64,000 nt of DNA, taken from the NCBI GenBank assembly GCA_021234155.1, contig JAJEKV010000026.1, forward strand, positions 16,482,283-16,546,282. The letters are read 5' to 3'. The position numbers and the translations under genes are program-made. This document shows positions 1-64,000 of the stretch, piece after piece. The notes beneath the pieces were generated by a model. It saw nothing but the letters and a program-made list of their open reading frames with translations, made no database searches and was not told where the DNA came from. The stretch is from Isoetes taiwanensis (Eukaryota; Streptophyta; Lycopodiopsida; Isoetales; Isoetaceae). How positions within the stretch are numbered: position 1 is the stretch's first letter; each line of letters starts with the position of its first letter.

Positions 1-419
1 ATTGGATACGCAAGAAATGCTATGTACATCAAGATGGAAATAAAATTTGCACACTGGCTATCTGCTTTGTAGTCATGGTTGTGGGAAAACCCAAGATGTT
101 CAAACGTTGAACCATGAAAACCAAGAGTTATAACTGTATGTTGGAGGGAAAAAGAATAAATAATAACATGGCTTCCTACTTATCAAGTGGAGTGAAACAG
201 ATATTGGCAATGAGAAAGCATTATTTCAAGAAGGAAAAAATATGAAAAGTGAAGAATACAATACCCATTATGTGTGTAAAAAACTTGGAATGCTCGGTAG
301 ATTTATCTAAAATGTTTTTATTAATGTGGCACAATGTTATTGAGGTAACAATCTCATCATGAAGTAGAGATCAACTTCGTAATCTATTATGTAGCATGGC
401 AAGATGCAATCTATAAAAT
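1..419. other. AT-rich stretch, nothing recognised
   Basis: I see no coding region, terminal repeat or RNA gene here. The stretch ends where the first partial copy of the SD1 block begins (about position 420, TTGTTAAGACACC). Confidence 0.5.
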
Positions 420-1410
420 ATTGTTGTTAAGACACCTCCAGGTGTTTTCATGTTAGAAATTTAAGGAACATATCAAACCTAGTTTAGTTCTGGATTTGAC
501 TTGTTTTCGTCTTTATCCTAGTGACAATTCTTAGTAGATTCATGCATGTCATGGTGCAAATATGTATAAAATAATTATTCTATTCTATTCTATTCTACAA
601 TAATTGGGTCCTAACCCAAATGAAGATCCCCTCGCTACATTGTGAGGGCTACAATAATATGGATGGTATCAATTATTTTAGGCTTGCAGTAGATTCATTG
701 TTGTCATATTGGAAGACTTTATGCTTTGCATTTAAAATTGGACATCAAGATGAATCAATTTTCAATTCTGCGACAGACTACTCCACTTGTACTTCCATGT
801 TTCAGCCCTGTAATCGATGCACGCATGATCAAGTCTTCTTAATCCCAACATAATTTGTGATTAGATCTTCTTAGTCTTGAAAAGCTTACCTTATGTCTTG
901 TAAAACAAATCTAGATCCAAATATAGCTATAAGAATGAATGAATGAATATCCTAGAGTAATTGAATGAAGCAGTCTTCAATTTTGTGGGAAGAAAGTTGT
1001 GCAAAAAATCTTAACGCAAAAGACAATGGCAACAAAGCAAACAGTTCAAATGGTCATTGAAACAGATAAAATTATAAATTACAATGTTTACATATTGAGA
1101 TATTGAACTTAAAATTGAGATTTACCTTTTTTTCTCTAAGTCTAGAAAGGATTTAAGGATCTAGAGTAATGGCAATGCTCCAAGCAAGGATCAACTTTTC
1201 TCAAGCACACAATGACAGTGAAATTCATCTTCTGCAGAAGTAATATGGTTGGACATGGCTTGGCGTCCCTCACAGCTAGGTAGGAGCCTTTCTAAACTTA
1301 GAGGAGGAGAATGAATGTTTTTTGCTCTGCCATTTCAGCACAAGCCGAAGACGATGTTTGCTGCTGCCGATTGCGGGGCCCCCTCAGGCTGTGCCTGAAT
1401 GGCATCATTC
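420..1410 (-). repeat. SD1 block, copy 1 (distal part only)
   Basis: This stretch matches 10378-11371 almost base for base and 27034-27597 over its first half, so it is one copy of a dispersed host-derived block called SD1 here. Landmarks shared by the copies are AACATATCAAACCTAGTTT, a GAATGAATGAATAT run near 935-950, and a closing GCGGGGCCC...GGCATCATTCC. The part of SD1 that carries PGAP1-like exons is absent from this copy. Around 568-597 it carries a (TATTC)n run where the other copies have ordinary sequence. That run resembles the 3' tail of the local LINE family. The copies vary in start and end, which suggests duplication by repeat-mediated rearrangement rather than transposition. Confidence 0.75.
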
Positions 1411-1464
1411 CCCTATCCAAACAAATCGGGTCACAAAAACCTGGCCAACGACTTATAGAAAATG

Positions 1465-2085
1465 AAATATTCTAAAGATATTGGCAAAAACATTTCCGAA
1501 CATTCACCCTGCACTCACGAGGGGCCCACACCACTACCTGCGCACCCATCTACCCATGAAAAAGCGTAGGGTGATTGCTTCCATTCGCACAGGTGCACAC
1601 CACCTCCGCATTGAGACAGGGAGATGGATTCGGGAGCCGCGTGAGGACAGAGTCTGTCCCGTCTTTGCTGTCAGCGAGCCCATTGAGGATGAAAGTCACG
1701 CCCTCCGGGCTGTCCGTGTGGAGCATATCCAGGGCTCGGTATGCTCGGTTAGTTGTGCCCCATCGGGCCTTGCATGAGCTCTTGAGCCACGGCCTCTGTA
1801 GGCTTGTTGGGATCGTACCTCAGGAGGTAATGGATCACGCGGACTCGGTTATGCCCCACGTCCGGGCATTAACCTCAATTTGTACTTGTGATTATGTATA
1901 TAAGCGTGCGATATATCGGCATCCTTATTGCTACTAAGGTTTTCCCGAAAACCCTTTCGGGTGGGGTTTTAATCCCGGTAGTAATACCGCTTTCTTTGCT
2001 CTCTCTTTGTACTTGGGTCCCATAGGCCAGTTGGTCTCCGTGGACGATAAAATCATATTCTATTCTATTCTACTAAAAGAAAGTT
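1465..2085 (+). mobile_element. LINE 3' end: ORF2 C-terminus, 3' UTR hairpin and ATTCT tail
   Basis: The 5' part encodes a degenerate ORF2 C-terminus: THLPMKKRRVIASIRTGAHH and GRWIREPREDRVC, followed by an IEDESH segment. This is the C-terminal Cys/His region also found at 8760-8990, 15405-15620, 25430-25640 and 49680-49880. The frame is shifted at least once after the Cys segment. The 3' UTR contains a hairpin-prone GAAAACCCTTTCGGGTGG segment (about 1938-1979), then CCCATAGGCCAGTTGGTCTC and GTGGACGATAAAATC, ending in an (ATTCT)n tail at about 2058-2085. The same 3' UTR order recurs at 49900-50229, so both are 5'-truncated copies of one LINE family. Confidence 0.8.
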
Positions 2086-2157
2086 TTCCCTTTGGGCCAC
2101 CCAAAAAGTGCAACAAAACTTTAGAAGATGCATTATATGTGCATGCTATAAAGTAAA

Positions 2158-2591
2158 AGGCAAATTTAAAAAATGCCCCCTAATTTTTTGCAAAACTGTG
2201 AAAATACCCCTGTTTTAAGGGTATTTTTGGTAAAATGACCATAACATTTTTTTCTGATGATCCAAATAGGAATATGTCCTTTAGAAGAATTATAAATGAG
2301 AATGATATCTTTCCACTAAAGCTAAAATCATCTGAATTGGAGGTCGGAATCGTAAGTTATGATTACGATTTTTTTGTGTCTACGATTTCACATAACTTGT
2401 GATTACAGACTCCGATTCAGGTGATTTTAGCTTTGATGAGAAGATAGCATCCTCATCTATAATTTATAAGAAGGATACATTCCTATTTGGAACATCAAAA
2501 AAAAGTTATGGCCATTTTACCAAAAATACCGCTAAAACAGGGGTATTTTCGCAATTTTGCAAAAAATTAGGGGCATTTTTTAAACTTTCCC
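2158..2591. mobile_element. Mutator-type MITE (fold-back element)
   Basis: This 434-bp non-coding element is almost entirely one long inverted repeat. The left arm from AGGCAAATTTAAAAAATGCC pairs with the right arm, whose reverse complement starts GGGAAAGTTTAAAAAATGCC. The pairing continues for roughly 200 bp per arm around a centre near 2370. It is flanked by a 9-bp direct repeat, TAAAGTAAA, at 2149-2157 and 2592-2600. A 9-bp target duplication with long terminal inverted repeats is the signature of Mutator-like elements, so this is most likely a non-autonomous MULE-derived MITE. The small ORF inside it is an artefact of the hairpin arm. Confidence 0.85.
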
Positions 2592-3075
2592 TAAAGTAAA
2601 TGACCTTTAGAATTTAGCTTGAGCAATGCTGGCACTAGGTAGTTATTTTTGCGGCTTAGTTGGCCTCTAGTAGCCTTAACAACATAGGTGATATTTTCTT
2701 TTCTTTTTTTATTTGGTAATAAAATTCCACCACCACATTGAATTTATTTTAAAGGCATTGCCACGAAGATAAGTGATGACAAAATGGTAACCACTGGACT
2801 GGAGGACTTGACACACCATCTCTTTATACGCCATGTTATACAATACCTCCCATTACTACCTATAGAAAACCTTCTACTCCCTTTCTAGAAAATGACATTG
2901 ATTTATTAGGAGCACAAAGTTTTCAACATTAATTGGACCATTTGGTATATGAGATGTACAACAAAACACCACTTATTCATCTTATAACACATGCATGAAC
3001 AAACAATTCAAAGAGATACGAACTTTCTATTTCATGATTTGGATAAATAAAATACAAATTAATTTGAACCTATAC

Positions 3076-3575
3076 TCAATAGTTTGGAAGGCAAACATAT
3101 TTTAGAGTAGGTGGGGGCGGTGAGGGGTGCACCGGAGGTGGATGTGTTGGGATTGGTGGAGAATGTCTTGGAGGTGGGGGAGGAGGCGTATGCAGATATT
3201 TGCGTGTAGAAGGTGGGGGAGGGGAGGGGTGGTGAATGCCTAGGAGGTGGGGGATGTGAGGATGGTGGCGACATTGTTCTATATCCACAACCTGCAGTGA
3301 AATCTTTGCCTCTAGCCTTTGTAACGACTTTCACGTACTCATTGAAGCAACTATGGTCGCAAGTGCTACTAGGTGGTATACATTGGCAGAAATCATGTCC
3401 GCTTTGAAACGTGTTGATTGCCTTCTTACATGCGCCTGAAAGCGCATCACTCCCCCTAAAGCTCATGAGAACATTGAATGGTAAAATCACGACATTGTGA
3501 TGTTTGAGAAGCGGCCATACTTGGAACAGCCAGGGCGAGCAAGACAAGCACCCACATTGTTGAATCTCGAACCAT
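3076..3575 (-). pseudogene. Cys-rich, proline-rich secreted protein pseudogene, copy 1
   Basis: The start ATG (3573-3575) begins a clear signal peptide, MVRDSTMWVLVLLALAVPSM. A short cysteine-rich domain follows with Cys in the contexts SQCRDF, TIQCSHEL, GACKKA, DFCQC, STCDHSC and GCGYRTM. The tail is extensin-like (repeated PPPP, RHSPP, PPVHP) and ends CLPNY. A TATATAATA box sits about 40-50 bp upstream on the minus strand. A frame change after CSHEL (TTTAGGGGGAG where copy 2 has CTTGCAGGGAG) and a second change inside the proline tail break the frame. The product would have been a small cell-wall or apoplastic protein. I do not recognise a named family. The cysteine pattern lacks the CC pair of lipid-transfer proteins. 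Confidence 0.7.
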
Positions 3576-3911
3576 GGCTTGTGAATGTGAAGTAATGGGG
3601 AAGCGGGAGCATATTATATAGGTTGGATTTTGCCAAAGGTTCAAAGGTCCCCCTTTGGCACGATATTTTCCAAGGATCCGGGAAAAGGCTATCGACCTCT
3701 GCTTCAGAATGGAAGGCGCCTGCTGTGAATGATCCAGAAATGAAAAGGCTATCGACGCCTCCGCAAAAACAGTGGATTTACAGGTAATTACTGCCTTCAC
3801 CAAGGATCCGAGCCCTGTAAAACTGAAATTAGCAAGTAATATAAGGTAAGCATTTGAGATACATGCCATCACAATCACACAGCACCTTTTGTGGTCTCCG
3901 TGAACGTAAAA

Positions 3912-3943
3912 ATTCTCTATCTATCTATCTATCTATCTATCTT
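3912..3943. repeat. (CTAT)n microsatellite
   Basis: A perfect run of CTAT units at the place where the second SD2 copy carries a fold-back MITE instead. Confidence 0.9.
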
Positions 3944-5811
3944 TTCAGAATTATTTTTTGAAAGAAAAGTAACATTAGTCAGAAACAACAATGCTGTTAC
4001 GTATAAAATTTTCTTTATCTAATACTTGTTTCTACCTCTGGTTTAGGAAGGCTTCAGTCCTCAATCTTGCTCTTAACAAGTTGCTTCAGGTTTGGCTTTT
4101 GATTCTACAAATTTTGTTGAACATTTTTCCCTTCATAGCTTCCTTGTAAGAATAAGTTTAGTCGCAACGAGCTTACCCAAAATGCAAAGGATCTTGAAAG
4201 AAACCCTTGGAAAAAGAATTGGGTTTCTTTTAAAGCCACATTATAACGTTATGGATGTCAACGTGTTGTTTGCAGCCTTGGCAAGGAGGGAGAAGGAAGT
4301 ATTATGGTGGGGACATGCTCAAATCTAGAGTTTTCTGTCTATGCATAGTCTGGTAAACTTGACCTTAGGGTAGGTATTTCTTTGTTGTTGATAAAATAGT
4401 GCACAAGAGATCAACAAAGAGTTGCCATGATGTTACACGTGACAGGCTGATGCCAAACATGGGATTCATACTGTTTTATATGGCATGATTACATATAATA
4501 TGTATCAAGCAATTACTGGACTGGCTTTTAGGCAGATATATGGGAAGTCAGGCATATTTAAGGAGTTCATGGGATGTCGTACTTCAAGAAAAGAATCTTA
4601 ATGGTCAGACCAGAAACAAGGCATTTGTGAGATTTGCTACATATGTGCTAGATTGGAGGAAATGCTTTTATGGACAAAAAATTTAGTTCTTCTGATTATC
4701 TCCTCTGCCCTCTCATGCCATTTTTTGATTAGGAATGATCAAATTACAGTTAGAAGATTGTACTCTCATTTGTTTATGCTTTCGAGGATGACGCTCAAGT
4801 GGGAAGTACATTTTTACAGCAGGAACCTATCCAAGTGCAGTACGAGACGAAGCATTCTTGAATTTGAAGAGACCAAAGGTAGTATGGCTTCATATTCTCT
4901 TAGTGTAGGGCAAGAGGAGCATGTAAATTCTTCCATCTGTTCTAATGGCTTAAGGCAACTATAGTGTGCTTGCATCCAATCGTTTTGCAGCTCTGTTAGA
5001 TAAAGTACTTCCCCTCTTGTATAGACAAAGGAAAGTGAAGAAAGAGGAGTTATATCAACATATCAAGTTGAGAAATATCTAAGATATATGCATCCCTGAC
5101 CCTAAGTCTGCGGGCTTAACAAATATCTTGGGGCTTAAAATTGATATCAATTTCACGAAAGATAAGCTGGATTTTTTCTTTATGACTGGATTTGTTGTTA
5201 TTGTTGTGGAATACTCCTCGCGATCTTATGTTTGTTGAATCTTAAAATGGCATGATGCATTGGCATGGAATCAATATGATTATGCTTCTAATTGATTGGG
5301 TCTATGTTCTCACTGCACAAATACATGATTTTATCAGTATAATTTATACACGATATAAACTGTAATTGCATTCAAACCAAAGTAATAGTTAAAAGATGCA
5401 GTTTTATGCTGCATTTGTTTCATTTTGGCGTGAAGAACTGCCACTAATGTCTTGCATGATAAATATATGATCTTCAGTGAGCTGCATAATCCCTCGCACA
5501 ATCCCATTAGATATCTGACGACTTCATTTTCAAAGGCTTCAAACCAGTACATGATATCCAAAAAAGAGGTGATTGCTATCAAGCCAGAGACAAAAATACT
5601 TTATAAATCTAGCAACATGGAAAATAATTACTATCATGCACAAGATTTGCCTTTACAACCCCTTGACGATCCTTACTTCAATAAATAAATATACGTACAT
5701 TGCCAATTATGAAATGCCCTTACCTTTTGCTAAAATTAGCATTTTGGTAACATAATTTGAATGTCATGTCATTGGAAAATCTCTCTCTGATCTATAAGCT
5801 TTGTGAAGGGA

Positions 5812-7129
5812 ACTTATTTGATCCGTTTGTTTAAGTATTTAGTGGCATTCTTCACTGCACTCACATCACCAACATATTTGAATATTTCAAGATCTACTAA
5901 ATCCCCTGTCCTACTTGAAAGGGCAACGCTTCATATATTTTTCCTCCCCCCCTTTGTTTTGGATGGTGAATTACACTAATCTACAACCCAAAGAACTCCC
6001 ACTATACACCTTTACAATTAAAATTTAGAGCAATACACAATGATAATTTTAGAAATTTTGATGACGAGGTATAGATTCTAGATTGTCAAAACTCGGAGGT
6101 ATGTGGTAAAATTCGTGAAAACGTAAGGGTATTTTGTACTTTTTTCCTACTTAATAAGCAATAGTTTTCTGCTAATAACATTATGCAATTTCAAACGAAG
6201 ATGAATACAGAGGCTACTAAAAGGAATATCACCAACTAAGCATATGCAAAAGAATGTTGTTTTGAGGTATACTCACTGCAAATGCTTTGCAATGCCACAT
6301 AAAAGTTGTTTTCAGGTATACTCACTTCAAAGGCTTTAGAAATATCTAATGATCTTGTGACTTGTGAGCTCTTAGAAGGAGCTTCTTCTATCGATCTAAG
6401 TTTCTACAAGGGGGTCACGCATATTCTAGAATGTCATGGAAGCTTCCCTATTCTCCTTAAAGGTCTGCAAGTTCTAGACAACCCTAAAAGCTTCTGCTTT
6501 GCTTCGTATAAAAGATATTAGACAACACAATGAGCTACTTTGTTAAATAGAACATTTATCCCAAAAGCTTCCTTCGGCTATCTAGCTCCAGGTTGATCAC
6601 TGGCAAAAAAAAAAAAATCTTAAGAAAATATAGAAGCTCTAAGGAACTACATCTGGTTGTATTGCAAAGGATGCCTCCTTTGGTGCCTCAGATATTCCCA
6701 ATAAAAAAACGTGGGTCTTTTTATTTCTTTTGGAAGAGATCCGAGAGTATAGCTCTGGTGATTTGCTCAGAAAAATCGTCCCCCTGGTACGATTTAATAC
6801 TAGCTTGGGGAAGTAGGTCTCAAGTCAACAAGAAACCTTTTGGATTATTAAACAAGCATAAGGCCCTAGCTATTTTATTCTAAACCTTAGGTAGTTAAAT
6901 ATTACACTAAATTAATGACGGAGTAACGGCATACAACCGATATCATGCATTTCTAACGAACTACATCGGATATAATTTCTCTTTTTGTTCCGTTTCAGAT
7001 GTTTCGAAAGCCTGCCTTTTTTTTTAAACAGGTACCCTTTTGCTAACAATTTATGTGGAACTGGTTTTCACATTATCATCATCATCACATCGTTCCTAAA
7101 GATTAGATTTACTTCCTTTTCTTGCTTTC
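5812..7129. other. Unassigned AT-rich spacer
   Basis: No supported gene. A 71-codon plus-strand frame at 6306-6521 and a 96-codon frame at 6593-6883 have no recognisable domain. The second contains an A(12) run and a lysine-rich start typical of non-coding AT-rich DNA. Confidence 0.4.
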
Positions 7130-7138
7130 ACCATTCAA

Positions 7139-7529
7139 AGTTCTCATGAGCTTGCAGGGAGGGATGCGCTTTCAGGCACATGTAAGAAGGCAATCAACAT
7201 GTTTCAAAGCGGACACGTTTCTGCCAATGTATACCACCTAGTAGCACTTGCGACCATAGTTGCCTCAATAAGTATATGAAAGTCGTCACAATGGCTAGAG
7301 GCAAAGATTTCACTGCAAGTTGTGGATATAGAACAATGTCGCCACCATCCTCACATCCCCCACCTTCTAGGCATTCACCACCCCCTCCCACACCTTCTAC
7401 ACGCAAGTATCTGCATATGCCTCCTCCCCCACCTCCAAGGCATTCTCCACCAACCCCAATACATCCATCTCCAGTGCACCCCCCACCGCCCCACCTACTC
7501 TAAAATGGGTTTGCCTTCCAAACTATTAA
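7139..7529 (+). pseudogene. Cys-rich, proline-rich secreted protein pseudogene, copy 2 (5'-truncated)
   Basis: This is the same gene as at 3076-3575 in inverse orientation, beginning inside the cysteine-rich domain (TCT CAT GAG CTT GCA = SHELA), so the signal peptide is missing. It keeps the in-frame SHELAGRDALSG segment, which shows what copies 1 and 3 have lost at that point. A one-base loss then shifts the frame at GGACACGTTTCTGCC, where the other copies read GGACACGATTTCTGCC. The GYRTMSPPSSHPPP tail and terminal CLPNY are readable in separate frames. The block continues to about 7706, where it abuts the LINE RT fragment. Confidence 0.75.
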
Positions 7530-7710
7530 TCATAGGTTCAAATTGATTTGTATTGTATAACCCAAATCATGGAAATAGAAAGTTCGTATCTGTTTGAATT
7601 GTTTGTTCACGCATGTGTCATAAGATGAATAAGTGGTGTTTTGTTGTACATCTCATATACCAAATGGTCCAATTAATGTTGAAAAAATCATGCTCTAATA
7701 AATCAATATC

Positions 7711-9010
7711 AAGTGGGCAGGACCATCCATGGCACCGGTACTAACCCCCATGTTTAACAAGGCGTTGCGGGAAGGTTTCTCCCTGCAGTGGACCACTAGT
7801 AGGGTTGTCCCAATCTACAAGTTAGGAGATCTGCATTGCCCGGCCAATTACTGGACCATCATGATCAGCCATCTATTCAAGAGCAGTATCGGGGTTCGCC
7901 AGGGATGCCCTGTCTCTCCCACACGGTTGGACCTGTACATTGATCAATTGGAGAGATGGCTTACTGACAATGGAGCTAATGGGGCTTAACTTCTACACCA
8001 AATCACCAGGCAACTGATCTATGCTGATGATGTGGACCTTCTGGAAGATGGTCATCATATCGTCCGCACGCCAACCAAGGGCCCCAACCCTCACTTATCG
8101 TGGTTAAAATGTTGAAGTGGTACCCACTTACAAATATTTGGGGGTGGAGTTCTCGTCTGCCATGAACTGGGACAATTCCATCCAGTTGTGCAGCAGGTTG
8201 GAAGGCACTCTATGCATGCAGAACAATAACCATAAGGTGGAGCTGTATGATTGGCCCCACCAGTCGCACCTATTCAAGGTACTAGTGGAACCTATGCTTT
8301 TGTATGGAGTCGAGGTCTGGGGCCTGATGGTTTCTCTCGCCGCTTGGAATGACTTGGAACAGGTGTAGAAAGCTTTCTTGGCATAATCGATGAGGGTAAA
8401 GTCCATAGTTCCATACCAGATGTTGTTGCAGGAGACAGGTGTCTTGCTTCTTTAGAGAGGGGCCCTTGACAGACACATCATCTACTTCTAAAAGGTGGTC
8501 AGTATGGACGATACTCACCTCCCTAACCTCGCTTACACTGTGGCAATGGGACCTCAATGCCTAAAGGCCTGCTTGCGGGAAAAAAGAGCTCAGTGGCTGG
8601 CCAGATGGAATATGCAGAAGGACAGGTGCATCCGAGTGCAAATGGAGGCAGATCGCCATAGCCTCAGACAGTACCTTCATACATGCTTCCACATCAAGCT
8701 ATGGGATGCCAACATCCTTGAACAGGTCAAGACGACACATTACCAATGCCACATAAACCCCATGCTGGAGCGGGGCCTGCAACGCTATCTGCGCACTCAT
8801 CTACCCATGAAAAAGCGCAAATCCATTGCAACTATTCGCACAGCTGCACACCATCTCCGGATTGACACAGGGAGATGGATTGGGGAGCCGCACCAGGAGA
8901 GGCTTTGTCAATGCTGCCAAGTTGAAGCTGTTGAAGACGAATGCCACACCCTTCATGCATTCTGCAGTACTTCAACAAAATTTGTATTTTTATTTGTTGC
9001 ATTTACTTAA
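7711..9010 (+). mobile_element. LINE ORF2 fragment: reverse transcriptase to C-terminus
   Basis: Successive frames encode parts of a LINE reverse transcriptase: AGPSMAPVLTPMFNKAL and VPIYKLGDLHCPANYW, a jump to IGVRQGCPVSPTRLDLYID, then QLIYADDVDLLE (the catalytic YADD), then YKYLGVEF and a thumb-like region with VEPMLLYGVEVWG. The distal part (about 8495-8990) is open and ends with HLPMKKRKSIATIRTAAHH and a Cys motif RLCQCCQVEAVEDECH. The finger-domain section between NYW and the RQGCPVSP motif is deleted, and there are several stops and frameshifts, so this is a dead 5'-truncated copy. Its C-terminal sequence runs straight into SD1. Confidence 0.85.
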
Positions 9011-9119
9011 GGTAAAGTTGGGCGTCATCTTATATATCAACTTGACATGCATGGGATCTTAAGTCTCCATATTATCTTATACACAGTTTTGTTAACAATT
9101 TTATTTAATTTAATGCCCT

Positions 9120-9350
9120 ATTTGAAGCAGAAAAAATGCACCTTTGATCGAACTTGTCCAGCTTCTATGAACCAATAGCCTACTACAATGGCACGAAGAG
9201 CTGGCCACGAAAGCTTTTCAGGAGCAAAGAAATCAATAGAGAACATCTTTGGAGTCGGAATGCAAAGCCCATACCAATAATTTTGATGGAATGACTACTT
9301 TACAAGGGTCAACAAGCACTCCTGTTTTCTGTGCATTGTGAAGAAAAATT
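9120..9350 (-). pseudogene. Unidentified exon-like segment in SD1 (copy 2)
   Basis: The minus strand encodes a protein-like stretch with VDPCKVVIPSKLLVWALHS and RAIVVGYWFIEAGQVRS, which is better preserved in the two other copies (15732-16004 and 25749-26024). In this copy the frame is broken by a small difference at the DFKDVL segment. It lies downstream of the PGAP1-like exons in the same orientation. I do not recognise the family. It may be the end of the same host gene or a second gene. Confidence 0.45.
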
Positions 9351-9849
9351 GATCTTACACCAACTGCAAACCTTCATCAACCAGAGCACTCATGAGTTTA
9401 TTATATGCATACACAGAAGAAAAACATGGACAAGCGGAAAACCTTCTAGAATGTGTGTGATCTTATACAGAGCAGCCCCAGGAGGAAGAAAGCTTATTCG
9501 AACCAGATATTTCCATATTTGCAGCCTAGTGTGAAACTTCTGAGTAAGTCCCACACAGCAATAGAATGATGCATCGTAGAGTGCTGAAGGGGGAAATTTT
9601 GATTTGGCTCCCTTTCACGAGCCTGCACTACCACCAAAAAATGAGTGATTATATACACGCAGCTCTTTAAGAAAAAGGAATGGAAGTAAAATGCAGACTC
9701 CCAAGAAGATTTAAGCCTGAAGTCAAAAGTTGAATTGGAAATTATCTATTATATTGTATAGAGAAAATCTTACCTTTAGTTTGTAAAAACAGTTGAAGTA
9801 GAAACAAAGGGCAAAATGCTTGAGCTATACTTGTATCAACATATGTAGC

Positions 9850-10360
9850 ATAGAGTCCGCGACGAATAATCCCAAAGGAGAGGACCGAATCAAAGAACCA
9901 AAGCATTCTGTGCTCAACCTACCAACAGCAACAAGAGCATTGTAAAAACCTTCGAAAGAAGCTGCAACATACCTTTGTCCAAGCTATCAGAGATGGGATC
10001 AATATGACTAAAGCTGTAAGATGCAACAGCAATAATCCCTGATGGAATTTAAATAGCTCGAGTTGCATTAGACGTGTCATCTGCATTTTTTCCAATACCC
10101 TTTAATTTCTGATAACTTCGGTTTTCGTTTTGCTGACGATAATTGGTGAGTTGCACAGTTCAAACATACAAAAGATGCTAAGAAGAAATAATAAATTCCA
10201 TAACCAATTCCATTGCTTATCAAAATAATGCAGCATGGCAATTCCAGACATGAAATCCAATCAAAATGAGGAGACCGAGAGCAGGATGAACAAAGAATAC
10301 TAGTGTAGTTGCCAGAACTCCTATTGCAAGAGCTGGCCTAGATCTCATCCTCCGGATTGT
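9850..10360 (-). pseudogene. PGAP1-like GPI inositol-deacylase, C-terminal exons (fragment)
   Basis: Three exon-like pieces appear in the order expected for the C-terminal membrane domain of plant PGAP1/BST1. The first (about 10215-10360) encodes RPALAIGVLATTLVFFVHP and continues ALGLLILIGFHVWNCHAAL. The second (9973-10038, CAG acceptor and GGTATGT donor) encodes LLLLHLTALVILIPSLIAW. The third (about 9850-9907) encodes WFFDSVLSFGIIRRGLYAT. PGAP1 removes the inositol acyl chain from GPI anchors in the ER membrane, and these segments would be its last transmembrane helices. The N-terminal lipase domain is absent from the window, and the third exon's acceptor differs between copies, so this is a duplicated fragment. 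The assignment rests on remembered family sequences. Confidence 0.6.
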
Positions 10361-11371
10361 CTGTATATATTGACGTCACGTTGTTAAGTTCCATATTAGA
10401 AATTTAAGGAACATATCAAACCTAGTTTAGTTCTGGATTTGACTCGTTTTCGTTTTTATCCTAGTGACAATTCTTTGTAGATTCATGGATTTCATGGTGC
10501 ATGTATAAAATGATTATTCTCAATTATTTCCAGATCAAAATTCTTTTCCACTAGAATAATTGGGTCCTAACCCAAATGAAGATCCCCTCGCTACATTGTG
10601 CATGGCTACAATAATATGGATGGTATCAAGTATTTTAGGCTTGCAGTAGATTCGTTGTTATCATATTGGAAGACTTTATGCTTTGCATTTAAAATTGGAC
10701 ATCAAGGTGAACCGATTCTCAATTTCTGCCACAGACTACTCCACTTGTACTTCCATGTTTCAGCCCCATAATCGATGCATCCATGATCAAGTCTTCTTAA
10801 TCCCAACATAAATCGTGATTAGATCTTCTTAGTCGTGAAAGGCTTACCTTCTGTCTTGTATAACAAATCTAGATCCAAATATAGCTATAAGAATGAATGA
10901 ATGAATATCCTAGAGCAATTGAATGAATCAGTCCTCAATTTCGTGGGAAGAAAGTTGTGCAAAAAACCTTAACGCAAAAGACAATGGCAACAATGCAAAC
11001 AGTTCAAATGGTCATTGAAACAGATAAAATTATAAATTACAATGTTTACAAATTGAGATATTGAACTTAAAATTGAGATTTACCTTCTTTCTTCTAAGTC
11101 TAGAAAGGATTTAAGGATCTAGACTGGTGACAATGCTCCAAGCAAGGATCAACTTTTCTCAAACACACAATGACAGTGAAATTCATCTTCTGCAGAAGTA
11201 ATATAGTTGGACATGGCTTGGCATCCCTCATAGCTAGGTAGGAGCCTTTCTATACTTAGAGGAGGGGAATGAATGTTTTTTGCTCTGCCATTTCGGCACA
11301 ACCCAAAGACACTGTTTGCTGTTGCCAATTGCGGGGCCCTCTCGCTGTGCCTGAATGGCATCATTCCTCGA

Positions 11372-12323
11372 GTGTCTAGATAACGGCTAGTGTATAGATA
11401 GCTAAGATAACGGCTAGTGTGTAGCTAAGATAACGGCTATTGTGTAGATAACTTGACGTCTAGCTAGAATTAACCCTTATATGATTAGATAAATGATCAA
11501 TCTTTTATTGTTGTTTAAGTTGAGGTTATGATGGATTTATGATAGTTCCTTTGCTGCACCTCTTGTGCTTGTGGGATAAGGGAGGGTAGAGACCTAAAGG
11601 TTTAAATACATGACACGTCACTACGGATAATTAATGGTGCATTAACTATTCATAAGCTAAGGTTAGCTATGTAAATCATTAATTATTAAGGTGGAAACCT
11701 AACCCTAAACCCTAATTCGAATTTAGTGCTTAACCTAATATTAAAGAGGCTAAAATAGTAAATTAGTTAATGAAAACTAATGTGGAATTGCCACCATGCC
11801 CAAATCGATTGGGCAAGGCAGAACTGCTAACTTGGGACACCCAAATCCAATTTGCCCCAAAATCGAATTGAGGGACATTGGTGGAGGAAGAACCGTTGTT
11901 CAACTCTGTTCTAGCCAGAGGGATGGAGAACCAGAGAGATAATGGGTCTAGTTCTATGATTCCGGTTAGTAGTAGATAGCTTGGATTCCTAGTCAGTCAT
12001 AGGATTAACCTTTGTATGCGTAGTTGTTTGATTAGACTTTATCTCATGTTCTATTTGATATTATAGATGGTGTTCTGTGATAGTTCCTTTCTGTTCCTCC
12101 TGTGTTGTATTTCTTAAAGGGCGTAGAGACCTAAAGGCCATCTAGAAAATAGAGATGCTCCTAGCTAGGACCCCTTAGATCCCATTAAATGCGACATGTG
12201 CACCGGGCTGTGGATGCTATGATGTGGTTCAGCACCAAATAACGGTCACAACTAGTGAAGTGGGGGCGGAGCCTTGCTGAGCGTGGCCACTGGGGCTCCT
12301 ACATTGTGCTAGACTTATAGTCG
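11372..12323. other. Non-coding spacer with short tandem and paired repeats
   Basis: At 11377-11447 the motif GATAACGGCTAGTGTGTAG is repeated about three times. Two diverged copies of a roughly 70-bp motif (GATAGTTCCTTT...GTAGAGACCTAAAGG) lie at about 11541-11610 and 12077-12140. They could be remnants of terminal repeats of an older element, but I find no coding sequence between them. Confidence 0.4.
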
Positions 12324-12328
12324 GTCAC

Positions 12329-12680
12329 TGTTTGGATTCTTGGCATACACCCTGCAACAGCAGTCCATGACTGCCGGATGCTACAAAGCTGCCATGCTCA
12401 TGATCACAAAACAAGAACAAGACAAGGAAATATGTACAAAGAATGAAGGGGAACGTGGCCAAATGAGGCTCTCCAAATATGAGATAAACCTGAGTACATC
12501 TGAAGAGGCTCCGGTCTAATATAGTGTAGACCGCAAATCTGAGCCGTACATCTAACTAAATCTAATCCCTACAGTTATGTTGACCTAATCATGCCAAGTG
12601 TCAGTCTGTCACCACTGACACCTAACATGTGCATGCACCTAACATGTGCATGCACAATGTTAACCACTAGGTGGTTAACA
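12329..12680 (-). repeat. LTR (3' LTR of the minus-strand element)
   Basis: Left LTR of the 12329-15076 element. It begins TGTTTGG and ends GGTTAACA. A tandem CACCTAACATGTGCATG repeat sits near its right end. Confidence 0.85.
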
Positions 12681-13019
12681 CTGCCTCCCCCTAAAAGTTT
12701 TTAGCACGAAAATATGTACAGACTTTTATAAGACAAGTCTGACAATTACAACATGGTGCCAAAAATTAGGGGTAAAAATAATGGTAATGGTTGGGTGGTG
12801 TCGCCGCAAAAGATCGTCATGAATGCGTTGAGGACGAATAAGATCCGAAAGAACGTCGATGGAGAACATGGATCATAGGAACTGGGGCCAAAAAACATAA
12901 GGACCATCCCCTTATATTATGGGTAAGTCCATTGGAACAAATATTGCCCAAAAGTTCACGAAAAAAACTTAAAAAACAATGATTATAGGGAGCCTTCAAA
13001 ACATAAACACCTTAAAAGC

Positions 13020-13372
13020 ATCCCCCGTGATCAACCATAGGAGAGCGTGGCTATGCGTCACAATATTTGTGCAGAGCGTGGATGTTGAGCAAAAGGCATG
13101 GCCATAAGCAAGCAAAATGTGAGCGTGGGAGCATAAAGAGCGTGGCTGAAGCGTGGCTGGAGCGTGGGCGTGGGTCAAAGTTTGAGCGTGGGTCAACACG
13201 TGAGCGTGGGCATGGGCGTGGGAACATGAGCGTGGGTAAAAATAACAGCGTGGGTTATAGCGTGGAAAGTTTTCGGTCAACATAACTGGCGTGGAAAGAA
13301 TGCACGTGAAGCTATCGAAGCGTCGACGACGTGCCCTAGCGTGAGCCATAAAACCCTAGCGTGAGCCATAAA
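13020..13372. repeat. AGCGTGG-motif degenerate tandem repeat inside the LTR element
   Basis: The heptamer AGCGTGG or a near variant occurs well over a dozen times in about 350 bp with irregular spacing. The Arg- and His-rich reading frames on both strands here are by-products of this repeat and are not genes. Confidence 0.8.
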
Positions 13373-14720
13373 AACAATATTGTATCGGAGCCATAGATCT
13401 TAGGCGGCCAAATCATAGCCGTTCGCCTAAAAAACCCTAGAGTGAGCAGAAGAGGTCTTCGAAACAGCCGCTTATTTCCATGGCGACCAGATTTGAAGGG
13501 AAATGCTGGATATGGCAGCACAAATTCTGCTGGCTTACTGAATTTAGAAGCACAGATGGCAGGAAAAGGCGGTTTCTGAATCGGAGCTGTGGAAGCTGCC
13601 TCAACTTCGCCGGAAAGAGCTTGAATAGATAGATACTGTTTGATTTGCTGACCCAAACAGGACTTTGATGCAGGTACAGAGGTCGGCTTCAGAAATCATG
13701 ATGCTTCCACTTTGCAGGATAAAGCTTGAATAGATGGGTTAGCCTTTGATCGATGCTGCACAGTTTTGGATAGATAGATGAAAGATTTGACTGTGCTGTG
13801 CCCCACAAAGATATTCGAATTTAATCTTCCACTCTTAACTCCATGAAAAGATTTGCTTGTTTGCGCATGTCCCGAGGCTTAAAAATTAAAACATAAACGT
13901 GCTTGCTTGAAGACAGACTTTTGTTGCAGCCTGTATGTGCTTGGGCAGATGGATGGGGGCTGGCCACAGTGCTGGCCCTCTTGAAAAACTTGAATAAGAA
14001 TAGATAATTGGAAGCGCATAAAGTTTATGTGTTGCGAGGCTTAAGGTGCTTGAATCAAGCCAACTCTTATGGTAATTTATAAGCTCAAGAAACTTCGAAC
14101 TCGTATATGTGCAGGAGCCGATGGAGACAAAATAATCGGCTTTGAAGATTGCGTAAGAAAACCTTGAAACTAAAACAAATTAACCGGAACATATGGGCTC
14201 AAAGGGGGCTAGCCGAAAGGCCGGCCCTCGAAAAATAAACCGAAGAAGAATTGAAAGAGACTATTTTTGGTGTGCCAGAGCACGATTTCTGATAAAGCTG
14301 AAAGAAAAAAAGAGGATAATGAAAAAGGAGCATGATATTTTGACATTTTTTCAAAGAAGAGAAGAGAAAAGAGGATCAAACTTTTGATTTTTTTTGAAAA
14401 TCTTGCGAGAGAGGAGTCCGCCACCACTCCGTAAATCCTCAAACCGCAAACCGTACTTTGTCGCGACTTGAAGAACGTAGTCTTGAGAACGATTGACGAA
14501 ATTAAATTTGATCACCGGCGAATCATCGCCTTTTGAAAAACAAAGGCCTCCAAGCCGGATACACAAATCGACTTGGTTGGGCAAACTAAGGAAACCTAAC
14601 AGGGGGAAGAATAGTATACAAGAAGTCTTCAAAAGGGGAAAAATTGAGCAAAGCAAGACAACAAAGAAAAAGCAAGGGAGAAGAAAGTGATCACGAGGCG
14701 AACCCGCATAACGGCGCCAA

Positions 14721-15076
14721 TGTTTGGATTCTTGGCATACACCTCGCAACAAAGAGTCCATGATCACCGGATGCTACAAAGTCGCCATGCTCATGATCAC
14801 AAAACAAGAACAAGACAAGGAAATATGTACAAAGAATGAAGGGGAACGTGGCCAAATGAGGCTCTCCAAATATGAGATAAACCCGAGTACATCATCCAAG
14901 AGGTCTCCTGGTCTAATATAGTGTAGACCGCGAAATGAGCCATACATCTAACTAAATCTAATCCCTACACTTATGTTGACCTAATCATGCCAAGTGTCAG
15001 TCTGCCACCACTGACACCTAACATGTGCATGCACCTAACATGTGCATGCACAATGTTAACCACTAGGTGGTTAACA
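14721..15076 (-). repeat. LTR (5' LTR of the minus-strand element)
   Basis: Right LTR of the same element, bounded on its inner side by the TGGCGCC-type primer-binding site and on its outer side by GTCAC. Confidence 0.85.
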
Positions 15077-15081
15077 GTCAC

Positions 15082-15400
15082 TATGTGTGGGCGAGGTATG
15101 GGTCTGACGCCTCCTGGGTCGCAGGAAGCGTGCCTATACGGACGCCCTGGACTCGCTATAGATTTAGGGGGATAAGTCGGGTACAGATGCGTGTGCGTCC
15201 GGGTGGCATGTATCCTCTAGTACATCCATGGAACCATTGTGATTCTGGAGGGGATTCATCCCTTTCCTGCCTCATCGGACTGGGGAGATTTAACCTGGAG
15301 TAGTTTCATGGGTAACTCCATGAGATTGCATCTTCGGACGGCTACAACTATGCCATATCAGGATTCAACCTATCTGCAAAGTGTGCACAAGAGGGGCGTA
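15082..15400. repeat. X segment, copy 1 (unidentified repeat)
   Basis: A dispersed sequence (GTGCGTCCGGGTGGCATG, CTCATCGGACTGGGGAG, GCAAAGTGTGCACAAGAGG) found again at 25104-25425 and, diverged, at about 36915-37130. It is fused to LINE sequence at CCACCCATGAAAAA. No conserved reading frame is apparent. Confidence 0.6.
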
Positions 15401-15404
15401 TGGA

Positions 15405-15624
15405 TTGGACCACCCATGAAAAAAAGCGCCAGATCCATTGCTTCTATTCAAGCATAGCCGCACACCATCTCCAGATTGACACAGGGAGATGGATTGGGGA
15501 GCCGCATCACGAGAGGCTTTGTCAATGCAGCCAAGTTGGAGCTATTGAAGACGAATGCTACACCCTTCATGCATTCTGCAGTACTTCAACAAAATTTGTA
15601 TTTTCATTTGCTGCATTTACTTAA
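15405..15624 (+). mobile_element. LINE C-terminal fragment
   Basis: Encodes the degenerate HHLQIDTGRWIGEPHHERLC and IEDECY segments of the LINE ORF2 C-terminus, with small insertions relative to the 25430-25641 copy (CCATGAAAAAAAGCGCC versus CCATGAAAAAGCGC). Confidence 0.75.
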
Positions 15625-15731
15625 GGTAAAGTTGGGCGTCATATTATATATAAACTTGACATGCATAGGATCTCAAGTCTCCATATTATCTTATACACAG
15701 TTTTATTAACAATTTTGTTTAATTTAATGCC

Positions 15732-16004
15732 CTATTTGAACCAGAAAAAATGCGCCTTTGATCGAACTTGTCCAGCTTCTATGAACCAATAGCCTACTAC
15801 AATGGCACGAAGAGCTGGCCGCAAGCTCTTCAGAGCAAAGAAATGATAGAGAACATCTTTGAAGTCGGAATGCAAAGCCCATACCAATAATTTTGATGGA
15901 ATGACTACTTTACAAGGGTCAACAAGCACTCCCGATTTCTGTGCATTGTGAAAAAAAATTGATCTTACACCAACTGCAAAAACCTTCATCAACCAGAAGA
16001 GCAC
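15732..16004 (-). pseudogene. Unidentified exon-like segment in SD1 (direct-repeat left copy)
   Basis: A 90-codon open frame including FFHNAQKSGVLVDPCKVVIP and LVWALHSDFKDVLYHFFA. It is colinear with 9120-9350 and 25749-26024. A small change after HFFA alters the frame compared with the 26-kb copy (HFFAPEELSWPALRAIVV). The repeated preservation of a protein-like frame suggests a real exon of a duplicated host gene of unknown identity. Confidence 0.45.
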
Positions 16005-16935
16005 TCACGAGTTTATTATACGCATACACAGTGACTGCAAGAAAAATATGGACAAGCGGAAAACCTTCTAGAATGTGTGTGATCTTATACAGAGGCAGCC
16101 CCAGGAGGAAGAAAGCTTATTAGAACCAGATATTTCCATATCTGCAGCCTAGTGTGAAACTTCTGAGCAAGTCCCACATAGCAATAGAATGATGCATCGT
16201 AGAGTGCAGAAGGGGGAAATTTTGATTTGGCTCCCTTTCACGAGCCTGCACTACCACCAAAAAATGAGTGATTATATACATGCAGCTCTTTAAGAAAAAG
16301 GGAATGGAAGTAAAATGCAGACTTCCAAGAAGATTTAAGCTTGAAGTCAAAAGTTGAATTGGAATTATCTATAGGGTTTGAATATATTGTATAGAGAAAA
16401 TCTTACCTTTAGTTTGTAAAAACAGTTGAAGTAGAAACAAAGGGCAAAATGCTTGAGCTATATTTGTATCAACATGTGTAGCATAGAGTCCGCGAAGAAT
16501 AATCCCAAAGGAGAGGACCGAATCAAAGAACCAAAGCAATGTGTGCTCAACCTACCAACAAAATAGATTGTTGAGCAAATAGCATTCGAAATACCCTAAA
16601 AAAAGCAACATTTTTGAAGCCTTTTCATTTTTTAAGAAGGGCAAAAAAAAAAAAAAGCTTGTTTTGAGGAGAGAGACATTACATTTAAAAACTCATTAAG
16701 TATTTGTTGTTGAAAATAGAAGGAAATATAGTTTTGTGTTTTTGCAAGCTTAATATAAGTACTAAGAAAATCAAACATAGAAAAGAGAAAGAGTCTGAAA
16801 TCATGAATCAAAAAAAGAATTGTTCTAATTAAGCATTGTTGAAGAGACAAAGTTTTCAGTTGAAAAATCTTCATCAAAATATATTGAAATTCTTAGCACA
16901 TAGATTACAATGAAAGATAGTTTAAAATGTCAGTG

Positions 16936-16952
16936 CAGATAAATTTATACTG
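16936..16952. repeat. Isolated iteron, CAGATAAATTTATACTG
   Basis: A single copy of the half-palindromic form lies about 100 bp beyond the stop codon of the minus-strand gene. The same AGATAAATTTATAC form dominates the divergent promoter at 21234-21376. Confidence 0.75.
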
Positions 16953-17680
16953 AGGTGGCTCTTCCCAAATCCACGGGACTCTCTCTCCCCTTAGGATCGG
17001 GCCTCTTGCGAGGTTATAATAGCGTAGACGCCCCTCGATTCCAATGGTACAGTACAGTCAAGCTCTCGCTCGTGCACCACAAAGCTCCAGATCGACGAAC
17101 TCCACCTCCTCATCTCTTCTTCCCGTAAGTGGAGGCTGGATTTCTGTATATGTGCCTTTTACATCGCCAGCACCATTTTTTGCTCCCAGTTCCTCGTTTT
17201 CATCAGGAAAGGATTCACAAGAGCTTATCCTGGTCCTGATGAAACTTATTTTGTCCGGGTCTATGTCGACGGAGACAACATTGCGCCCCTGCTTAAGGGC
17301 TAAACTAACCGGTGCCCGAGCCGGAAAATCGTCTAAGATCCAAATCCCTGTATGAAAACCATCAGATCAAATTATTAATAAGTCATTTGTGGCTTCGATA
17401 ATGGGACACCACAAATTTTGTCCAATGTCTCTTAATTTTGCAAAACCGCCGGAACTGGAAACGCATTGCGGGGAGGAGTCTTCTCATTCGCTGTATTAAA
17501 GTGAACCATGGTTTTTTTGCCCTCATACCAGAAAACCCTATGTGAAAATGCTCGAAACAACTTACTAAGCCGGACCACCACCATGACCCTTAACGTTTGT
17601 TTTAAGCCCCGCCAAACAAAGACAACAATGAAATATTAGTAAAATAAAAACAAGGAAAATAAGTTAGCTCAATAGTGTGG

Positions 17681-17818
17681 CCGGTATAAATTTATACCGG
17701 GGTTGCCTTGTCAGTATAAATTTATACTGGCGTGGCGCAAGTCAGTATAAATTTATACGAACATTGCCTTGCTATATAAATTTAAACCTTAGGGCGGTTG
17801 TGGTATAAATTTATACCG
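17681..17818. repeat. Iteron cluster in the last intron (5 copies)
   Basis: Five TATAAATTTATA-cored units lie in the intron between exon 17859-18274 and exon 17058-17350. The first, CCGGTATAAATTTATACCGG (17681-17700), is a perfect 20-bp palindrome. The others show one or two changes. Confidence 0.9.
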
Positions 17819-18870
17819 TGGAGTTACTAAAAAGAAAAGCGTTAAATGTTAAGCTTACCAAACGCAGTTTTTCAAAGCCCGGCATTACGCATATAGCTCC
17901 CATAGGTTTAAGCACCGACGACCCTCCGGTTAGCGTGATAAGGTGACTTCCTTCGTGCCTTCCAAAAGAGTGGACTTGCACGTCGTGGAAAGCCTCATCG
18001 TCAAAAGCGGCGTCCCTTAATTTTGAAACCATAGGGAATATCTCGCAATGCATAATGTAAAGTTACGCTTCTCCAAAAGTGTCCCCAAATCGTCTGGTCA
18101 CCCTCAACAACTCTGTACATGCAAATTGACCAAACGTTGTAAATCTTTCATAAGAAGTGTCAAAGCTGCTAGTGGCGACCTCCTTTCCCCTGTTCGATTG
18201 CCTTAAGTCTCGCCTCTCTTCCTTGGCCCTCGAACCGTGGTTTAAAAATCCAAATGGAGCCCCTTTTTCTTGTTCTCAGAAGAATATTGTGAGAAAAAGG
18301 CACAAACACGTAACATATTTTTAGCAAAACTTACCCAGCCACTAAAGTTAACAAATAAGCTCTCTAATGATACTATCGATTGGTACAACTTGGGTACGTG
18401 AAGCTTGCACTCCTCCCAAATCCTCTAGGTTTAGCCGCTTCATTAACTTCGGCTGCGGTGACAATGTCTTTCCTCGACCGCAAAGAGAAACATGTTGTAA
18501 GACCAGAAAATGTAGAAGAAACACGGCATTGCAAATGTGGCTTACGTCTTAGCTTCCTTGGCCATTTCGTCTAATGTAAATTCCTTGGCCACGACTTTTT
18601 CCAAAAGGCGAACAAAAATTTCTTTGCTTTTTAGACCCTGTAACTGCGTCCAGGGTACAATGCTCATATTTTTCTGTTTTGATTCTCCACCCTTTTTTGG
18701 TTTTTCACTGCCGGGGGCTTGCTCTTTAAGCTCACCATCTTCGAACATACAAAAAATTCTTTCTTGAAGATCCCACACCTGTAAATGGACAAACGCCATT
18801 AGTTTAGTGTTGCTTAGCGTAAGAGAATATGTTGCACAGTCTACTGTCTAAATGCGCATGGTGTGTAGTC

Positions 18871-19076
18871 ACGGTATAAATTTATACCGTCCCTGGACAC
18901 GGTATAAATTTATACCGCGACTAGGCACGGTATAAATTTATACCGCGTGCCCACCCTGTATAAATTTAAACCGCCCCTAGTCGCGGTATAAATTTATATC
19001 GGGTTATCGTATAAATTTATACCGTGACTAGTCACCGTATAAATTTATAATCGCCACTTGTATAAATTTATACCGC
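18871..19076. repeat. Iteron cluster in intron 3 (8 copies)
   Basis: Eight units spaced by 9-14 bp of GC-rich linker (CCCTGGAC, CGACTAGGC and similar) within the intron 18779-19138. The first, ACGGTATAAATTTATACCGT, is a perfect palindrome. Confidence 0.9.
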
Positions 19077-20110
19077 GCCAAGGCACTTGTAACCACGCTA
19101 AACATACCACAAAACATAGAAAGCGAGCATTTACTTACTTGACCATCTCTCGAATGCCACCTGGTGAAAGTAGTTATCGTGTTGCTTTATTTGCCATAAT
19201 GGGCTTCTTATCGAGTCATAGGCGAGGCAAGACTGTCACACAAAGCTTCTCGAAGCTCCCGCAGGCTTGTTCTTTTGCTTTTTAAAATCCTCTCCATGCA
19301 TTTGTTTAAATTCCACGCACTCACGCATGAAACGGATCTTGTCTATTAAACTCATTTTTAATCAAGTCATTGTCGAGATTATGACTCACGGCAATGACTT
19401 TTGCTTCTTCATCTGTTACACCAACGTATATATGTGCTTCAACGCTCTTCCACACTTCGTTACAGCTTTCCTCTTTTGCTAGTTCTTTTCCTTGCCTTGT
19501 AACTATGTGTGCCTCCAAGAACGTAGTATGTGTAATCTTCAAGTCACCTTCTTGTAATCTTTTAGTTGGTTGCACTGACTCCTCTCCACCATAACAACTA
19601 GTGGCGACACATGGGCATGAGGATTCCTTCTCATTCTTTGTTTCAGTATAGCCACATGTGCCGCATACAGCTTCCGGACCTGTAGCACTCTGACCCCATC
19701 TTCATTTTTAGGTGGCCTCTTAATGGTGCTCAATGTCAAAGAAATAGTTTGCTTTAGCAGTTTAGTGTCATTCACCCGCTTGAGAATAGCACTTGATTTA
19801 GTCAAGGGCTTCACAACAATATCGCTCCGGGAGCCTTCGAAGAGCTTCGTTGACTCCTCTATAGTCAAAGACTTTGTGCCTCTAGATTTCTTTTTTTGTA
19901 GGAGCCCTGTATCTACTACCGGGGAATGCTTCCTACTCTTTCCCTTTGTTACCACTGGTTCCTCTTCCTCTTCTTCTTCTACTTCCTCGTCCTTCTCTTC
20001 AAGCGGAGTGGGGTACCACAGACCTTTGACCAACTTTGTTTCTTCGCAAAGCACCACTGACATCAAAATGTCCACTATATCCTGTAATGCAGGGTTAAGT
20101 TAGGAGGATG

Positions 20111-20129
20111 ACGGTATAAATTTATACGT
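20111..20129. repeat. Single iteron in intron 2
   Basis: One ACGGTATAAATTTATACGT unit sits in the middle of the 70-bp intron 20082-20151, between a GTAAGTATTG donor and a GCATTACAG acceptor. Confidence 0.9.
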
Positions 20130-20740
20130 AAAGACACTAAACAATACTTACATAGCCACTCTTGTAATTGTCAGCCACGTAGTCATGCACGTCTTTGGGT
20201 TTGCACATGCTTATTCGAAGCATTTTACTTTCAAGAACGTAGAAGACTTCCCCCTTGTCATGCATGCACTTCATTAAAAGTTCATCATCGACTTCAGAGT
20301 AAACAAGGTTGACAATTTCGCCGGCAGGGTAATAATCGTCAGACTTGTACTTGCCCTTTCCTGATTGATGACACAAGTAAAGGTACGCCTCAGTGGGTTT
20401 GCTCTCTCTTACCCGTGGACGCATTACCACGCCCTGTCTTTCATTCAGATGTTCAGGCTCTATTGGTGCAGCCTTTGATGACTGGCCCTTTTGTACAAAC
20501 CTGATCTTGGGGCTGGAAAAAGCGTAAAGAAGGCCATTTTTATGCAAGAAACAGAACCTTTTTCGACCTTTTGTAACATAAAAACAGTAAAAATAGAGGC
20601 GAAAAGAGCACAAAATCTACACTAAACTGTCACTTAATTTGTGTTATTTAAGCTTAAAACGCAAGAATATTACTAAAATATGAAGGTTCGCGACACTTCT
20701 TTAAGCACTAGACACCAAGATTCCAAAATGGTTACGGATG

Positions 20741-20971
20741 GGGTATAATTTATACCGCCGAAAGACGAAGCGGTATAAATTTATACCGAACCGCAATACG
20801 CTCGGTATAAATTTATAACGCAGTGCTCGAGCGGTATAAATTTATACCGCTCAAAACTACGGTCGGTATAAATTTATACGCAGGTGCTCGAAATGTATAA
20901 ATTTATACCGCTTCGAGCACCATGTATAAATTTATACCCATCCAGAACCATATCGGTATAAATTTATACCG
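20741..20971. repeat. Iteron cluster in intron 1 (8 copies)
   Basis: Eight units, mostly CGGTATAAATTTATACCG, in the first intron (20513-21035) of the methyltransferase gene, separated by 8-15 bp linkers of unrelated sequence. Confidence 0.9.
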
Positions 20972-21200
20972 GGGGCTTACACTCTAGCGATTTAAAACAA
21001 AAGAGAAACTAGAACAATGCGGGTAGTAGACTTACGTGGCCATGACAAGATAGACGCCACGTATAGACGCTCCGGAGAGCAAATAAGGGGGTATATAAGC
21101 CGCGACCGCGGCATCGACCGAAGCCGCGATATATAGAAAATAGGGGGCCGGCGCCGGGCTTAAGTACCTCTGCTAAGTGCGCCTCATATAGCTTCTCCAT

Positions 21201-21377
21201 AAAGTTTTCAATACAAGTGTCTCGTGAGTTTTCGTGATAAATTTATACCGCTTACGTTTCTATGTTGCCCTCCTCTCAGATAAATTTATACCATCTCTCA
21301 GATAAATTTATACGGTTGTCATTTTAAGTTTTTCTTCCTCAGATAAATTTATACCAACTCAGATAAATTTATACCGT
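21201..21377. promoter_or_regulatory. Divergent promoter with five AGATAAATTTATACC iterons
   Basis: The gap between the minus-strand start codon (21200) and the first plus-strand ATG (21378) is only 177 bp. It contains five half-palindromic units (21234-21250, then four between about 21278 and 21376). They read CAGATAAATTTATACC in one direction, so unlike the intron copies they are asymmetric. The TATAAA or ATAAAT cores could act as TATA boxes, and the repeats could bind an element-encoded protein to coordinate both genes. Both ideas are inference. Confidence 0.7.
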
Positions 21378-24300
21378 ATGGCTCGAGAGAAAAGAACCGC
21401 AGAGCCTCCAACTCCCTGCTCGCGAGCTTCCTCCCCGCAATGGCTTTCACACCTCCTCAACGACACCCGTGAAGTAGCCACGAATATTCTACATCCGACA
21501 TTCCAACACCCAGCTCTGTTGAGTTTACTCCAGCAAGACCACCTCGGCTTCCACCACCAGTTCAATTTACTCCACCACACCCTGCTCCTGAACGTCGTTT
21601 GCCCCCACCAATGCGTTTTACTCCACCACAGGCTAGAGAGCTCAGACTACCTACTCCAGTTCATTTTAGTACGTCGCCCATAGTCCACCGTAGGCTCCCT
21701 CCACGGAGGCAAATCACACCAACTCCATCCATTTCGCTAAATGGTACTACAACAAGTGGGAGCAGTCAGCGACACGCAACTCCTGTGTTCTACGACACTT
21801 CAGGAGCTGGTCAACTACGTCACCAGCCTCGATTACTTTTTCCCAGAGAGAGGGAAAGCACCTCCCCCCAGGACTTGCCCACATCAAACCTCTCAGCATC
21901 TACAAGTACACCTCATGTTGATCTCTCAGACGAAGAAACACCTCATGTTGATGTCTCAGACGAGGACCTACCAAAGCCACAAGACTCCATGTTCGAATTC
22001 AAAGCCCCTGCAAGTAAAAATCTTAAGCGTAACTTACACAAGAGAGCATGTACAACCGTTAGAAGAAAGAAACTCATGGACGAGGCTCACTTGCGGGCAA
22101 CACATACAAAGCACTGTTGTTCTCAACGTTGTTTGCTTAAGATTGGACTAAAGGAATTGAGGTTGCTTCGTGATAGTTACAGTTCAATGACTCGCTAGAC
22201 CAAAGGGGCTACTTAGCCTTCAATATTAGGCGGATGATGGTGAGAAGTTTACTTACACAAATGGTGGCCACACACCGTCGGCGTCAACGGCCTTCAAATT
22301 GATTCATGCTTTAGGCAGCAGACGACTTGACCGCCTGAAGAAAAGGCTTGACAAGAATCCAGGCATCAATGACTACTGCCATTCAGGAGGCATAACCAGA
22401 ATTCATGCCCTTCAATGTGTTTCCTGGATGGAAGGTTTCTTTAAGGAGTCTTGTGAGAAACTCCCTAACAGCCCTATGTACCACTTGAGTGACAATTTCA
22501 CGAAACAAGAAGTCTACGATAATTATAAGGAGATGTGTGTTGAGGCCGGAGAACGCTTTGTTCCGCTACTCTTACTTTACGTGCTCTGAAAAAAGAGTTT
22601 TCTCGTGTCCATTCCTAGAAAGCATAGGATGTCTGTTTGTGCTACATGCTCAATTAAAAGCTCGAGACAAAATGCAAGGACACTTCACACTAAAAGTAAG
22701 CTTCCAGGACGTGTTCTTGCCTAGTTCTACTTAAAAGTAGGTTCTTTCCTAAACATATTTTCATTTCAGATGCATTGAAGGAGAAACTGAACAAGCACAG
22801 AGAACAACAATCTTTGGAAAGGAGAAAATTGACAAAACATAGGAAGAAAGCACTGAACAACCACTCAACTACATATCGGTTGTTATTGATGGAATGGACC
22901 GAAGAAGACCACCCTACCACATTTTGTCAATGTGCCTAAGGATGCTGCTGAAGAAGATTTCATACATCTGCATGTTGTTGGTGCTATGGTATTTAATGGA
23001 AAACTATCTTGCAAGGCATTTTTGAATTATCCAAACATTCATGCTGATCCAAATCTCACTATCACAATATTGAATAAGCTTCTTTCCAATCTAGAACATA
23101 TACCACCGGTTCTGTATCTTCAGCTAGACAACACGACAAGGGAAAATAAGAATCAGGCGTTGTTTGCTTACTGTGCTATGCTAGTAGAGAAACAAATCTT
23201 CAAGAAGGTGAAGATTGGTTTCCTGCTTGTTGGTCATACACACGATCAAATTGATCAGATGTTCAAGAGGGTTCTCTAAACGTCTTGCTTTCGAAAAAAA
23301 AAGCTCTCGACCTACCAAGAATGATTGAGGTTATCCAAGATTCCTACAATCCTCTCGTCCGCACATCGAAGTTATTGGAAGAAACTTATGATTTCAAAGA
23401 ATGGATTTTTCGGAGAGATCAACTGGGTCACTGTGCTATTGAGCCCTTGAGAAACATTACATTTCAGCATCAGATCAAAATTTCACTTGTAGATGGCAAG
23501 GCCATCTTACAAGGAAAGAAATATGCCACATCCTTGCGGTGGCGACCCGGCAGTATTCAATTCATTCGCACCATCCCCAATACTAGTTCCATGCTCTCTG
23601 CAGAGCAAATGCCTCTAAAAAGCTTGAAAGAAATCACAAAGAGTAAAAAGGAGGGAAGAGCATTTGACTCAAACAAATCATTGGATTGCATTGAGACAAG
23701 TATTCAGTCGTGCTCTAACCACTTTGGGGAGGCAGATGCTTTATGGTGGCCTCAGTTTTTTTCTCGGCAACGTGACATGTTGCAAGCTTCATTACAAGGT
23801 CGAAGACCAGTTACATTCAACTGGCCATCTAGGCAAACTCTCCCTGTGCAAGTCGAGAATCAAGAGGAACATGTAGAGATATTGGCTAGCTCAGATGAAG
23901 ATGACAGAGTCATGTACACTGGCCCTAGACGCACGGCACAACAAGTTGCTCGAGTCTCTGGTTCAGTCTCAGAGATTCAGAAAGGAATGCTCATAGCTGT
24001 CCCAGCTGATAATGATGAATCTGGGAAGCCATTCTGGCTAGCTAAAGTACTGGAGGTAACAAGAGAGGATGGAATTCCCACTCAATTAAAAGTGCACTGG
24101 ATGAGAACAAATGCTGCCAATGCTTTCAGTGGGAGTTATACTTTGGAGATGGTAAAAACAGGAGTGGGAAAGAGAGCAAAGTCCAAAGCAAGCACTGCTG
24201 TCATAGATCTAGCTGAAGTAAAGGTTCTTGCATATGACTTTGTTCTGGTCACTCAAACTTTAATAAGGTCGGCATGTGGATTAGACAAACAACCTAGAAA

Positions 24301-24460
24301 GGTGGCAAAAAAAGATGATGATGAAGACTCACTTGTAGACAGTGAGGAAGAAGATCGTTCGAGTACATCCAGTGCTGAGAGTGAAGCTGAGGATGAAGGC
24401 TCAAGTGATCAGGGATTAAATGAGTCGGAGGATGAGATGCATCCCCGATCTTGCTTTTAA
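21378..24460 (+). pseudogene. Transposase-like gene of element A (DUF7869-type, DDE-like)
   Basis: The N-terminus is proline-rich with repeated FTPP (21490-21700), then an acidic LSDEETPHVDVSDED part and a Cys cluster, HTKHCCSQRCL (about 22105-22140). A helical region (22290-22590) has RIHALQCVSWMEGFF and YHLSDNFTKQEVY. The core has VVIDGMD (22879-22899), LYLQLDN with ENKN (23118-23153) and GHTHDQIDQMF (23232-23264), a DDE/RNase H-like arrangement I associate with DUF7869 proteins of seed-free plants and invertebrates. The end (23285-24460) has a QKGMLIAVPADN...FWLAKVLEV segment and an acidic Ser/Glu tail. A small intron at 22696-22769 (GTAAGC...TTTCAG) is likely. An in-frame TGA near 21470, a shift right after IDGMD and two changes around 23275-23305 (one in an A run) break the frame. 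Start uncertain: ATG 21378 or 21440. Confidence 0.6.
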
Positions 24461-24895
24461 GCAAATGTAAGTTTGTCCGATGACTTCGAACATGTAAAGA
24501 ACAGAAAGTGCAGGTGATGAGTGTTTGTCAAAATGTCCTATATTTTTGACAATTTTGTTCATAATTTTGTACAATTTTCACAACCTTGAATATATCACTT
24601 CTTTGTCACTCTACTACCCTTGCTATTTTTTTTATTGCTCCTTTTTTGCTACACTTTATAAAAGTAACTATTTTTTGTTCTAGTTTAGGAGGATGAAAAT
24701 TGCTATTTAAAATTTTTGCACGAAAGTTATGTTCAATCAACCCCTCAAAAATGGTACCTAAATTACTTAAATTGTCACACCTGTCACAAAAAAATCTTAA
24801 AAATGGACTTTTTTAAGGGAATTTTAGGGAATCTTTCAAAGATTCCTTCTGAAGTGCGTTTCCAGCAAATAAGTGCGTTTCATTTTAAACTTTGT
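24461..24895. other. 3' flank of element A, nothing recognised
   Basis: AT-rich sequence with no iterons, no terminal inverted repeat that I can match to the left side, and no gene. It ends exactly where the truncated LTR starts. Confidence 0.4.
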
Positions 24896-25098
24896 TATGA
24901 GATAAACCTGAGTACATCTGAAGAGGCTCCGGTCTAATATAGTGTAGACCGCAAATCTGAGCCATACATCTAACTAAATCTAATCCCTACACTTATGTTG
25001 ACCTAATCATGCCAAGTGTCAGTCTGCCACCACTGACACCTAACATGTGCATGCACCTAACATGTGCATGCACAATGTTAACCACTAGGTGGTTAACA
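24896..25098 (-). mobile_element. Truncated LTR of the 12.3-15.1 kb family
   Basis: Matches the last 200 bp of the LTR and is followed by the same GTCAC...TGTGTGGGCGAGG flank, so it derives from the same insertion locus by duplication and not from a new insertion. No internal region is attached. Confidence 0.85.
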
Positions 25099-25429
25099 GT
25101 CACTATGTGTGGGCGAGGTATGGGTCTGACGCCTCCTGGGTCGCAGGAAGCGTGCCTATACGGACGCCCTGGACTCGCTATAGATTTAGGGGGATAAGTC
25201 GGGTACAGATGCGTGTGCGTCCGGGTGGCATGTATCCTCTAGTACATCCATGGAACCATTGTGATTCTGGAGGGGATTCATCCCTTTCCTGCCTCATCGG
25301 ACTGGGGAGATTTAACCTGGAGTAGTTTCATGGGTAACTCCATGAGATTGCATCTTCGGACGACTACAACTATGCCATATCAGGATTCAACCTATCTGCA
25401 AAGTGTGCACAAGAGGGGCAGATGGATTG

Positions 25430-25641
25430 GACCACCCATGAAAAAGCGCAGATCCATTGCTTCTATTCGCATAGCCGCACACCATCTCCAGATTGACACA
25501 GGGAGATGGATTGGGGAGCCGCATCACGAGAGGCTTTGTCAATGCTGCCAAGTTGGAGCTATGGAAGACGAATGCTACACCCTTCATGCATTCTGCAGTA
25601 CTTCAACAAAATTTGTATTTTCATTTGCTGCATTTACTTAA
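25430..25641 (+). mobile_element. LINE C-terminal fragment
   Basis: Encodes MKKRRSIASIRIAAHHLQID, GRWIGEPHHERLCQCC and MEDECYTLHAFC, the best preserved version of this C-terminal Cys/His segment in the window. It is truncated at both ends and fused to X on the left and SD1 on the right. Confidence 0.8.
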
Positions 25642-25748
25642 GGTAAAGTTGGGCGTCATATTATATATCAACTTGACATGCATAGGATCTCAAGTCTCCA
25701 TATTATCTTATACACAGTTTTATTAACAATTTTGTTTAATTTAATGCC

Positions 25749-26024
25749 CTATTTGAACCAGAAAAAATGCGCCTTTGATCGAACTTGTCCAGCTTCTATG
25801 AACCAATAGCCTACTACAATGGCACGAAGAGCTGGCCACGAAAGCTCTTCAGGAGCAAAGAAATGATAGAGAACATCTTTGAAGTCGGAATGCAAAGCCC
25901 ATACCAATAATTTTGATGGAATGACTACTTTACAAGGGTCAACAAGCACTCCCGATTTCTGTGCATTGTGAAAAAAAATTGATCTTACACCAACTGCAAA
26001 AACCTTCATCAACCAGAAGAGCAC
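25749..26024 (-). pseudogene. Unidentified exon-like segment in SD1 (right copy)
   Basis: A 91-codon frame containing SGVLVDPCKVVIPSKLLVWA and FAPEELSWPALRAIVVGYWF, the most complete of the three copies. The family is unknown. Confidence 0.45.
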
Positions 26025-26489
26025 TCACGAGTTTATTATACGCATACACAGTGACTGCAAGAAAAATATGGACAAGCGGAAAACCTTCTAGAATGTGTGT
26101 GATCTTATACAGAGGCAGCCCCAGGAGGAAGAAAGCTTATTAGAACCAGATATTTCCATATCTGCAGCCTAGTGTGAAACTTCCGAGCAAGTCCCACATA
26201 GCAATAGAATGATGCATCATAGAGTGCAGAAGGGGGGAATTTTGATTTGGCTCCCTTTCACGAGCCTGCACTACCACAAAAAAATGAGTGATTATATACA
26301 TGCAGCTCTTTAAGAAAAAGGGAATGGAAGTAAAATGCAGACTCCCAAGAAGATTTAAGCTTGAAGTCAAAAGTTGAATTGGAATTATCTATAGGGTTTG
26401 AATATATTGTATAGAGAAAATCTTACCTTTAGTTTGTAAAAACAGTTGAAGTAGAAACAAAGGGCAAAATGCTTGAGCTATATTTGTAT

Positions 26490-27017
26490 CAACATGTGTA
26501 GCATAGAGTCCGCGAAGAATAATCCCAAAGGAGAGGACCGAATCAAAGAACCAAAGCAATGTGTGCTCAACCTACCAACAACAACGAGAGGATTATGAAA
26601 GCCTTCGAAAGAAGCTGCAATATACCTTTGCCCAAGCTATCAGAGATGGGATCAACATGACTAAAGCTGTAAGATGCAACAGCAATAATCCCTGATGGAA
26701 TTTAAATAGCTCGAATTGCATTAGACGTGTCATCTGCATTTTTTCTAATACCCTTTAATTTCTGATAACTTCGGTTTTCGTTTTGCTGACGATAACTGGT
26801 GAGTTGCACAATTCAAACATACAAAAGATGCTCAGAAGAAATAATAAATTCCATAACCAATTCCATTGCTTATCAAAATAATGCAGCATGGCAATTCCAG
26901 ACATGAAATCCAATCAAAATGAGGAGACCGAGAGCAGGATGAACAAAGAATACTAGTGTAGTTGCCAGAACTCCTATTGCAAGAGCTGGCCTAGATCTCA
27001 TCCTCCGGATTGTCTGC
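26490..27017 (-). pseudogene. PGAP1-like C-terminal exons, second copy
   Basis: Colinear with 9850-10360. The hydrophobic exon lies at about 26875-27017, the LLLLHLTALVMLIPSLIAW exon at about 26622-26687 and the WFFDSVLSFGII exon at about 26500-26560. Base differences from the first copy are few and include synonymous ones. As in the first copy, only the end of the gene is present. Confidence 0.55.
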
Positions 27018-27033
27018 ATATATTGACGTCACG

Positions 27034-27773
27034 TTGTTAAGACACCTACGGGTGTTTCCATATTAGAAATTTAAGGAACATATCAAACCTAGTTTAGTTC
27101 TGGATTTGACTCGTTTTCGTTTTTATCCTAGTGACAATTCTTTGTAGATTCATGCATTTCATGGAGCATGTATAAAATGATTATTTTCAATTATTTCCAG
27201 ATCAAAATTCTTTTCCTTTAGAATAATTGGGTCCTAACCCAAATGAAGATCCCCTCGCTACATTGTGCATGGCTACAATAATATGGATGGTATCAAGTAT
27301 TTTAGGCTTGCAGTAGATTCGTTGTTGTCATATTGGAAGACTTTATGCTTTGCATTTAAAATTGGACATCAAGGTGAACCAATTCTCAATTTCTGCCACA
27401 GACTACTCCACTTGTACTTCCATGTTTCAGCCCCGTAATCGATGCACCCATAATCAAGTCTTCTTAATCCCAACATAAATCGTGATTAGATATTCTTAGT
27501 CTTGAAAGGCTTACCTTCTGTCTTGTATAACAAATCTAGATCCAAATATAGCTATAAGAATGAATGAATGAATATTCTAGAGCAATTGAATGAATCAGCC
27601 AATTCTAGAACATATCAAACCTAGTTTAGTTCTGGATTTGACTCGTTTTCGTTTTTATCCTAGTGACAATTCTTTGTAGATTCATGCATTTCATGGTGCA
27701 AATATGTATAAAATGATTATTCTCAATTATTTCCATATCAAAATTCTTTTCCTCTACAATAATTGGGTCCTAA
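27034..27773. repeat. SD1 distal part, copy 3, plus a second nested fragment
   Basis: 27034-27597 repeats the 420-1410 sequence. From 27606 to 27773 the AACATATCAAACC...AATTGGGTCCTA section starts over, so a 165-bp piece is present twice in tandem before the LINE copy begins. Confidence 0.75.
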
Positions 27774-28498
27774 AAAAGATGCTCTCCCACATAGAAATCT
27801 TCAATAAGATCTTTGTTTCGTGCTAACATATAATCAATGGTACTGCCTCCTACATGGTTTCTGTATGTCAAATTTCCAGAGCGAGGAAAAGATTTGATTC
27901 CATTCATTATCTTCAGTTGGCAGGTTGTGCTTAGTTCCAGCAATCTTTGACCCATCTCATTTGATAGTGTATCTGCTGAAAATCTGTCATAAACTGGGTC
28001 CTCCAACTCATCAAGGTGTACATTTGTGAGATCTTCATATGTCTTGGCTTGTTGGCAGCCTGTTCAGCCATTAAAGTCCCCTACTACAAATGTTTCCCCT
28101 TTAGCAGAATACTCCAATATGTCCGAGTAGATGTTTCCATATGGATGCGAGCTGTCTGGTGCAAAATAGCACGCAGCTAAGAATAATGGTGGTTGCCCAT
28201 TCCCATTTATCTGAATCTAAATATACTGGTTACTTGGATCTTGTTTAAGGACCTGTATCTCATAAACTATGTCTACATTCTTGTAGATGGCAATTCCTCC
28301 GAAGCCACGGCCAGCTCCTGTTATCTTTTCATTCCACACTTGACTTAGCAGCACATAACCAGGTACCTCAGGAGGAAGTCTAAATTGGTGAGCCCAAGTT
28401 TCGGTGAAGCAGAGTATATCTTGGTGTCTCCAGATTTCCATAGTTGCATTTATCTTGGCCTGGGTTAGTCCATGTGTATTCCATAGACTGACTCTCAA
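27774..28498 (-). pseudogene. LINE ORF2, endonuclease domain only
   Basis: Begins MRVSLWNTHGLTQAKINAT and shows the order of APE-type endonuclease motifs: WNTHGL, CFTETWAH (catalytic Glu), ACYFAPDSSH, VVGDFNG and GSTIDYMLA. This enzyme nicks target DNA for target-primed reverse transcription. In-frame stops follow SNQYI and GDFNG, and nothing remains beyond about 240 residues. Confidence 0.8.
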
Positions 28499-28510
28499 GG
28501 CCCTTACTTC

Positions 28511-29217
28511 CTATTTGTGTCTTCTGTTTGTGACAATAGCCTTTCCATTCTGATCAAGGTAAGCAACTAAACCCTTGTCTCGAGCTTCCTTCACTCCAGC
28601 CCATTCCTGTTTGCGTACTTCTAGCTGGCCTGGAGTTAAATCCCGGTCCAGCCATATCCTTTCTCCTTTCAGACCACTCCTGTTGAGGAGCACCTGGTCT
28701 CTGGCTTCTTTTGTGTGAAATTTCACTAGTATTGGGCGGGCATATGAACCGGTTTTCCCAATCTATGTGAAGAAACATGTAATGGATCATGAAGGTGCAT
28801 TGTGTCTGAAAAGAATCTTCTTGCCGTGTCTGTCAGGTCTTCTCCTTCAATCTCTGGTAATCCGAATATCTTCAGATTTTTGGTACGAATTTCTTGGTCC
28901 ATTTGTTCAGATGATACCTCGGCTTGGTGAATTCTCATTTGTTCTTTGGTGGTTTCAGCCATCAGAGAAGCTAACTTGTGTTCTAGCTCTGTAATATGTG
29001 CCCTAAGATTAGTAGACGGTTTTTGCAATGTGGAAGTCAATTCTACAGTTTGGTCTTTGTTTAGGGCAAGCAACTCATTGAGAGTGCCCCGGATTCCTGC
29101 TACTTCAGACCTTAAAGATTTGATCTCGGTTTTCAGATCCAAGACCAAAGCTATCAGACTGGCTGTGTCTCCATCAAATTCGATGGAGCACTCACCTTTC
29201 TTTGCCTTCGGGGGCAT
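28511..29217 (-). pseudogene. LINE ORF1 protein (coiled coil plus RRM-like)
   Basis: The product starts MPPKAKKGECSIEFDGD. A coiled coil of about 90 residues follows (LKTEIKSLRSEVAGIRGTL, LEHKLASLMAETTKEQMRI), then the RRM-like core typical of L1 ORF1p: RTKNLKIFGLPEIEGED, SSHRLGKP, ARPILVKFHTKEARDQVL. ORF1p binds the element's RNA as a trimer. A one-base frame change at GGTTCATATGCCCGCCC separates the two parts of the RRM region. The closing segment, VKEARDKGLVAYLDQNGKAI, resembles the usual C-terminal domain. Confidence 0.75.
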
Positions 29218-29230
29218 CCCCTACGAAAAA

Positions 29231-31189
29231 CCCCTGCGCCCGAACCTGCGCCCGAACCTGCATATAGACATTACCTAATACTCTAATGATGGATGGAAGG
29301 GCACTAAGAAATCCATAAATGTATGTAACAGTGGTAGTAGAGCTAAAAACAAGCCATTACATTCGAAGTCCTAATATTAAGTGTGACATAATACCATGAT
29401 AGATAATAGACAAATGGTAACCCATGTTACAATTTTTTATTATCAAATGCTTTGCTCTTGTCAGTAACATAATAAATATGCAACCTAGTCCTGTAGCACA
29501 TTTCTCAAGAACTCAAATATTAAATACCTTAGCGATTGCATTCAAGACTCCCATGACATCATATCAAAATCCAGCATTTAAAAACTTGTTCAACAAGCAG
29601 GGGATGTTCGTGGGCTCCAACATAGCATCTGGTGACAATCATTTCCCATAGCGTCCAGCAGTCACTTTATGCACTTGTAACTAGGCAAGCTTGATTGTAA
29701 AAAAAGAAGAAACATCCAAGTCTTCAAGGTCTCTGGGCGCATCAAATATAAAAATCCAACTTCAAAAAACCATGGACAAAAAAATGGGCCCATTTACTAA
29801 CTCAATAAGAAAGCATTAGATTTCATTTAGTAAAGAATGGAGTGTCAACACAATTGCAGGATGTACAGGACAAGTAGAAATAGAACTAAGCAAGAAAACA
29901 AAGAGAAACAATAAATACAATATGGAATTGAAGCTTCTGGTGCACAAGCCTAGAACTTATCAAATTCCAGTTAGAATGGAAATCAACCTAATATTGTCAA
30001 AGCTTTTATTGTATCTCTCGGCAATTCTAGTGTAGAGCTGCAATAAGTTATCTTAGGATAGAGGACCTTATAAAATAGGGAATCTTAAGGGTAACTAACA
30101 AACAAGAAACAAACTAGAGACCAGGCAGAGTCCCAAAATACACTTGAAATCAGTCATTTGTTCATTTCCTAACTAGGTGTATCCAGCTTCTTCACCAAGG
30201 TCATTCTTGTACTTGCTGATTGCAAAACTTGGTTTCGTCTTGAAATAACCTGTACCCAACGCCAAAAAGAAAAATCTTGCAACTACTTAAGAAATAAACC
30301 TGTTGGAGGACCAAGGTCTGGCCAAAATGGTATGTGGCTAAGCGAAACTCTGCTACTGCCCCATGAAACCCATAATGCAAAACTCCAGAAAACAAAGGCC
30401 TGGTCGAATGGTCTAACTTAAACCAAAGAGGCTCAGCATTGCATTTCGTTTCCATCAAATTGTATTCCTGTTGGTTAGTACCATACTTATCTGCGAGTCA
30501 ATCATGAGCTGTGTAGCCAGAGATCAAATCTTTCAAGCTTTGGAAGCATGCCTTTACATTACAAATCTTCCTCAAAATATGGACTATTCATTCCAGTACA
30601 ACACAGAGGGAAAGAAATCTCTTCTTCCCTTCAACAAAAAAAGTGAAGAAATCGATCCATCAAGGGTTTCTATACCTGTTTCTGCGTCAAGGGTCTCAAA
30701 TCCTCGTATTCTGTGCTGTACAAAGCTAAAATTCATAAATCCGCCATAGCCAGGTCTGACGAAGCTGTAGGTCTGGCGATGCTATATATTCAATCCGCCA
30801 CATTCAAGTGAGGCAGAATCTTAAAACCTGAAATTTCCATCAAATCAGAAATTCCCTAAGTCCGACAGGAGCTCTAATCCGCCATAGCCAAGTCCGGTAC
30901 AGTTAATGAACCCTAGAAGTAGTGCCCCAAGTAGGACTCCAGTTCCGGCAGCATGCCCTAAATGTTACCCGTTCTAATCTTGTTTCCCTTTTTTTAAAAC
31001 ACATTAATTAACACAATCTCCATCCTTGAATATCATAGCCACATAAAAAATCAAGGGTCCAGAAAGGGCGCACTCTAGAAACACTATTTAGTACACCTCA
31101 TCAAATACAGCACCGAAATCATAGTAAAACCTTAGTAAAAATCGTACAAAAACATAAAAAAAAAAACCCTGTTATTATGCTACATATTC
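29231..31189. other. Mostly unassigned; possible terminal exon near 30180-30250
   Basis: No repeat or domain is recognised over most of this stretch. On the minus strand a GGGTACAG acceptor is followed by a short frame encoding YFKTKPSFAISKYKNDLGEE and a TAG stop, which could be the last exon of an unidentified gene. The upstream exon is unclear and I would not annotate a gene. Confidence 0.3.
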
Positions 31190-31350
31190 AAGAAATGGAG
31201 TAGAAGGTTTTCTATGGGTAGTAATGGGAGGTATTGTACAACATGGCATATAAAGAGGATGCTGGAGTGTGAAAATGGCATGGCCAGGGCACTTGCTAAT
31301 TTGCTTCAATTTCATATAATTTGCACTTTAAATTGCCTTTAAAAGAATAC
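31190..31350 (-). repeat. Inverted edge fragment of SD2
   Basis: The reverse complement matches 37860-38035, including TATGCCATGTTGTACAATACC and AGAAAACCTTCTACTCC. It lies directly before a LINE RT fragment, the same neighbour relation as at 7706/7711. Confidence 0.7.
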
Positions 31351-31380
31351 AGTATTTGCAGGGGCAGCCCCGCAGCAGGG

Positions 31381-31645
31381 CCCAGTGTTGGGAATCACAG
31401 AGGTAGAGGTAGCGCAGGGCCTGCATCGTCTAGCCAATGGAAAAGCACCAGACCTCGACGGCATGCATGCGGAGTTACTCAAGTGGGCAGGACCATCCAT
31501 GGCACCGGTACTAACTGCCATGTTCAACAAGGCATTGTGGGAAGGTTTTTCCCTGCAGTGGACCACTAGTAGAGTTGTCCCAATCTACAAGGCAGGAGAT
31601 CCGCACTGCCCGACCAATTACTGGACCATCGTGATCAGCTCAGTA
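31381..31645 (+). mobile_element. LINE reverse transcriptase N-terminal fragment
   Basis: Encodes VLGITEVEVAQGLHRLANGK, APDLDGMHAELLKWAGP and VPIYKAGDPHCPTNYW, the start of the RT domain (palm/finger motifs 0-1). It is the same family as 7711-7870, and both copies stop shortly after NYWTI. The family consensus of this motif reads NYRPI, so the arginine is replaced here. Confidence 0.8.
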
Positions 31646-32462
31646 TTTGGAAATGACAAAAAGCACTTGCTGTCCAAGTTTCAAAGCACAGTATATAAAG
31701 GACATAACTCAAAAAAAGAAAGCTCTATTTTTTAAGCATGAGCATTCGTTGAAGAGCTTAACGAGTGTTCTACAAAACAATTAGGTGGATGTTTCTCAAA
31801 TTGATAGTCTAAATGGGTCAAATAAAGCAAAAACATAGAGACATAGAATGAATCTACACATGAAATTGAATAAATATCATTTGTAGATAATAGACAAACC
31901 TTGTATTCAATGGCTTGGAACGAATGTCAGGAAGCTAAAGGTCTATGCTGCAAGAAACAAATGCTTTAAAAAATACCATAACATAAATGAACTGACCGAA
32001 ATGGAACATATACTAATTGAGATGGACTAGCTCCCTCCGATATAACAGGCAAAGATGAACGCTATTCTGCAGCTCAAAATGACTCAAAATGAATCAGAGC
32101 CAAATTAGGCTTCTCAATTTGCAAAGCTCCTTGGGCAAAAATAAAAGGAATAGAAGTACATTTAGGTGCTTACTAAATTGCGATGATTCGAGAGATGGGA
32201 TAGAGAGAGAACGCAAAAAGAGAGAAGAAATTGCTTGCCAAATTTGGAAAAGCAATTATTGGCTCCCACAGACATAAAATGTGCCACCTAGACAGACCCT
32301 GGACAGAACTGGAGCTTGCACATGCTTGAAGCCGAATCTGAGCCAACTAAAAACATCCTTCAATCTACAAAATCAAACATTTGGCAATTTAGCGTAGAGC
32401 ATCTTTGGTCTCTGAATCCGCACAAAGTAACAGACATAGCCCAGCAAAAAATCAAATGGACA
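31646..32462. other. Unassigned AT-rich spacer
   Basis: No gene or repeat recognised. A 62-codon lysine/arginine-rich frame at 32089-32277 has no support. Confidence 0.4.
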
Positions 32463-33510
32463 ACAATGTGATTTGTTTTTTTTTTTTTTTGAAGGAAAGA
32501 TAAAATTTATATTCAGATAGGAAGAATTACATCAGAGAGATCCCATAAGGATCAGATAACCTTGAAGTACAAAGGATCCCTTATGGATCGAATGTAATAC
32601 TTGAAGCTTTAGTACTCATATGTTTTCCTCAACGTCTTCTTCCAACTAACTAGTACTACAGGATCAGAATCAACATCTTCCTAGCTAGTAGAATACGACA
32701 GGAGACAAAACCGATTTTCCTCAAGCTACAAATATATCTTGAATGCTCTATACATAGTCTGCCCACCTAGTAACCAGATGATGTAAAGATGATATCTGAG
32801 ATAAGCCATTCAGGCCCCCTAAAGTTTCAAGCCGAATAGTAGAAACATATAAATTTTCTTGAAATACTGAGAAAAGACAAGAAAAACCTGTGTATCTGTA
32901 TAGCAGTAGCAAAATGGAATGGATCCAAAGCAGCCTGAATAAGCTCTCACTCATACAAATTATGTTAGAGCATGCCTGATCCAAAGCATATCGATGCTTT
33001 GTAAAGACATGAGGTTACGCATAGTAGTACCGTAATGAATCAAGCATCGAGATTGAAAGATTCGCCCGTGCATAGCATAAAGCATTCGAGCAAGAACCGA
33101 GTGCTTAATAGACAGGAGCTTCTTGGCATAGCAGTACCAAATCAATCAAGCATCAGCACTTGACAAATCCGCTCAAGCTTAGCAGAACCTGAGCAATAAC
33201 CAAACCATCTCATCAAACTGCCACTGCCATGCTTCTTATCTGCATTTTCTTACCAATTATCAATGAATCCCTTCAAATTCACATAACTCCATTAACCGAA
33301 AAGAATCTTTACCACCATCTAAATGTAACATCCAGACCTTTCTGCTAGAAAGAAAGAGTGGAAAGAAAGGGAAATTCTCAAATGTAAAAAGATCCGAAAA
33401 AGAAAAGGATGGCACTGTAGAAATTCGAAATTGCCTCTCAAATGCTAGAATTTCCTGATCGCTCCACCATAGATCTGCTGTATGTTGCCTAAAAGAAGAC
33501 AAAGATAACA
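32463..33510 (-). repeat. Poly-T-headed dispersed repeat, copy 1
   Basis: Starts with T(16) then GAAGGAAAGATAAAATTTAT, followed by degenerate GCATAGCAGTACC-type motifs (32990-33190). A similar order (poly-T, GGAAGGAATGAAGAAATCTTAT, GCATAACAGTACCC motifs) occurs at 35810-36600. Read on the minus strand, both end in poly-A, as expected for retroposed sequence. An 83-codon minus-strand frame at 33260-33511 is unidentified. Confidence 0.5.
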
Positions 33511-34800
33511 AGAAATTTACCAGAGCAAACCTGGAAAATCAAACAAACCGCCCTGAGACTGCTTCGAAAACCTACTCGTTAGAGATCTCAGATCCAAAAC
33601 AATCTCAGTTTTCCCCTCTAGCAGCAGAAAATGTAGAAGGAGTTCTTGTAATCAGCAGCAGTACCGGTGGAGAGAAGGGGGGCGGCCCCTGCCTCAAGCC
33701 ACCGCCCTAGCCGCCAAGAATGGCGCCAAGAACGGCTTCCATTTCTTCTTGATATGAGTGTGACACAATACAATGTGATTTGTAGCAAAATGCTTATGTT
33801 GTAACTAAGGATCTACTAATTTGCATCCAAAGCATCTGCATAACATTGTGACATGCTAATGATTCACCCCCTTCTAATGATCAAGCAAATAGCATGAAGT
33901 CCTTGATTCCGTAGTACAAAATTCTCTGTCCATATGCGTACAATAAACAAACAGTTGTCGACATCTTAATCACCTTGTCCAGGTGGTTTTTAGCATTGTC
34001 CTTTTTGATGGGACCATTTATCTTCAATCCCTCTGGATTTGATTGGTTAAAGATAGTGGATGACTTTGATGATTTTATAAATTGGATCTTTTACCTAGGT
34101 GGCGTGTCCGTAAAGGGTGAGCAAAGCTGGGAACAGTAGTGGGAAGATGAACAGAGTTCTAGATCTCAGATTTCTCTTCTTTCAATATGGTATTGTCTAT
34201 CGGCTTTCTATTGAAGTCGCATTTGATTAAAGTGGTTCTCATGCCATTTCCACTTTTTTTTGGCACTCGGTTAAATTGACCCAAAAGGACGTGTGAAACT
34301 TTTGAAACGCCTTTATTGTTTTAGAAGAGGCATTTTTTCTTGTGTGGAAAAAAAAAACTAAGGGAAATTACGTGGTCTAGTTTTCGCAGTTAGCGAGTCG
34401 GGAAGGTAAAAAGCATAGCTAAAACCAATGAAAATGCTTTCTTTTTGTAAACAATATGCTAATCTGCACTAAATTTGCATTCATAAACAATTTCATTACA
34501 TTGTATTTTACAGTGGTCGAAGAGACCATGGTGGCCGTGTTGTGATAATGATTACATCTTTTTTGCTCACGAACCATCTAATAAGAACAAGGTGTGGAGC
34601 CCCCTTCGACCTGGTCCAAGCCATGAGAGGAACTTGAAGAGGATCAAAACCTGTACGAGGAGGTTCTTCATTGGCCACGATCTGGCCTATCCAAATAATT
34701 TCATCACCCTCGTCTCGTCTCCTTTCGACAATGAAGGGGTCTTTCTATTGCTCTTAAGCATGTAATCTAGTCGAGATAAGGACTACAACACACATAATCA
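33511..34800. other. Unassigned spacer
   Basis: A GC-rich patch at 33660-33730 and a protein-like plus-strand stretch near 34560-34745 (TRRFFIGHDLAYPNNFITL) have no recognised domain, start or splice context. Confidence 0.35.
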
Positions 34801-34814
34801 AGTTAATCAAGAAA

Positions 34815-35065
34815 GCCAGCTCAGAGTGAAAAACGCAATTCTGAGGCTTTCTCGACTTGCAGGTCGAGAAAGACAGTTCAGAGTGAAAAACGCAGTTCTG
34901 AGGCCCTTCAAAGTGAAAAATGCAGGTTTAAGGGCCTTTCTCGACTCGTGAGTCGAAAAAGGCAGCTCAGAGTAAAAAATGGAATTTTGAAGGCCTTTAG
35001 TCGAGAAAGGTAGCTCAAAATGAAAAACACAGGCCTGAGGTCGCTTAGGGTGAAAAATGACAGCT
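34815..35065. repeat. Degenerate minisatellite with TCGAC palindromes
   Basis: About six units of a 35-55 bp motif, TCGAGAAAGGCAGCTCAGAG followed by TGAAAAACGCAGTTCTGAGG. At 34846-34872 and 34935-34963 the units form near-palindromes (CTTTCTCGACTTGCAGGTCG AGAAAG; CTTTCTCGACTCGTGAGTCG AAAAAG). The repetitive minus-strand reading frame here is a by-product. Confidence 0.7.
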
Positions 35066-35481
35066 TTGAGGTCTAAAAAATGCAGATTCGAGAAGATAAA
35101 AAATGGATAACTTTCAAACGTCATATCGTATTACTATACCTTTGATCAAACATGCAACAAGTGTGGCGAGCCTACTTGTATACAGACATAGTTTCTAGCT
35201 CCGAATACCATGGAGTGCAAATCATGACTAATTGCACCATATCCTATATATTTGCTATGTATTTAATAATGCACACCATAGCTATGTATTTTCTATGCAT
35301 ACGTATACGAAAAAAATAGTTTGCAGATTTCCACCGACGTTATCCAGATAAGCCGAGTCCTAGGACTCCAGCTCCAGCGCCGAAGACTCATCGCTGTCGA
35401 AGGAGGAGGATGGTGTGACGACCATACAAGTATTATACTTGTACGTACAAAGATGGTTGACACATGAACGCAAAAAGATAA

Positions 35482-35553
35482 TTGCACGAGGAAGGGCTTG
35501 AACTCGCAACCTCTTAGTTGCAAAACACACGCCTTTGGCAAGTGAGCTACAAA
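35482..35553 (-). repeat. tRNA-derived SINE-like sequence
   Basis: Read on the minus strand it has a tRNA-like A box, GTAGCTCACTTGCCAAAGG, an anticodon-arm-like GTGTTTTGCAACTAAG and a B box, GGTTGCGAGTTCAAGCCC, with tRNA-like spacing. It lacks a convincing acceptor stem, so it is more likely a SINE head or tRNA pseudogene than a functional tRNA. Confidence 0.6.
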
Positions 35554-35809
35554 TATTCTTTGAAGAATATTACATCTTTATCATATTTGGAGCTGGTTCT
35601 AGAAGGTTTTAACATTCCAAAACAAACATGCATGCGCGACATTTGACACCATCTAACCCTTCAGAGTGGCACAATCCTGACCGTTGGTTTAACTATGCAT
35701 AAAGGAGCCACATTCTTGTCGAACCATTCCGATTCAATGTCAATCTTGGGCCCTCTAGCTCAAGTTCTTGTATTCTGTATCTATCAAGTATTTCCAGCAT
35801 TCTAGCACA

Positions 35810-36890
35810 TTTTTTTTTACGTTTTTCTTGCATATTCCTTTTTTTTTTGGAAGGAATGAAGAAATCTTATTCAAAAGTTTGGAAGAATTTATACATAAGT
35901 AATCCCTTAAGGATTAGATAAAAATTCAACACCATTGCATCTTCCTTAGAAAGTCTACTATAGGAGAAACTCAACATCTTCATCTTTCCAATTCCAATGC
36001 AAGAAATAAAAATCCTTGTTGATAAGATAGAATGAAGCACACAGTGTCCATTACAACAGCTGAAGGAGAGAAAGAAGAATAACTAAATCTTGAAGTCTGC
36101 CATGCTGATTCACATCCTTCAAAAGCAAACCTTGTAGCACAATCCTCATCGATACTGTCAGATATTAAGGCATATCAGTGCCATTGCAAAAATAGCCATT
36201 CTTAGACGTATGAGTGCCTGAGTGATCTTGGGCATAACAGTACCCAAGACAAAAAAAAAAGAAGCTAAAGCATAAAAGTACTTGACATATTGGCATATAT
36301 GTACCCCATTTTAGGCATAGCAACACCTGAATAGTCTTAGATATAATATCAAGACCAAAACGAACTCAAGTATAGCAGTACTTGAGTTAAATATGGGCAT
36401 ATTTTTACTTGACATCATGCTTTTTAATGATGCAAAAAAGGCTATAGAAGTTTGTTCATCATCAAAACAGAAACAAACTTTCCCATTAATTATTCTAAAT
36501 CAAACAACTTATCTTTCTTGCTAGTAAAAAAGAATGGAGCACCTAGCAAGCATAAACCATCTTGCTTCCAAATCAAAATATAAAATAATCCCTGCTGACA
36601 GAAAAATATCATGGCTTTTCTACATAATCTGAACCTTTATTTACAGCTTTTTTTCTTCGCCTTATAGGCCAGTATCCCATACTCTGACATACCTTTTCAG
36701 TGTGACGAAATCCAATAAAGAATTCATAGGAATTCACCAAAGAATGGTGAAGCAACAAAGAAAGAGGCCACTCTAGTGGAATACCTACTGTAAACAGAAG
36801 AAAAAGATCATGGACGCTTAAGAAAAATTGAGATACTAATTGCAGCAAATTTGAAGCTTTGATTATGGATAACAAGATGAAATTGTTGCA
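35810..36890 (-). repeat. Poly-T-headed dispersed repeat, copy 2
   Basis: Related in layout to 32463-33510: poly-T, GGAAGGAATGAAGAAATC, AATCCCTTAAGGATTAGATA (compare GATCCCATAAGGATCAGATA in copy 1) and then irregular GGCATAACAGTACC motifs at 36160-36420. No coding function assigned. Confidence 0.5.
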
Positions 36891-36914
36891 CTAGCATCAG
36901 AAAAAACGTAAAAA

Positions 36915-37130
36915 CTGCATGTGCATCCAGGTGGCACGTATCCTCTAGTACATCCATGGAACCATTGTGATTCTGGAGGGGATTCATCCCTTTCCTGCCT
37001 CATCGGACCGGGGAGATGTAACCTGGAGTAGTTTCATGGGTAACTCCATGACATTGCATCTTCGGACGGCTACAACCACGCTATAGCATGATTCAGCCTA
37101 TCTGCAAAGTGTGCACAAGAGGGACGGATG
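36915..37130. repeat. X segment, diverged copy
   Basis: Matches 15195-15397 with scattered differences (for example ATCGGACCGGGGAGATGTAA against ATCGGACTGGGGAGATTTAA). Similarity stops after CACAAGAGG, where the other copies join LINE sequence. The following 37131-37545 may therefore be the native continuation of X. Confidence 0.65.
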
Positions 37131-37968
37131 GAGTGGACTATCCTAGCCATTGTTCTATGCCAGCCAATGCCATGTTATATTTCTGTCTGCTGTTATTCGG
37201 AGGCTTTGACCGTCAGTCGATCCCACAGAGTCTGAGCCCGGGGTAGAGCCTCATTTATGGTGGTATATTTATGGATGGACCACACTTCATGGTGGTATAT
37301 TATTTTGTGTATGGTTGCTAGGCGCTAACATGTATGTACGCATCCGCTGTATAGGATTCCCATCGAAGGCGTGGGACGAATGACACCTCCGTAGCCTTCA
37401 CCCAGACCCTTGGCCATCCCAAGTGGTCCGAGTTAGACGGAGGGCCTTTCCATGGTGATGTAGTCACCGTGGAAGGGAATTTTCCGTATTTGTACGATGG
37501 GAGCATCGTATAGATTCTGGGAGCGTCACAAAAATTACAGGTAGCTACACATAAGAACATATGTTCTTGCATCAAGATATATGTGCACATTTTTTAAAGG
37601 GCTTATTTGCATCTTCACTCTATATTTCTCCTAACATTGTTTGTTTGTACAAGGACCCAAATTTGGAACATGGTATAATTTTTATAGTAAAATCTTCCTA
37701 TGGAAAGGTTTTTCTAAATGCTTGCTTGTTTCAACGTGTCCTAAAATATATCCCTTACTATAGAAGCATTGGGGAGAAAGGAAAAAATTTCTTATTTCAT
37801 TTCATTATGCTCGCGATAAAACGGGTTGGACAAAAGCAAAGGTTTTAATTAAAATAGACAATTACTGTATTCTTTTAATGGCAATTTAAAGTGCAAATTG
37901 TATGAAAAGGTTTGGAAAACATTTAATGCTTTTCTATCGAACCAAATTAGCAAACCATGCCATTTTCA
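37131..37968. other. Possible native continuation of X, then spacer
   Basis: 37131-37545 is GC-richer than its surroundings and has no stable reading frame. 37546-37968 is AT-rich. No domain recognised. Confidence 0.35.
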
Positions 37969-38232
37969 CACACCATCTCTTTATATGCCATGTTATACAA
38001 TACCTCCCATCACTACCTATAGAAAACCTTCTACTCCCTTTCTAGAAAATGACATTGATTTATTAGGAGCACGAATTTCTCAACATTAATTGGACCATTT
38101 GGTATACGAGATGTACAACAAAACACCACTTATTCATCTTATGACACATGCATGAATAAACAATTCAAACAGATGCGAACTTTCTATTTCATGATTTGAG
38201 TAAATAAAATACAAATTAATTTGAACCTATAC

Positions 38233-38721
38233 TCAATAGTTTGGAAGGCAAACATATTTTAGAGTAGGTGGGGACGGTGGGGGGTGTACTGGAGGTGGAT
38301 ATGTTGGAATTGGTGGAGAATGTCTTGGAGGTGGGAAAGGAGGCGTATGCATAGAAGGTGGGGGAGGGGGAGGGGGTGGTGAATGTTTAGGAGGTGGGGG
38401 ATGTGAGGATGGTGGCGACATTGTTCTATATCCACAACCTGTAGTGAAATCTTTGCCTCTAACCTTTGTAACGACTTTCACGTACTCATTGAAGCAACTA
38501 TGGTCGCAAGTGCTACTAGGTGGTATACATTGGCAGAAATCGTGTCCGCTTTGAAACGTGTTGATTGCCTTCTTACATGCGCCTGAAAGCGCATCACTCC
38601 CTGCAAGCTAATGAGAACATTGAATGGTAAAATCACGACATTGTGATGCTTGAGAAGCGGCCATACTTGGAACAGCCAGGGCGAGCAAGACAAGCACCCA
38701 CATTGTTGAGTCTCGAACCAT
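38233..38721 (-). pseudogene. Cys-rich, proline-rich secreted protein, copy 3 (one premature stop)
   Basis: Nearly intact version of the 3076-3575 gene. ATG at 38721, signal peptide MVRDSTMWVLVLLALAVPSM, cysteine-rich domain, then a long proline-rich tail (PPPPPPPPSMHTPP, RHSPPIPTYPPPVHP) ending KYVCLPNY. The only clear lesion is a TAG codon at the position where copy 2 has GAG (CAT GAG CTT GCA versus CAT TAG CTT GCA). The rest of the frame is continuous and unshifted. A TATATAATA box lies about 40-50 bp upstream, immediately before the copia insertion. A single substitution therefore separates this copy from an open frame. Family unknown; a role at the cell wall is an inference from the signal peptide and extensin-like tail. 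Confidence 0.7.
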
Positions 38722-38769
38722 GGCTTGTGAATGTGAAGTAATGGGGAAGCGGGAGCATATTATATAGGT

Positions 38770-38972
38770 TGGAAGAAAAGATCCAGTTATACATAGTACA
38801 GCAGTGCCTTATTTAGGAAGGCCAAACCGCAATGCAAGTATTTCGGCATCTCCTCCAATTCAGGATATCTGCCACATCAAACTCTAACAACTGATACTTG
38901 ATTAAAACCCTAACACAAGACAGGTGGCAGCCATATGACAGAAGTCATTCTTGTTCACATATAACTCCAACA
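38770..38972 (-). repeat. Copia 3' LTR
   Basis: Left LTR in window coordinates, adjoining the polypurine tract at 38973-38984. It shares CAGGTGGCAGCCATATGACA with the other LTR. Confidence 0.85.
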
Positions 38973-41900
38973 CTCCCCCTCAAGATCGACTCTGTCATAA
39001 TTGCTTACAACAGTACATGAACATAAATCAAACTGCTCTCTTGACAGTAACAAAAAGGATGAGACAAAGCAGAAAAAGAATGTTTTCCATGACGATGCCA
39101 CTACTACATCAAATTTGCACTTCCCTCACGCTGGCCATTCCCATTTCTTCAATACATTCCATATGCCTCCTTTTTGGCAAAGGTTTCGTGAGCACATCAG
39201 CAGTCATGAGATGTGTTCTAAGGTGCTTGATGACAATTTTATTCAATATGCTTGGCCTTTGTAAAGTTGCTGGGGTTCTTTACAAGGTTAACTGCTGCTC
39301 GATTGTCATTGTAAATCACTGTAGGCTTTCTTTGATCCACTCCCAGATCTTTCAGCAACCTCCTGAGCCATATAGCCTCTTTGGCTGCTGCACATATAGC
39401 CATGTACTCAGATTCACATGTGCTGACAGTCGTTGCCTTTTGCTTTTTGCTTGACCAGCTGATCACTCCCCCTGTCAACTTAAAGCAAAAGCCTATTCGA
39501 GACTTCCGTAAAGATGTGTCCCCTGCATAGTCGGCATCTACAAAACCTTGTAGCACAGGAAACTGACCAGCTGTTCCATGATAAGTGAGCCCATAATGGG
39601 GAGTGCCTTTAAGGTATCGCAAGATGCATTTGACTGCCTGCCAGTGTGGTGCCTGCCAGTGTGGAGCAGCTGGCTTTTCCATAAATTGAGAGACAGTGAT
39701 TACACTTTCTGATATATCCGGGCGACTGCAGACCATAAGGTGCATGAGTGATCCAACAACACTTCGATAAGAGAGAGGTATCTTATGATCGAAAGGCATA
39801 CATGGGTCTGAACTTGTGTCAGAAGCAAATTGGGTAGAAACAGCAGGTGTACTTACCTCTTTGCAAGCGTGCATTTGGCATTTGTGAAGAAGAGATTCAA
39901 CTCCTTTTGCTTGGTGGACTGTCACAGTTCGATCAGTGAGGTTTCGAAGAATCTGCATCCCAAGGAAATATTTCAAGGCTCCAAGGTCCGTCATTTGGAA
40001 CCTGCTGTTCAAAGCCTGCTTAGTTTGTGCCATTAAAGCAGAAGAGTTAGATGCCAAAATGAGGTCATCAACATACAAGACAACCAGAATGCATCTGTTT
40101 CCAGCATGCTTCACATAAACATTCCAATCAGCCTCACTTCTAGAGAACTCTTGGGCAGTGAAGAAAGAGTGAATGGTTTTATACCAAAGGCGAGGGGATT
40201 GTCTGAGCCCATAAATAGCCTTGCGTAACTTGCATACTTTATTTTCTTGCCCACGAGGTGCATATCCAGGTGGCTGCTTAATGTACACTTCCTCATCTAT
40301 CTTACCATGGAGGAATGCGGACTTGACATCCATCTGTTGGAGGTCAAAGTCATATGCTGCTGCTATGGCCAGAACTGCTCTCACAGATGTTAAGCGTGCC
40401 ACTGGTGCAAATGTTTCTTGATAGTCCACCCCTGCCCGTTGGGAACACCCTCGAGCTACGAGCCGTGCTTTGTACCTGTCAATATTGCCATTCTCATCAT
40501 ATTTCACTTTGTACAGCCACTTGGTGGTAATCGCCTTTTTGTTTGGTGGCAGATCGACAAGCTCCCAGGTTTCATTGTGCAGCAGGGAGTTAAACTCCTC
40601 ATCCATTGCTTGTTTCCAAAACTTGCTTTCTGGACTGTGCATAGCTGATTGATACGTGGGTGGTTCCTCAATGGAAGCATTACAATGCATGGCAATGAAA
40701 GCTGATCCGCGTGCTCTCCTGCTGCTCATGTACTCCACCATCTTTTCAGTAGGTTTCGAGGTCCTTGAGGATCTGCGAAGCACCGGCTCTTCACAATCAT
40801 TATCACTGCATACTCCTTCTGACTCAGGCTCGGAAGGGAGATCATCTTCCTCAAGGGGAATATCTCTTGGTGATTCCTCTACCTCTGATTCGGAGTCACT
40901 TGAAGTTTCATGTTCTTGTTCTGTGGCTGTGATAAGAGGATCATACTTCAGGGGTTTCTGATTCTTACCAATGCTGAAGTCTAGCTCATTGAAGGATACA
41001 CTCCGTCTCACAATCATTTTCTTGGTTGCAGGTACATATAGTTTGTATCCTTTCACATGTTCCCCATAGCCGACAAACATACAAGGTGTTGCCCTATTCC
41101 CAAACTTGCCGGACTTCCGTTCTGCTTTAGATAGATGCACATATGCTGTGCACCCAAATATTTTCATGCCCGAGACATCCGGCTTCCTTTTGGTCCATGC
41201 TTCCTCTGGCACAGTTTGTGGCACAGCCTTGGTGGGTACTCTGTTAATGATGTACACAGCAGTATGCACTGCTTCAGCCCAAAATTTAGGTTCTATGCCC
41301 TTAGAAAGGATCATAGACCTAGCACATTCCAGCACAGTCCGGTTTTTCCTCTCCACAACGCCATTCTGTTGATGCTCATGAGCCACTGAGGTCTCGTGGA
41401 TAATACCGAGCTTCTTTAAGAATTCATCAAATTCACCACTGTTAAATTCTCCTCCCTAATCACTTCGGATAGTCTTCACCTTTTTTTCTATGAAGTTCTC
41501 TGCCATGGCTTTCCATTGCTTAAACTTCTCGAACACTTCTGACTTATGAGCTAAGAAATAAACCCAATTTTTCCGAGTATAATCATCTATGATCAATAGA
41601 AAGTACCTGGATCCACCTAGAGATTTTATCCAAGCAGCTCCCCATACATCCATGTGGACCAGTTCCAGTGGCTGACTTGCCCTTGCTCCCTTCTGATTGT
41701 GATATGATCTCCTGCTCAGCTTGGCCAGCGCACATCCTTCGCATATTCCTGGGGGAGCTTTGACTTTGGGTAGCCCTTTCACAAAATTCTGGACCTGCAT
41801 CCTTTTGAGGAACTGGAAGTTGGCATGACCAAGGCGTTCATGCCAAGTTTGACTGGGATCTGTGCTGCTGGTGTTTAGAGCTGTAGATGGTTCTCTGCAC

Positions 41901-43447
41901 CAGCTGATTCTATAAAGACTTCCCATTCTTTCTCCTTGTGCCACCATGACACATTTTTTATTTCGAATTATACACCTTCCTCCTCCAAATGTGATGTATA
42001 ATTGAGCATCATCCATTTTTGAAATTGAGAGCAGATTGGCTTCCAAGTCTGGCACATACAACGTATTTTTCAGCAGGACCTTCCCTGTGGCTAGTTTTAA
42101 CATCACAGTTCCCGTGCCTTTTACACTTAAAAGGCCTTTGCCTATTTTTACTTTCCATTGTCCTGTTTCTTCTTTAAACTCCTGGAATAATTCCTGTTTT
42201 GGCGTCATGTGATCACTGGCCCCAGAGTCCAGGAGCCATATCCCTTGGGCAGTTTCTGCCATGAGAGCCACTGCCTCAATTCCACATGAATTATTCCATG
42301 CATCATCTTCTTTTGGCTGACCGAGAATGGTCTTTATAGCATCTGCAATTTTCGCAAACATGCTGATGATACTGCTGACTATCCAAAGGGTTATCATCAT
42401 GATATTGCTTTGGTTTCTCTCCAGCTTACACGTTACGAATGCCCCTGCTACAGACACAAGCGAATCACTGCTGGAGCTTCGATCAGAGTTATCAGTCTCA
42501 CTTGCCTTGGAAGCTTTATGAGCATGGCCTCTTTTCTTCTTCATTTCATCTTTGTCAGCAACCACCTGTTTCTTCTTTCTTTTAGCATCATTTCTCTTGT
42601 TGGGTTCAGGGCAGTCCCTTGCAATATGCCCATGTTTGTTGCAATTGTAGCATTTACGGGTCTCAACATTCTCTTGTCTTCCAACAAGTGCGTGCCCTTC
42701 AACTTGTCCTCCTCGCTTGGCTCCTGCCTGATTGATCTCCTCCATTAAGATCTGCTGGCATGCCCATTCCAACTCCACATGTTCAACAGATCCGATCAAA
42801 TTCTTTACGTTATTGAAGGTTGCCGGCAATCCCAGGAGTAGCACCAACAATCAGGTCATCTTCAAGCCCCTTTTCCATTCCTTTGAGTTGGAGTGCAGCT
42901 GCCTTGATTCTGGAAATGTATTCTTCTGCTGATTGGCAGCCCTTTAGCTTTGTGGTAAAAATCACAGAGTACAAGTTAGCTTGCTGGGAAAAGTGTCTCT
43001 TCTTGTAAATCCTAGAGAGCTGTTCCCAAGCATCTTGGGCACTTTCAGCCGCCTCCACTTGTGCAATCATGGTATCATCCAGATACCGCATCATCCGATT
43101 CCTTGCCTCCCAGTCACGTTGCATCCATTTGAGGAAGGCTTGTCTGTCTTCTACAGATGTACCAGACTCCTGTTTGCCTTCTCCCTTAACAACCTGAGCT
43201 GCTGTGAGTCCTGAGGGCTTGCTGAGCACTGGCCTTGGCTCATCACCGGATACTACATGCCATAGTCCCTTCTCAGAAAGCTTTCCACGTACCTTGATAA
43301 ACCAGTAAAAGGCATTATCATGGGAAAGTTTCTGTATTTTTTCCATTTCGTTCTTGTGCAGCGCAGCTCCTTACCCGAATGGATCTGCCCGCTCTGATAC
43401 CATAATAGTACACAACGAAATAGAGACTCTAAAAGCATAATCTTAGA

Positions 43448-43650
43448 TTGAAGAAAAGATCCAGTTATACATAGTACATCGGTGCCTTATTTAGGAAGGC
43501 CAAACCGCAATGCAAGTATTTCGGCATCTCCTCCAATTCAGGATATCTGCCACATCAAACTCTAACAACTGATACTTGATTAAAACCCTAACACAAGACA
43601 GGTGGCAGCCATATGACAGAAGTCATTCTTGTTCACATATAACTCCAACA
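43448..43650 (-). repeat. Copia 5' LTR
   Basis: Right LTR in window coordinates. The outer end, CTCCAACA, is followed by AGGTCCCCCTTTGGC, which is continuous SD2 sequence in the unoccupied copy at about 3643-3662. The inner limit is uncertain and may extend towards the primer-binding site. Confidence 0.8.
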
Positions 43651-43963
43651 AGGTCCCCCTTTGGCACGATATTTTCCAAGGATCCGGGAAAAGGCTATCG
43701 ACCTCTGCTTCAGAATGGAAGGCGCCCGCTTTGAATGATCCAGAAATGAAAAGGCTATCGACGCCTCCGCTTCATTCTTGTTTCTTACTCTGCTTCACGA
43801 CTTCTAACAAAACCAGTGGATTTACAGGTAATTACTGCCTTCACCAAGGATCCGAGCCCTGTAAAACTGAACTTAGCAAGTCGTGTAAGGTAAGCATTTG
43901 AGATACATAACATCACAATCAAGCAGCGCCTTTTGTGGTCTCCGTGAACATAAAAATTCTTTA

Positions 43964-44144
43964 GGGAAAACTACCAAAATACCCCTATGAGTTTGTGTAA
44001 TTACCAAAATGCCCTTATGAGTTTCAAAATTACCAAAATACCCTTGTGTATAGTAGGTGTGTAGGGGCATTTTGGTAATTTTAAAACTCATAAGGGCATT
44101 TTGGTAATTACACAAACTCATAGGGGTAGTTTGGTAGTTTTCCC
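43964..44144. mobile_element. Fold-back MITE, Mutator-type
   Basis: A 181-bp hairpin with terminal repeats GGGAAAACTACCAAA and repeated ACCAAAATGCCC / GGGCATTTTGGT segments in opposite orientation. It is flanked by near-identical 9-10 bp AATTCTTTA / AATTCCTTTA direct repeats. The corresponding place in the other SD2 copy (about 3910) lacks it. Its TIR start resembles that of the MITE at 2158-2591 (GGGAAAGTTTAAA), but the interior is different. Confidence 0.8.
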
Positions 44145-45978
44145 AATTCCTTTATATATCTATCTTTTCAGAATTATTTTTTGAAAGAAAAGTAACATTA
44201 GTCAGAACAAACAATGCTGATACATATAAAATTTTCTTATCTAATACTTGTTTCTACCTCTGGTTTAGGAAGGCTTCAGTCCTCAATCTTGCTCCTGCAC
44301 GCTCTTAACAAGTTGCTTCAGGTTTGGCGTTTGATTCTACATATTTTGTTGAACATTTTTCCCTTAATAGCTTCCTTGTAAGAATAAGTTTAGGCGCAAC
44401 GAGCTTACCCAAAATGCAAAGGAACCCTTGGAAAAAGAATTGGGTTTCTTTTAAAGCCACGTTATAACATTATGGATGTCAACGTGTTATTTGCAGCTTT
44501 GGCAAGGAGGGAGAAGGAAGTATTATGGTGGGGACAGGCTCAAATCTAGAGTTTTCTGTCTATGCAGACTCTGGTAAACTTGAACTTAGGGGAGGTATTT
44601 CTTTGTTGTTGATAAAATAATGCACAAGAGATCAACAAAGAGTTGCCATGATGTTACACGTGACAGGCTGATGCCAAACATGGGATTTATACTGTTTTAT
44701 ATGGCATGATTACTATGTAAAATTACTGGACTGGCTTTTAGGCAGATATATGGGAAGTCAGGCATATTTAAGGAGTTCATGGGATGTCGTACTTCAAGAA
44801 AAGAATCTTAATGGTCAGACCAGAAACAAGGCATTCGTGAGATTTGCTACATATGTGCTAGATTGGCGGAAATGCTTTTATGTTCTTCTAATTATCTCCT
44901 CTGCCCTCTCATGCCATTTCTTTTTATTTGATTAGGAATGATCAAATTACAGTTAGAAGATTGTATTCTCATTTGTTTATGCTTTCGAGTTATGACGCTC
45001 AAGTGGGAAGTACATGTTTACAGCAGGAACCTATCCAAGTGCAGTATGAGATGAAGCATTCTTGAATTTGAAGAGACCAAAGGTAGTATGGCTTCATATT
45101 CTCTTAGTGTAGGGCAAGAGGAGCATGTAAATTCTTCCATCTGTTCTAATGGCTTAAGGCAACTACAGTGTGCTTGCATCCAATGGTTTTGCAGCTCTAT
45201 TAGATAAAGTACTTCCCCTCTTGTATAGACAAAGGAAAGTGAAGAAAGAGGAGTTATATCGACATATCAAGTTCAGAAATTTCTAAGATATATACATCCA
45301 TGACCCTAAGTCTGCGTGCTTAACAAATATCTTGGTGCTTAAAATTGATATCAATTTCACAAAAGATAGGCTGGATTTTTTTCTTTATGACTGGATTTGT
45401 TGTTATTGTTGTGGAATACTCCTGCGATCTTATGTTTGTTGAATCTTAAAATGGCATGATGTATTGGCATGGAATAAATGTGATTGTGATTCTAATTGAT
45501 TGGGTCTATGTTCTCACTGCACAAATACATGACCTTATCAGTATAATTTATACACGATATAAACTGTAATTGCATTTAAACCAAAGTAATAGTTAAAAGA
45601 TACATTGTTATGCTGCATTTGTTTCATTTTGGTGTGAAGAACATGCTGCTAATGTCTTGCATGATAAATATATGATCTTCAAGGAGATGCTTAATGCCTT
45701 GCACAATCCCATTAGATAGCTGACGACTTCAATTTCAAAGGCTTCAAACCAGTACATGATATCCAAAAAGAGGTGATTGCTATCAAGCCAGAGACAAAAA
45801 TACTATCGTGCACAAGGTTTGCCTTTACCGTGACGATCCTTACTTCAATAAATAAATATACGAACATTGCCAATTATGAAATGCCCTTACCTTTTGCTAA
45901 AACTAGCTTTTTCGTAACATAATTTGAATGTCATGTCATTGGAAAATCTCTCTCTAATCTATAAACTTTGTGAAGGGC

Positions 45979-46680
45979 ATTTAAGTTCTAATTGCTTCAA
46001 GGGGAACCTAGAGAATATCTATATGATAGATATCTTAAGTATTTCTAGGCTTACAAGATTATGGGAGAAAAGATTTTTTTTTTTAAAGGCATACCTTTAT
46101 AAAAAAAAAAACCCCTATCGATATGCTAAGTACTATTTTATATTGTAGAGCTCGGCCCAATGCTATTGAGCCAAGCAATCCTTTTAATTGGCCGATGGTG
46201 CAAAATCGTTGGACTGGTCAGATATAAATTAAGATGGATAGATTAAAAGACTTACTCAGCTTGAAGATGTCGTTTGAATCGGATTCACAGGACTCCAGTC
46301 TGTGTTCAAAGGTTGGTCAGCGCAGCTATAGTAAATGGATCAATCCCATTGCTACAGTAGATCTGCTACAATGTTTGTTCGATAGTTAAACTATTATTTT
46401 GATGGTTCTAATATTACGTCGAATGATATATATTAAAAGTTCTAGTTGAAATTTTGAACTAAGGGAATACGAAACCGAGCAGCAAATCCCCTTGTTGAAT
46501 TCTGAGTAACAATGAATATCTGTAATTGTTCAAGTTTTGATCATTGCTCTGTTTGAGGTTAATGAATATCACACTAAATATTTACAAAATTGAAAAACTT
46601 TACTTACTAAATTATTGACAAGAACAAAGGCGTAAGACACAATGCACAGACAAGAATAAAACCTTAGTGGATAGGCCGAC
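45979..46680. other. Unassigned AT-rich spacer
   Basis: Contains T and A runs at 46072-46085 and 46100-46111. No gene or repeat recognised. Confidence 0.4.
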
Positions 46681-46689
46681 CCAACTAGG

Positions 46690-47720
46690 CAGAAGCATCC
46701 GTCTATGCATAAGAAGAACACCGTAAATACGTCTGCCAAATTATCTCTTTTTTATCATCAGCTAGAGATGAACAACGATAAGCTTTAGTGATCTTCTACT
46801 GAGCACAATGAAGCAGCAGCTGATCAGAGATGTGTGCACCTTGGAAAATACACAAACGTCGCCTCTGCCAGATAGACCACAAAATCCAACTAGAAGCAAG
46901 ATGGAATGCCTGCTTACGCAAGTTCGGCCAAACAGGGGGATAAAGTGCAAGTAGGATCTCTTGGCTAGTGAGAGACACACTGAAAAGAGTGAACAACCAC
47001 GCCCAAGCAAGCCGTAAATGACCGCACAAGAAGAAGCAGTGTTCAATAGTTTTAACACGTTGTCCACAGAGAGGGCAACGATCTGAGACTCTAGGATTCA
47101 TTTTGTGAACCAAGACATTCACTCGAACACATCTATGGAGAATTTGCCATCGCAACACTGACACTTTAGGGTTATCCCATGTCCACATCCAAACACTTTT
47201 CCACTGTGGTTGAGGAACCTGAAGATGCCAGTGCTGGGATGGGGGGAGAGGCTCACAATCCAAAAGCAGCCTGTACGTGGAAGAAACAAACTTTTCTGGC
47301 TTAACACGTGCATCACATATCCAAATAGGCACATCAACCTGTGATTGCTGCACAATGATGGCAAAAAATCAGCCACCCAGCCCAGATTTGCCGATCCCAT
47401 CTGTATAACAGAAATCTCGTCTGAAGAGCCTCCCATGACAACAGATGACCAGAATTATACCAAGATGTAATCGTTAAAACCCCAGCTAGCCGCCAACGCC
47501 ACTGGGTCTTTGGGTGTACAAGTGCACATAAAGGCTGCTGATCATGCGTATCTTGCAAGGGAAGCCACCAGCATGACATTGATAATGAAGCACAAGCTTG
47601 GGGATTACCATGGAACAAAGATCTAACCGCATCCCAGGAAGCAAGCAGCGCTTTAAGGAATGGGGAAGCATTTGGATATGGATGCAGAGGGTACAACAAG
47701 GTCCATGGGAGACTAGGCTT
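46690..47720 (-). mobile_element. LINE ORF2 C-terminal fragment with zf-RVT domain
   Basis: Read on the minus strand this encodes the reverse transcriptase zinc-binding domain typical of plant L1 elements: VSVLRWQILHRCVRVNVLVH, then DRCPLCGQRVKTIEHCFFLC and SWILWSIWQRR. The Cys-X2-Cys...His...Cys spacing matches zf-RVT. The preceding part (47334-47699) continues in shifted frames with LSWEALQTRF. It is a different, more conventional LINE family from the one at 7.7, 15.4, 25.4 and 49.7 kb, whose C-terminus reads RLCQCCQ. Confidence 0.8.
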
Positions 47721-47794
47721 GATAGATGTCTTGTGAAAGCGGATTACTAAATTATTAATTATTTTACATTGGTATTTGAGTAGGCTACTTTGTC

Positions 47795-48870
47795 AAGATG
47801 GCAAGTCAATTTGATGAAGGGCTTTTAGCTACAATTGAGGTGTTCAAGGGGGATTCTGGATTCCAAGTTTGGAAAGAAAAGATGAAACATGTTCTACAGG
47901 TTGAAGATCTGTGGTGCTTGATTGAAAGAAAGGAGATTCAAGAACTATTGAAGCTATTAGAGGAACCATAGGAAGCACAAGTGTTGCTGATGCTGTGGAG
48001 TTAGGATCTTCCTCAAAAGGAACAACTCCTGTAAGAAAACAAACAAGGATACTTTTGACATCTGGAAATAAGATAGTGGAAGAGCATGCCAAGGTGATGG
48101 AAGCACAAGGCATAATAATGAGTAAAGTAAGTTCCATCATAGTTTTGAAACTAAGGGGTATGCACCCTAAGTTAATATGGGAGTATATGCTTACTAATTT
48201 GGAGGAGAAATCCTCTTCTCAAATTGATGTACTAGAGAAATGAGCTGAGGAGGTTATAGTTCAAAAACTGAACTCAAATAAGGCAAAGTACTTGTTGAAG
48301 AGGATGCAATTCATATATACTATGCAAGGGGAAAGAGAGGCAATAAAAATAAGTGGGAAACACACAAGGAGGTAATCTTGGACCCTGCTACAGTTGCAAT
48401 CAATATGGTAATTGGAAAATAAATTGCCTTAGTTTAACCAAAGAGATAAGTTGTTATAACTGTGGAGGTAGAGGCCACTATGCATCCACCTGCTCCACAC
48501 CCAAAGAAGGATCAAATTCAAGGGGAAGAGGCAGAGAGAAAGGAGAGCAATTGGAAATAGAGGCAGCAGCAAAGGAAGAGGTAAGGATGTAAACGTTGAA
48601 GCAAATGTGGCAGAGGAGGTATCTTTGGAGGAAGAAGAGATAAATGAAGATGCTGAGGTAAGAAAATCTGAAGCCCTAACAGTTTGAAATAAAGAAATTA
48701 ATGATGATCTTCTTATTTTAGATAGTGGATTCTAAAAAATCCATAACATGTTCAAGTTCTATGCTAAAGAATAACAAGAAGTGGACACATTCAAGTTGGG
48801 ATGGAAACTTACAAAAGATCGAGGATGGAGTGCTCGAACTATTTGATTTAAATGGAAATGTTTGTAAATA
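47795..48870 (+). mobile_element. Old copia-type gag fossil
   Basis: A decayed gag region. It begins like copia gag (FDEGLLATIEVFKGDSGFQV W, MKHVLQVEDLW), has a central segment with LRGMHPKLIWEYMLTNLEE and two CCHC-type knuckles, the second clear (CYNCGGRGHYASTCS). A trace of a protease start follows (ILDSGF). No LTRs were found, and the region has several interruptions, so it is an old fragment unrelated to the young copia at 38.8 kb. Confidence 0.7.
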
Positions 48871-49275
48871 ACAAGATTGCGTATTCAACGGGAGCACATC
48901 CTGCAATGTGAAATCCGGAATGTCCCTCTTCCCAAACATGCCAAGCAGCATGTCAAGATCCTCAGGGGTGTAATTTGTGAAATCCAGTAGCAACAAAACA
49001 TGATCTTGCCTTTTCTGCTGCCACTTATGGAAAAGATTCTCAAAGTATGGCTTCAGATTATTAAACCTCCACAATTCCTTGTTCTTGAGCACCTTCTTAA
49101 TTGCTTTTGCATGTACCATTTCTCTCCTCAATTGTTTGAAAGTGCTTTCCTGTTCAGGTTTAGATAGTTGGGAGAACTCCTCATCTTCATATTCAGCTAC
49201 CCCCATCATTCTATCTCCACTTCCAGTGCTATTGAGTCTCCTCATTTCTCCTGTGTAGAACATCATCACACACAT
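48718..49275 (-). CDS. Unidentified exon-like ORF, acidic N-terminal part
   Basis: The first 130 codons look protein-like: GDRMMGVAEYEDEEFSQLSK, VLKNKELWRFNNLKPYFENL and DHVLLLLDFTNYTPEDLDML. The last 50 overlap the antisense of the gag fossil and are probably not native. I do not recognise the family. The composition (charged, amphipathic, few cysteines) suits an intracellular protein or a transposon accessory ORF. It may be a captured exon, since a conventional start context and an upstream promoter are not obvious. Confidence 0.35.
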   Translation of the reverse strand: MCVMMFYTGEMRRLNSTGSGDRMMGVAEYEDEEFSQLSKPEQESTFKQLRREMVHAKAIKKVLKNKELWRFNNLKPYFENLFHKWQQKRQDHVLLLLDFTNYTPEDLDMLLGMFGKRDIPDFTLQDVLPLNTQSCYLQTFPFKSNSSSTPSSIFCKFPSQLECVHFLLFFSIELEHVMDFLESTI

Positions 49276-49674
49276 TTAAATTAGTAAGATAAAAATCAAA
49301 AGTACCATGGAACCTGTTACGATTAGCTAGTCTCCAAAGATCTACTGCAAAAACAATCGTCAAGAAACAAGTCAAGTAAGCCCAACTCCACCCTTCCGGT
49401 TAAGCTCACCACCCAACCGGGTTGTCCTTGAGCAAGAGACTTCCAAAGAAAGGAAATAACGCAAGTTAGCCACTTCAAATCCTTTGTAGCAAAAACACAA
49501 ATTTGAGGAATAGGCTAGGCTTATGATTTGGCTTGGATCTTCAATTGGGATAGAAACAAGCTTCCCCCCACATACGTTTACTAGTTGCCCCTTTTGTAAC
49601 ATTCACTTCCTTTATAAAAAGGTAAAGGTATCCCTTAATAAGCCTTACTTAAATGACGTCCTTATATTTAGCCC
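49276..49674. other. Unassigned spacer
   Basis: No gene or repeat recognised before the LINE fragment starts at about 49675. Confidence 0.4.
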
Positions 49675-50229
49675 AATAAATCCCACATTGGAACGAGGCC
49701 CACAATGCTACCTGCGTACCCACTTGCCCATGAAAAGGCGCAGACTCATTGCCTCCATTCGCACAGGGGCACATCATCTTTGAATTGAGACGGGCAGATG
49801 GATAGGTGAGCCACGCCAGGACAGGCTCTGTCAATGCTGCCAAATGGGAGTCATTGAGGATGAATCTCATACCCTTCAAAGTTGCCCAGCATATGATCAA
49901 ATTCGGATGCGCTATGCTGAGTTGGTCAGACCTGGCCAGCCGTTACATGTGACATTGAGCACAGTATCCGTACGGGTGCTGGGACCATACCTTCAGGAGG
50001 TTATGGACATGTGAGATCAGCTATGTCCTCGAGCACACACTTGACATGTATATATACATTGATGTATACTTGTACAGTTTGACAGCATTCCACGGTTTTC
50101 CCCTCGAAAACCCTTCGGGGCGGGGTTTTTTTTAACCCGGACAGTAATAAGTTTGCTGCGCTCCTTATGGGTCCCATAGGCCGATTGGCCTCAGTGGACG
50201 ATAAAAAATCATTCTCATTCTCATTCTGT
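49675..50229 (+). mobile_element. LINE 3' end with conserved 3' UTR hairpin
   Basis: C-terminal ORF2 traces (CYLRTHLPMKRRRLIASIRT, then RQDRLCQCCQMGVIEDESH in another frame, then YDQIRMRYAEL) are followed by the same 3' UTR as at 1890-2085: a hairpin-prone CTCGAAAACCCTTCGGGGCG segment (about 50103-50122), CCCATAGGCCGATTGG and GTGGACGATAAAAAATC, ending in an ATTCTC repeat at 50211-50226. The preserved 3' end is consistent with a 5'-truncated insertion. Confidence 0.8.
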
Positions 50230-51190
50230 CCCAAACGCACGCTGTCCGACATAAAACCATGATTTCGTGTCCCCCTGTCCACAATTCCTGTCCCCCTGTC
50301 CACAATCTGTCCTCTAATTTGCCTATGTTGGGCCTGTTCCCCATCTCTACACATCTTACCACCTTCTAGTTCAAGAAGCGCTCACCCATAGCGCCAAGAA
50401 AGACCAGTCCAAAGATGTTTCAGAAATTTTAATTTTAAAATATACCACCACTATTTGAGTCTTTACTTGATTCTTAATGTCTTGTGAGAATTTCATGACC
50501 ATTGGATTCACTTTTATATTGGTATGATTGTTCAAACTTTGGAGAATTTGGCGGTTTTTACAATACTCTAGAACTGCTTTCTTCAGTTTTCTATCATAAA
50601 AGTGTCTAAACCTTGCTAAATATGAAAGTAATTGATATATTTATGATAAAACATATTGATTTATATATTTTCATGTTTGGCCGCTATCATTTGATATCAA
50701 TTGAAGTCGCCAAACCCTATTTTGCTTAAAAATGTTGCATGAGGTTCAAGAATTATTTCTCTTATTATTACAAATTTTGACTTAATTTTTGTGACAATGA
50801 GTCCTTAACAAGACAAGTTATAGTCCAAGGAATTTTTTAGATATGTTATATTAGTATCGTTATTAACTAAAGAAAATTCAGAATAAAAATATATAGTTTA
50901 AAGTGCTCCAATAAACCCCATCTTTAAGTCTTATAAGGATAGTAAATGATGCATTCTAATTAACTCTATATAGGAATTTACTTTATCAACATAAATATAG
51001 TGTAACTAGGGTATAACCATGCATTATCTAGATCTAAACAAGATCTAATATGATAGGATGAACACAAAGAAAGGTTCCAAAGTGTGTTGATTATACCTTA
51101 TAGGTCTAAAACTCAATAATGATATAGGAAGTGATGGTTATTGATGAGTACAATATCACGAAGTTTAGCCATGACTATAAATAAATAGAT
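50230..51190. other. AT-rich spacer before element B
   Basis: A small tandem (CTGTCCCCCTGTCCACAAT-type, 50270-50310) and otherwise AT-rich DNA with no gene. Confidence 0.45.
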
Positions 51191-51244
51191 CAAAAGACTT
51201 TCGGTGCCTTTTTTGGCTCCCGAAATCGGGGTCTCGCACGGACC

Positions 51245-51559
51245 AAAATCGCTTAAGCGAATTTGGGAAAATCGCTTAAGCGAATTTCAAATTTGCGAAA
51301 ATCGCTTAAGCGATTTTCAAAAAGGGGAAAGGGAAAGCGATTTTCGCTTTCCGTCGCCGGAAAATGCGATCACCTGGCCAGGTGATTTTTTTTTTTTAAA
51401 AAAAAAAAAGCGAAAATCGCTTTCGCCTGTCAGCGTCTGTCAGCGCTGACAAAAATAAATAAATAAATAAAAATCGCTTAAGCGATTTTCGCCTGTCAGC
51501 ATCTGTCAGCGCCGACACGGCGGAAAGGAAAAAAAAATCAAAATCGCTTAAGCGATTTT
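51245..51559. repeat. Five CGCTTAAGCG palindromic iterons
   Basis: AAAATCGCTTAAGCGA-type units start near 51245, 51269 and 51299, and full 20-bp palindromes AAAATCGCTTAAGCGATTTT lie at 51470-51489 and 51540-51559. Related half-units (AAAGCGATTTTCGCTTT, GCGAAAATCGCTTTCGC) and CTGTCAGCG repeats lie between them. Confidence 0.9.
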
Positions 51560-51603
51560 CGCCTTTCCGCGTCTGTCACCATTGTGAAAGCGAATTTCCA
51601 TTC

Positions 51604-51613
51604 TCTATAAAAG
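51604..51613 (+). promoter_or_regulatory. TATA box of the MULE transposase gene
   Basis: CTATAAAAG lies about 145 bp upstream of the first ATG (51756) and just downstream of the last CGCTTAAGCG palindrome. The palindromes are therefore placed as upstream promoter elements. Confidence 0.6.
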
Positions 51614-51755
51614 AAAGCCTGCGGGTCTACCATATGCGTCAAAGGAGCGCCTAAGCGATCGGCCTTCCTAGTTTCTGAGTTTTGCCCGGCATAGTGCAGC
51701 TTGTTTGATAGGGTTTGTTAGAATATCGGATTCAGATTATGAGGATGAGGGCTCT

Positions 51756-54505
51756 ATGAGCGAGCTTTCAGATGATGGCAATAGCGACTACTGGCAGGAT
51801 TCATCTGACCAATCAGATGCCGATAGCTCTACATCGTCCATTGCCACAAGTGCTAGTCGTGGCCCCGGTGGTTCCAATGTCGTGCAGGAGGTGGTTCAGA
51901 TGTATCCCGATTGGTGCAACTGGCTTAGGCAGGAACGGGCCCGAGGAGTTCGTGTCCATGGGTATGTGTTCTTGAAAGAGACATATGATCTTATGATTGC
52001 TTCCGTCAACGAGGGTAGGCCTCCGTATCCTTGCGACATCAGGATCGCAGACCCAGATTTTCCTCCCCTTCCACAGAGACCAGACAAGCATGTTGTTTCC
52101 GAGTGGCATAGATATGAGGGACGGTGGGAGCAATACCGTGAGGGGCTATACGTGGGCGTCGTCGGTCATGTTTCCTATTTGCATAAGGTGGGGTCGCATC
52201 CACATAAGTGTGTGCCTTGGGTGGAGGATTGGAACAATGTAGTGGCGCAGTGCCACATTGCCAATGGCCAGCACTTGTCGAAGACGCAGACCCTGGCAGA
52301 AATAAGATCACGGTGGGAGACAGGCATAGCGAGGCATGGGATCCCGCTGGAATACCTGACCCAGTGCCTGCGGGTTTGCAAGGTTCGCATGTACATGAAG
52401 GATAGTGACTTCCCTCAACATGAGACTAGCACTGTCAGCCAGATTGACATCAGAGTGGGAGAGGTGCAGGTGCGAGACCGCGTCCGTCTTGTGCACATCC
52501 ACACGCGCATCAGGGCCGGGGGTGGCGGTCGGCAGATGAGGGTGGACGATTTTGCCTGCCACCGGTGGAGGAACCCCAGGCGCAGGCCCACAACTTCTGG
52601 CAGGCAGGTGCGGAGGAGTCACAGACGTGGCTGCACATATAGGCTTCGCACAGTACGGCCGAATGGTCATGCGGAGGACAATGCGCGGACCTGGATATTT
52701 GCGCGGCCTGTGCATTCTGGGCACGATCCTTTCGAAGCGCCAGAGGTATGGTCTCTACCAGTTCACCCTAATCTGATAGAAAGAGCTGTGCAGTTAATGA
52801 GAAACGTGAACAGCACAAAGGCTGTGTGGGACATGGCGAAGGCAGTGGGTCCCATGCTCAGGGAGGAGACCACCGCAGTCGAGCGCGTCACATATCGGTT
52901 TGACATGAGCCAGGAGGATGTGTGGCGTCTCTGCAACAAGTATCGAATGTTTGGTGAGCGAATGTCATGTCTAATTATGCTTGTAAATGTCTGCGCACTC
53001 ACTTGCCTTGGCTCGAACGTGACTATGTTTCAGGCGGTGGCGCAATGGCCGACTGGGACAGCCTTAAGGAGAACATAGAGGCCTGGGCACATGCAGGAAA
53101 GGTCCTCTACCACCAGCCATTCGCGTCTCACACTGCGGATCCGGAACGCCGCCCATGGATCCTAGTTCTACTGGGATGACAAGATCGTGGGGCGGCGATA
53201 CAAGATCTGTAAAACTTCGGGGGTGGGTCTAGATTCGACATTCGGCACCAACATGTGGCGGATACCACTTTATTCTGCCGTGGTTCCAGTTGCATGCGGG
53301 GTTGGGTATCCAGTCTTCTACATGTTGTGTACACATAAGAAGGGTCGCAGCAGACAAAGAATGCATTCTGGCAAGCTTACACCGGGTTTTGAACGGATGG
53401 GGCATGTAAGGCCAAGGTCCATCACCATTGACATGGACGCCGGAGAGGAGAGTGGCCATAGAAGAGGCAGTTGCCAACGACCCATACTGTTTCAACGAGC
53501 ACGGCGAGCAGGTAAAGAACTTTGCTTGTCACTATTTGCGTTTTCTTAGATGTAACGCCCGTACAGATAGCAGGCTGTGTCATATCTTGTTGGTTCCATT
53601 GCAAGCGAGCATGGCGTGACAACCTCATGCCGAGGATACATGACCCCGCTCATACGCCAAGATGTCCGGCAAGGCTTTCTAATCTCATCTTTGGAGCCCG
53701 GCACGGAGCCGGTATGAGCACTTGGAAAATCACCTCTACAATGCCTATAGTAACAGTCCCGAGATCTTCGAGTAAGTGTCTTTGTCGAGCTTTTGACTAG
53801 AAATATCGTTTTGTAGCTGACGTGCAGCAATACACCTGGCACCCCCAGCTATCTTGCCCTGGCCGGTTGTGGGAGGCGCAGGGAAGGGAAATGGCAACCG
53901 AGACCGTGAGGTTGTGGCCCCATGCATACATGGACACTACCAACTACGTGGAGGCCCATTGGAGGGTGTTAAAGGTGCAGACTTTGGGTTGCAAGGTTAA
54001 CCTGCGGATGTACACTCTAATTTGTTCGCTAGTAGGATATCCAACTGGTGAGGAGCCCCCAGGAGGGACAATTTTGACGCGGTGCAGGGAGCGTTGGAGC
54101 CTAGGTATGTCCCTAGCAAAGCACATCCTTAAGAATGATCCTCCATTCTAATCACGTTCCCTTCCCTTTGCTTCACCGACTTTGGCCTGGTGATACCACG
54201 ATCCTATCGCAAAACGACAAAGTCGCGCAAGATCTGCCCAGAAACGGTTTGAAGGAGATGCAAGCACTATCACGCAGGTGGACGACGAGGCCATTGAACT
54301 GCCCATCGATCCGGGCGATGATGGGGTCCGCTATACGGTTTTGATGATGCAACACTATTGCACTTGTCTCTCGGCGATGTCCCAAAGGTGCAAGCACCTC
54401 ATAGCGGGAGATATGTTTCTCTCTAGGTACCGCCCCCACCTCTTCGGTGCTATATCCCGCATCGAAGCGGAGGTCCAGCCCATCGAAGCGGCCACCAGAC
54501 CGTAG
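51756..54505 (+). pseudogene. MULE transposase with SWIM zinc finger
   Basis: Starts MSELSDDGNSDYWQDSSDQS, a Ser/Asp-rich N-terminus. A DNA-binding-like region follows (PDWCNWLRQERARGVRVHGY, then AVQLMRNVNSTKAVWDMAKA). After a likely intron (GGTGAGCG...TTTCAG, about 52953-53032) comes the MULE core: VGLDSTFGTNMWRIPLYSAV with the first catalytic Asp (about 53224-53280), GVGYPVFYMLCT and RSITIDMD with the second. A TTNYVEAHWRVLK segment (53934-53975) and a SWIM finger, YCTCLS...RCKHLIAGD (54358-54412), close the protein. Frame changes interrupt the second third (52560-52750), the region after the second Asp and the C-terminus, some of which may be unrecognised introns. The transposase would bind element ends and cut DNA in the nucleus. 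Confidence 0.65.
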
Positions 54506-56450
54506 TGGACGGCGACACGCTGAGATTGGTGGTTAGTCGCTGCGGTGCAATGGGCGGGAAATGCAATACCGGGCGGGCGGAGGTAATGAACCAAGAACAC
54601 ATAGACGAGGAAGACGTGGCTCCATTGCTTGCGGAGGTGCGACGTCGCCTAAGGGCGTTCCGTGATGCGGCGGCACCGAGAAACGTCCCATTGCGAGGGG
54701 GCTATATGCAGCTCAGCAGGCGGGAGCACGTGTGCGTAACTTCTCAACGCCATCGTCGTGGCCTGCCTGGGTAACGCTGAAACCCCGCCGCAGCCACGTG
54801 GGAGGAGAGGGTCGACCTCGCGTCGCCTCAGATTTGACTGATCACTCGGATTTGCAATGTTTGTAGTGTTTGGCAATGCATTTAAATCAGAAATAACATT
54901 TAAATCAATTCATTTAGCCCATGCATTTAAATCAATGACAATGTTTCTATTGCAGAGTAGAAAGTACATAGATACAGACATGGGCAAACACAGAAAGTAA
55001 ATGTCTAGGGGCCGGCACGCCTCATTATTTGGTAGTTGAACCAATATGCCTTCGCGTACAGGCAAGCAATGAGTGTAAAGAAGTTCCGCCGGAGCCGTGC
55101 CACATCTTCGTTGGTATGCATGTTCAGGCGTACCTGCAAGGTGGAAGGTACAGGATGTCATGGGGAGCATATATAACTGAAAAATGAGGTGGTGGGGAAG
55201 GATAGTGTCGAACCTGCAAGTCTATGTCTGTCTCTGGCCATAGGAAAGCCTGCATGACATGCCGGATGTTTAGACAGACATGGGCACCACAAGACCAATA
55301 CTGGTTCTGTGCTGGGACCGGGGCCAGCCGCAGCTCCAACCGGTTTCTGAAACGCTCGTGCCAGTGGTCCGGGGCATGAGTGTGGTACAGCCACGGCTCC
55401 AATACCCTGTCCCAAACACGGTAAGGACTTGATGCACGCATTCAAGACAACCAAAAGTAAGAAAGTCAGCAGGCAAACAACTCACATTTGTACATCCGCG
55501 GGTTGCCCCGGTATGGCCCACCCTGCCAGGCAGGGAATCCATGCACCAAAAGCCCTCGAAACGCCTGGGCCACTCGAGTCGCCCCCGTACTACAGGGTCT
55601 GCAATATGCACCAAAAGGTACCAGTGTCCCCTGCAACCAGCTCACACTGCATGAGTACCTATGGAGACACGAGAGGGGATGGGGACTATGCCACGTACCC
55701 ATGACAGATGGGCCAAATGATAGCTCGCAAGCTCTCCCATCGTATCTGGTACATTGGGAGCAGGTCCGCGCCCATGACCTCGTGATCTTCGAATCAGCGA
55801 GGGTCCACCATTGCAAATGTGGATCTCTCATCATCGTTCGAATCGATGCATGCGTGCACCGCTTTGCGTCGCGTCGGATGTGTGAAGGTTTACAACACAT
55901 GAATGAAATCGTGGTAGGACACGTACCTGATAATTACCCTGACATGATCTGCCTCCCACTCTTCACTGATTCGCAACGATTGCCTTCTATCTGCTCTCGC
56001 ATCCAACGCCGCAAGGAAGCTGGCCCCAGCAAGTATAGAGGGTGCACCACCCCCGTATGCCTGGCGATCTTTGACACGGCGTCGTCCTCAGCACGCCTTG
56101 GCGGGGTAATCCTATCTTGTCAAAGTACATGCATGGAGCCACGCATACGGACGGTCGTCCTCGTCAAAGCACGCTTTGTCTGCGCCGCCCGCGGATGCAT
56201 TAAACTTGCCGCGCTCTCTTTGCTGTCTGGGCCGCGGGTTCATTGGCTCCCTCTCCTCATCTGTGAGAGGGGATGGCTGCGACGGGTCATTCCCGGGACG
56301 ACCACGTTCCCTCGCTGGCCACCACATATCTCTGTGATATGCATTATGGTGCCCAATGGCACCATCCTTCGTCAGACCTGCCCACAGACGATTCACCCGT
56401 AGCTTGTTCGCTGTATGGGGACACCCGGGTGCGTCACAGTACCAGTAAGT
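53525..56450. repeat. Tandem duplication unit 1 inside element B
   Basis: Runs from TGCTTGTCACTATTTGCG to CACAGTACCAGTAAG and is repeated at once at 56451-59355. The unit contains the 3' half of the transposase gene and, on the other strand, the ULP1 gene without its first exon. The junction CCAGTAAG/TGCTTGTC is seen only here. The right copy continues instead into the native first intron and exon of the protease gene. Confidence 0.85.
55005..56445 (-). pseudogene. Zinc-finger/ULP1-like cysteine protease, copy a (lacks first exon)
   Basis: From the 5' side: a finger-like exon YWYCDAPGCPHTANK with GHHNAYHRD (about 56340-56445; C-X4-C...H-X3-H), a charged stretch, then QIRWESLRAIIWPICHG (about 55690-55760). 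The C48 peptidase signature is distributed over the next exons: GHWYLLVHIADP with the catalytic His (about 55585-55632), WCMDSLPG with the Asp, and AQNQYWSCGAHVCLNIRHVM with the Gln and Cys (about 55248-55310). The end is LRRNFFTLIACLYAKAYWFN, and the stop is at 55005-55007. Such proteases cut SUMO/ubiquitin-like proteins in eukaryotes. Their role in MULEs is unknown. The triad is readable here, but the first exon was lost by the tandem duplication. Confidence 0.65.
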
Positions 56451-59355
56451 GCTTGTCACTATTTGCGTTTTCTTAGATGTAACGCCTGCATAGCATAGTG
56501 TGTCATATCTTGTTGGTTCCATTGCAAGCGAGCATGGCGTGACAACCTCATGCCGAGGATTACAAGACCCGCTCATACGCCAAGATGTCTGGCAAAGGCT
56601 TTCTAATCTCATGCTGGAGCCCGACCTGGAGCGGTATGAGCACTTGGAAAATCACCTCTACAATGCCTATAGTAACAGTCCCGAGATCTTCGAGTAAGTG
56701 TCTTTGTCGAGCTTTTGACTAGAAATATCGCTTTGTAGGCGACGTCGCGGAATACACCCAGCACCCCAGCTTATCTTGCCCTGGCCCGGTTGTGGGGAGG
56801 CATGTGGGAAGGGAAATGGCAACGACACCAGAGGTTGTGGCCCCATGCATACATGGACACTACCAACTACGTGGAGGCCCATTGGAGGGTGTTAAAGGTG
56901 CGTGACTTTGGGTTGCAAGGTTAACCCGCTGGATGTACACTCTAATTTGTTCGCTAGTAGGATATCCAACTGGTGAGGAGCCCCCAGGAGGGACAATTTT
57001 GACGCGGTGCAGGGAGCGTTGGAGCCTAGGTATGTCCCTAGCAAAGCACATCCTTAAGAATGATCCTCCATTCTAATCACGTTCCCTTCCCTTTGCTTCA
57101 GCTGACTTTGGCCGGTACATAAATGAGATCCTATCGCAAAACGATGTGCAGGTGCGCAAGATCTGCCACAACGGTTTGAAGGAGATGCAAGCACTATCAC
57201 GCGATGGTGGGCGACGAGGCCATTGAACCGGCTCCATCGATCCGGGCAGATGATGGGGTCCGCTATACGGTTTTGATGATGCAACACTATTGCACTTGTC
57301 TCGCTGATGTCCCAGTGTGCAAGCACCTCATAGCGGGAGATATGTTTCTCTCTAGGTACCGTCCCCACCTCTTCGAAGTGCTATATCCCGCATCGAAGCG
57401 GAGGTCCAGCCCATCGAAGCGGCCACCAAGACTGTAGTGGACGAAGACACGCTTGAGATTGATGGTTAGTCGCTGGTTGCGGGCAATGGGCGCAGGAAAT
57501 GCAATCTTGGCGATCGGAGGTAATGAACCAAGAACACATAGACGAGGGAAGACGTGGCTCCATTGCTTGCGGAGGTGCGGCGTCGCTAAGGGCTTCGCGA
57601 TGCGGCGGCACCGGTGAAACGCCCCATTGCGAGGGGGCTATATGCGGCTTCAAAGAAGCGGAGCACGGTGCGTAACTTCTCAACGCCACGCCGTAGCCTC
57701 TCAGGTAACGCTAAAACCCCACAGCAGCCACGGGAGGAGAGGGTCGACCTGGCCGCCTCATTTGATCGATCACTTTGGATTTGCAATGTTTGTAGTGTTT
57801 GGCAATGCATTTAAATCAGAAATAACATTTAAATCAATTCATTTAGCCCATGCATTTAAATCAATGACAATGTTTCTATTGCACAGTAGAAAGTACATAC
57901 ATAGATACGCATATGGGCAAACACAGAAAGTAAATGTCTAGGGGCCGGCACGCCTCATTATTTGGTAGTTGAACCAATATGCCTTCGCGTGCAGGCAAGC
58001 AATGAGTGTAAAGAAGTTTCGCCGGACCTGCAAGGTGGAAGGTACAGGATGTCATGGGGAGCATATATAACTGAAAAATGAGGTGGTGGAGAAGGATAGT
58101 GTCGAACCCGCAAGTCTATGTCCGCCTCGCCATAGGAAAGCCCGCATGACATGCTTGGGTGTTTAGACGGACATGGGCACCACAAGACCAATACCGGTTA
58201 CGTCTTTGGGACCCGGGGCCAGCCGCTAGCTCAACCGGTTTCAAACGCCGTGCCGGTGGTCCGGGCATGAGTGTGGTACGACCCGCGGCTCAATACCTGC
58301 CCCAAACACGGTAAGGACTTGATGCACGCATTCAAGACAACCAAAAGTAAGAAAGTCAGCAGGCAAACAACTCACATTTGTACATCCGCGGGTTGCCCCG
58401 GTATGGCCCACCCTGCCAGGCAGGGAATCCATGCACCAAAAGCCCTCGAAACGCCTGGGCCACTCGAGTCGCCCCCGTACTACAGGGTCTGCAATATGCA
58501 CCAAAAGGTACCAAAGGTCCCCGCGCAAACAGCTCACACCGCATGAGTACCTATGGAGACACACGAGAGGGATGGGGACTATGCCACGCACTCCATGACA
58601 GATGGGCCAAATGATAGCTCGCAAGCTCTCCCATCGTATCTGGTACATTGGGAGCAGGTCCGCGCCCATGACCTCGTGATCTTCGAATCAGCGAGGGTCC
58701 ACCATTGCAAATGTGGATCTCTCATCCGGGTTCGAATCGATGCATCGCACCGCACATGCGTCTTGATCGACGAAGGTTTACAACACATGAATGAAATCGT
58801 GGTAGGACACGTACCTGATAATTACCCTGACATGATCTGCCTCCCACTCTTCACTGATTCGCAACGATTGCCTTGCCTTCTATCTGCTCTGCATCCAACG
58901 CCACAAAGGAAGCTGGCCCAGCAAGAAGTATAGAGGTGCACCACCCCGTATGCCCTGATGATCTTGAGGCGACCTGTCCACTTCGGCCTGCCCCTTGGGT
59001 AATCACCATCTTTTGTCAAGTACATGCATGGAGCCACGCATACGGACCGGTCGTCGTCTCAAGCTGCCTTTGTCTCTACACTGCCGCCACCGGATGCATT
59101 AGCTCTTGCCCACATTTGCTCTGGCGTCTGTCGCGTGCCAATTCATTGAAGGCTCCCTCTCCTCATCTGCGGAGAGGGGATGGTCGCGGCCGGGTCATTC
59201 CCAGGACGACCACGTTCCCTCGCTGGCCACCACATATCTCTGTGATATGCATTATGGTGCCCAATAGCACCATCCTTCGTCAGACCTGCCCACAGACGAT
59301 TCACCCGTAGCTTGTTCGCTGTATGGGGACACCCGGGTGCGTCACAGTACCAGTA
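56451..59355. repeat. Tandem duplication unit 2 inside element B
   Basis: Second copy of the 53525-56450 unit. Differences from unit 1 are mostly small indels and substitutions at GC-rich spots (for example CTCTGGCC in unit 1 against CTCGCC in unit 2), with long perfect stretches between them. It carries a second copy of the transposase 3' half (SWIM segment YCTCLADVPVCKHLIAGD near 57291-57344), which has no 5' half of its own. Confidence 0.85.
56455..57450 (+). pseudogene. Duplicated 3' half of the MULE transposase
   Basis: Repeats the part from the region after the second catalytic Asp to the SWIM finger. It has no promoter or N-terminal half, so it is a duplication by-product. The SWIM cysteines and histidine (C-T-C...C-K-H) are preserved. 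The TTNYVEAHWRVLK segment lies near 56860-56900. Confidence 0.7.
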
Positions 59356-59672
59356 AGTGGCCAAACTATGTGTGCCACGGGCTGTTTGGGGGCCCAGGCG
59401 CCTGACAATCAGCCATATGCCTCGATATTCCCTGTCAAACTTCCATAATCAGCGCCTAGGCTAGCCTACCAACCATACAAGTACAAATGAAAAAACTCTA
59501 AAGACACAAATGCAAACCATCTAATGGGGGTCTGACGGTACTTACTAAAAAGTGATGTACCCAACCATGCCCGGCTGTCCGCGGTCGACGTAATTCGGGA
59601 GCCCACTCTCGTCCATCCCTATCGGGCGACTCTCCTGCGTAAGATCTCTGCCCCATCGGTCACCTGTCGCCA
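57938..59672 (-). pseudogene. Zinc-finger/ULP1-like cysteine protease, copy b (with native first exon)
   Basis: The first exon (about 59549-59672) encodes MATGDRWGRDLTQESRPIGM and ends GYITF with a GTAAGTACC donor. After a CACACATAG acceptor (about 59372) the next exon joins in phase to give YLATYWYCDAPGCPHTANK, the zinc-finger-like exon. The catalytic exons are colinear with copy a, but the histidine region reads GDLWYLLVHIADP where copy a has GHWYLLVHIADP, and the Cys region keeps YWSCGAHV in a shifted frame. The stop is at 57938-57940. This is the original gene end of the element, since only this copy has the first exon. Confidence 0.65.
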
Positions 59673-60508
59673 TATTGTAATGCCTGCTTGGGGAATATGC
59701 CTAGTAACCATAATGTATAGATAAAATGAGTTTAGAATTGATTACTGCAACCATAAAGATAACAATCACAATATTATATGGCAAATAAAGAAACAAACAA
59801 ATACAAACAAATGTCGCTTCTAAAATCTTGTGGTAGAACATAATTGTTACATCTCCACATCTGAGATTAATGGACATGTTCAAGTTCATACGGCAGCATT
59901 GTTTCTCCATATGTGGCATCCTATTTGGCAGAAAACTTGCCTAGGGGAATAAAACTAAAATCACACAACTATGCAACAGGATTGCCTAAACGTCGATCTA
60001 GGATGGCTTGGTTAACACGGTTGCAAATTAAACGGGAGTGTTGCAGCACTCCCGTTTCAAAGATTCCCTTTAAAAAAATAGCATGCTCTTAAAATTGGCC
60101 TTTTTTGGATAAACTTGAGAATTTTAAAAGGTTCAGTTTTTTTTTTCCCTCATTTTGGCTCCTCATTAAGTGGCAAGTTTGTTTTGTGCAAAGAAACATC
60201 TTGAAAATGGCAAAATGTAGACATGAATACATAATCTCTAAAAGTGAGATATCAAGAACTTCAAAATAGAGAAGAAAAAATAATAATTATTTCTTTAAAT
60301 TTTTTTAGTACATCAATTTGGCACCCTTTAATTGGTGCGTATTGAACAATACGCTTGTCAGACGTTGCAACTGGGTATCTGTCCCAAGTTTCCACATTTA
60401 GTTGTTCCATCAAACATGTTCCACGTTCTATTGGCGGAATAAAAAACAAAAAAAATAATCAAGTAAATAAATGAACACTAGGACACATAAAACAAAAAAT
60501 GTAAAAAC
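59673..60508. other. Right flank of element B; hairpin and an exon-like frame
   Basis: AT-rich. An 11-bp inverted repeat with a 6-nt loop (AAACGGGAGTG...CACTCCCGTTT) lies at 60030-60057. On the minus strand 60261-60429 encodes a protein-like RGTCLMEQLNVETWDRYPVA and KRIVQYAPIKGCQIDVLKKF after a CCGCCAATAG acceptor-like site. It is not assigned to a family. Confidence 0.4.
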
Positions 60509-60680
60509 AAAAGTGTATTCTGGAATACACTTTTGCTTTTCTAAAAAACAAACGTGTATTCTAGAATATACTTTGGCTTTTTAGAGAAAGCAAAAGTGTA
60601 TTCTGGAATACACTTTTGCTTTCATGAGAAAGCAAATGTGTATTCTGGAATACATCTTTGCTTTCTAAGAAATCAAACGT
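60509..60680. repeat. GTGTATTC-GAATACAC palindromic iterons, cluster 1
   Basis: Four to five units in about 170 bp. The first, AAAAGTGTATTC TG GAATACACTTTT, is a near-perfect inverted repeat with a 2-nt centre. The units are separated by GCTTT...AAAGCAA linkers that are themselves partly palindromic. Confidence 0.85.
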
Positions 60681-63277
60681 GTTTTCCAAAACAACGTGTT
60701 GCCTATGTATTAAGGTTTAGAGCTAGCCTACTTGTGCAATTCCATGGACATTTCTTACCCTATTCCAGAATACAAATCAAAAGCCATATTTTCGAATTAC
60801 CTGCACCCCACACCTGTCAAAATGTCATCCTGCATTCTCAAAATGGATAGAGACTTAATGTGAACTGAAGAATGTATTGAAGAATGGATGGAAACTTAAT
60901 GTGAACCTGAGATATTCAAAAGTCTCAGTTATTCTTGATGTTATTTCCTTGTCTTTGTGCAAAAAAGGAGCAGAGATGTTGATATAGAAAGTCATTAAGC
61001 CCATCAAAAGTACTAGTTTATTTCATGCTCCTTTTACAGAAAGGATCATGGATATAGAACTATGTGCCTATGATGATATGCATTGTGAAAGGAAAGATAC
61101 ATGGATATAGAACTGTATGCCTATGGTGATATGCATTGTGAAGGGAAAGATGGGTATGTACGAACATTCAATAAAAACATGTGGCATGTTTGTACCTCGA
61201 ATAAGTTATTGTTGGCATATTTGTACCTAGTATTAAGATGTAAACTGTAAAATGAAAGGAAGAAGAAAAAGCAGATCAAAACATGCTGATATTTCATTGA
61301 TTTTGCATTCCCTTCAAAGTTGTACATTAACTTTTCAGTTTGGCGTACTCATTTTCCACTGGAATGGTACTTTTTAATCTCTAAGTTCTGGCCAAAGTGG
61401 CTTTCCATTACACAGCTTAGTGGGTTTGCATCTCTCCCCATTAAAACTTTATTTTAAGGACATGTACATAAGCCTTTCTGAAAACATATTCATCGTCTTT
61501 AAAGCGTTGGCCTGATTGTGGCTTCATAGCAGGATTGGCCACAGCAAATTATTTCTCAGTTTCACCATGCTACTCCATGGTAATGACCCAAAGAACAACA
61601 TGAAAACAATGATGCCTGTTCTCAACCAAGGACACAAAAACAACGAAGACAATAATGCCTACAATGATGCCACATGAAAATAATGATCCCTAGAGCTATG
61701 ATGCTCTGATTGGAGATCAGAGCACCCAAAAACTCAAGTCTTTGATATCCAGAACTGTCTGGCTGTGGCCTCCCATGCCCTGGCCCAAATAACAAAGAGA
61801 AAAAGGTGCAGCAACATCAAAAACTAACAAAACCAGCATCCTGAATTAACATATGTAAATCACGAAAATTATAAAATAGAATAAGCACATTTGTTGCATT
61901 TTAGAAGAATCCATCTCCTGCTTCTCTGTAAAAATGAAAGACAAATCCATGTCACATTATGTTCACAAGCTTAAAAAACATTCCCTGCAACAAGAAATAA
62001 AATTCTATATTTACAAGCTTAGAAGGTTTTATAAGCTATGTGTACTAAGAAGGATGTGAAATACAATGCACAAGTTACATTTCCGTTTGACATGATAATT
62101 CTGCAGTTACATCTTGCAAAAAAATTGTTGATCTTGCCTAGATTGGATCTTGCAGCAGATTTGCAAGAGAAGTGTAAGAGGATATGAAGATAAAATAGAT
62201 AGACCAGAAGTAGATACTCTAGCAATTGTAGAAATCGAGAAGGTGAAATAAAGTAAGAACTGCATAGTTTAGATAGAAAATATAGAACATGTAAGAGGAT
62301 GAAGGATGATGCAAACGAAATTTGGCGGGACAACATGACAACTGATGTCAAACGACAATGCCTGCTTGTTGGTTATGCTTGTTGGTTCTGCAGATAATGG
62401 CAAATGATATCAAATGAAATGCTTAAATGCAAATAGGTGAGAAAGCAGAGACGCAGTCCATTTCCAGACTTAAGTTTGTAAAAACCATGCCACACAATTA
62501 GTTTGATGCAAATAACATACAGTTTAAGGGGAAAGATGGCTAATGCCAAACAAAAAAAGGGTGTCAGGACATAAATTATACCTGAAGTGTCAGGAAGATG
62601 GAAGCCTTGGAAGATCACTAAGGATAAGAGATACAGTTGTAATGCCCTCTACGAATCAAATGAACTTTGCCCTCTACGAATCAAATGAACTTTTTGTCCA
62701 TCTTGAGAAAAACGCCATGGAATCTTAGACGATCCTACAGAAAAAAGCCATGGAATCTTAGTGCAAATCAAATGACAAAGAAACAATTTGTGCTACCTAT
62801 TTGTGAAAGTGCAATCAACCGACAAAGAATCAAAAGACAATGATGTTCAAAGATCACCTGTTTTGAGACTTTGCTTTGCGACTTCCCTTTGCGTACCCGC
62901 TTTTACAAAGACATTCGTAAGACCTTGAAGCAAAGACTGCTTCAAAGATCACCCATTTTGACGGACCTCCATTGCGCATTAAAAAGATCACCCGCCAGAG
63001 GTGTCACGGAGTCGGGTATGGCAAAAAATCCGCGATCTAAGGGAGGCGACATGGAGTCCTGAGTCTGAGTCGACATGGTAAGCGTAAACCCCGATGTAAA
63101 AAATATTTGTGTCCTTGTTTAATTGTTGTAGCCAGCGCCCTAGCTCACCATGTAGGTAAAACCCATACCAAAGCCATGGCCACACTGAAACGGGAGCTCG
63201 AGGTTTCTATAGAAAGATCGCCGGAGCAAATTCTGCAGAAAAAACACGTCTCTATCCCTCCTCTGAAAAAACTATTC
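60681..63277. other. Spacer between palindrome clusters, no confirmed gene
   Basis: A tandem pair of about 65 bp at 61040-61145 (GGATATAGAACTATGTGCCTATG and GGATATAGAACTGTATGCC, followed by TGATATGCATTGTGAA) is visible. Near 63178-63280 a plus-strand frame begins MATLKRELEVSIERSPEQIL and runs into the second palindrome cluster. It could be a first exon. Nothing is recognised elsewhere. Confidence 0.4.
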
Positions 63278-63305
63278 GAATACAAACGTATTCCGGAATA
63301 CATTT
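63278..63305. repeat. Single GTATTCCGGAATAC palindrome
   Basis: AACGTATTCCGGAATACATTT is the same iteron family as 60509-60680, here with a perfect TTCCGGAA core. Confidence 0.8.
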
Positions 63306-63645
63306 CCTTGTTTTTTTTTTGAACCACGATCCAAGATCCCACTTTTTTTTTGAACGACGATCCAAGAACCCACTTTTTCTTTTTAACTACGATCCAAAGA
63401 TCCTCAATACATTTCCCTCTTTTAAAATTGAAAGGTTCTCAAAATTGAAAGGTTGTTGGTTTGTTTTTCCCTTTTGCTTATCTTTTCATTATTTAGAACT
63501 TTGTTCCTATGTATCCCCTCATAAAAACAAAAAAAAATCGCAAGGTCATTCAAATCAATAGAAATAAAAAAATTGCATGGTGCCGAAAACCCAGAAAACC
63601 CGGAAAATTGCAAGATCATTGTTGAGTCTCAAAACTTAGTCAGTG

Positions 63646-63795
63646 AAAAAGTGTATTCCGAATACACTTTGGATTTCGAGTAAAACCAAAAGTGTATTCT
63701 GAATACACTTTGACTTTCAAGAAAAGCAAAAATGTATTCCTAATACACTTCACAGTATCCTCGAATAGCAAAAGCGTATTCCGGATTACAATTTT
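63646..63795. repeat. GTGTATTC-GAATACAC palindromic iterons, cluster 2
   Basis: Four units (AAGTGTATTCCGAATACACTT, AAGTGTATTCTGAATACACTT, AATGTATTCCTAATACACTT and a diverged CGTATTCCGGATTACA). The centres are one base shorter than in cluster 1. Confidence 0.85.
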
Positions 63796-64000
63796 GGTAC
63801 TTTTTAAAATATTATATCATTAAAAAATGATTCATTGTAATCTAAAAGTATCATTTCTGGAATATAATCCGAGCTAACAAAATATTGTGTGGGATGTACA
63901 CTTAAATTAGTGGTTTTCTCTAAAAACACACTTCAGGTAAATTCTAACTGTTAGGAAAAGTGTCACTTTGACATAGTCAATTTTCTCTTTGCACAAAAAA

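What the first reader, a model, noticed from the sequence alone, without database searches (positions are those of the whole stretch)
16571..24899. A ParB-like/DNA-methyltransferase gene paired head-to-head with a transposase-like gene
Seen: two divergent genes 177 bp apart. One ends in DNA amino-methyltransferase motifs (DIPYG, FSGSGTG, GRNVVSVDIDP). The other has IDGMD, LDN-ENKN and GHTHDQIDQ motifs. Known: ParB N-domain plus N6/N4-methyltransferase fusions are common in phages and bacterial mobile elements, and DNA methyltransferases have been reported in some eukaryotic transposons. Inference: element A is a eukaryotic transposon family that captured a prokaryotic modification module, perhaps to mark its own DNA or ends. 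This is my best candidate for an undescribed system.
Basis: partly seen in the sequence, partly recalled or inferred. Interest (0 to 1): 0.9.

Follow-up and report, generated by a model that had tools for sequence, protein, structure and literature searches.

The report
Decayed transposon with self-tagging methyltransferase
A broken plant-like mobile element appears to have carried a bacterial-type DNA-methylating enzyme beside its transposase-like gene, and its introns and shared promoter are packed with copies of one short palindrome that may be the address label by which the enzyme recognised its own DNA.

Summary
Observation partly confirmed. Two divergent genes lie here, both broken by frame changes and stops. 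The + gene contains Pfam DUF7869 (single ORF, 5.8e-39); 'transposase' is inferred from motif order and a low-confidence model. The - gene ends in class-beta amino-methyltransferase motifs (DIPY, FSGSGT, GRNVVSVDID); the set occurs once in six frames, 0 times in 300 shuffles. PADLOC methyltransferase models reach 4.9e-7 on a hand read-through but only 0.034 on the unmended ORF. The ParB-like part is plausible by eye, not significant. The pairing is already in print: Ectocarpus Sola1-1, with green and red algal cases cited (PMC12477816, passages). What I find new is 28 copies of the palindrome GGTATAAATTTATACC or near forms (up to 4 mismatches) at 16936-21375 and none elsewhere in the window: in introns of the methyltransferase gene, the divergent promoter and the 3' flank; 0 of 27 tested lie in hand-set exons. 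I infer that they are the element's own recognition sites, a design like VANC/VANDAL anti-silencing. No relative of either gene was found in the searches run, so neighbourhood in other copies is untested.

The parts
   Evidence: best flank inverted-repeat pair scores 31, p = 0.03 of 1000 shuffles; in wider flanks 31 against a 200-shuffle 95th percentile of 30 and maximum of 34
17058..21200 (-). broken ParB-like plus amino-methyltransferase gene, multi-exon
   Evidence: frames, GTAAG donors; exon limits set by hand
19236..19710 (-). ParB-like region (LGGTHSYKAR ... YVGVTDEEAKVIAVSHN), split over three frames
   Evidence: register matches ParB-methyltransferase fusions but score 15.3 is below the shuffle 95th percentile of 16.7; no ParB hit in Pfam
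18031..18042 (-). catalytic motif IV, DIPY
17311..17328 (-). SAM-binding motif I, FSGSGT (frame differs from both sides)
17259..17288 (-). GRNVVSVDID, continuation of the SAM-binding region
   Evidence: unmended ORF 17061-17366 hits two PADLOC MTase_II models at 0.034 and 0.059; the other 7 single-frame ORFs sent hit nothing
21380..24460 (+). broken transposase-like gene
22938..23530 (+). DUF7869 domain over two ORFs (LDN, GHTHDQIDQ; IDGMD just upstream)
   Evidence: 5.8e-39 and 0.0028 in two ORFs; 2.8e-48 read through
23939..24310 (+). C-terminal beta-rich domain, perhaps a histone-mark reader; weak
   Evidence: AlphaFold pLDDT 59; no Foldseek hit at E <= 0.001, best 2eko pseudo chromo domain 0.11
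21234..21375 (.). 5 palindrome sites in the divergent promoter, four of them CTCAGATAAATTTATAC
20741..20970 (.). 7 palindrome sites plus one with a 1-base deletion, in intron 1
   Evidence: donor 21035, acceptor 20513
20113..20128 (.). 1 palindrome site in a short intron
   Evidence: donor 20151, acceptor by eye
18873..19074 (.). 8 palindrome sites in an intron
   Evidence: donor 19138, acceptor 18779
17683..17817 (.). 5 palindrome sites in an inferred intron
   Evidence: donor 17858, acceptor not certain, so this placement is the weakest
16936..16951 (.). 1 palindrome site downstream of the methyltransferase stop
16589..16625 (+). candidate left terminal inverted repeat (marginal)
24790..24824 (-). 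candidate right terminal inverted repeat (marginal)

Best explanation
This is a decayed copy of a two-gene DNA transposon of a plant-like genome. One gene makes a DUF7869 protein, which I take to be the transposase. The divergent gene makes a ParB-like/amino-methyltransferase accessory protein of prokaryotic type. I propose that the accessory protein binds the palindrome arrays in its own introns, the shared promoter and the 3' flank, and methylates the element there (probably N6-adenine, because the first residue of motif IV is D). That would mark the element as self, and either keep its promoter open against host silencing or regulate the two genes. Shown: the DUF7869 domain, the methyltransferase motif set, the palindrome arrays and their confinement, within this window, to this element, the decay. 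Inferred: the transposase role, the ParB role, most intron limits, binding of the palindromes, the chemistry, the anti-silencing outcome.
For: DUF7869 5.8e-39. Motif set unique in the window, 0 in 300 shuffles. Read-through methyltransferase: 19 of 20 listed PADLOC families are methyltransferases, best 4.9e-7; hhalign against 166 ParB-methyltransferase fusions 86%, score 45.8 against a maximum of 27.2 in 100 shuffles of the joined protein. Unmended ORF: only two PADLOC hits at E <= 1, the two best models, in the same register. Palindrome: 20 matches at <=2 mismatches of 16 against a mean of 0.02 in 100 shuffles; 28 sites at <=4 mismatches inside the span and 0 outside it; 0 of 27 in hand-set exons, which cover 5569 of 8329 bases; spacers agree at 22% on average over 210 pairs, about random. 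Precedent for the gene pair: PMC12477816 passages. Precedent for self-site arrays in introns, intergenic and terminal non-coding regions: VANC21, PMC5735166 passages.
Against: Only one copy, and it is broken. Frame-blind scans with the prokaryotic fusion profile do not single out the region (1st, 3rd, 3rd, 5th, 6th and 8th best of 32 tiles over six settings), so the strong profile scores depend on frames joined by hand. ParB is not significant. No terminal repeats beyond p = 0.03 and no established target-site duplication. Nothing links the palindrome to the methyltransferase except location. Exon limits were set by hand, and the 3' limit of the intron holding 5 sites was set with the array in view, so '0 of 27 in exons' is partly circular for that cluster. 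Tandem Repeats Finder sees 20-61-base periods in the arrays, so part of them spread by duplication.
Confidence: 0.42

Rival explanations
1. Transposon with methyltransferase accessory as above, but the palindromes are bound by the DUF7869 protein, as subterminal repeats are bound by TnpA of En/Spm (recalled), and the methyltransferase acts elsewhere.
For: Within the window the arrays are confined to the element; the promoter has 5 sites.
Against: At up to 4 mismatches no site lies in the outer 365 bases of the left end or from 21376 to 24899 on the right; 21 of 27 sites are in inferred introns of the other gene, not near the ends.
Confidence: 0.2
2. The palindromes are an AT-rich minisatellite or doubled TATA boxes (TATAAA reads on both strands) with no protein partner coded by the element; the methyltransferase is plain cargo.
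For: Repeat periods of 20-61 bases found by TRF; five sites lie in the divergent promoter.
Against: The core ATAAATTTA is the same in 27 of 27 sites (chosen at up to 2 mismatches of 14) while spacers match at 22%; no half-decayed sites at 5 mismatches occur inside the span; six separate non-coding places carry sites, inferred introns among them.
Confidence: 0.23
3. Not one element: a decayed DUF7869 gene and an unrelated decayed methyltransferase gene that lie side by side by chance.
For: Ends not established and no second copy in the window.
Against: Head-to-head layout about 180 bp apart; the same palindrome sits in the shared promoter and in the introns of the - gene; the published pairing of a ParB-methyltransferase gene opposite a transposase (PMC12477816).
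Confidence: 0.1
4. The - gene is not a methyltransferase; the motifs are chance in a decayed reading frame.
For: Pfam below cut-off; frame-blind scans not decisive; motif I is out of frame in the present copy.
Against: 0 of 300 shuffles hold the motif set; the unmended ORF still hits two MTase_II models and nothing else at E <= 1.
Confidence: 0.05

Closest known systems
Sola1-1_Ec32 of Ectocarpus (PMC12477816, passages read), with green and red algal cases it cites (Iyer 2011, Petroll 2025; neither held)
   Same: ParB-like plus N4/N6-methyltransferase gene on the strand opposite the transposase of a eukaryotic DNA transposon; the paper already suggests binding and modifying its own sequence
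   Different: Transposase family (Sola-1 there, DUF7869 here), element size (21.5 kb there, about 8 kb here), host group; no palindrome array was mentioned in the passages I read
VANC/VANDAL21 anti-silencing system of Arabidopsis (PMC5735166, passages read)
   Same: An element-coded protein recognises a short motif repeated in introns, intergenic and terminal non-coding parts of its own element
   Different: VANC causes loss of methylation, and no methyltransferase domain was mentioned in the passages I read; its motif YAGTATTAY is not palindromic; the proteins were not compared
Phage and bacterial ParB-methyltransferase fusions (e.g. L002 of Faecalibacterium phage FP_Lagaffe)
   Same: ParB-type region before a class-beta amino-methyltransferase, same motif order
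   Different: No transposase partner or palindrome array was looked for there; sequence similarity to the window is very weak
Bdelloid rotifer N4CMT (PMC8885841, passages read)
   Same: Permuted bacterial-type amino-methyltransferase working in a eukaryote
   Different: Not described as a transposon gene in the passages read; SPPY motif (N4C) against DIPY here
Fungal TET/JBP-bearing transposons, KDZ and others (PMC12730594, passages read)
   Same: Transposon carries its own DNA-modification enzyme
   Different: A TET/JBP dioxygenase acts on methyl marks rather than adding them; transposase families differ

Membership tests
class-beta DNA amino-methyltransferase (N6_N4_Mtase) | motif IV (D/N/S-x-P-Y/F/W) before motif I (FxGxG[ST]) | tested here: met
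   DIPY 714 nt before FSGSGT, GRNVVSVDID after; 0 of 300 shuffles
class-beta DNA amino-methyltransferase (N6_N4_Mtase) | Pfam PF01555 above its curated cut-off | tested here: not met
   16.6 bits against 26.7, on a hand read-through
class-beta DNA amino-methyltransferase (N6_N4_Mtase) | profile similarity to known methyltransferases without mending frames | tested here: inconclusive
   1 of 8 single-frame ORFs hits, two MTase_II models at 0.034 and 0.059; frame-blind scans not decisive
class-beta DNA amino-methyltransferase (N6_N4_Mtase) | canonical DPPY (N6A) or SPPY (N4C) tetrad | tested here: inconclusive
   DIPY: D as in N6A enzymes (PMC8885841 passages), second residue altered; copy is decayed
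ParB N-terminal domain | Pfam ParB_N (PF02195) or another ParB profile match | tested here: not met
   no ParB family at E <= 10 in Pfam or NCBIfam (earlier version of the read-through)
ParB N-terminal domain | G-x-H/R-R..A box and D.EA....N box (recalled) in register before a methyltransferase | tested here: inconclusive
   GGTHSYKA and TDEEAKVIAVSHN align in register with the fusions, score 15.3 against shuffle 95th percentile 16.7; with the 12 phage proteins alone E 0.049, best of 10 shuffles 0.15
DUF7869 | Pfam PF25273 above cut-off | tested here: met
   134.1 bits in one ORF, cut-off 26
DNA transposon (any superfamily) | terminal inverted repeats | tested here: inconclusive
   best pair p = 0.03
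DNA transposon (any superfamily) | target-site duplication and multiple copies | not testable with these tools
   no own genome, no second copy in the window
DNA transposon (any superfamily) | RNase-H-like DDE/D transposase fold | tested here: inconclusive
   strand-helix order fits, pLDDT 50; top PDB match RuvC E = 0.039, none at 0.001
KDZ transposons | KDZ transposase domain | tested here: inconclusive
   the read-through matched only DUF7869 and a weak DUF5039 at E <= 10; that this Pfam copy holds a KDZ model is recalled, not checked
VANC-type anti-silencing | short motif arrays in introns and intergenic parts of the coding element only | tested here: met
   within this window only and with hand-set introns; comparison text
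VANC-type anti-silencing | VANC protein homology and loss of methylation | not tested
   no VANC sequence compared, no methylation data

The most novel reading that the evidence does not exclude
The ParB-like/methyltransferase protein and the 18-bp palindrome (CGGTATAAATTTATACCG) form an enzyme-plus-address system: a parS-like site array kept in the element's introns and divergent promoter recruits an adenine methyltransferase that writes a prokaryotic mark on eukaryotic transposon DNA, an anti-silencing or self-recognition device that works by adding a base mark rather than removing one.
Probability: 0.3. Interest if true: 0.88.

Novelty: new variant of a known kind. Interest (0 to 1): 0.57.

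Why it matters
Transposon-borne ParB-methyltransferases have been noted in algae with self-marking only a suggestion. This window gives a concrete candidate for what such a protein would recognise: a palindrome repeated 28 times, by all signs in non-coding parts only. That turns a vague proposal into a binding and methylation test, and hints that plant-type genomes hosted a base-modification strategy for escaping silencing that differs from VANC demethylation and fungal TET transposons.

Tried and rejected
Relatives: DUF7869 ORF in viral contigs (2 stretches matched a pattern, none confirmed) and phages (none); read-through methyltransferase in phages (3 records, only the motif I region matched, best 0.02) and genome contigs (115 stretches, none confirmed). 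Degenerate DNA patterns for the ParB-like box, the GHTH box and two adjacent palindromes in viral contigs: 0, 2 and 0 stretches; I judge the 2 to be reverse-strand chance matches in phage-like contigs. PF25273 in the FP_Lagaffe record and 14 control genomes: nothing rang, which does not show absence. hmmsearch of six-frame fragments with the fusion profile: two of the 25 rows printed lie in the region in the right order, but with scores 1.5 and 0.1, below the best scores of 20 shuffled windows (2.0 to 7.9). Frame-shift-tolerant profile scan: not decisive. PHROGs: methyltransferase families at 0.29 and 0.44; ParB part, three families of unknown function at 0.18-0.21. Read-through against Pfam also gave RNA-methyltransferase models at 0.027 and 0.28 and against NCBIfam Trm5b at 0.0047, all sharing the SAM-binding motif only. 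PDB sequences: CcrM 0.11 with both motifs in order; ParB part nothing useful. Rfam and tRNA scans of the window: 0. Pfam IgA0_D2 hit to the ParB-like read-through (0.0022, below cut-off) was set aside as chance. A possible 8-base flank match AGCAAATA on both sides of the candidate span, seen by eye, is set aside: about one such match is expected by chance in flanks this long (my estimate).

Papers: DUF7869 occurs in 0 held papers. ParB, methyltransferase and transposon together were searched (163 papers, 20 listed; 7, 6 listed; 3; 23, 20 listed; 4; 127, 8 listed), adenine or N4 methyltransferases with transposons (210, 20 listed), and palindromes with transposon-encoded DNA binding (6). Of the papers listed I read passages of five (PMC12477816, PMC12730594, PMC5735166, PMC8885841, PMC12695648); only PMC12477816 reported the pairing. 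Unlisted papers were not seen.
Full report
What is there. The region 16571-24899 holds two divergent coding regions whose starts, set by eye, lie about 180 bp apart. No own genome is held. Long ORFs of a Ty1/copia retrotransposon at 39242-43370 and a zf-RVT LINE-type fragment at 46799-47368 show a eukaryotic genome; that zf-RVT is mainly a plant LINE feature is recalled, so 'plant-like' is an inference.

The + gene. ORF 22890-23279 matches Pfam DUF7869 at 5.8e-39 (134.1 bits, cut-off 26), and the next ORF carries the rest of the domain at 0.0028; read through, 2.8e-48 over profile positions 2-191 of 192. The motifs IDGMD, LDN..ENKN and GHTHDQIDQ fall where I would expect the acidic residues of an RNase-H-type transposase. 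An AlphaFold model of the ORF without relatives is poor (pLDDT 50.4) but gives the order strand, strand, helix, strand, helix, strand, helix; the IDGMD strand is in another frame and not in the model. Its best PDB match is RuvC at E = 0.039; 5 of the 50 rows shown are RuvC-type resolvases, the other 45 are other kinds of protein, and nothing reaches 0.001. So 'transposase' is a motivated inference, not a result. No paper held mentions DUF7869.

The - gene. Three methyltransferase motifs lie in the order of a class-beta amino-methyltransferase. A search of all six frames of the window with general definitions found one F.G[ST]G[TS], with GRNVVSVDID 40 nt after and DIPY 714 nt before; 300 shuffles gave no pair and no triple. 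The definitions were set after seeing the motifs. With frames joined by hand, PADLOC lists 20 families, 19 of them methyltransferases, best 4.9e-7; NCBIfam CcrM 0.0008 but 18.4 bits against a cut-off of 830; Pfam N6_N4_Mtase 0.0078, below cut-off; and hhalign against 12 phage proteins and 154 of 160 fetched bacterial or viral-contig fusions gives 86%, score 45.8 against a maximum of 27.2 in 100 shuffles of the joined protein. These numbers are flattered by the joining: frame-blind scans do not single out the region (1st to 8th best of 32 tiles over six settings). The fair unmended test is ORF 17061-17366, which hits two PADLOC models at E <= 1, the two best in the same register, at 0.034 and 0.059; the other seven single-frame ORFs of the gene that I sent hit none. 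I put the methyltransferase at about 90 to 95%. Motif IV starts with D; in the passages of PMC8885841 that I read, DPPY marks bacterial N6A and SPPY most N4C enzymes, so adenine is the better guess.

The ParB-like part. Read over three frames, 19236-19710 shows LGGTHSYKARKEL and YVGVTDEEAKVIAVSHN, which fall in register with the ParB part of the fusions, but the score (15.3) lies under the 95th percentile of 100 shuffles (16.7). With the 12 phage proteins alone it gave E 0.049, the best of 10 shuffles 0.15. No ParB model hits in Pfam. It stays a likely but unproven call. ParB-methyltransferase fusions are common in phages: 272 records match one at 1e-20, 256 over at least 80% of its length.

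Decay. Both genes need several frame changes to be read, while the copia element of the same window keeps ORFs of 738 and 464 aa, so poor assembly is an unlikely cause. I take this copy to be inactive. No other copy lies in the window.

The palindromes. GGTATAAATTTATACC and close forms occur 20 times at up to 2 mismatches of 16 bases, mean 0.02 in 100 shuffles. Counting the 14-base inner form at up to 2 mismatches there are 27, and with the 1-base-deletion form at 20741, 28 at up to 4 mismatches of 16. Outside the span there are none at up to 4 (19 at 5 mismatches), and inside there are none at 5, so the set is cleanly two-sided and not an artefact of the threshold. Placement of the 27: 7, 1, 8 and 5 in four inferred introns of the - gene, 5 in the divergent promoter, 1 in its 3' flank; none in hand-set exons, which make up 5569 of 8329 bases. 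Donors GTAAG at 21035, 20151, 19138 and 17858 bound those introns on the 5' side and pyrimidine-rich acceptors at 20513 and 18779 two of them on the 3' side. The acceptor of the intron that starts at 20151 is by eye, and that of the last intron is not certain and was set with the array in view, so its 5 sites are weak evidence for the rule. The core ATAAATTTA and the second base after it (A) are the same in 27 of 27 sites, while spacers agree at 22% over 210 pairs. TRF reports periods of 20 to 61 bases over the arrays, so sites multiplied in part by tandem duplication, with the core held and the spacers free. Arrays with cores kept and spacers lost are what binding sites look like. Since the copy looks dead, the preservation speaks for constraint before it died, not after.

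How it most likely works. By location the arrays mark the - gene's own introns and the shared promoter. The closest studied design is VANC21: the protein sits in introns, intergenic and terminal non-coding regions of its own element through a short repeated motif (PMC5735166, passages). Here the partner would be a ParB-like/methyltransferase protein, and ParB proteins bind palindromic sites (recalled). The step that joins protein and palindrome is inference. An anti-silencing role, auto-regulation, and marking for transposition are all open.

Known or new. The pair itself is known: Sola1-1_Ec32 of Ectocarpus has a 1104-aa protein with ParB-like and N4/N6-methyltransferase domains opposite its transposase, and its authors cite green and red algal cases and suggest self-binding and self-modification (PMC12477816, passages, parts 2 and 3 of its reference list). 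The two cited sources, Iyer 2011 and Petroll 2025, are not held. New here, as far as the capped listings of searches can tell, are the DUF7869 partner and the palindrome arrays. I therefore file it as a new variant of a known kind.

Noticed in passing
window 23939-24310 (+): Beta-rich C-terminal domain of the DUF7869 protein; a low-confidence model (pLDDT 59). Of 50 weak PDB rows shown, 13 are chromo, Tudor, BAH or similar chromatin proteins (best 0.11) and 22 are norovirus-type proteases, so a chromatin-reader role is only a hint.
   Followed up: partly
window 39242-43370 (-): Ty1/copia retrotransposon with long ORFs (gag, zinc knuckle, integrase, RVT_2) in three neighbouring ORFs; LTRs not looked for.
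   Followed up: no
window 46799-47368 (-): zf-RVT match (2.6e-10), a LINE-type fragment.
   Followed up: no
window 52001-60000: Block of 51-54% G+C in a window otherwise at 35-45%; two ORFs in or at its edge, 468 and 313 aa, have no Pfam match: perhaps another inserted element.
   Followed up: no
window 25037-25073: Perfect 17-base direct repeat (2.2 copies) just beyond the candidate span.
   Followed up: no
L002:1426-2763 (Faecalibacterium phage FP_Lagaffe): ParB-methyltransferase fusion; such fusions match in 272 phage records, 256 over at least 80% of the query.
   Followed up: partly
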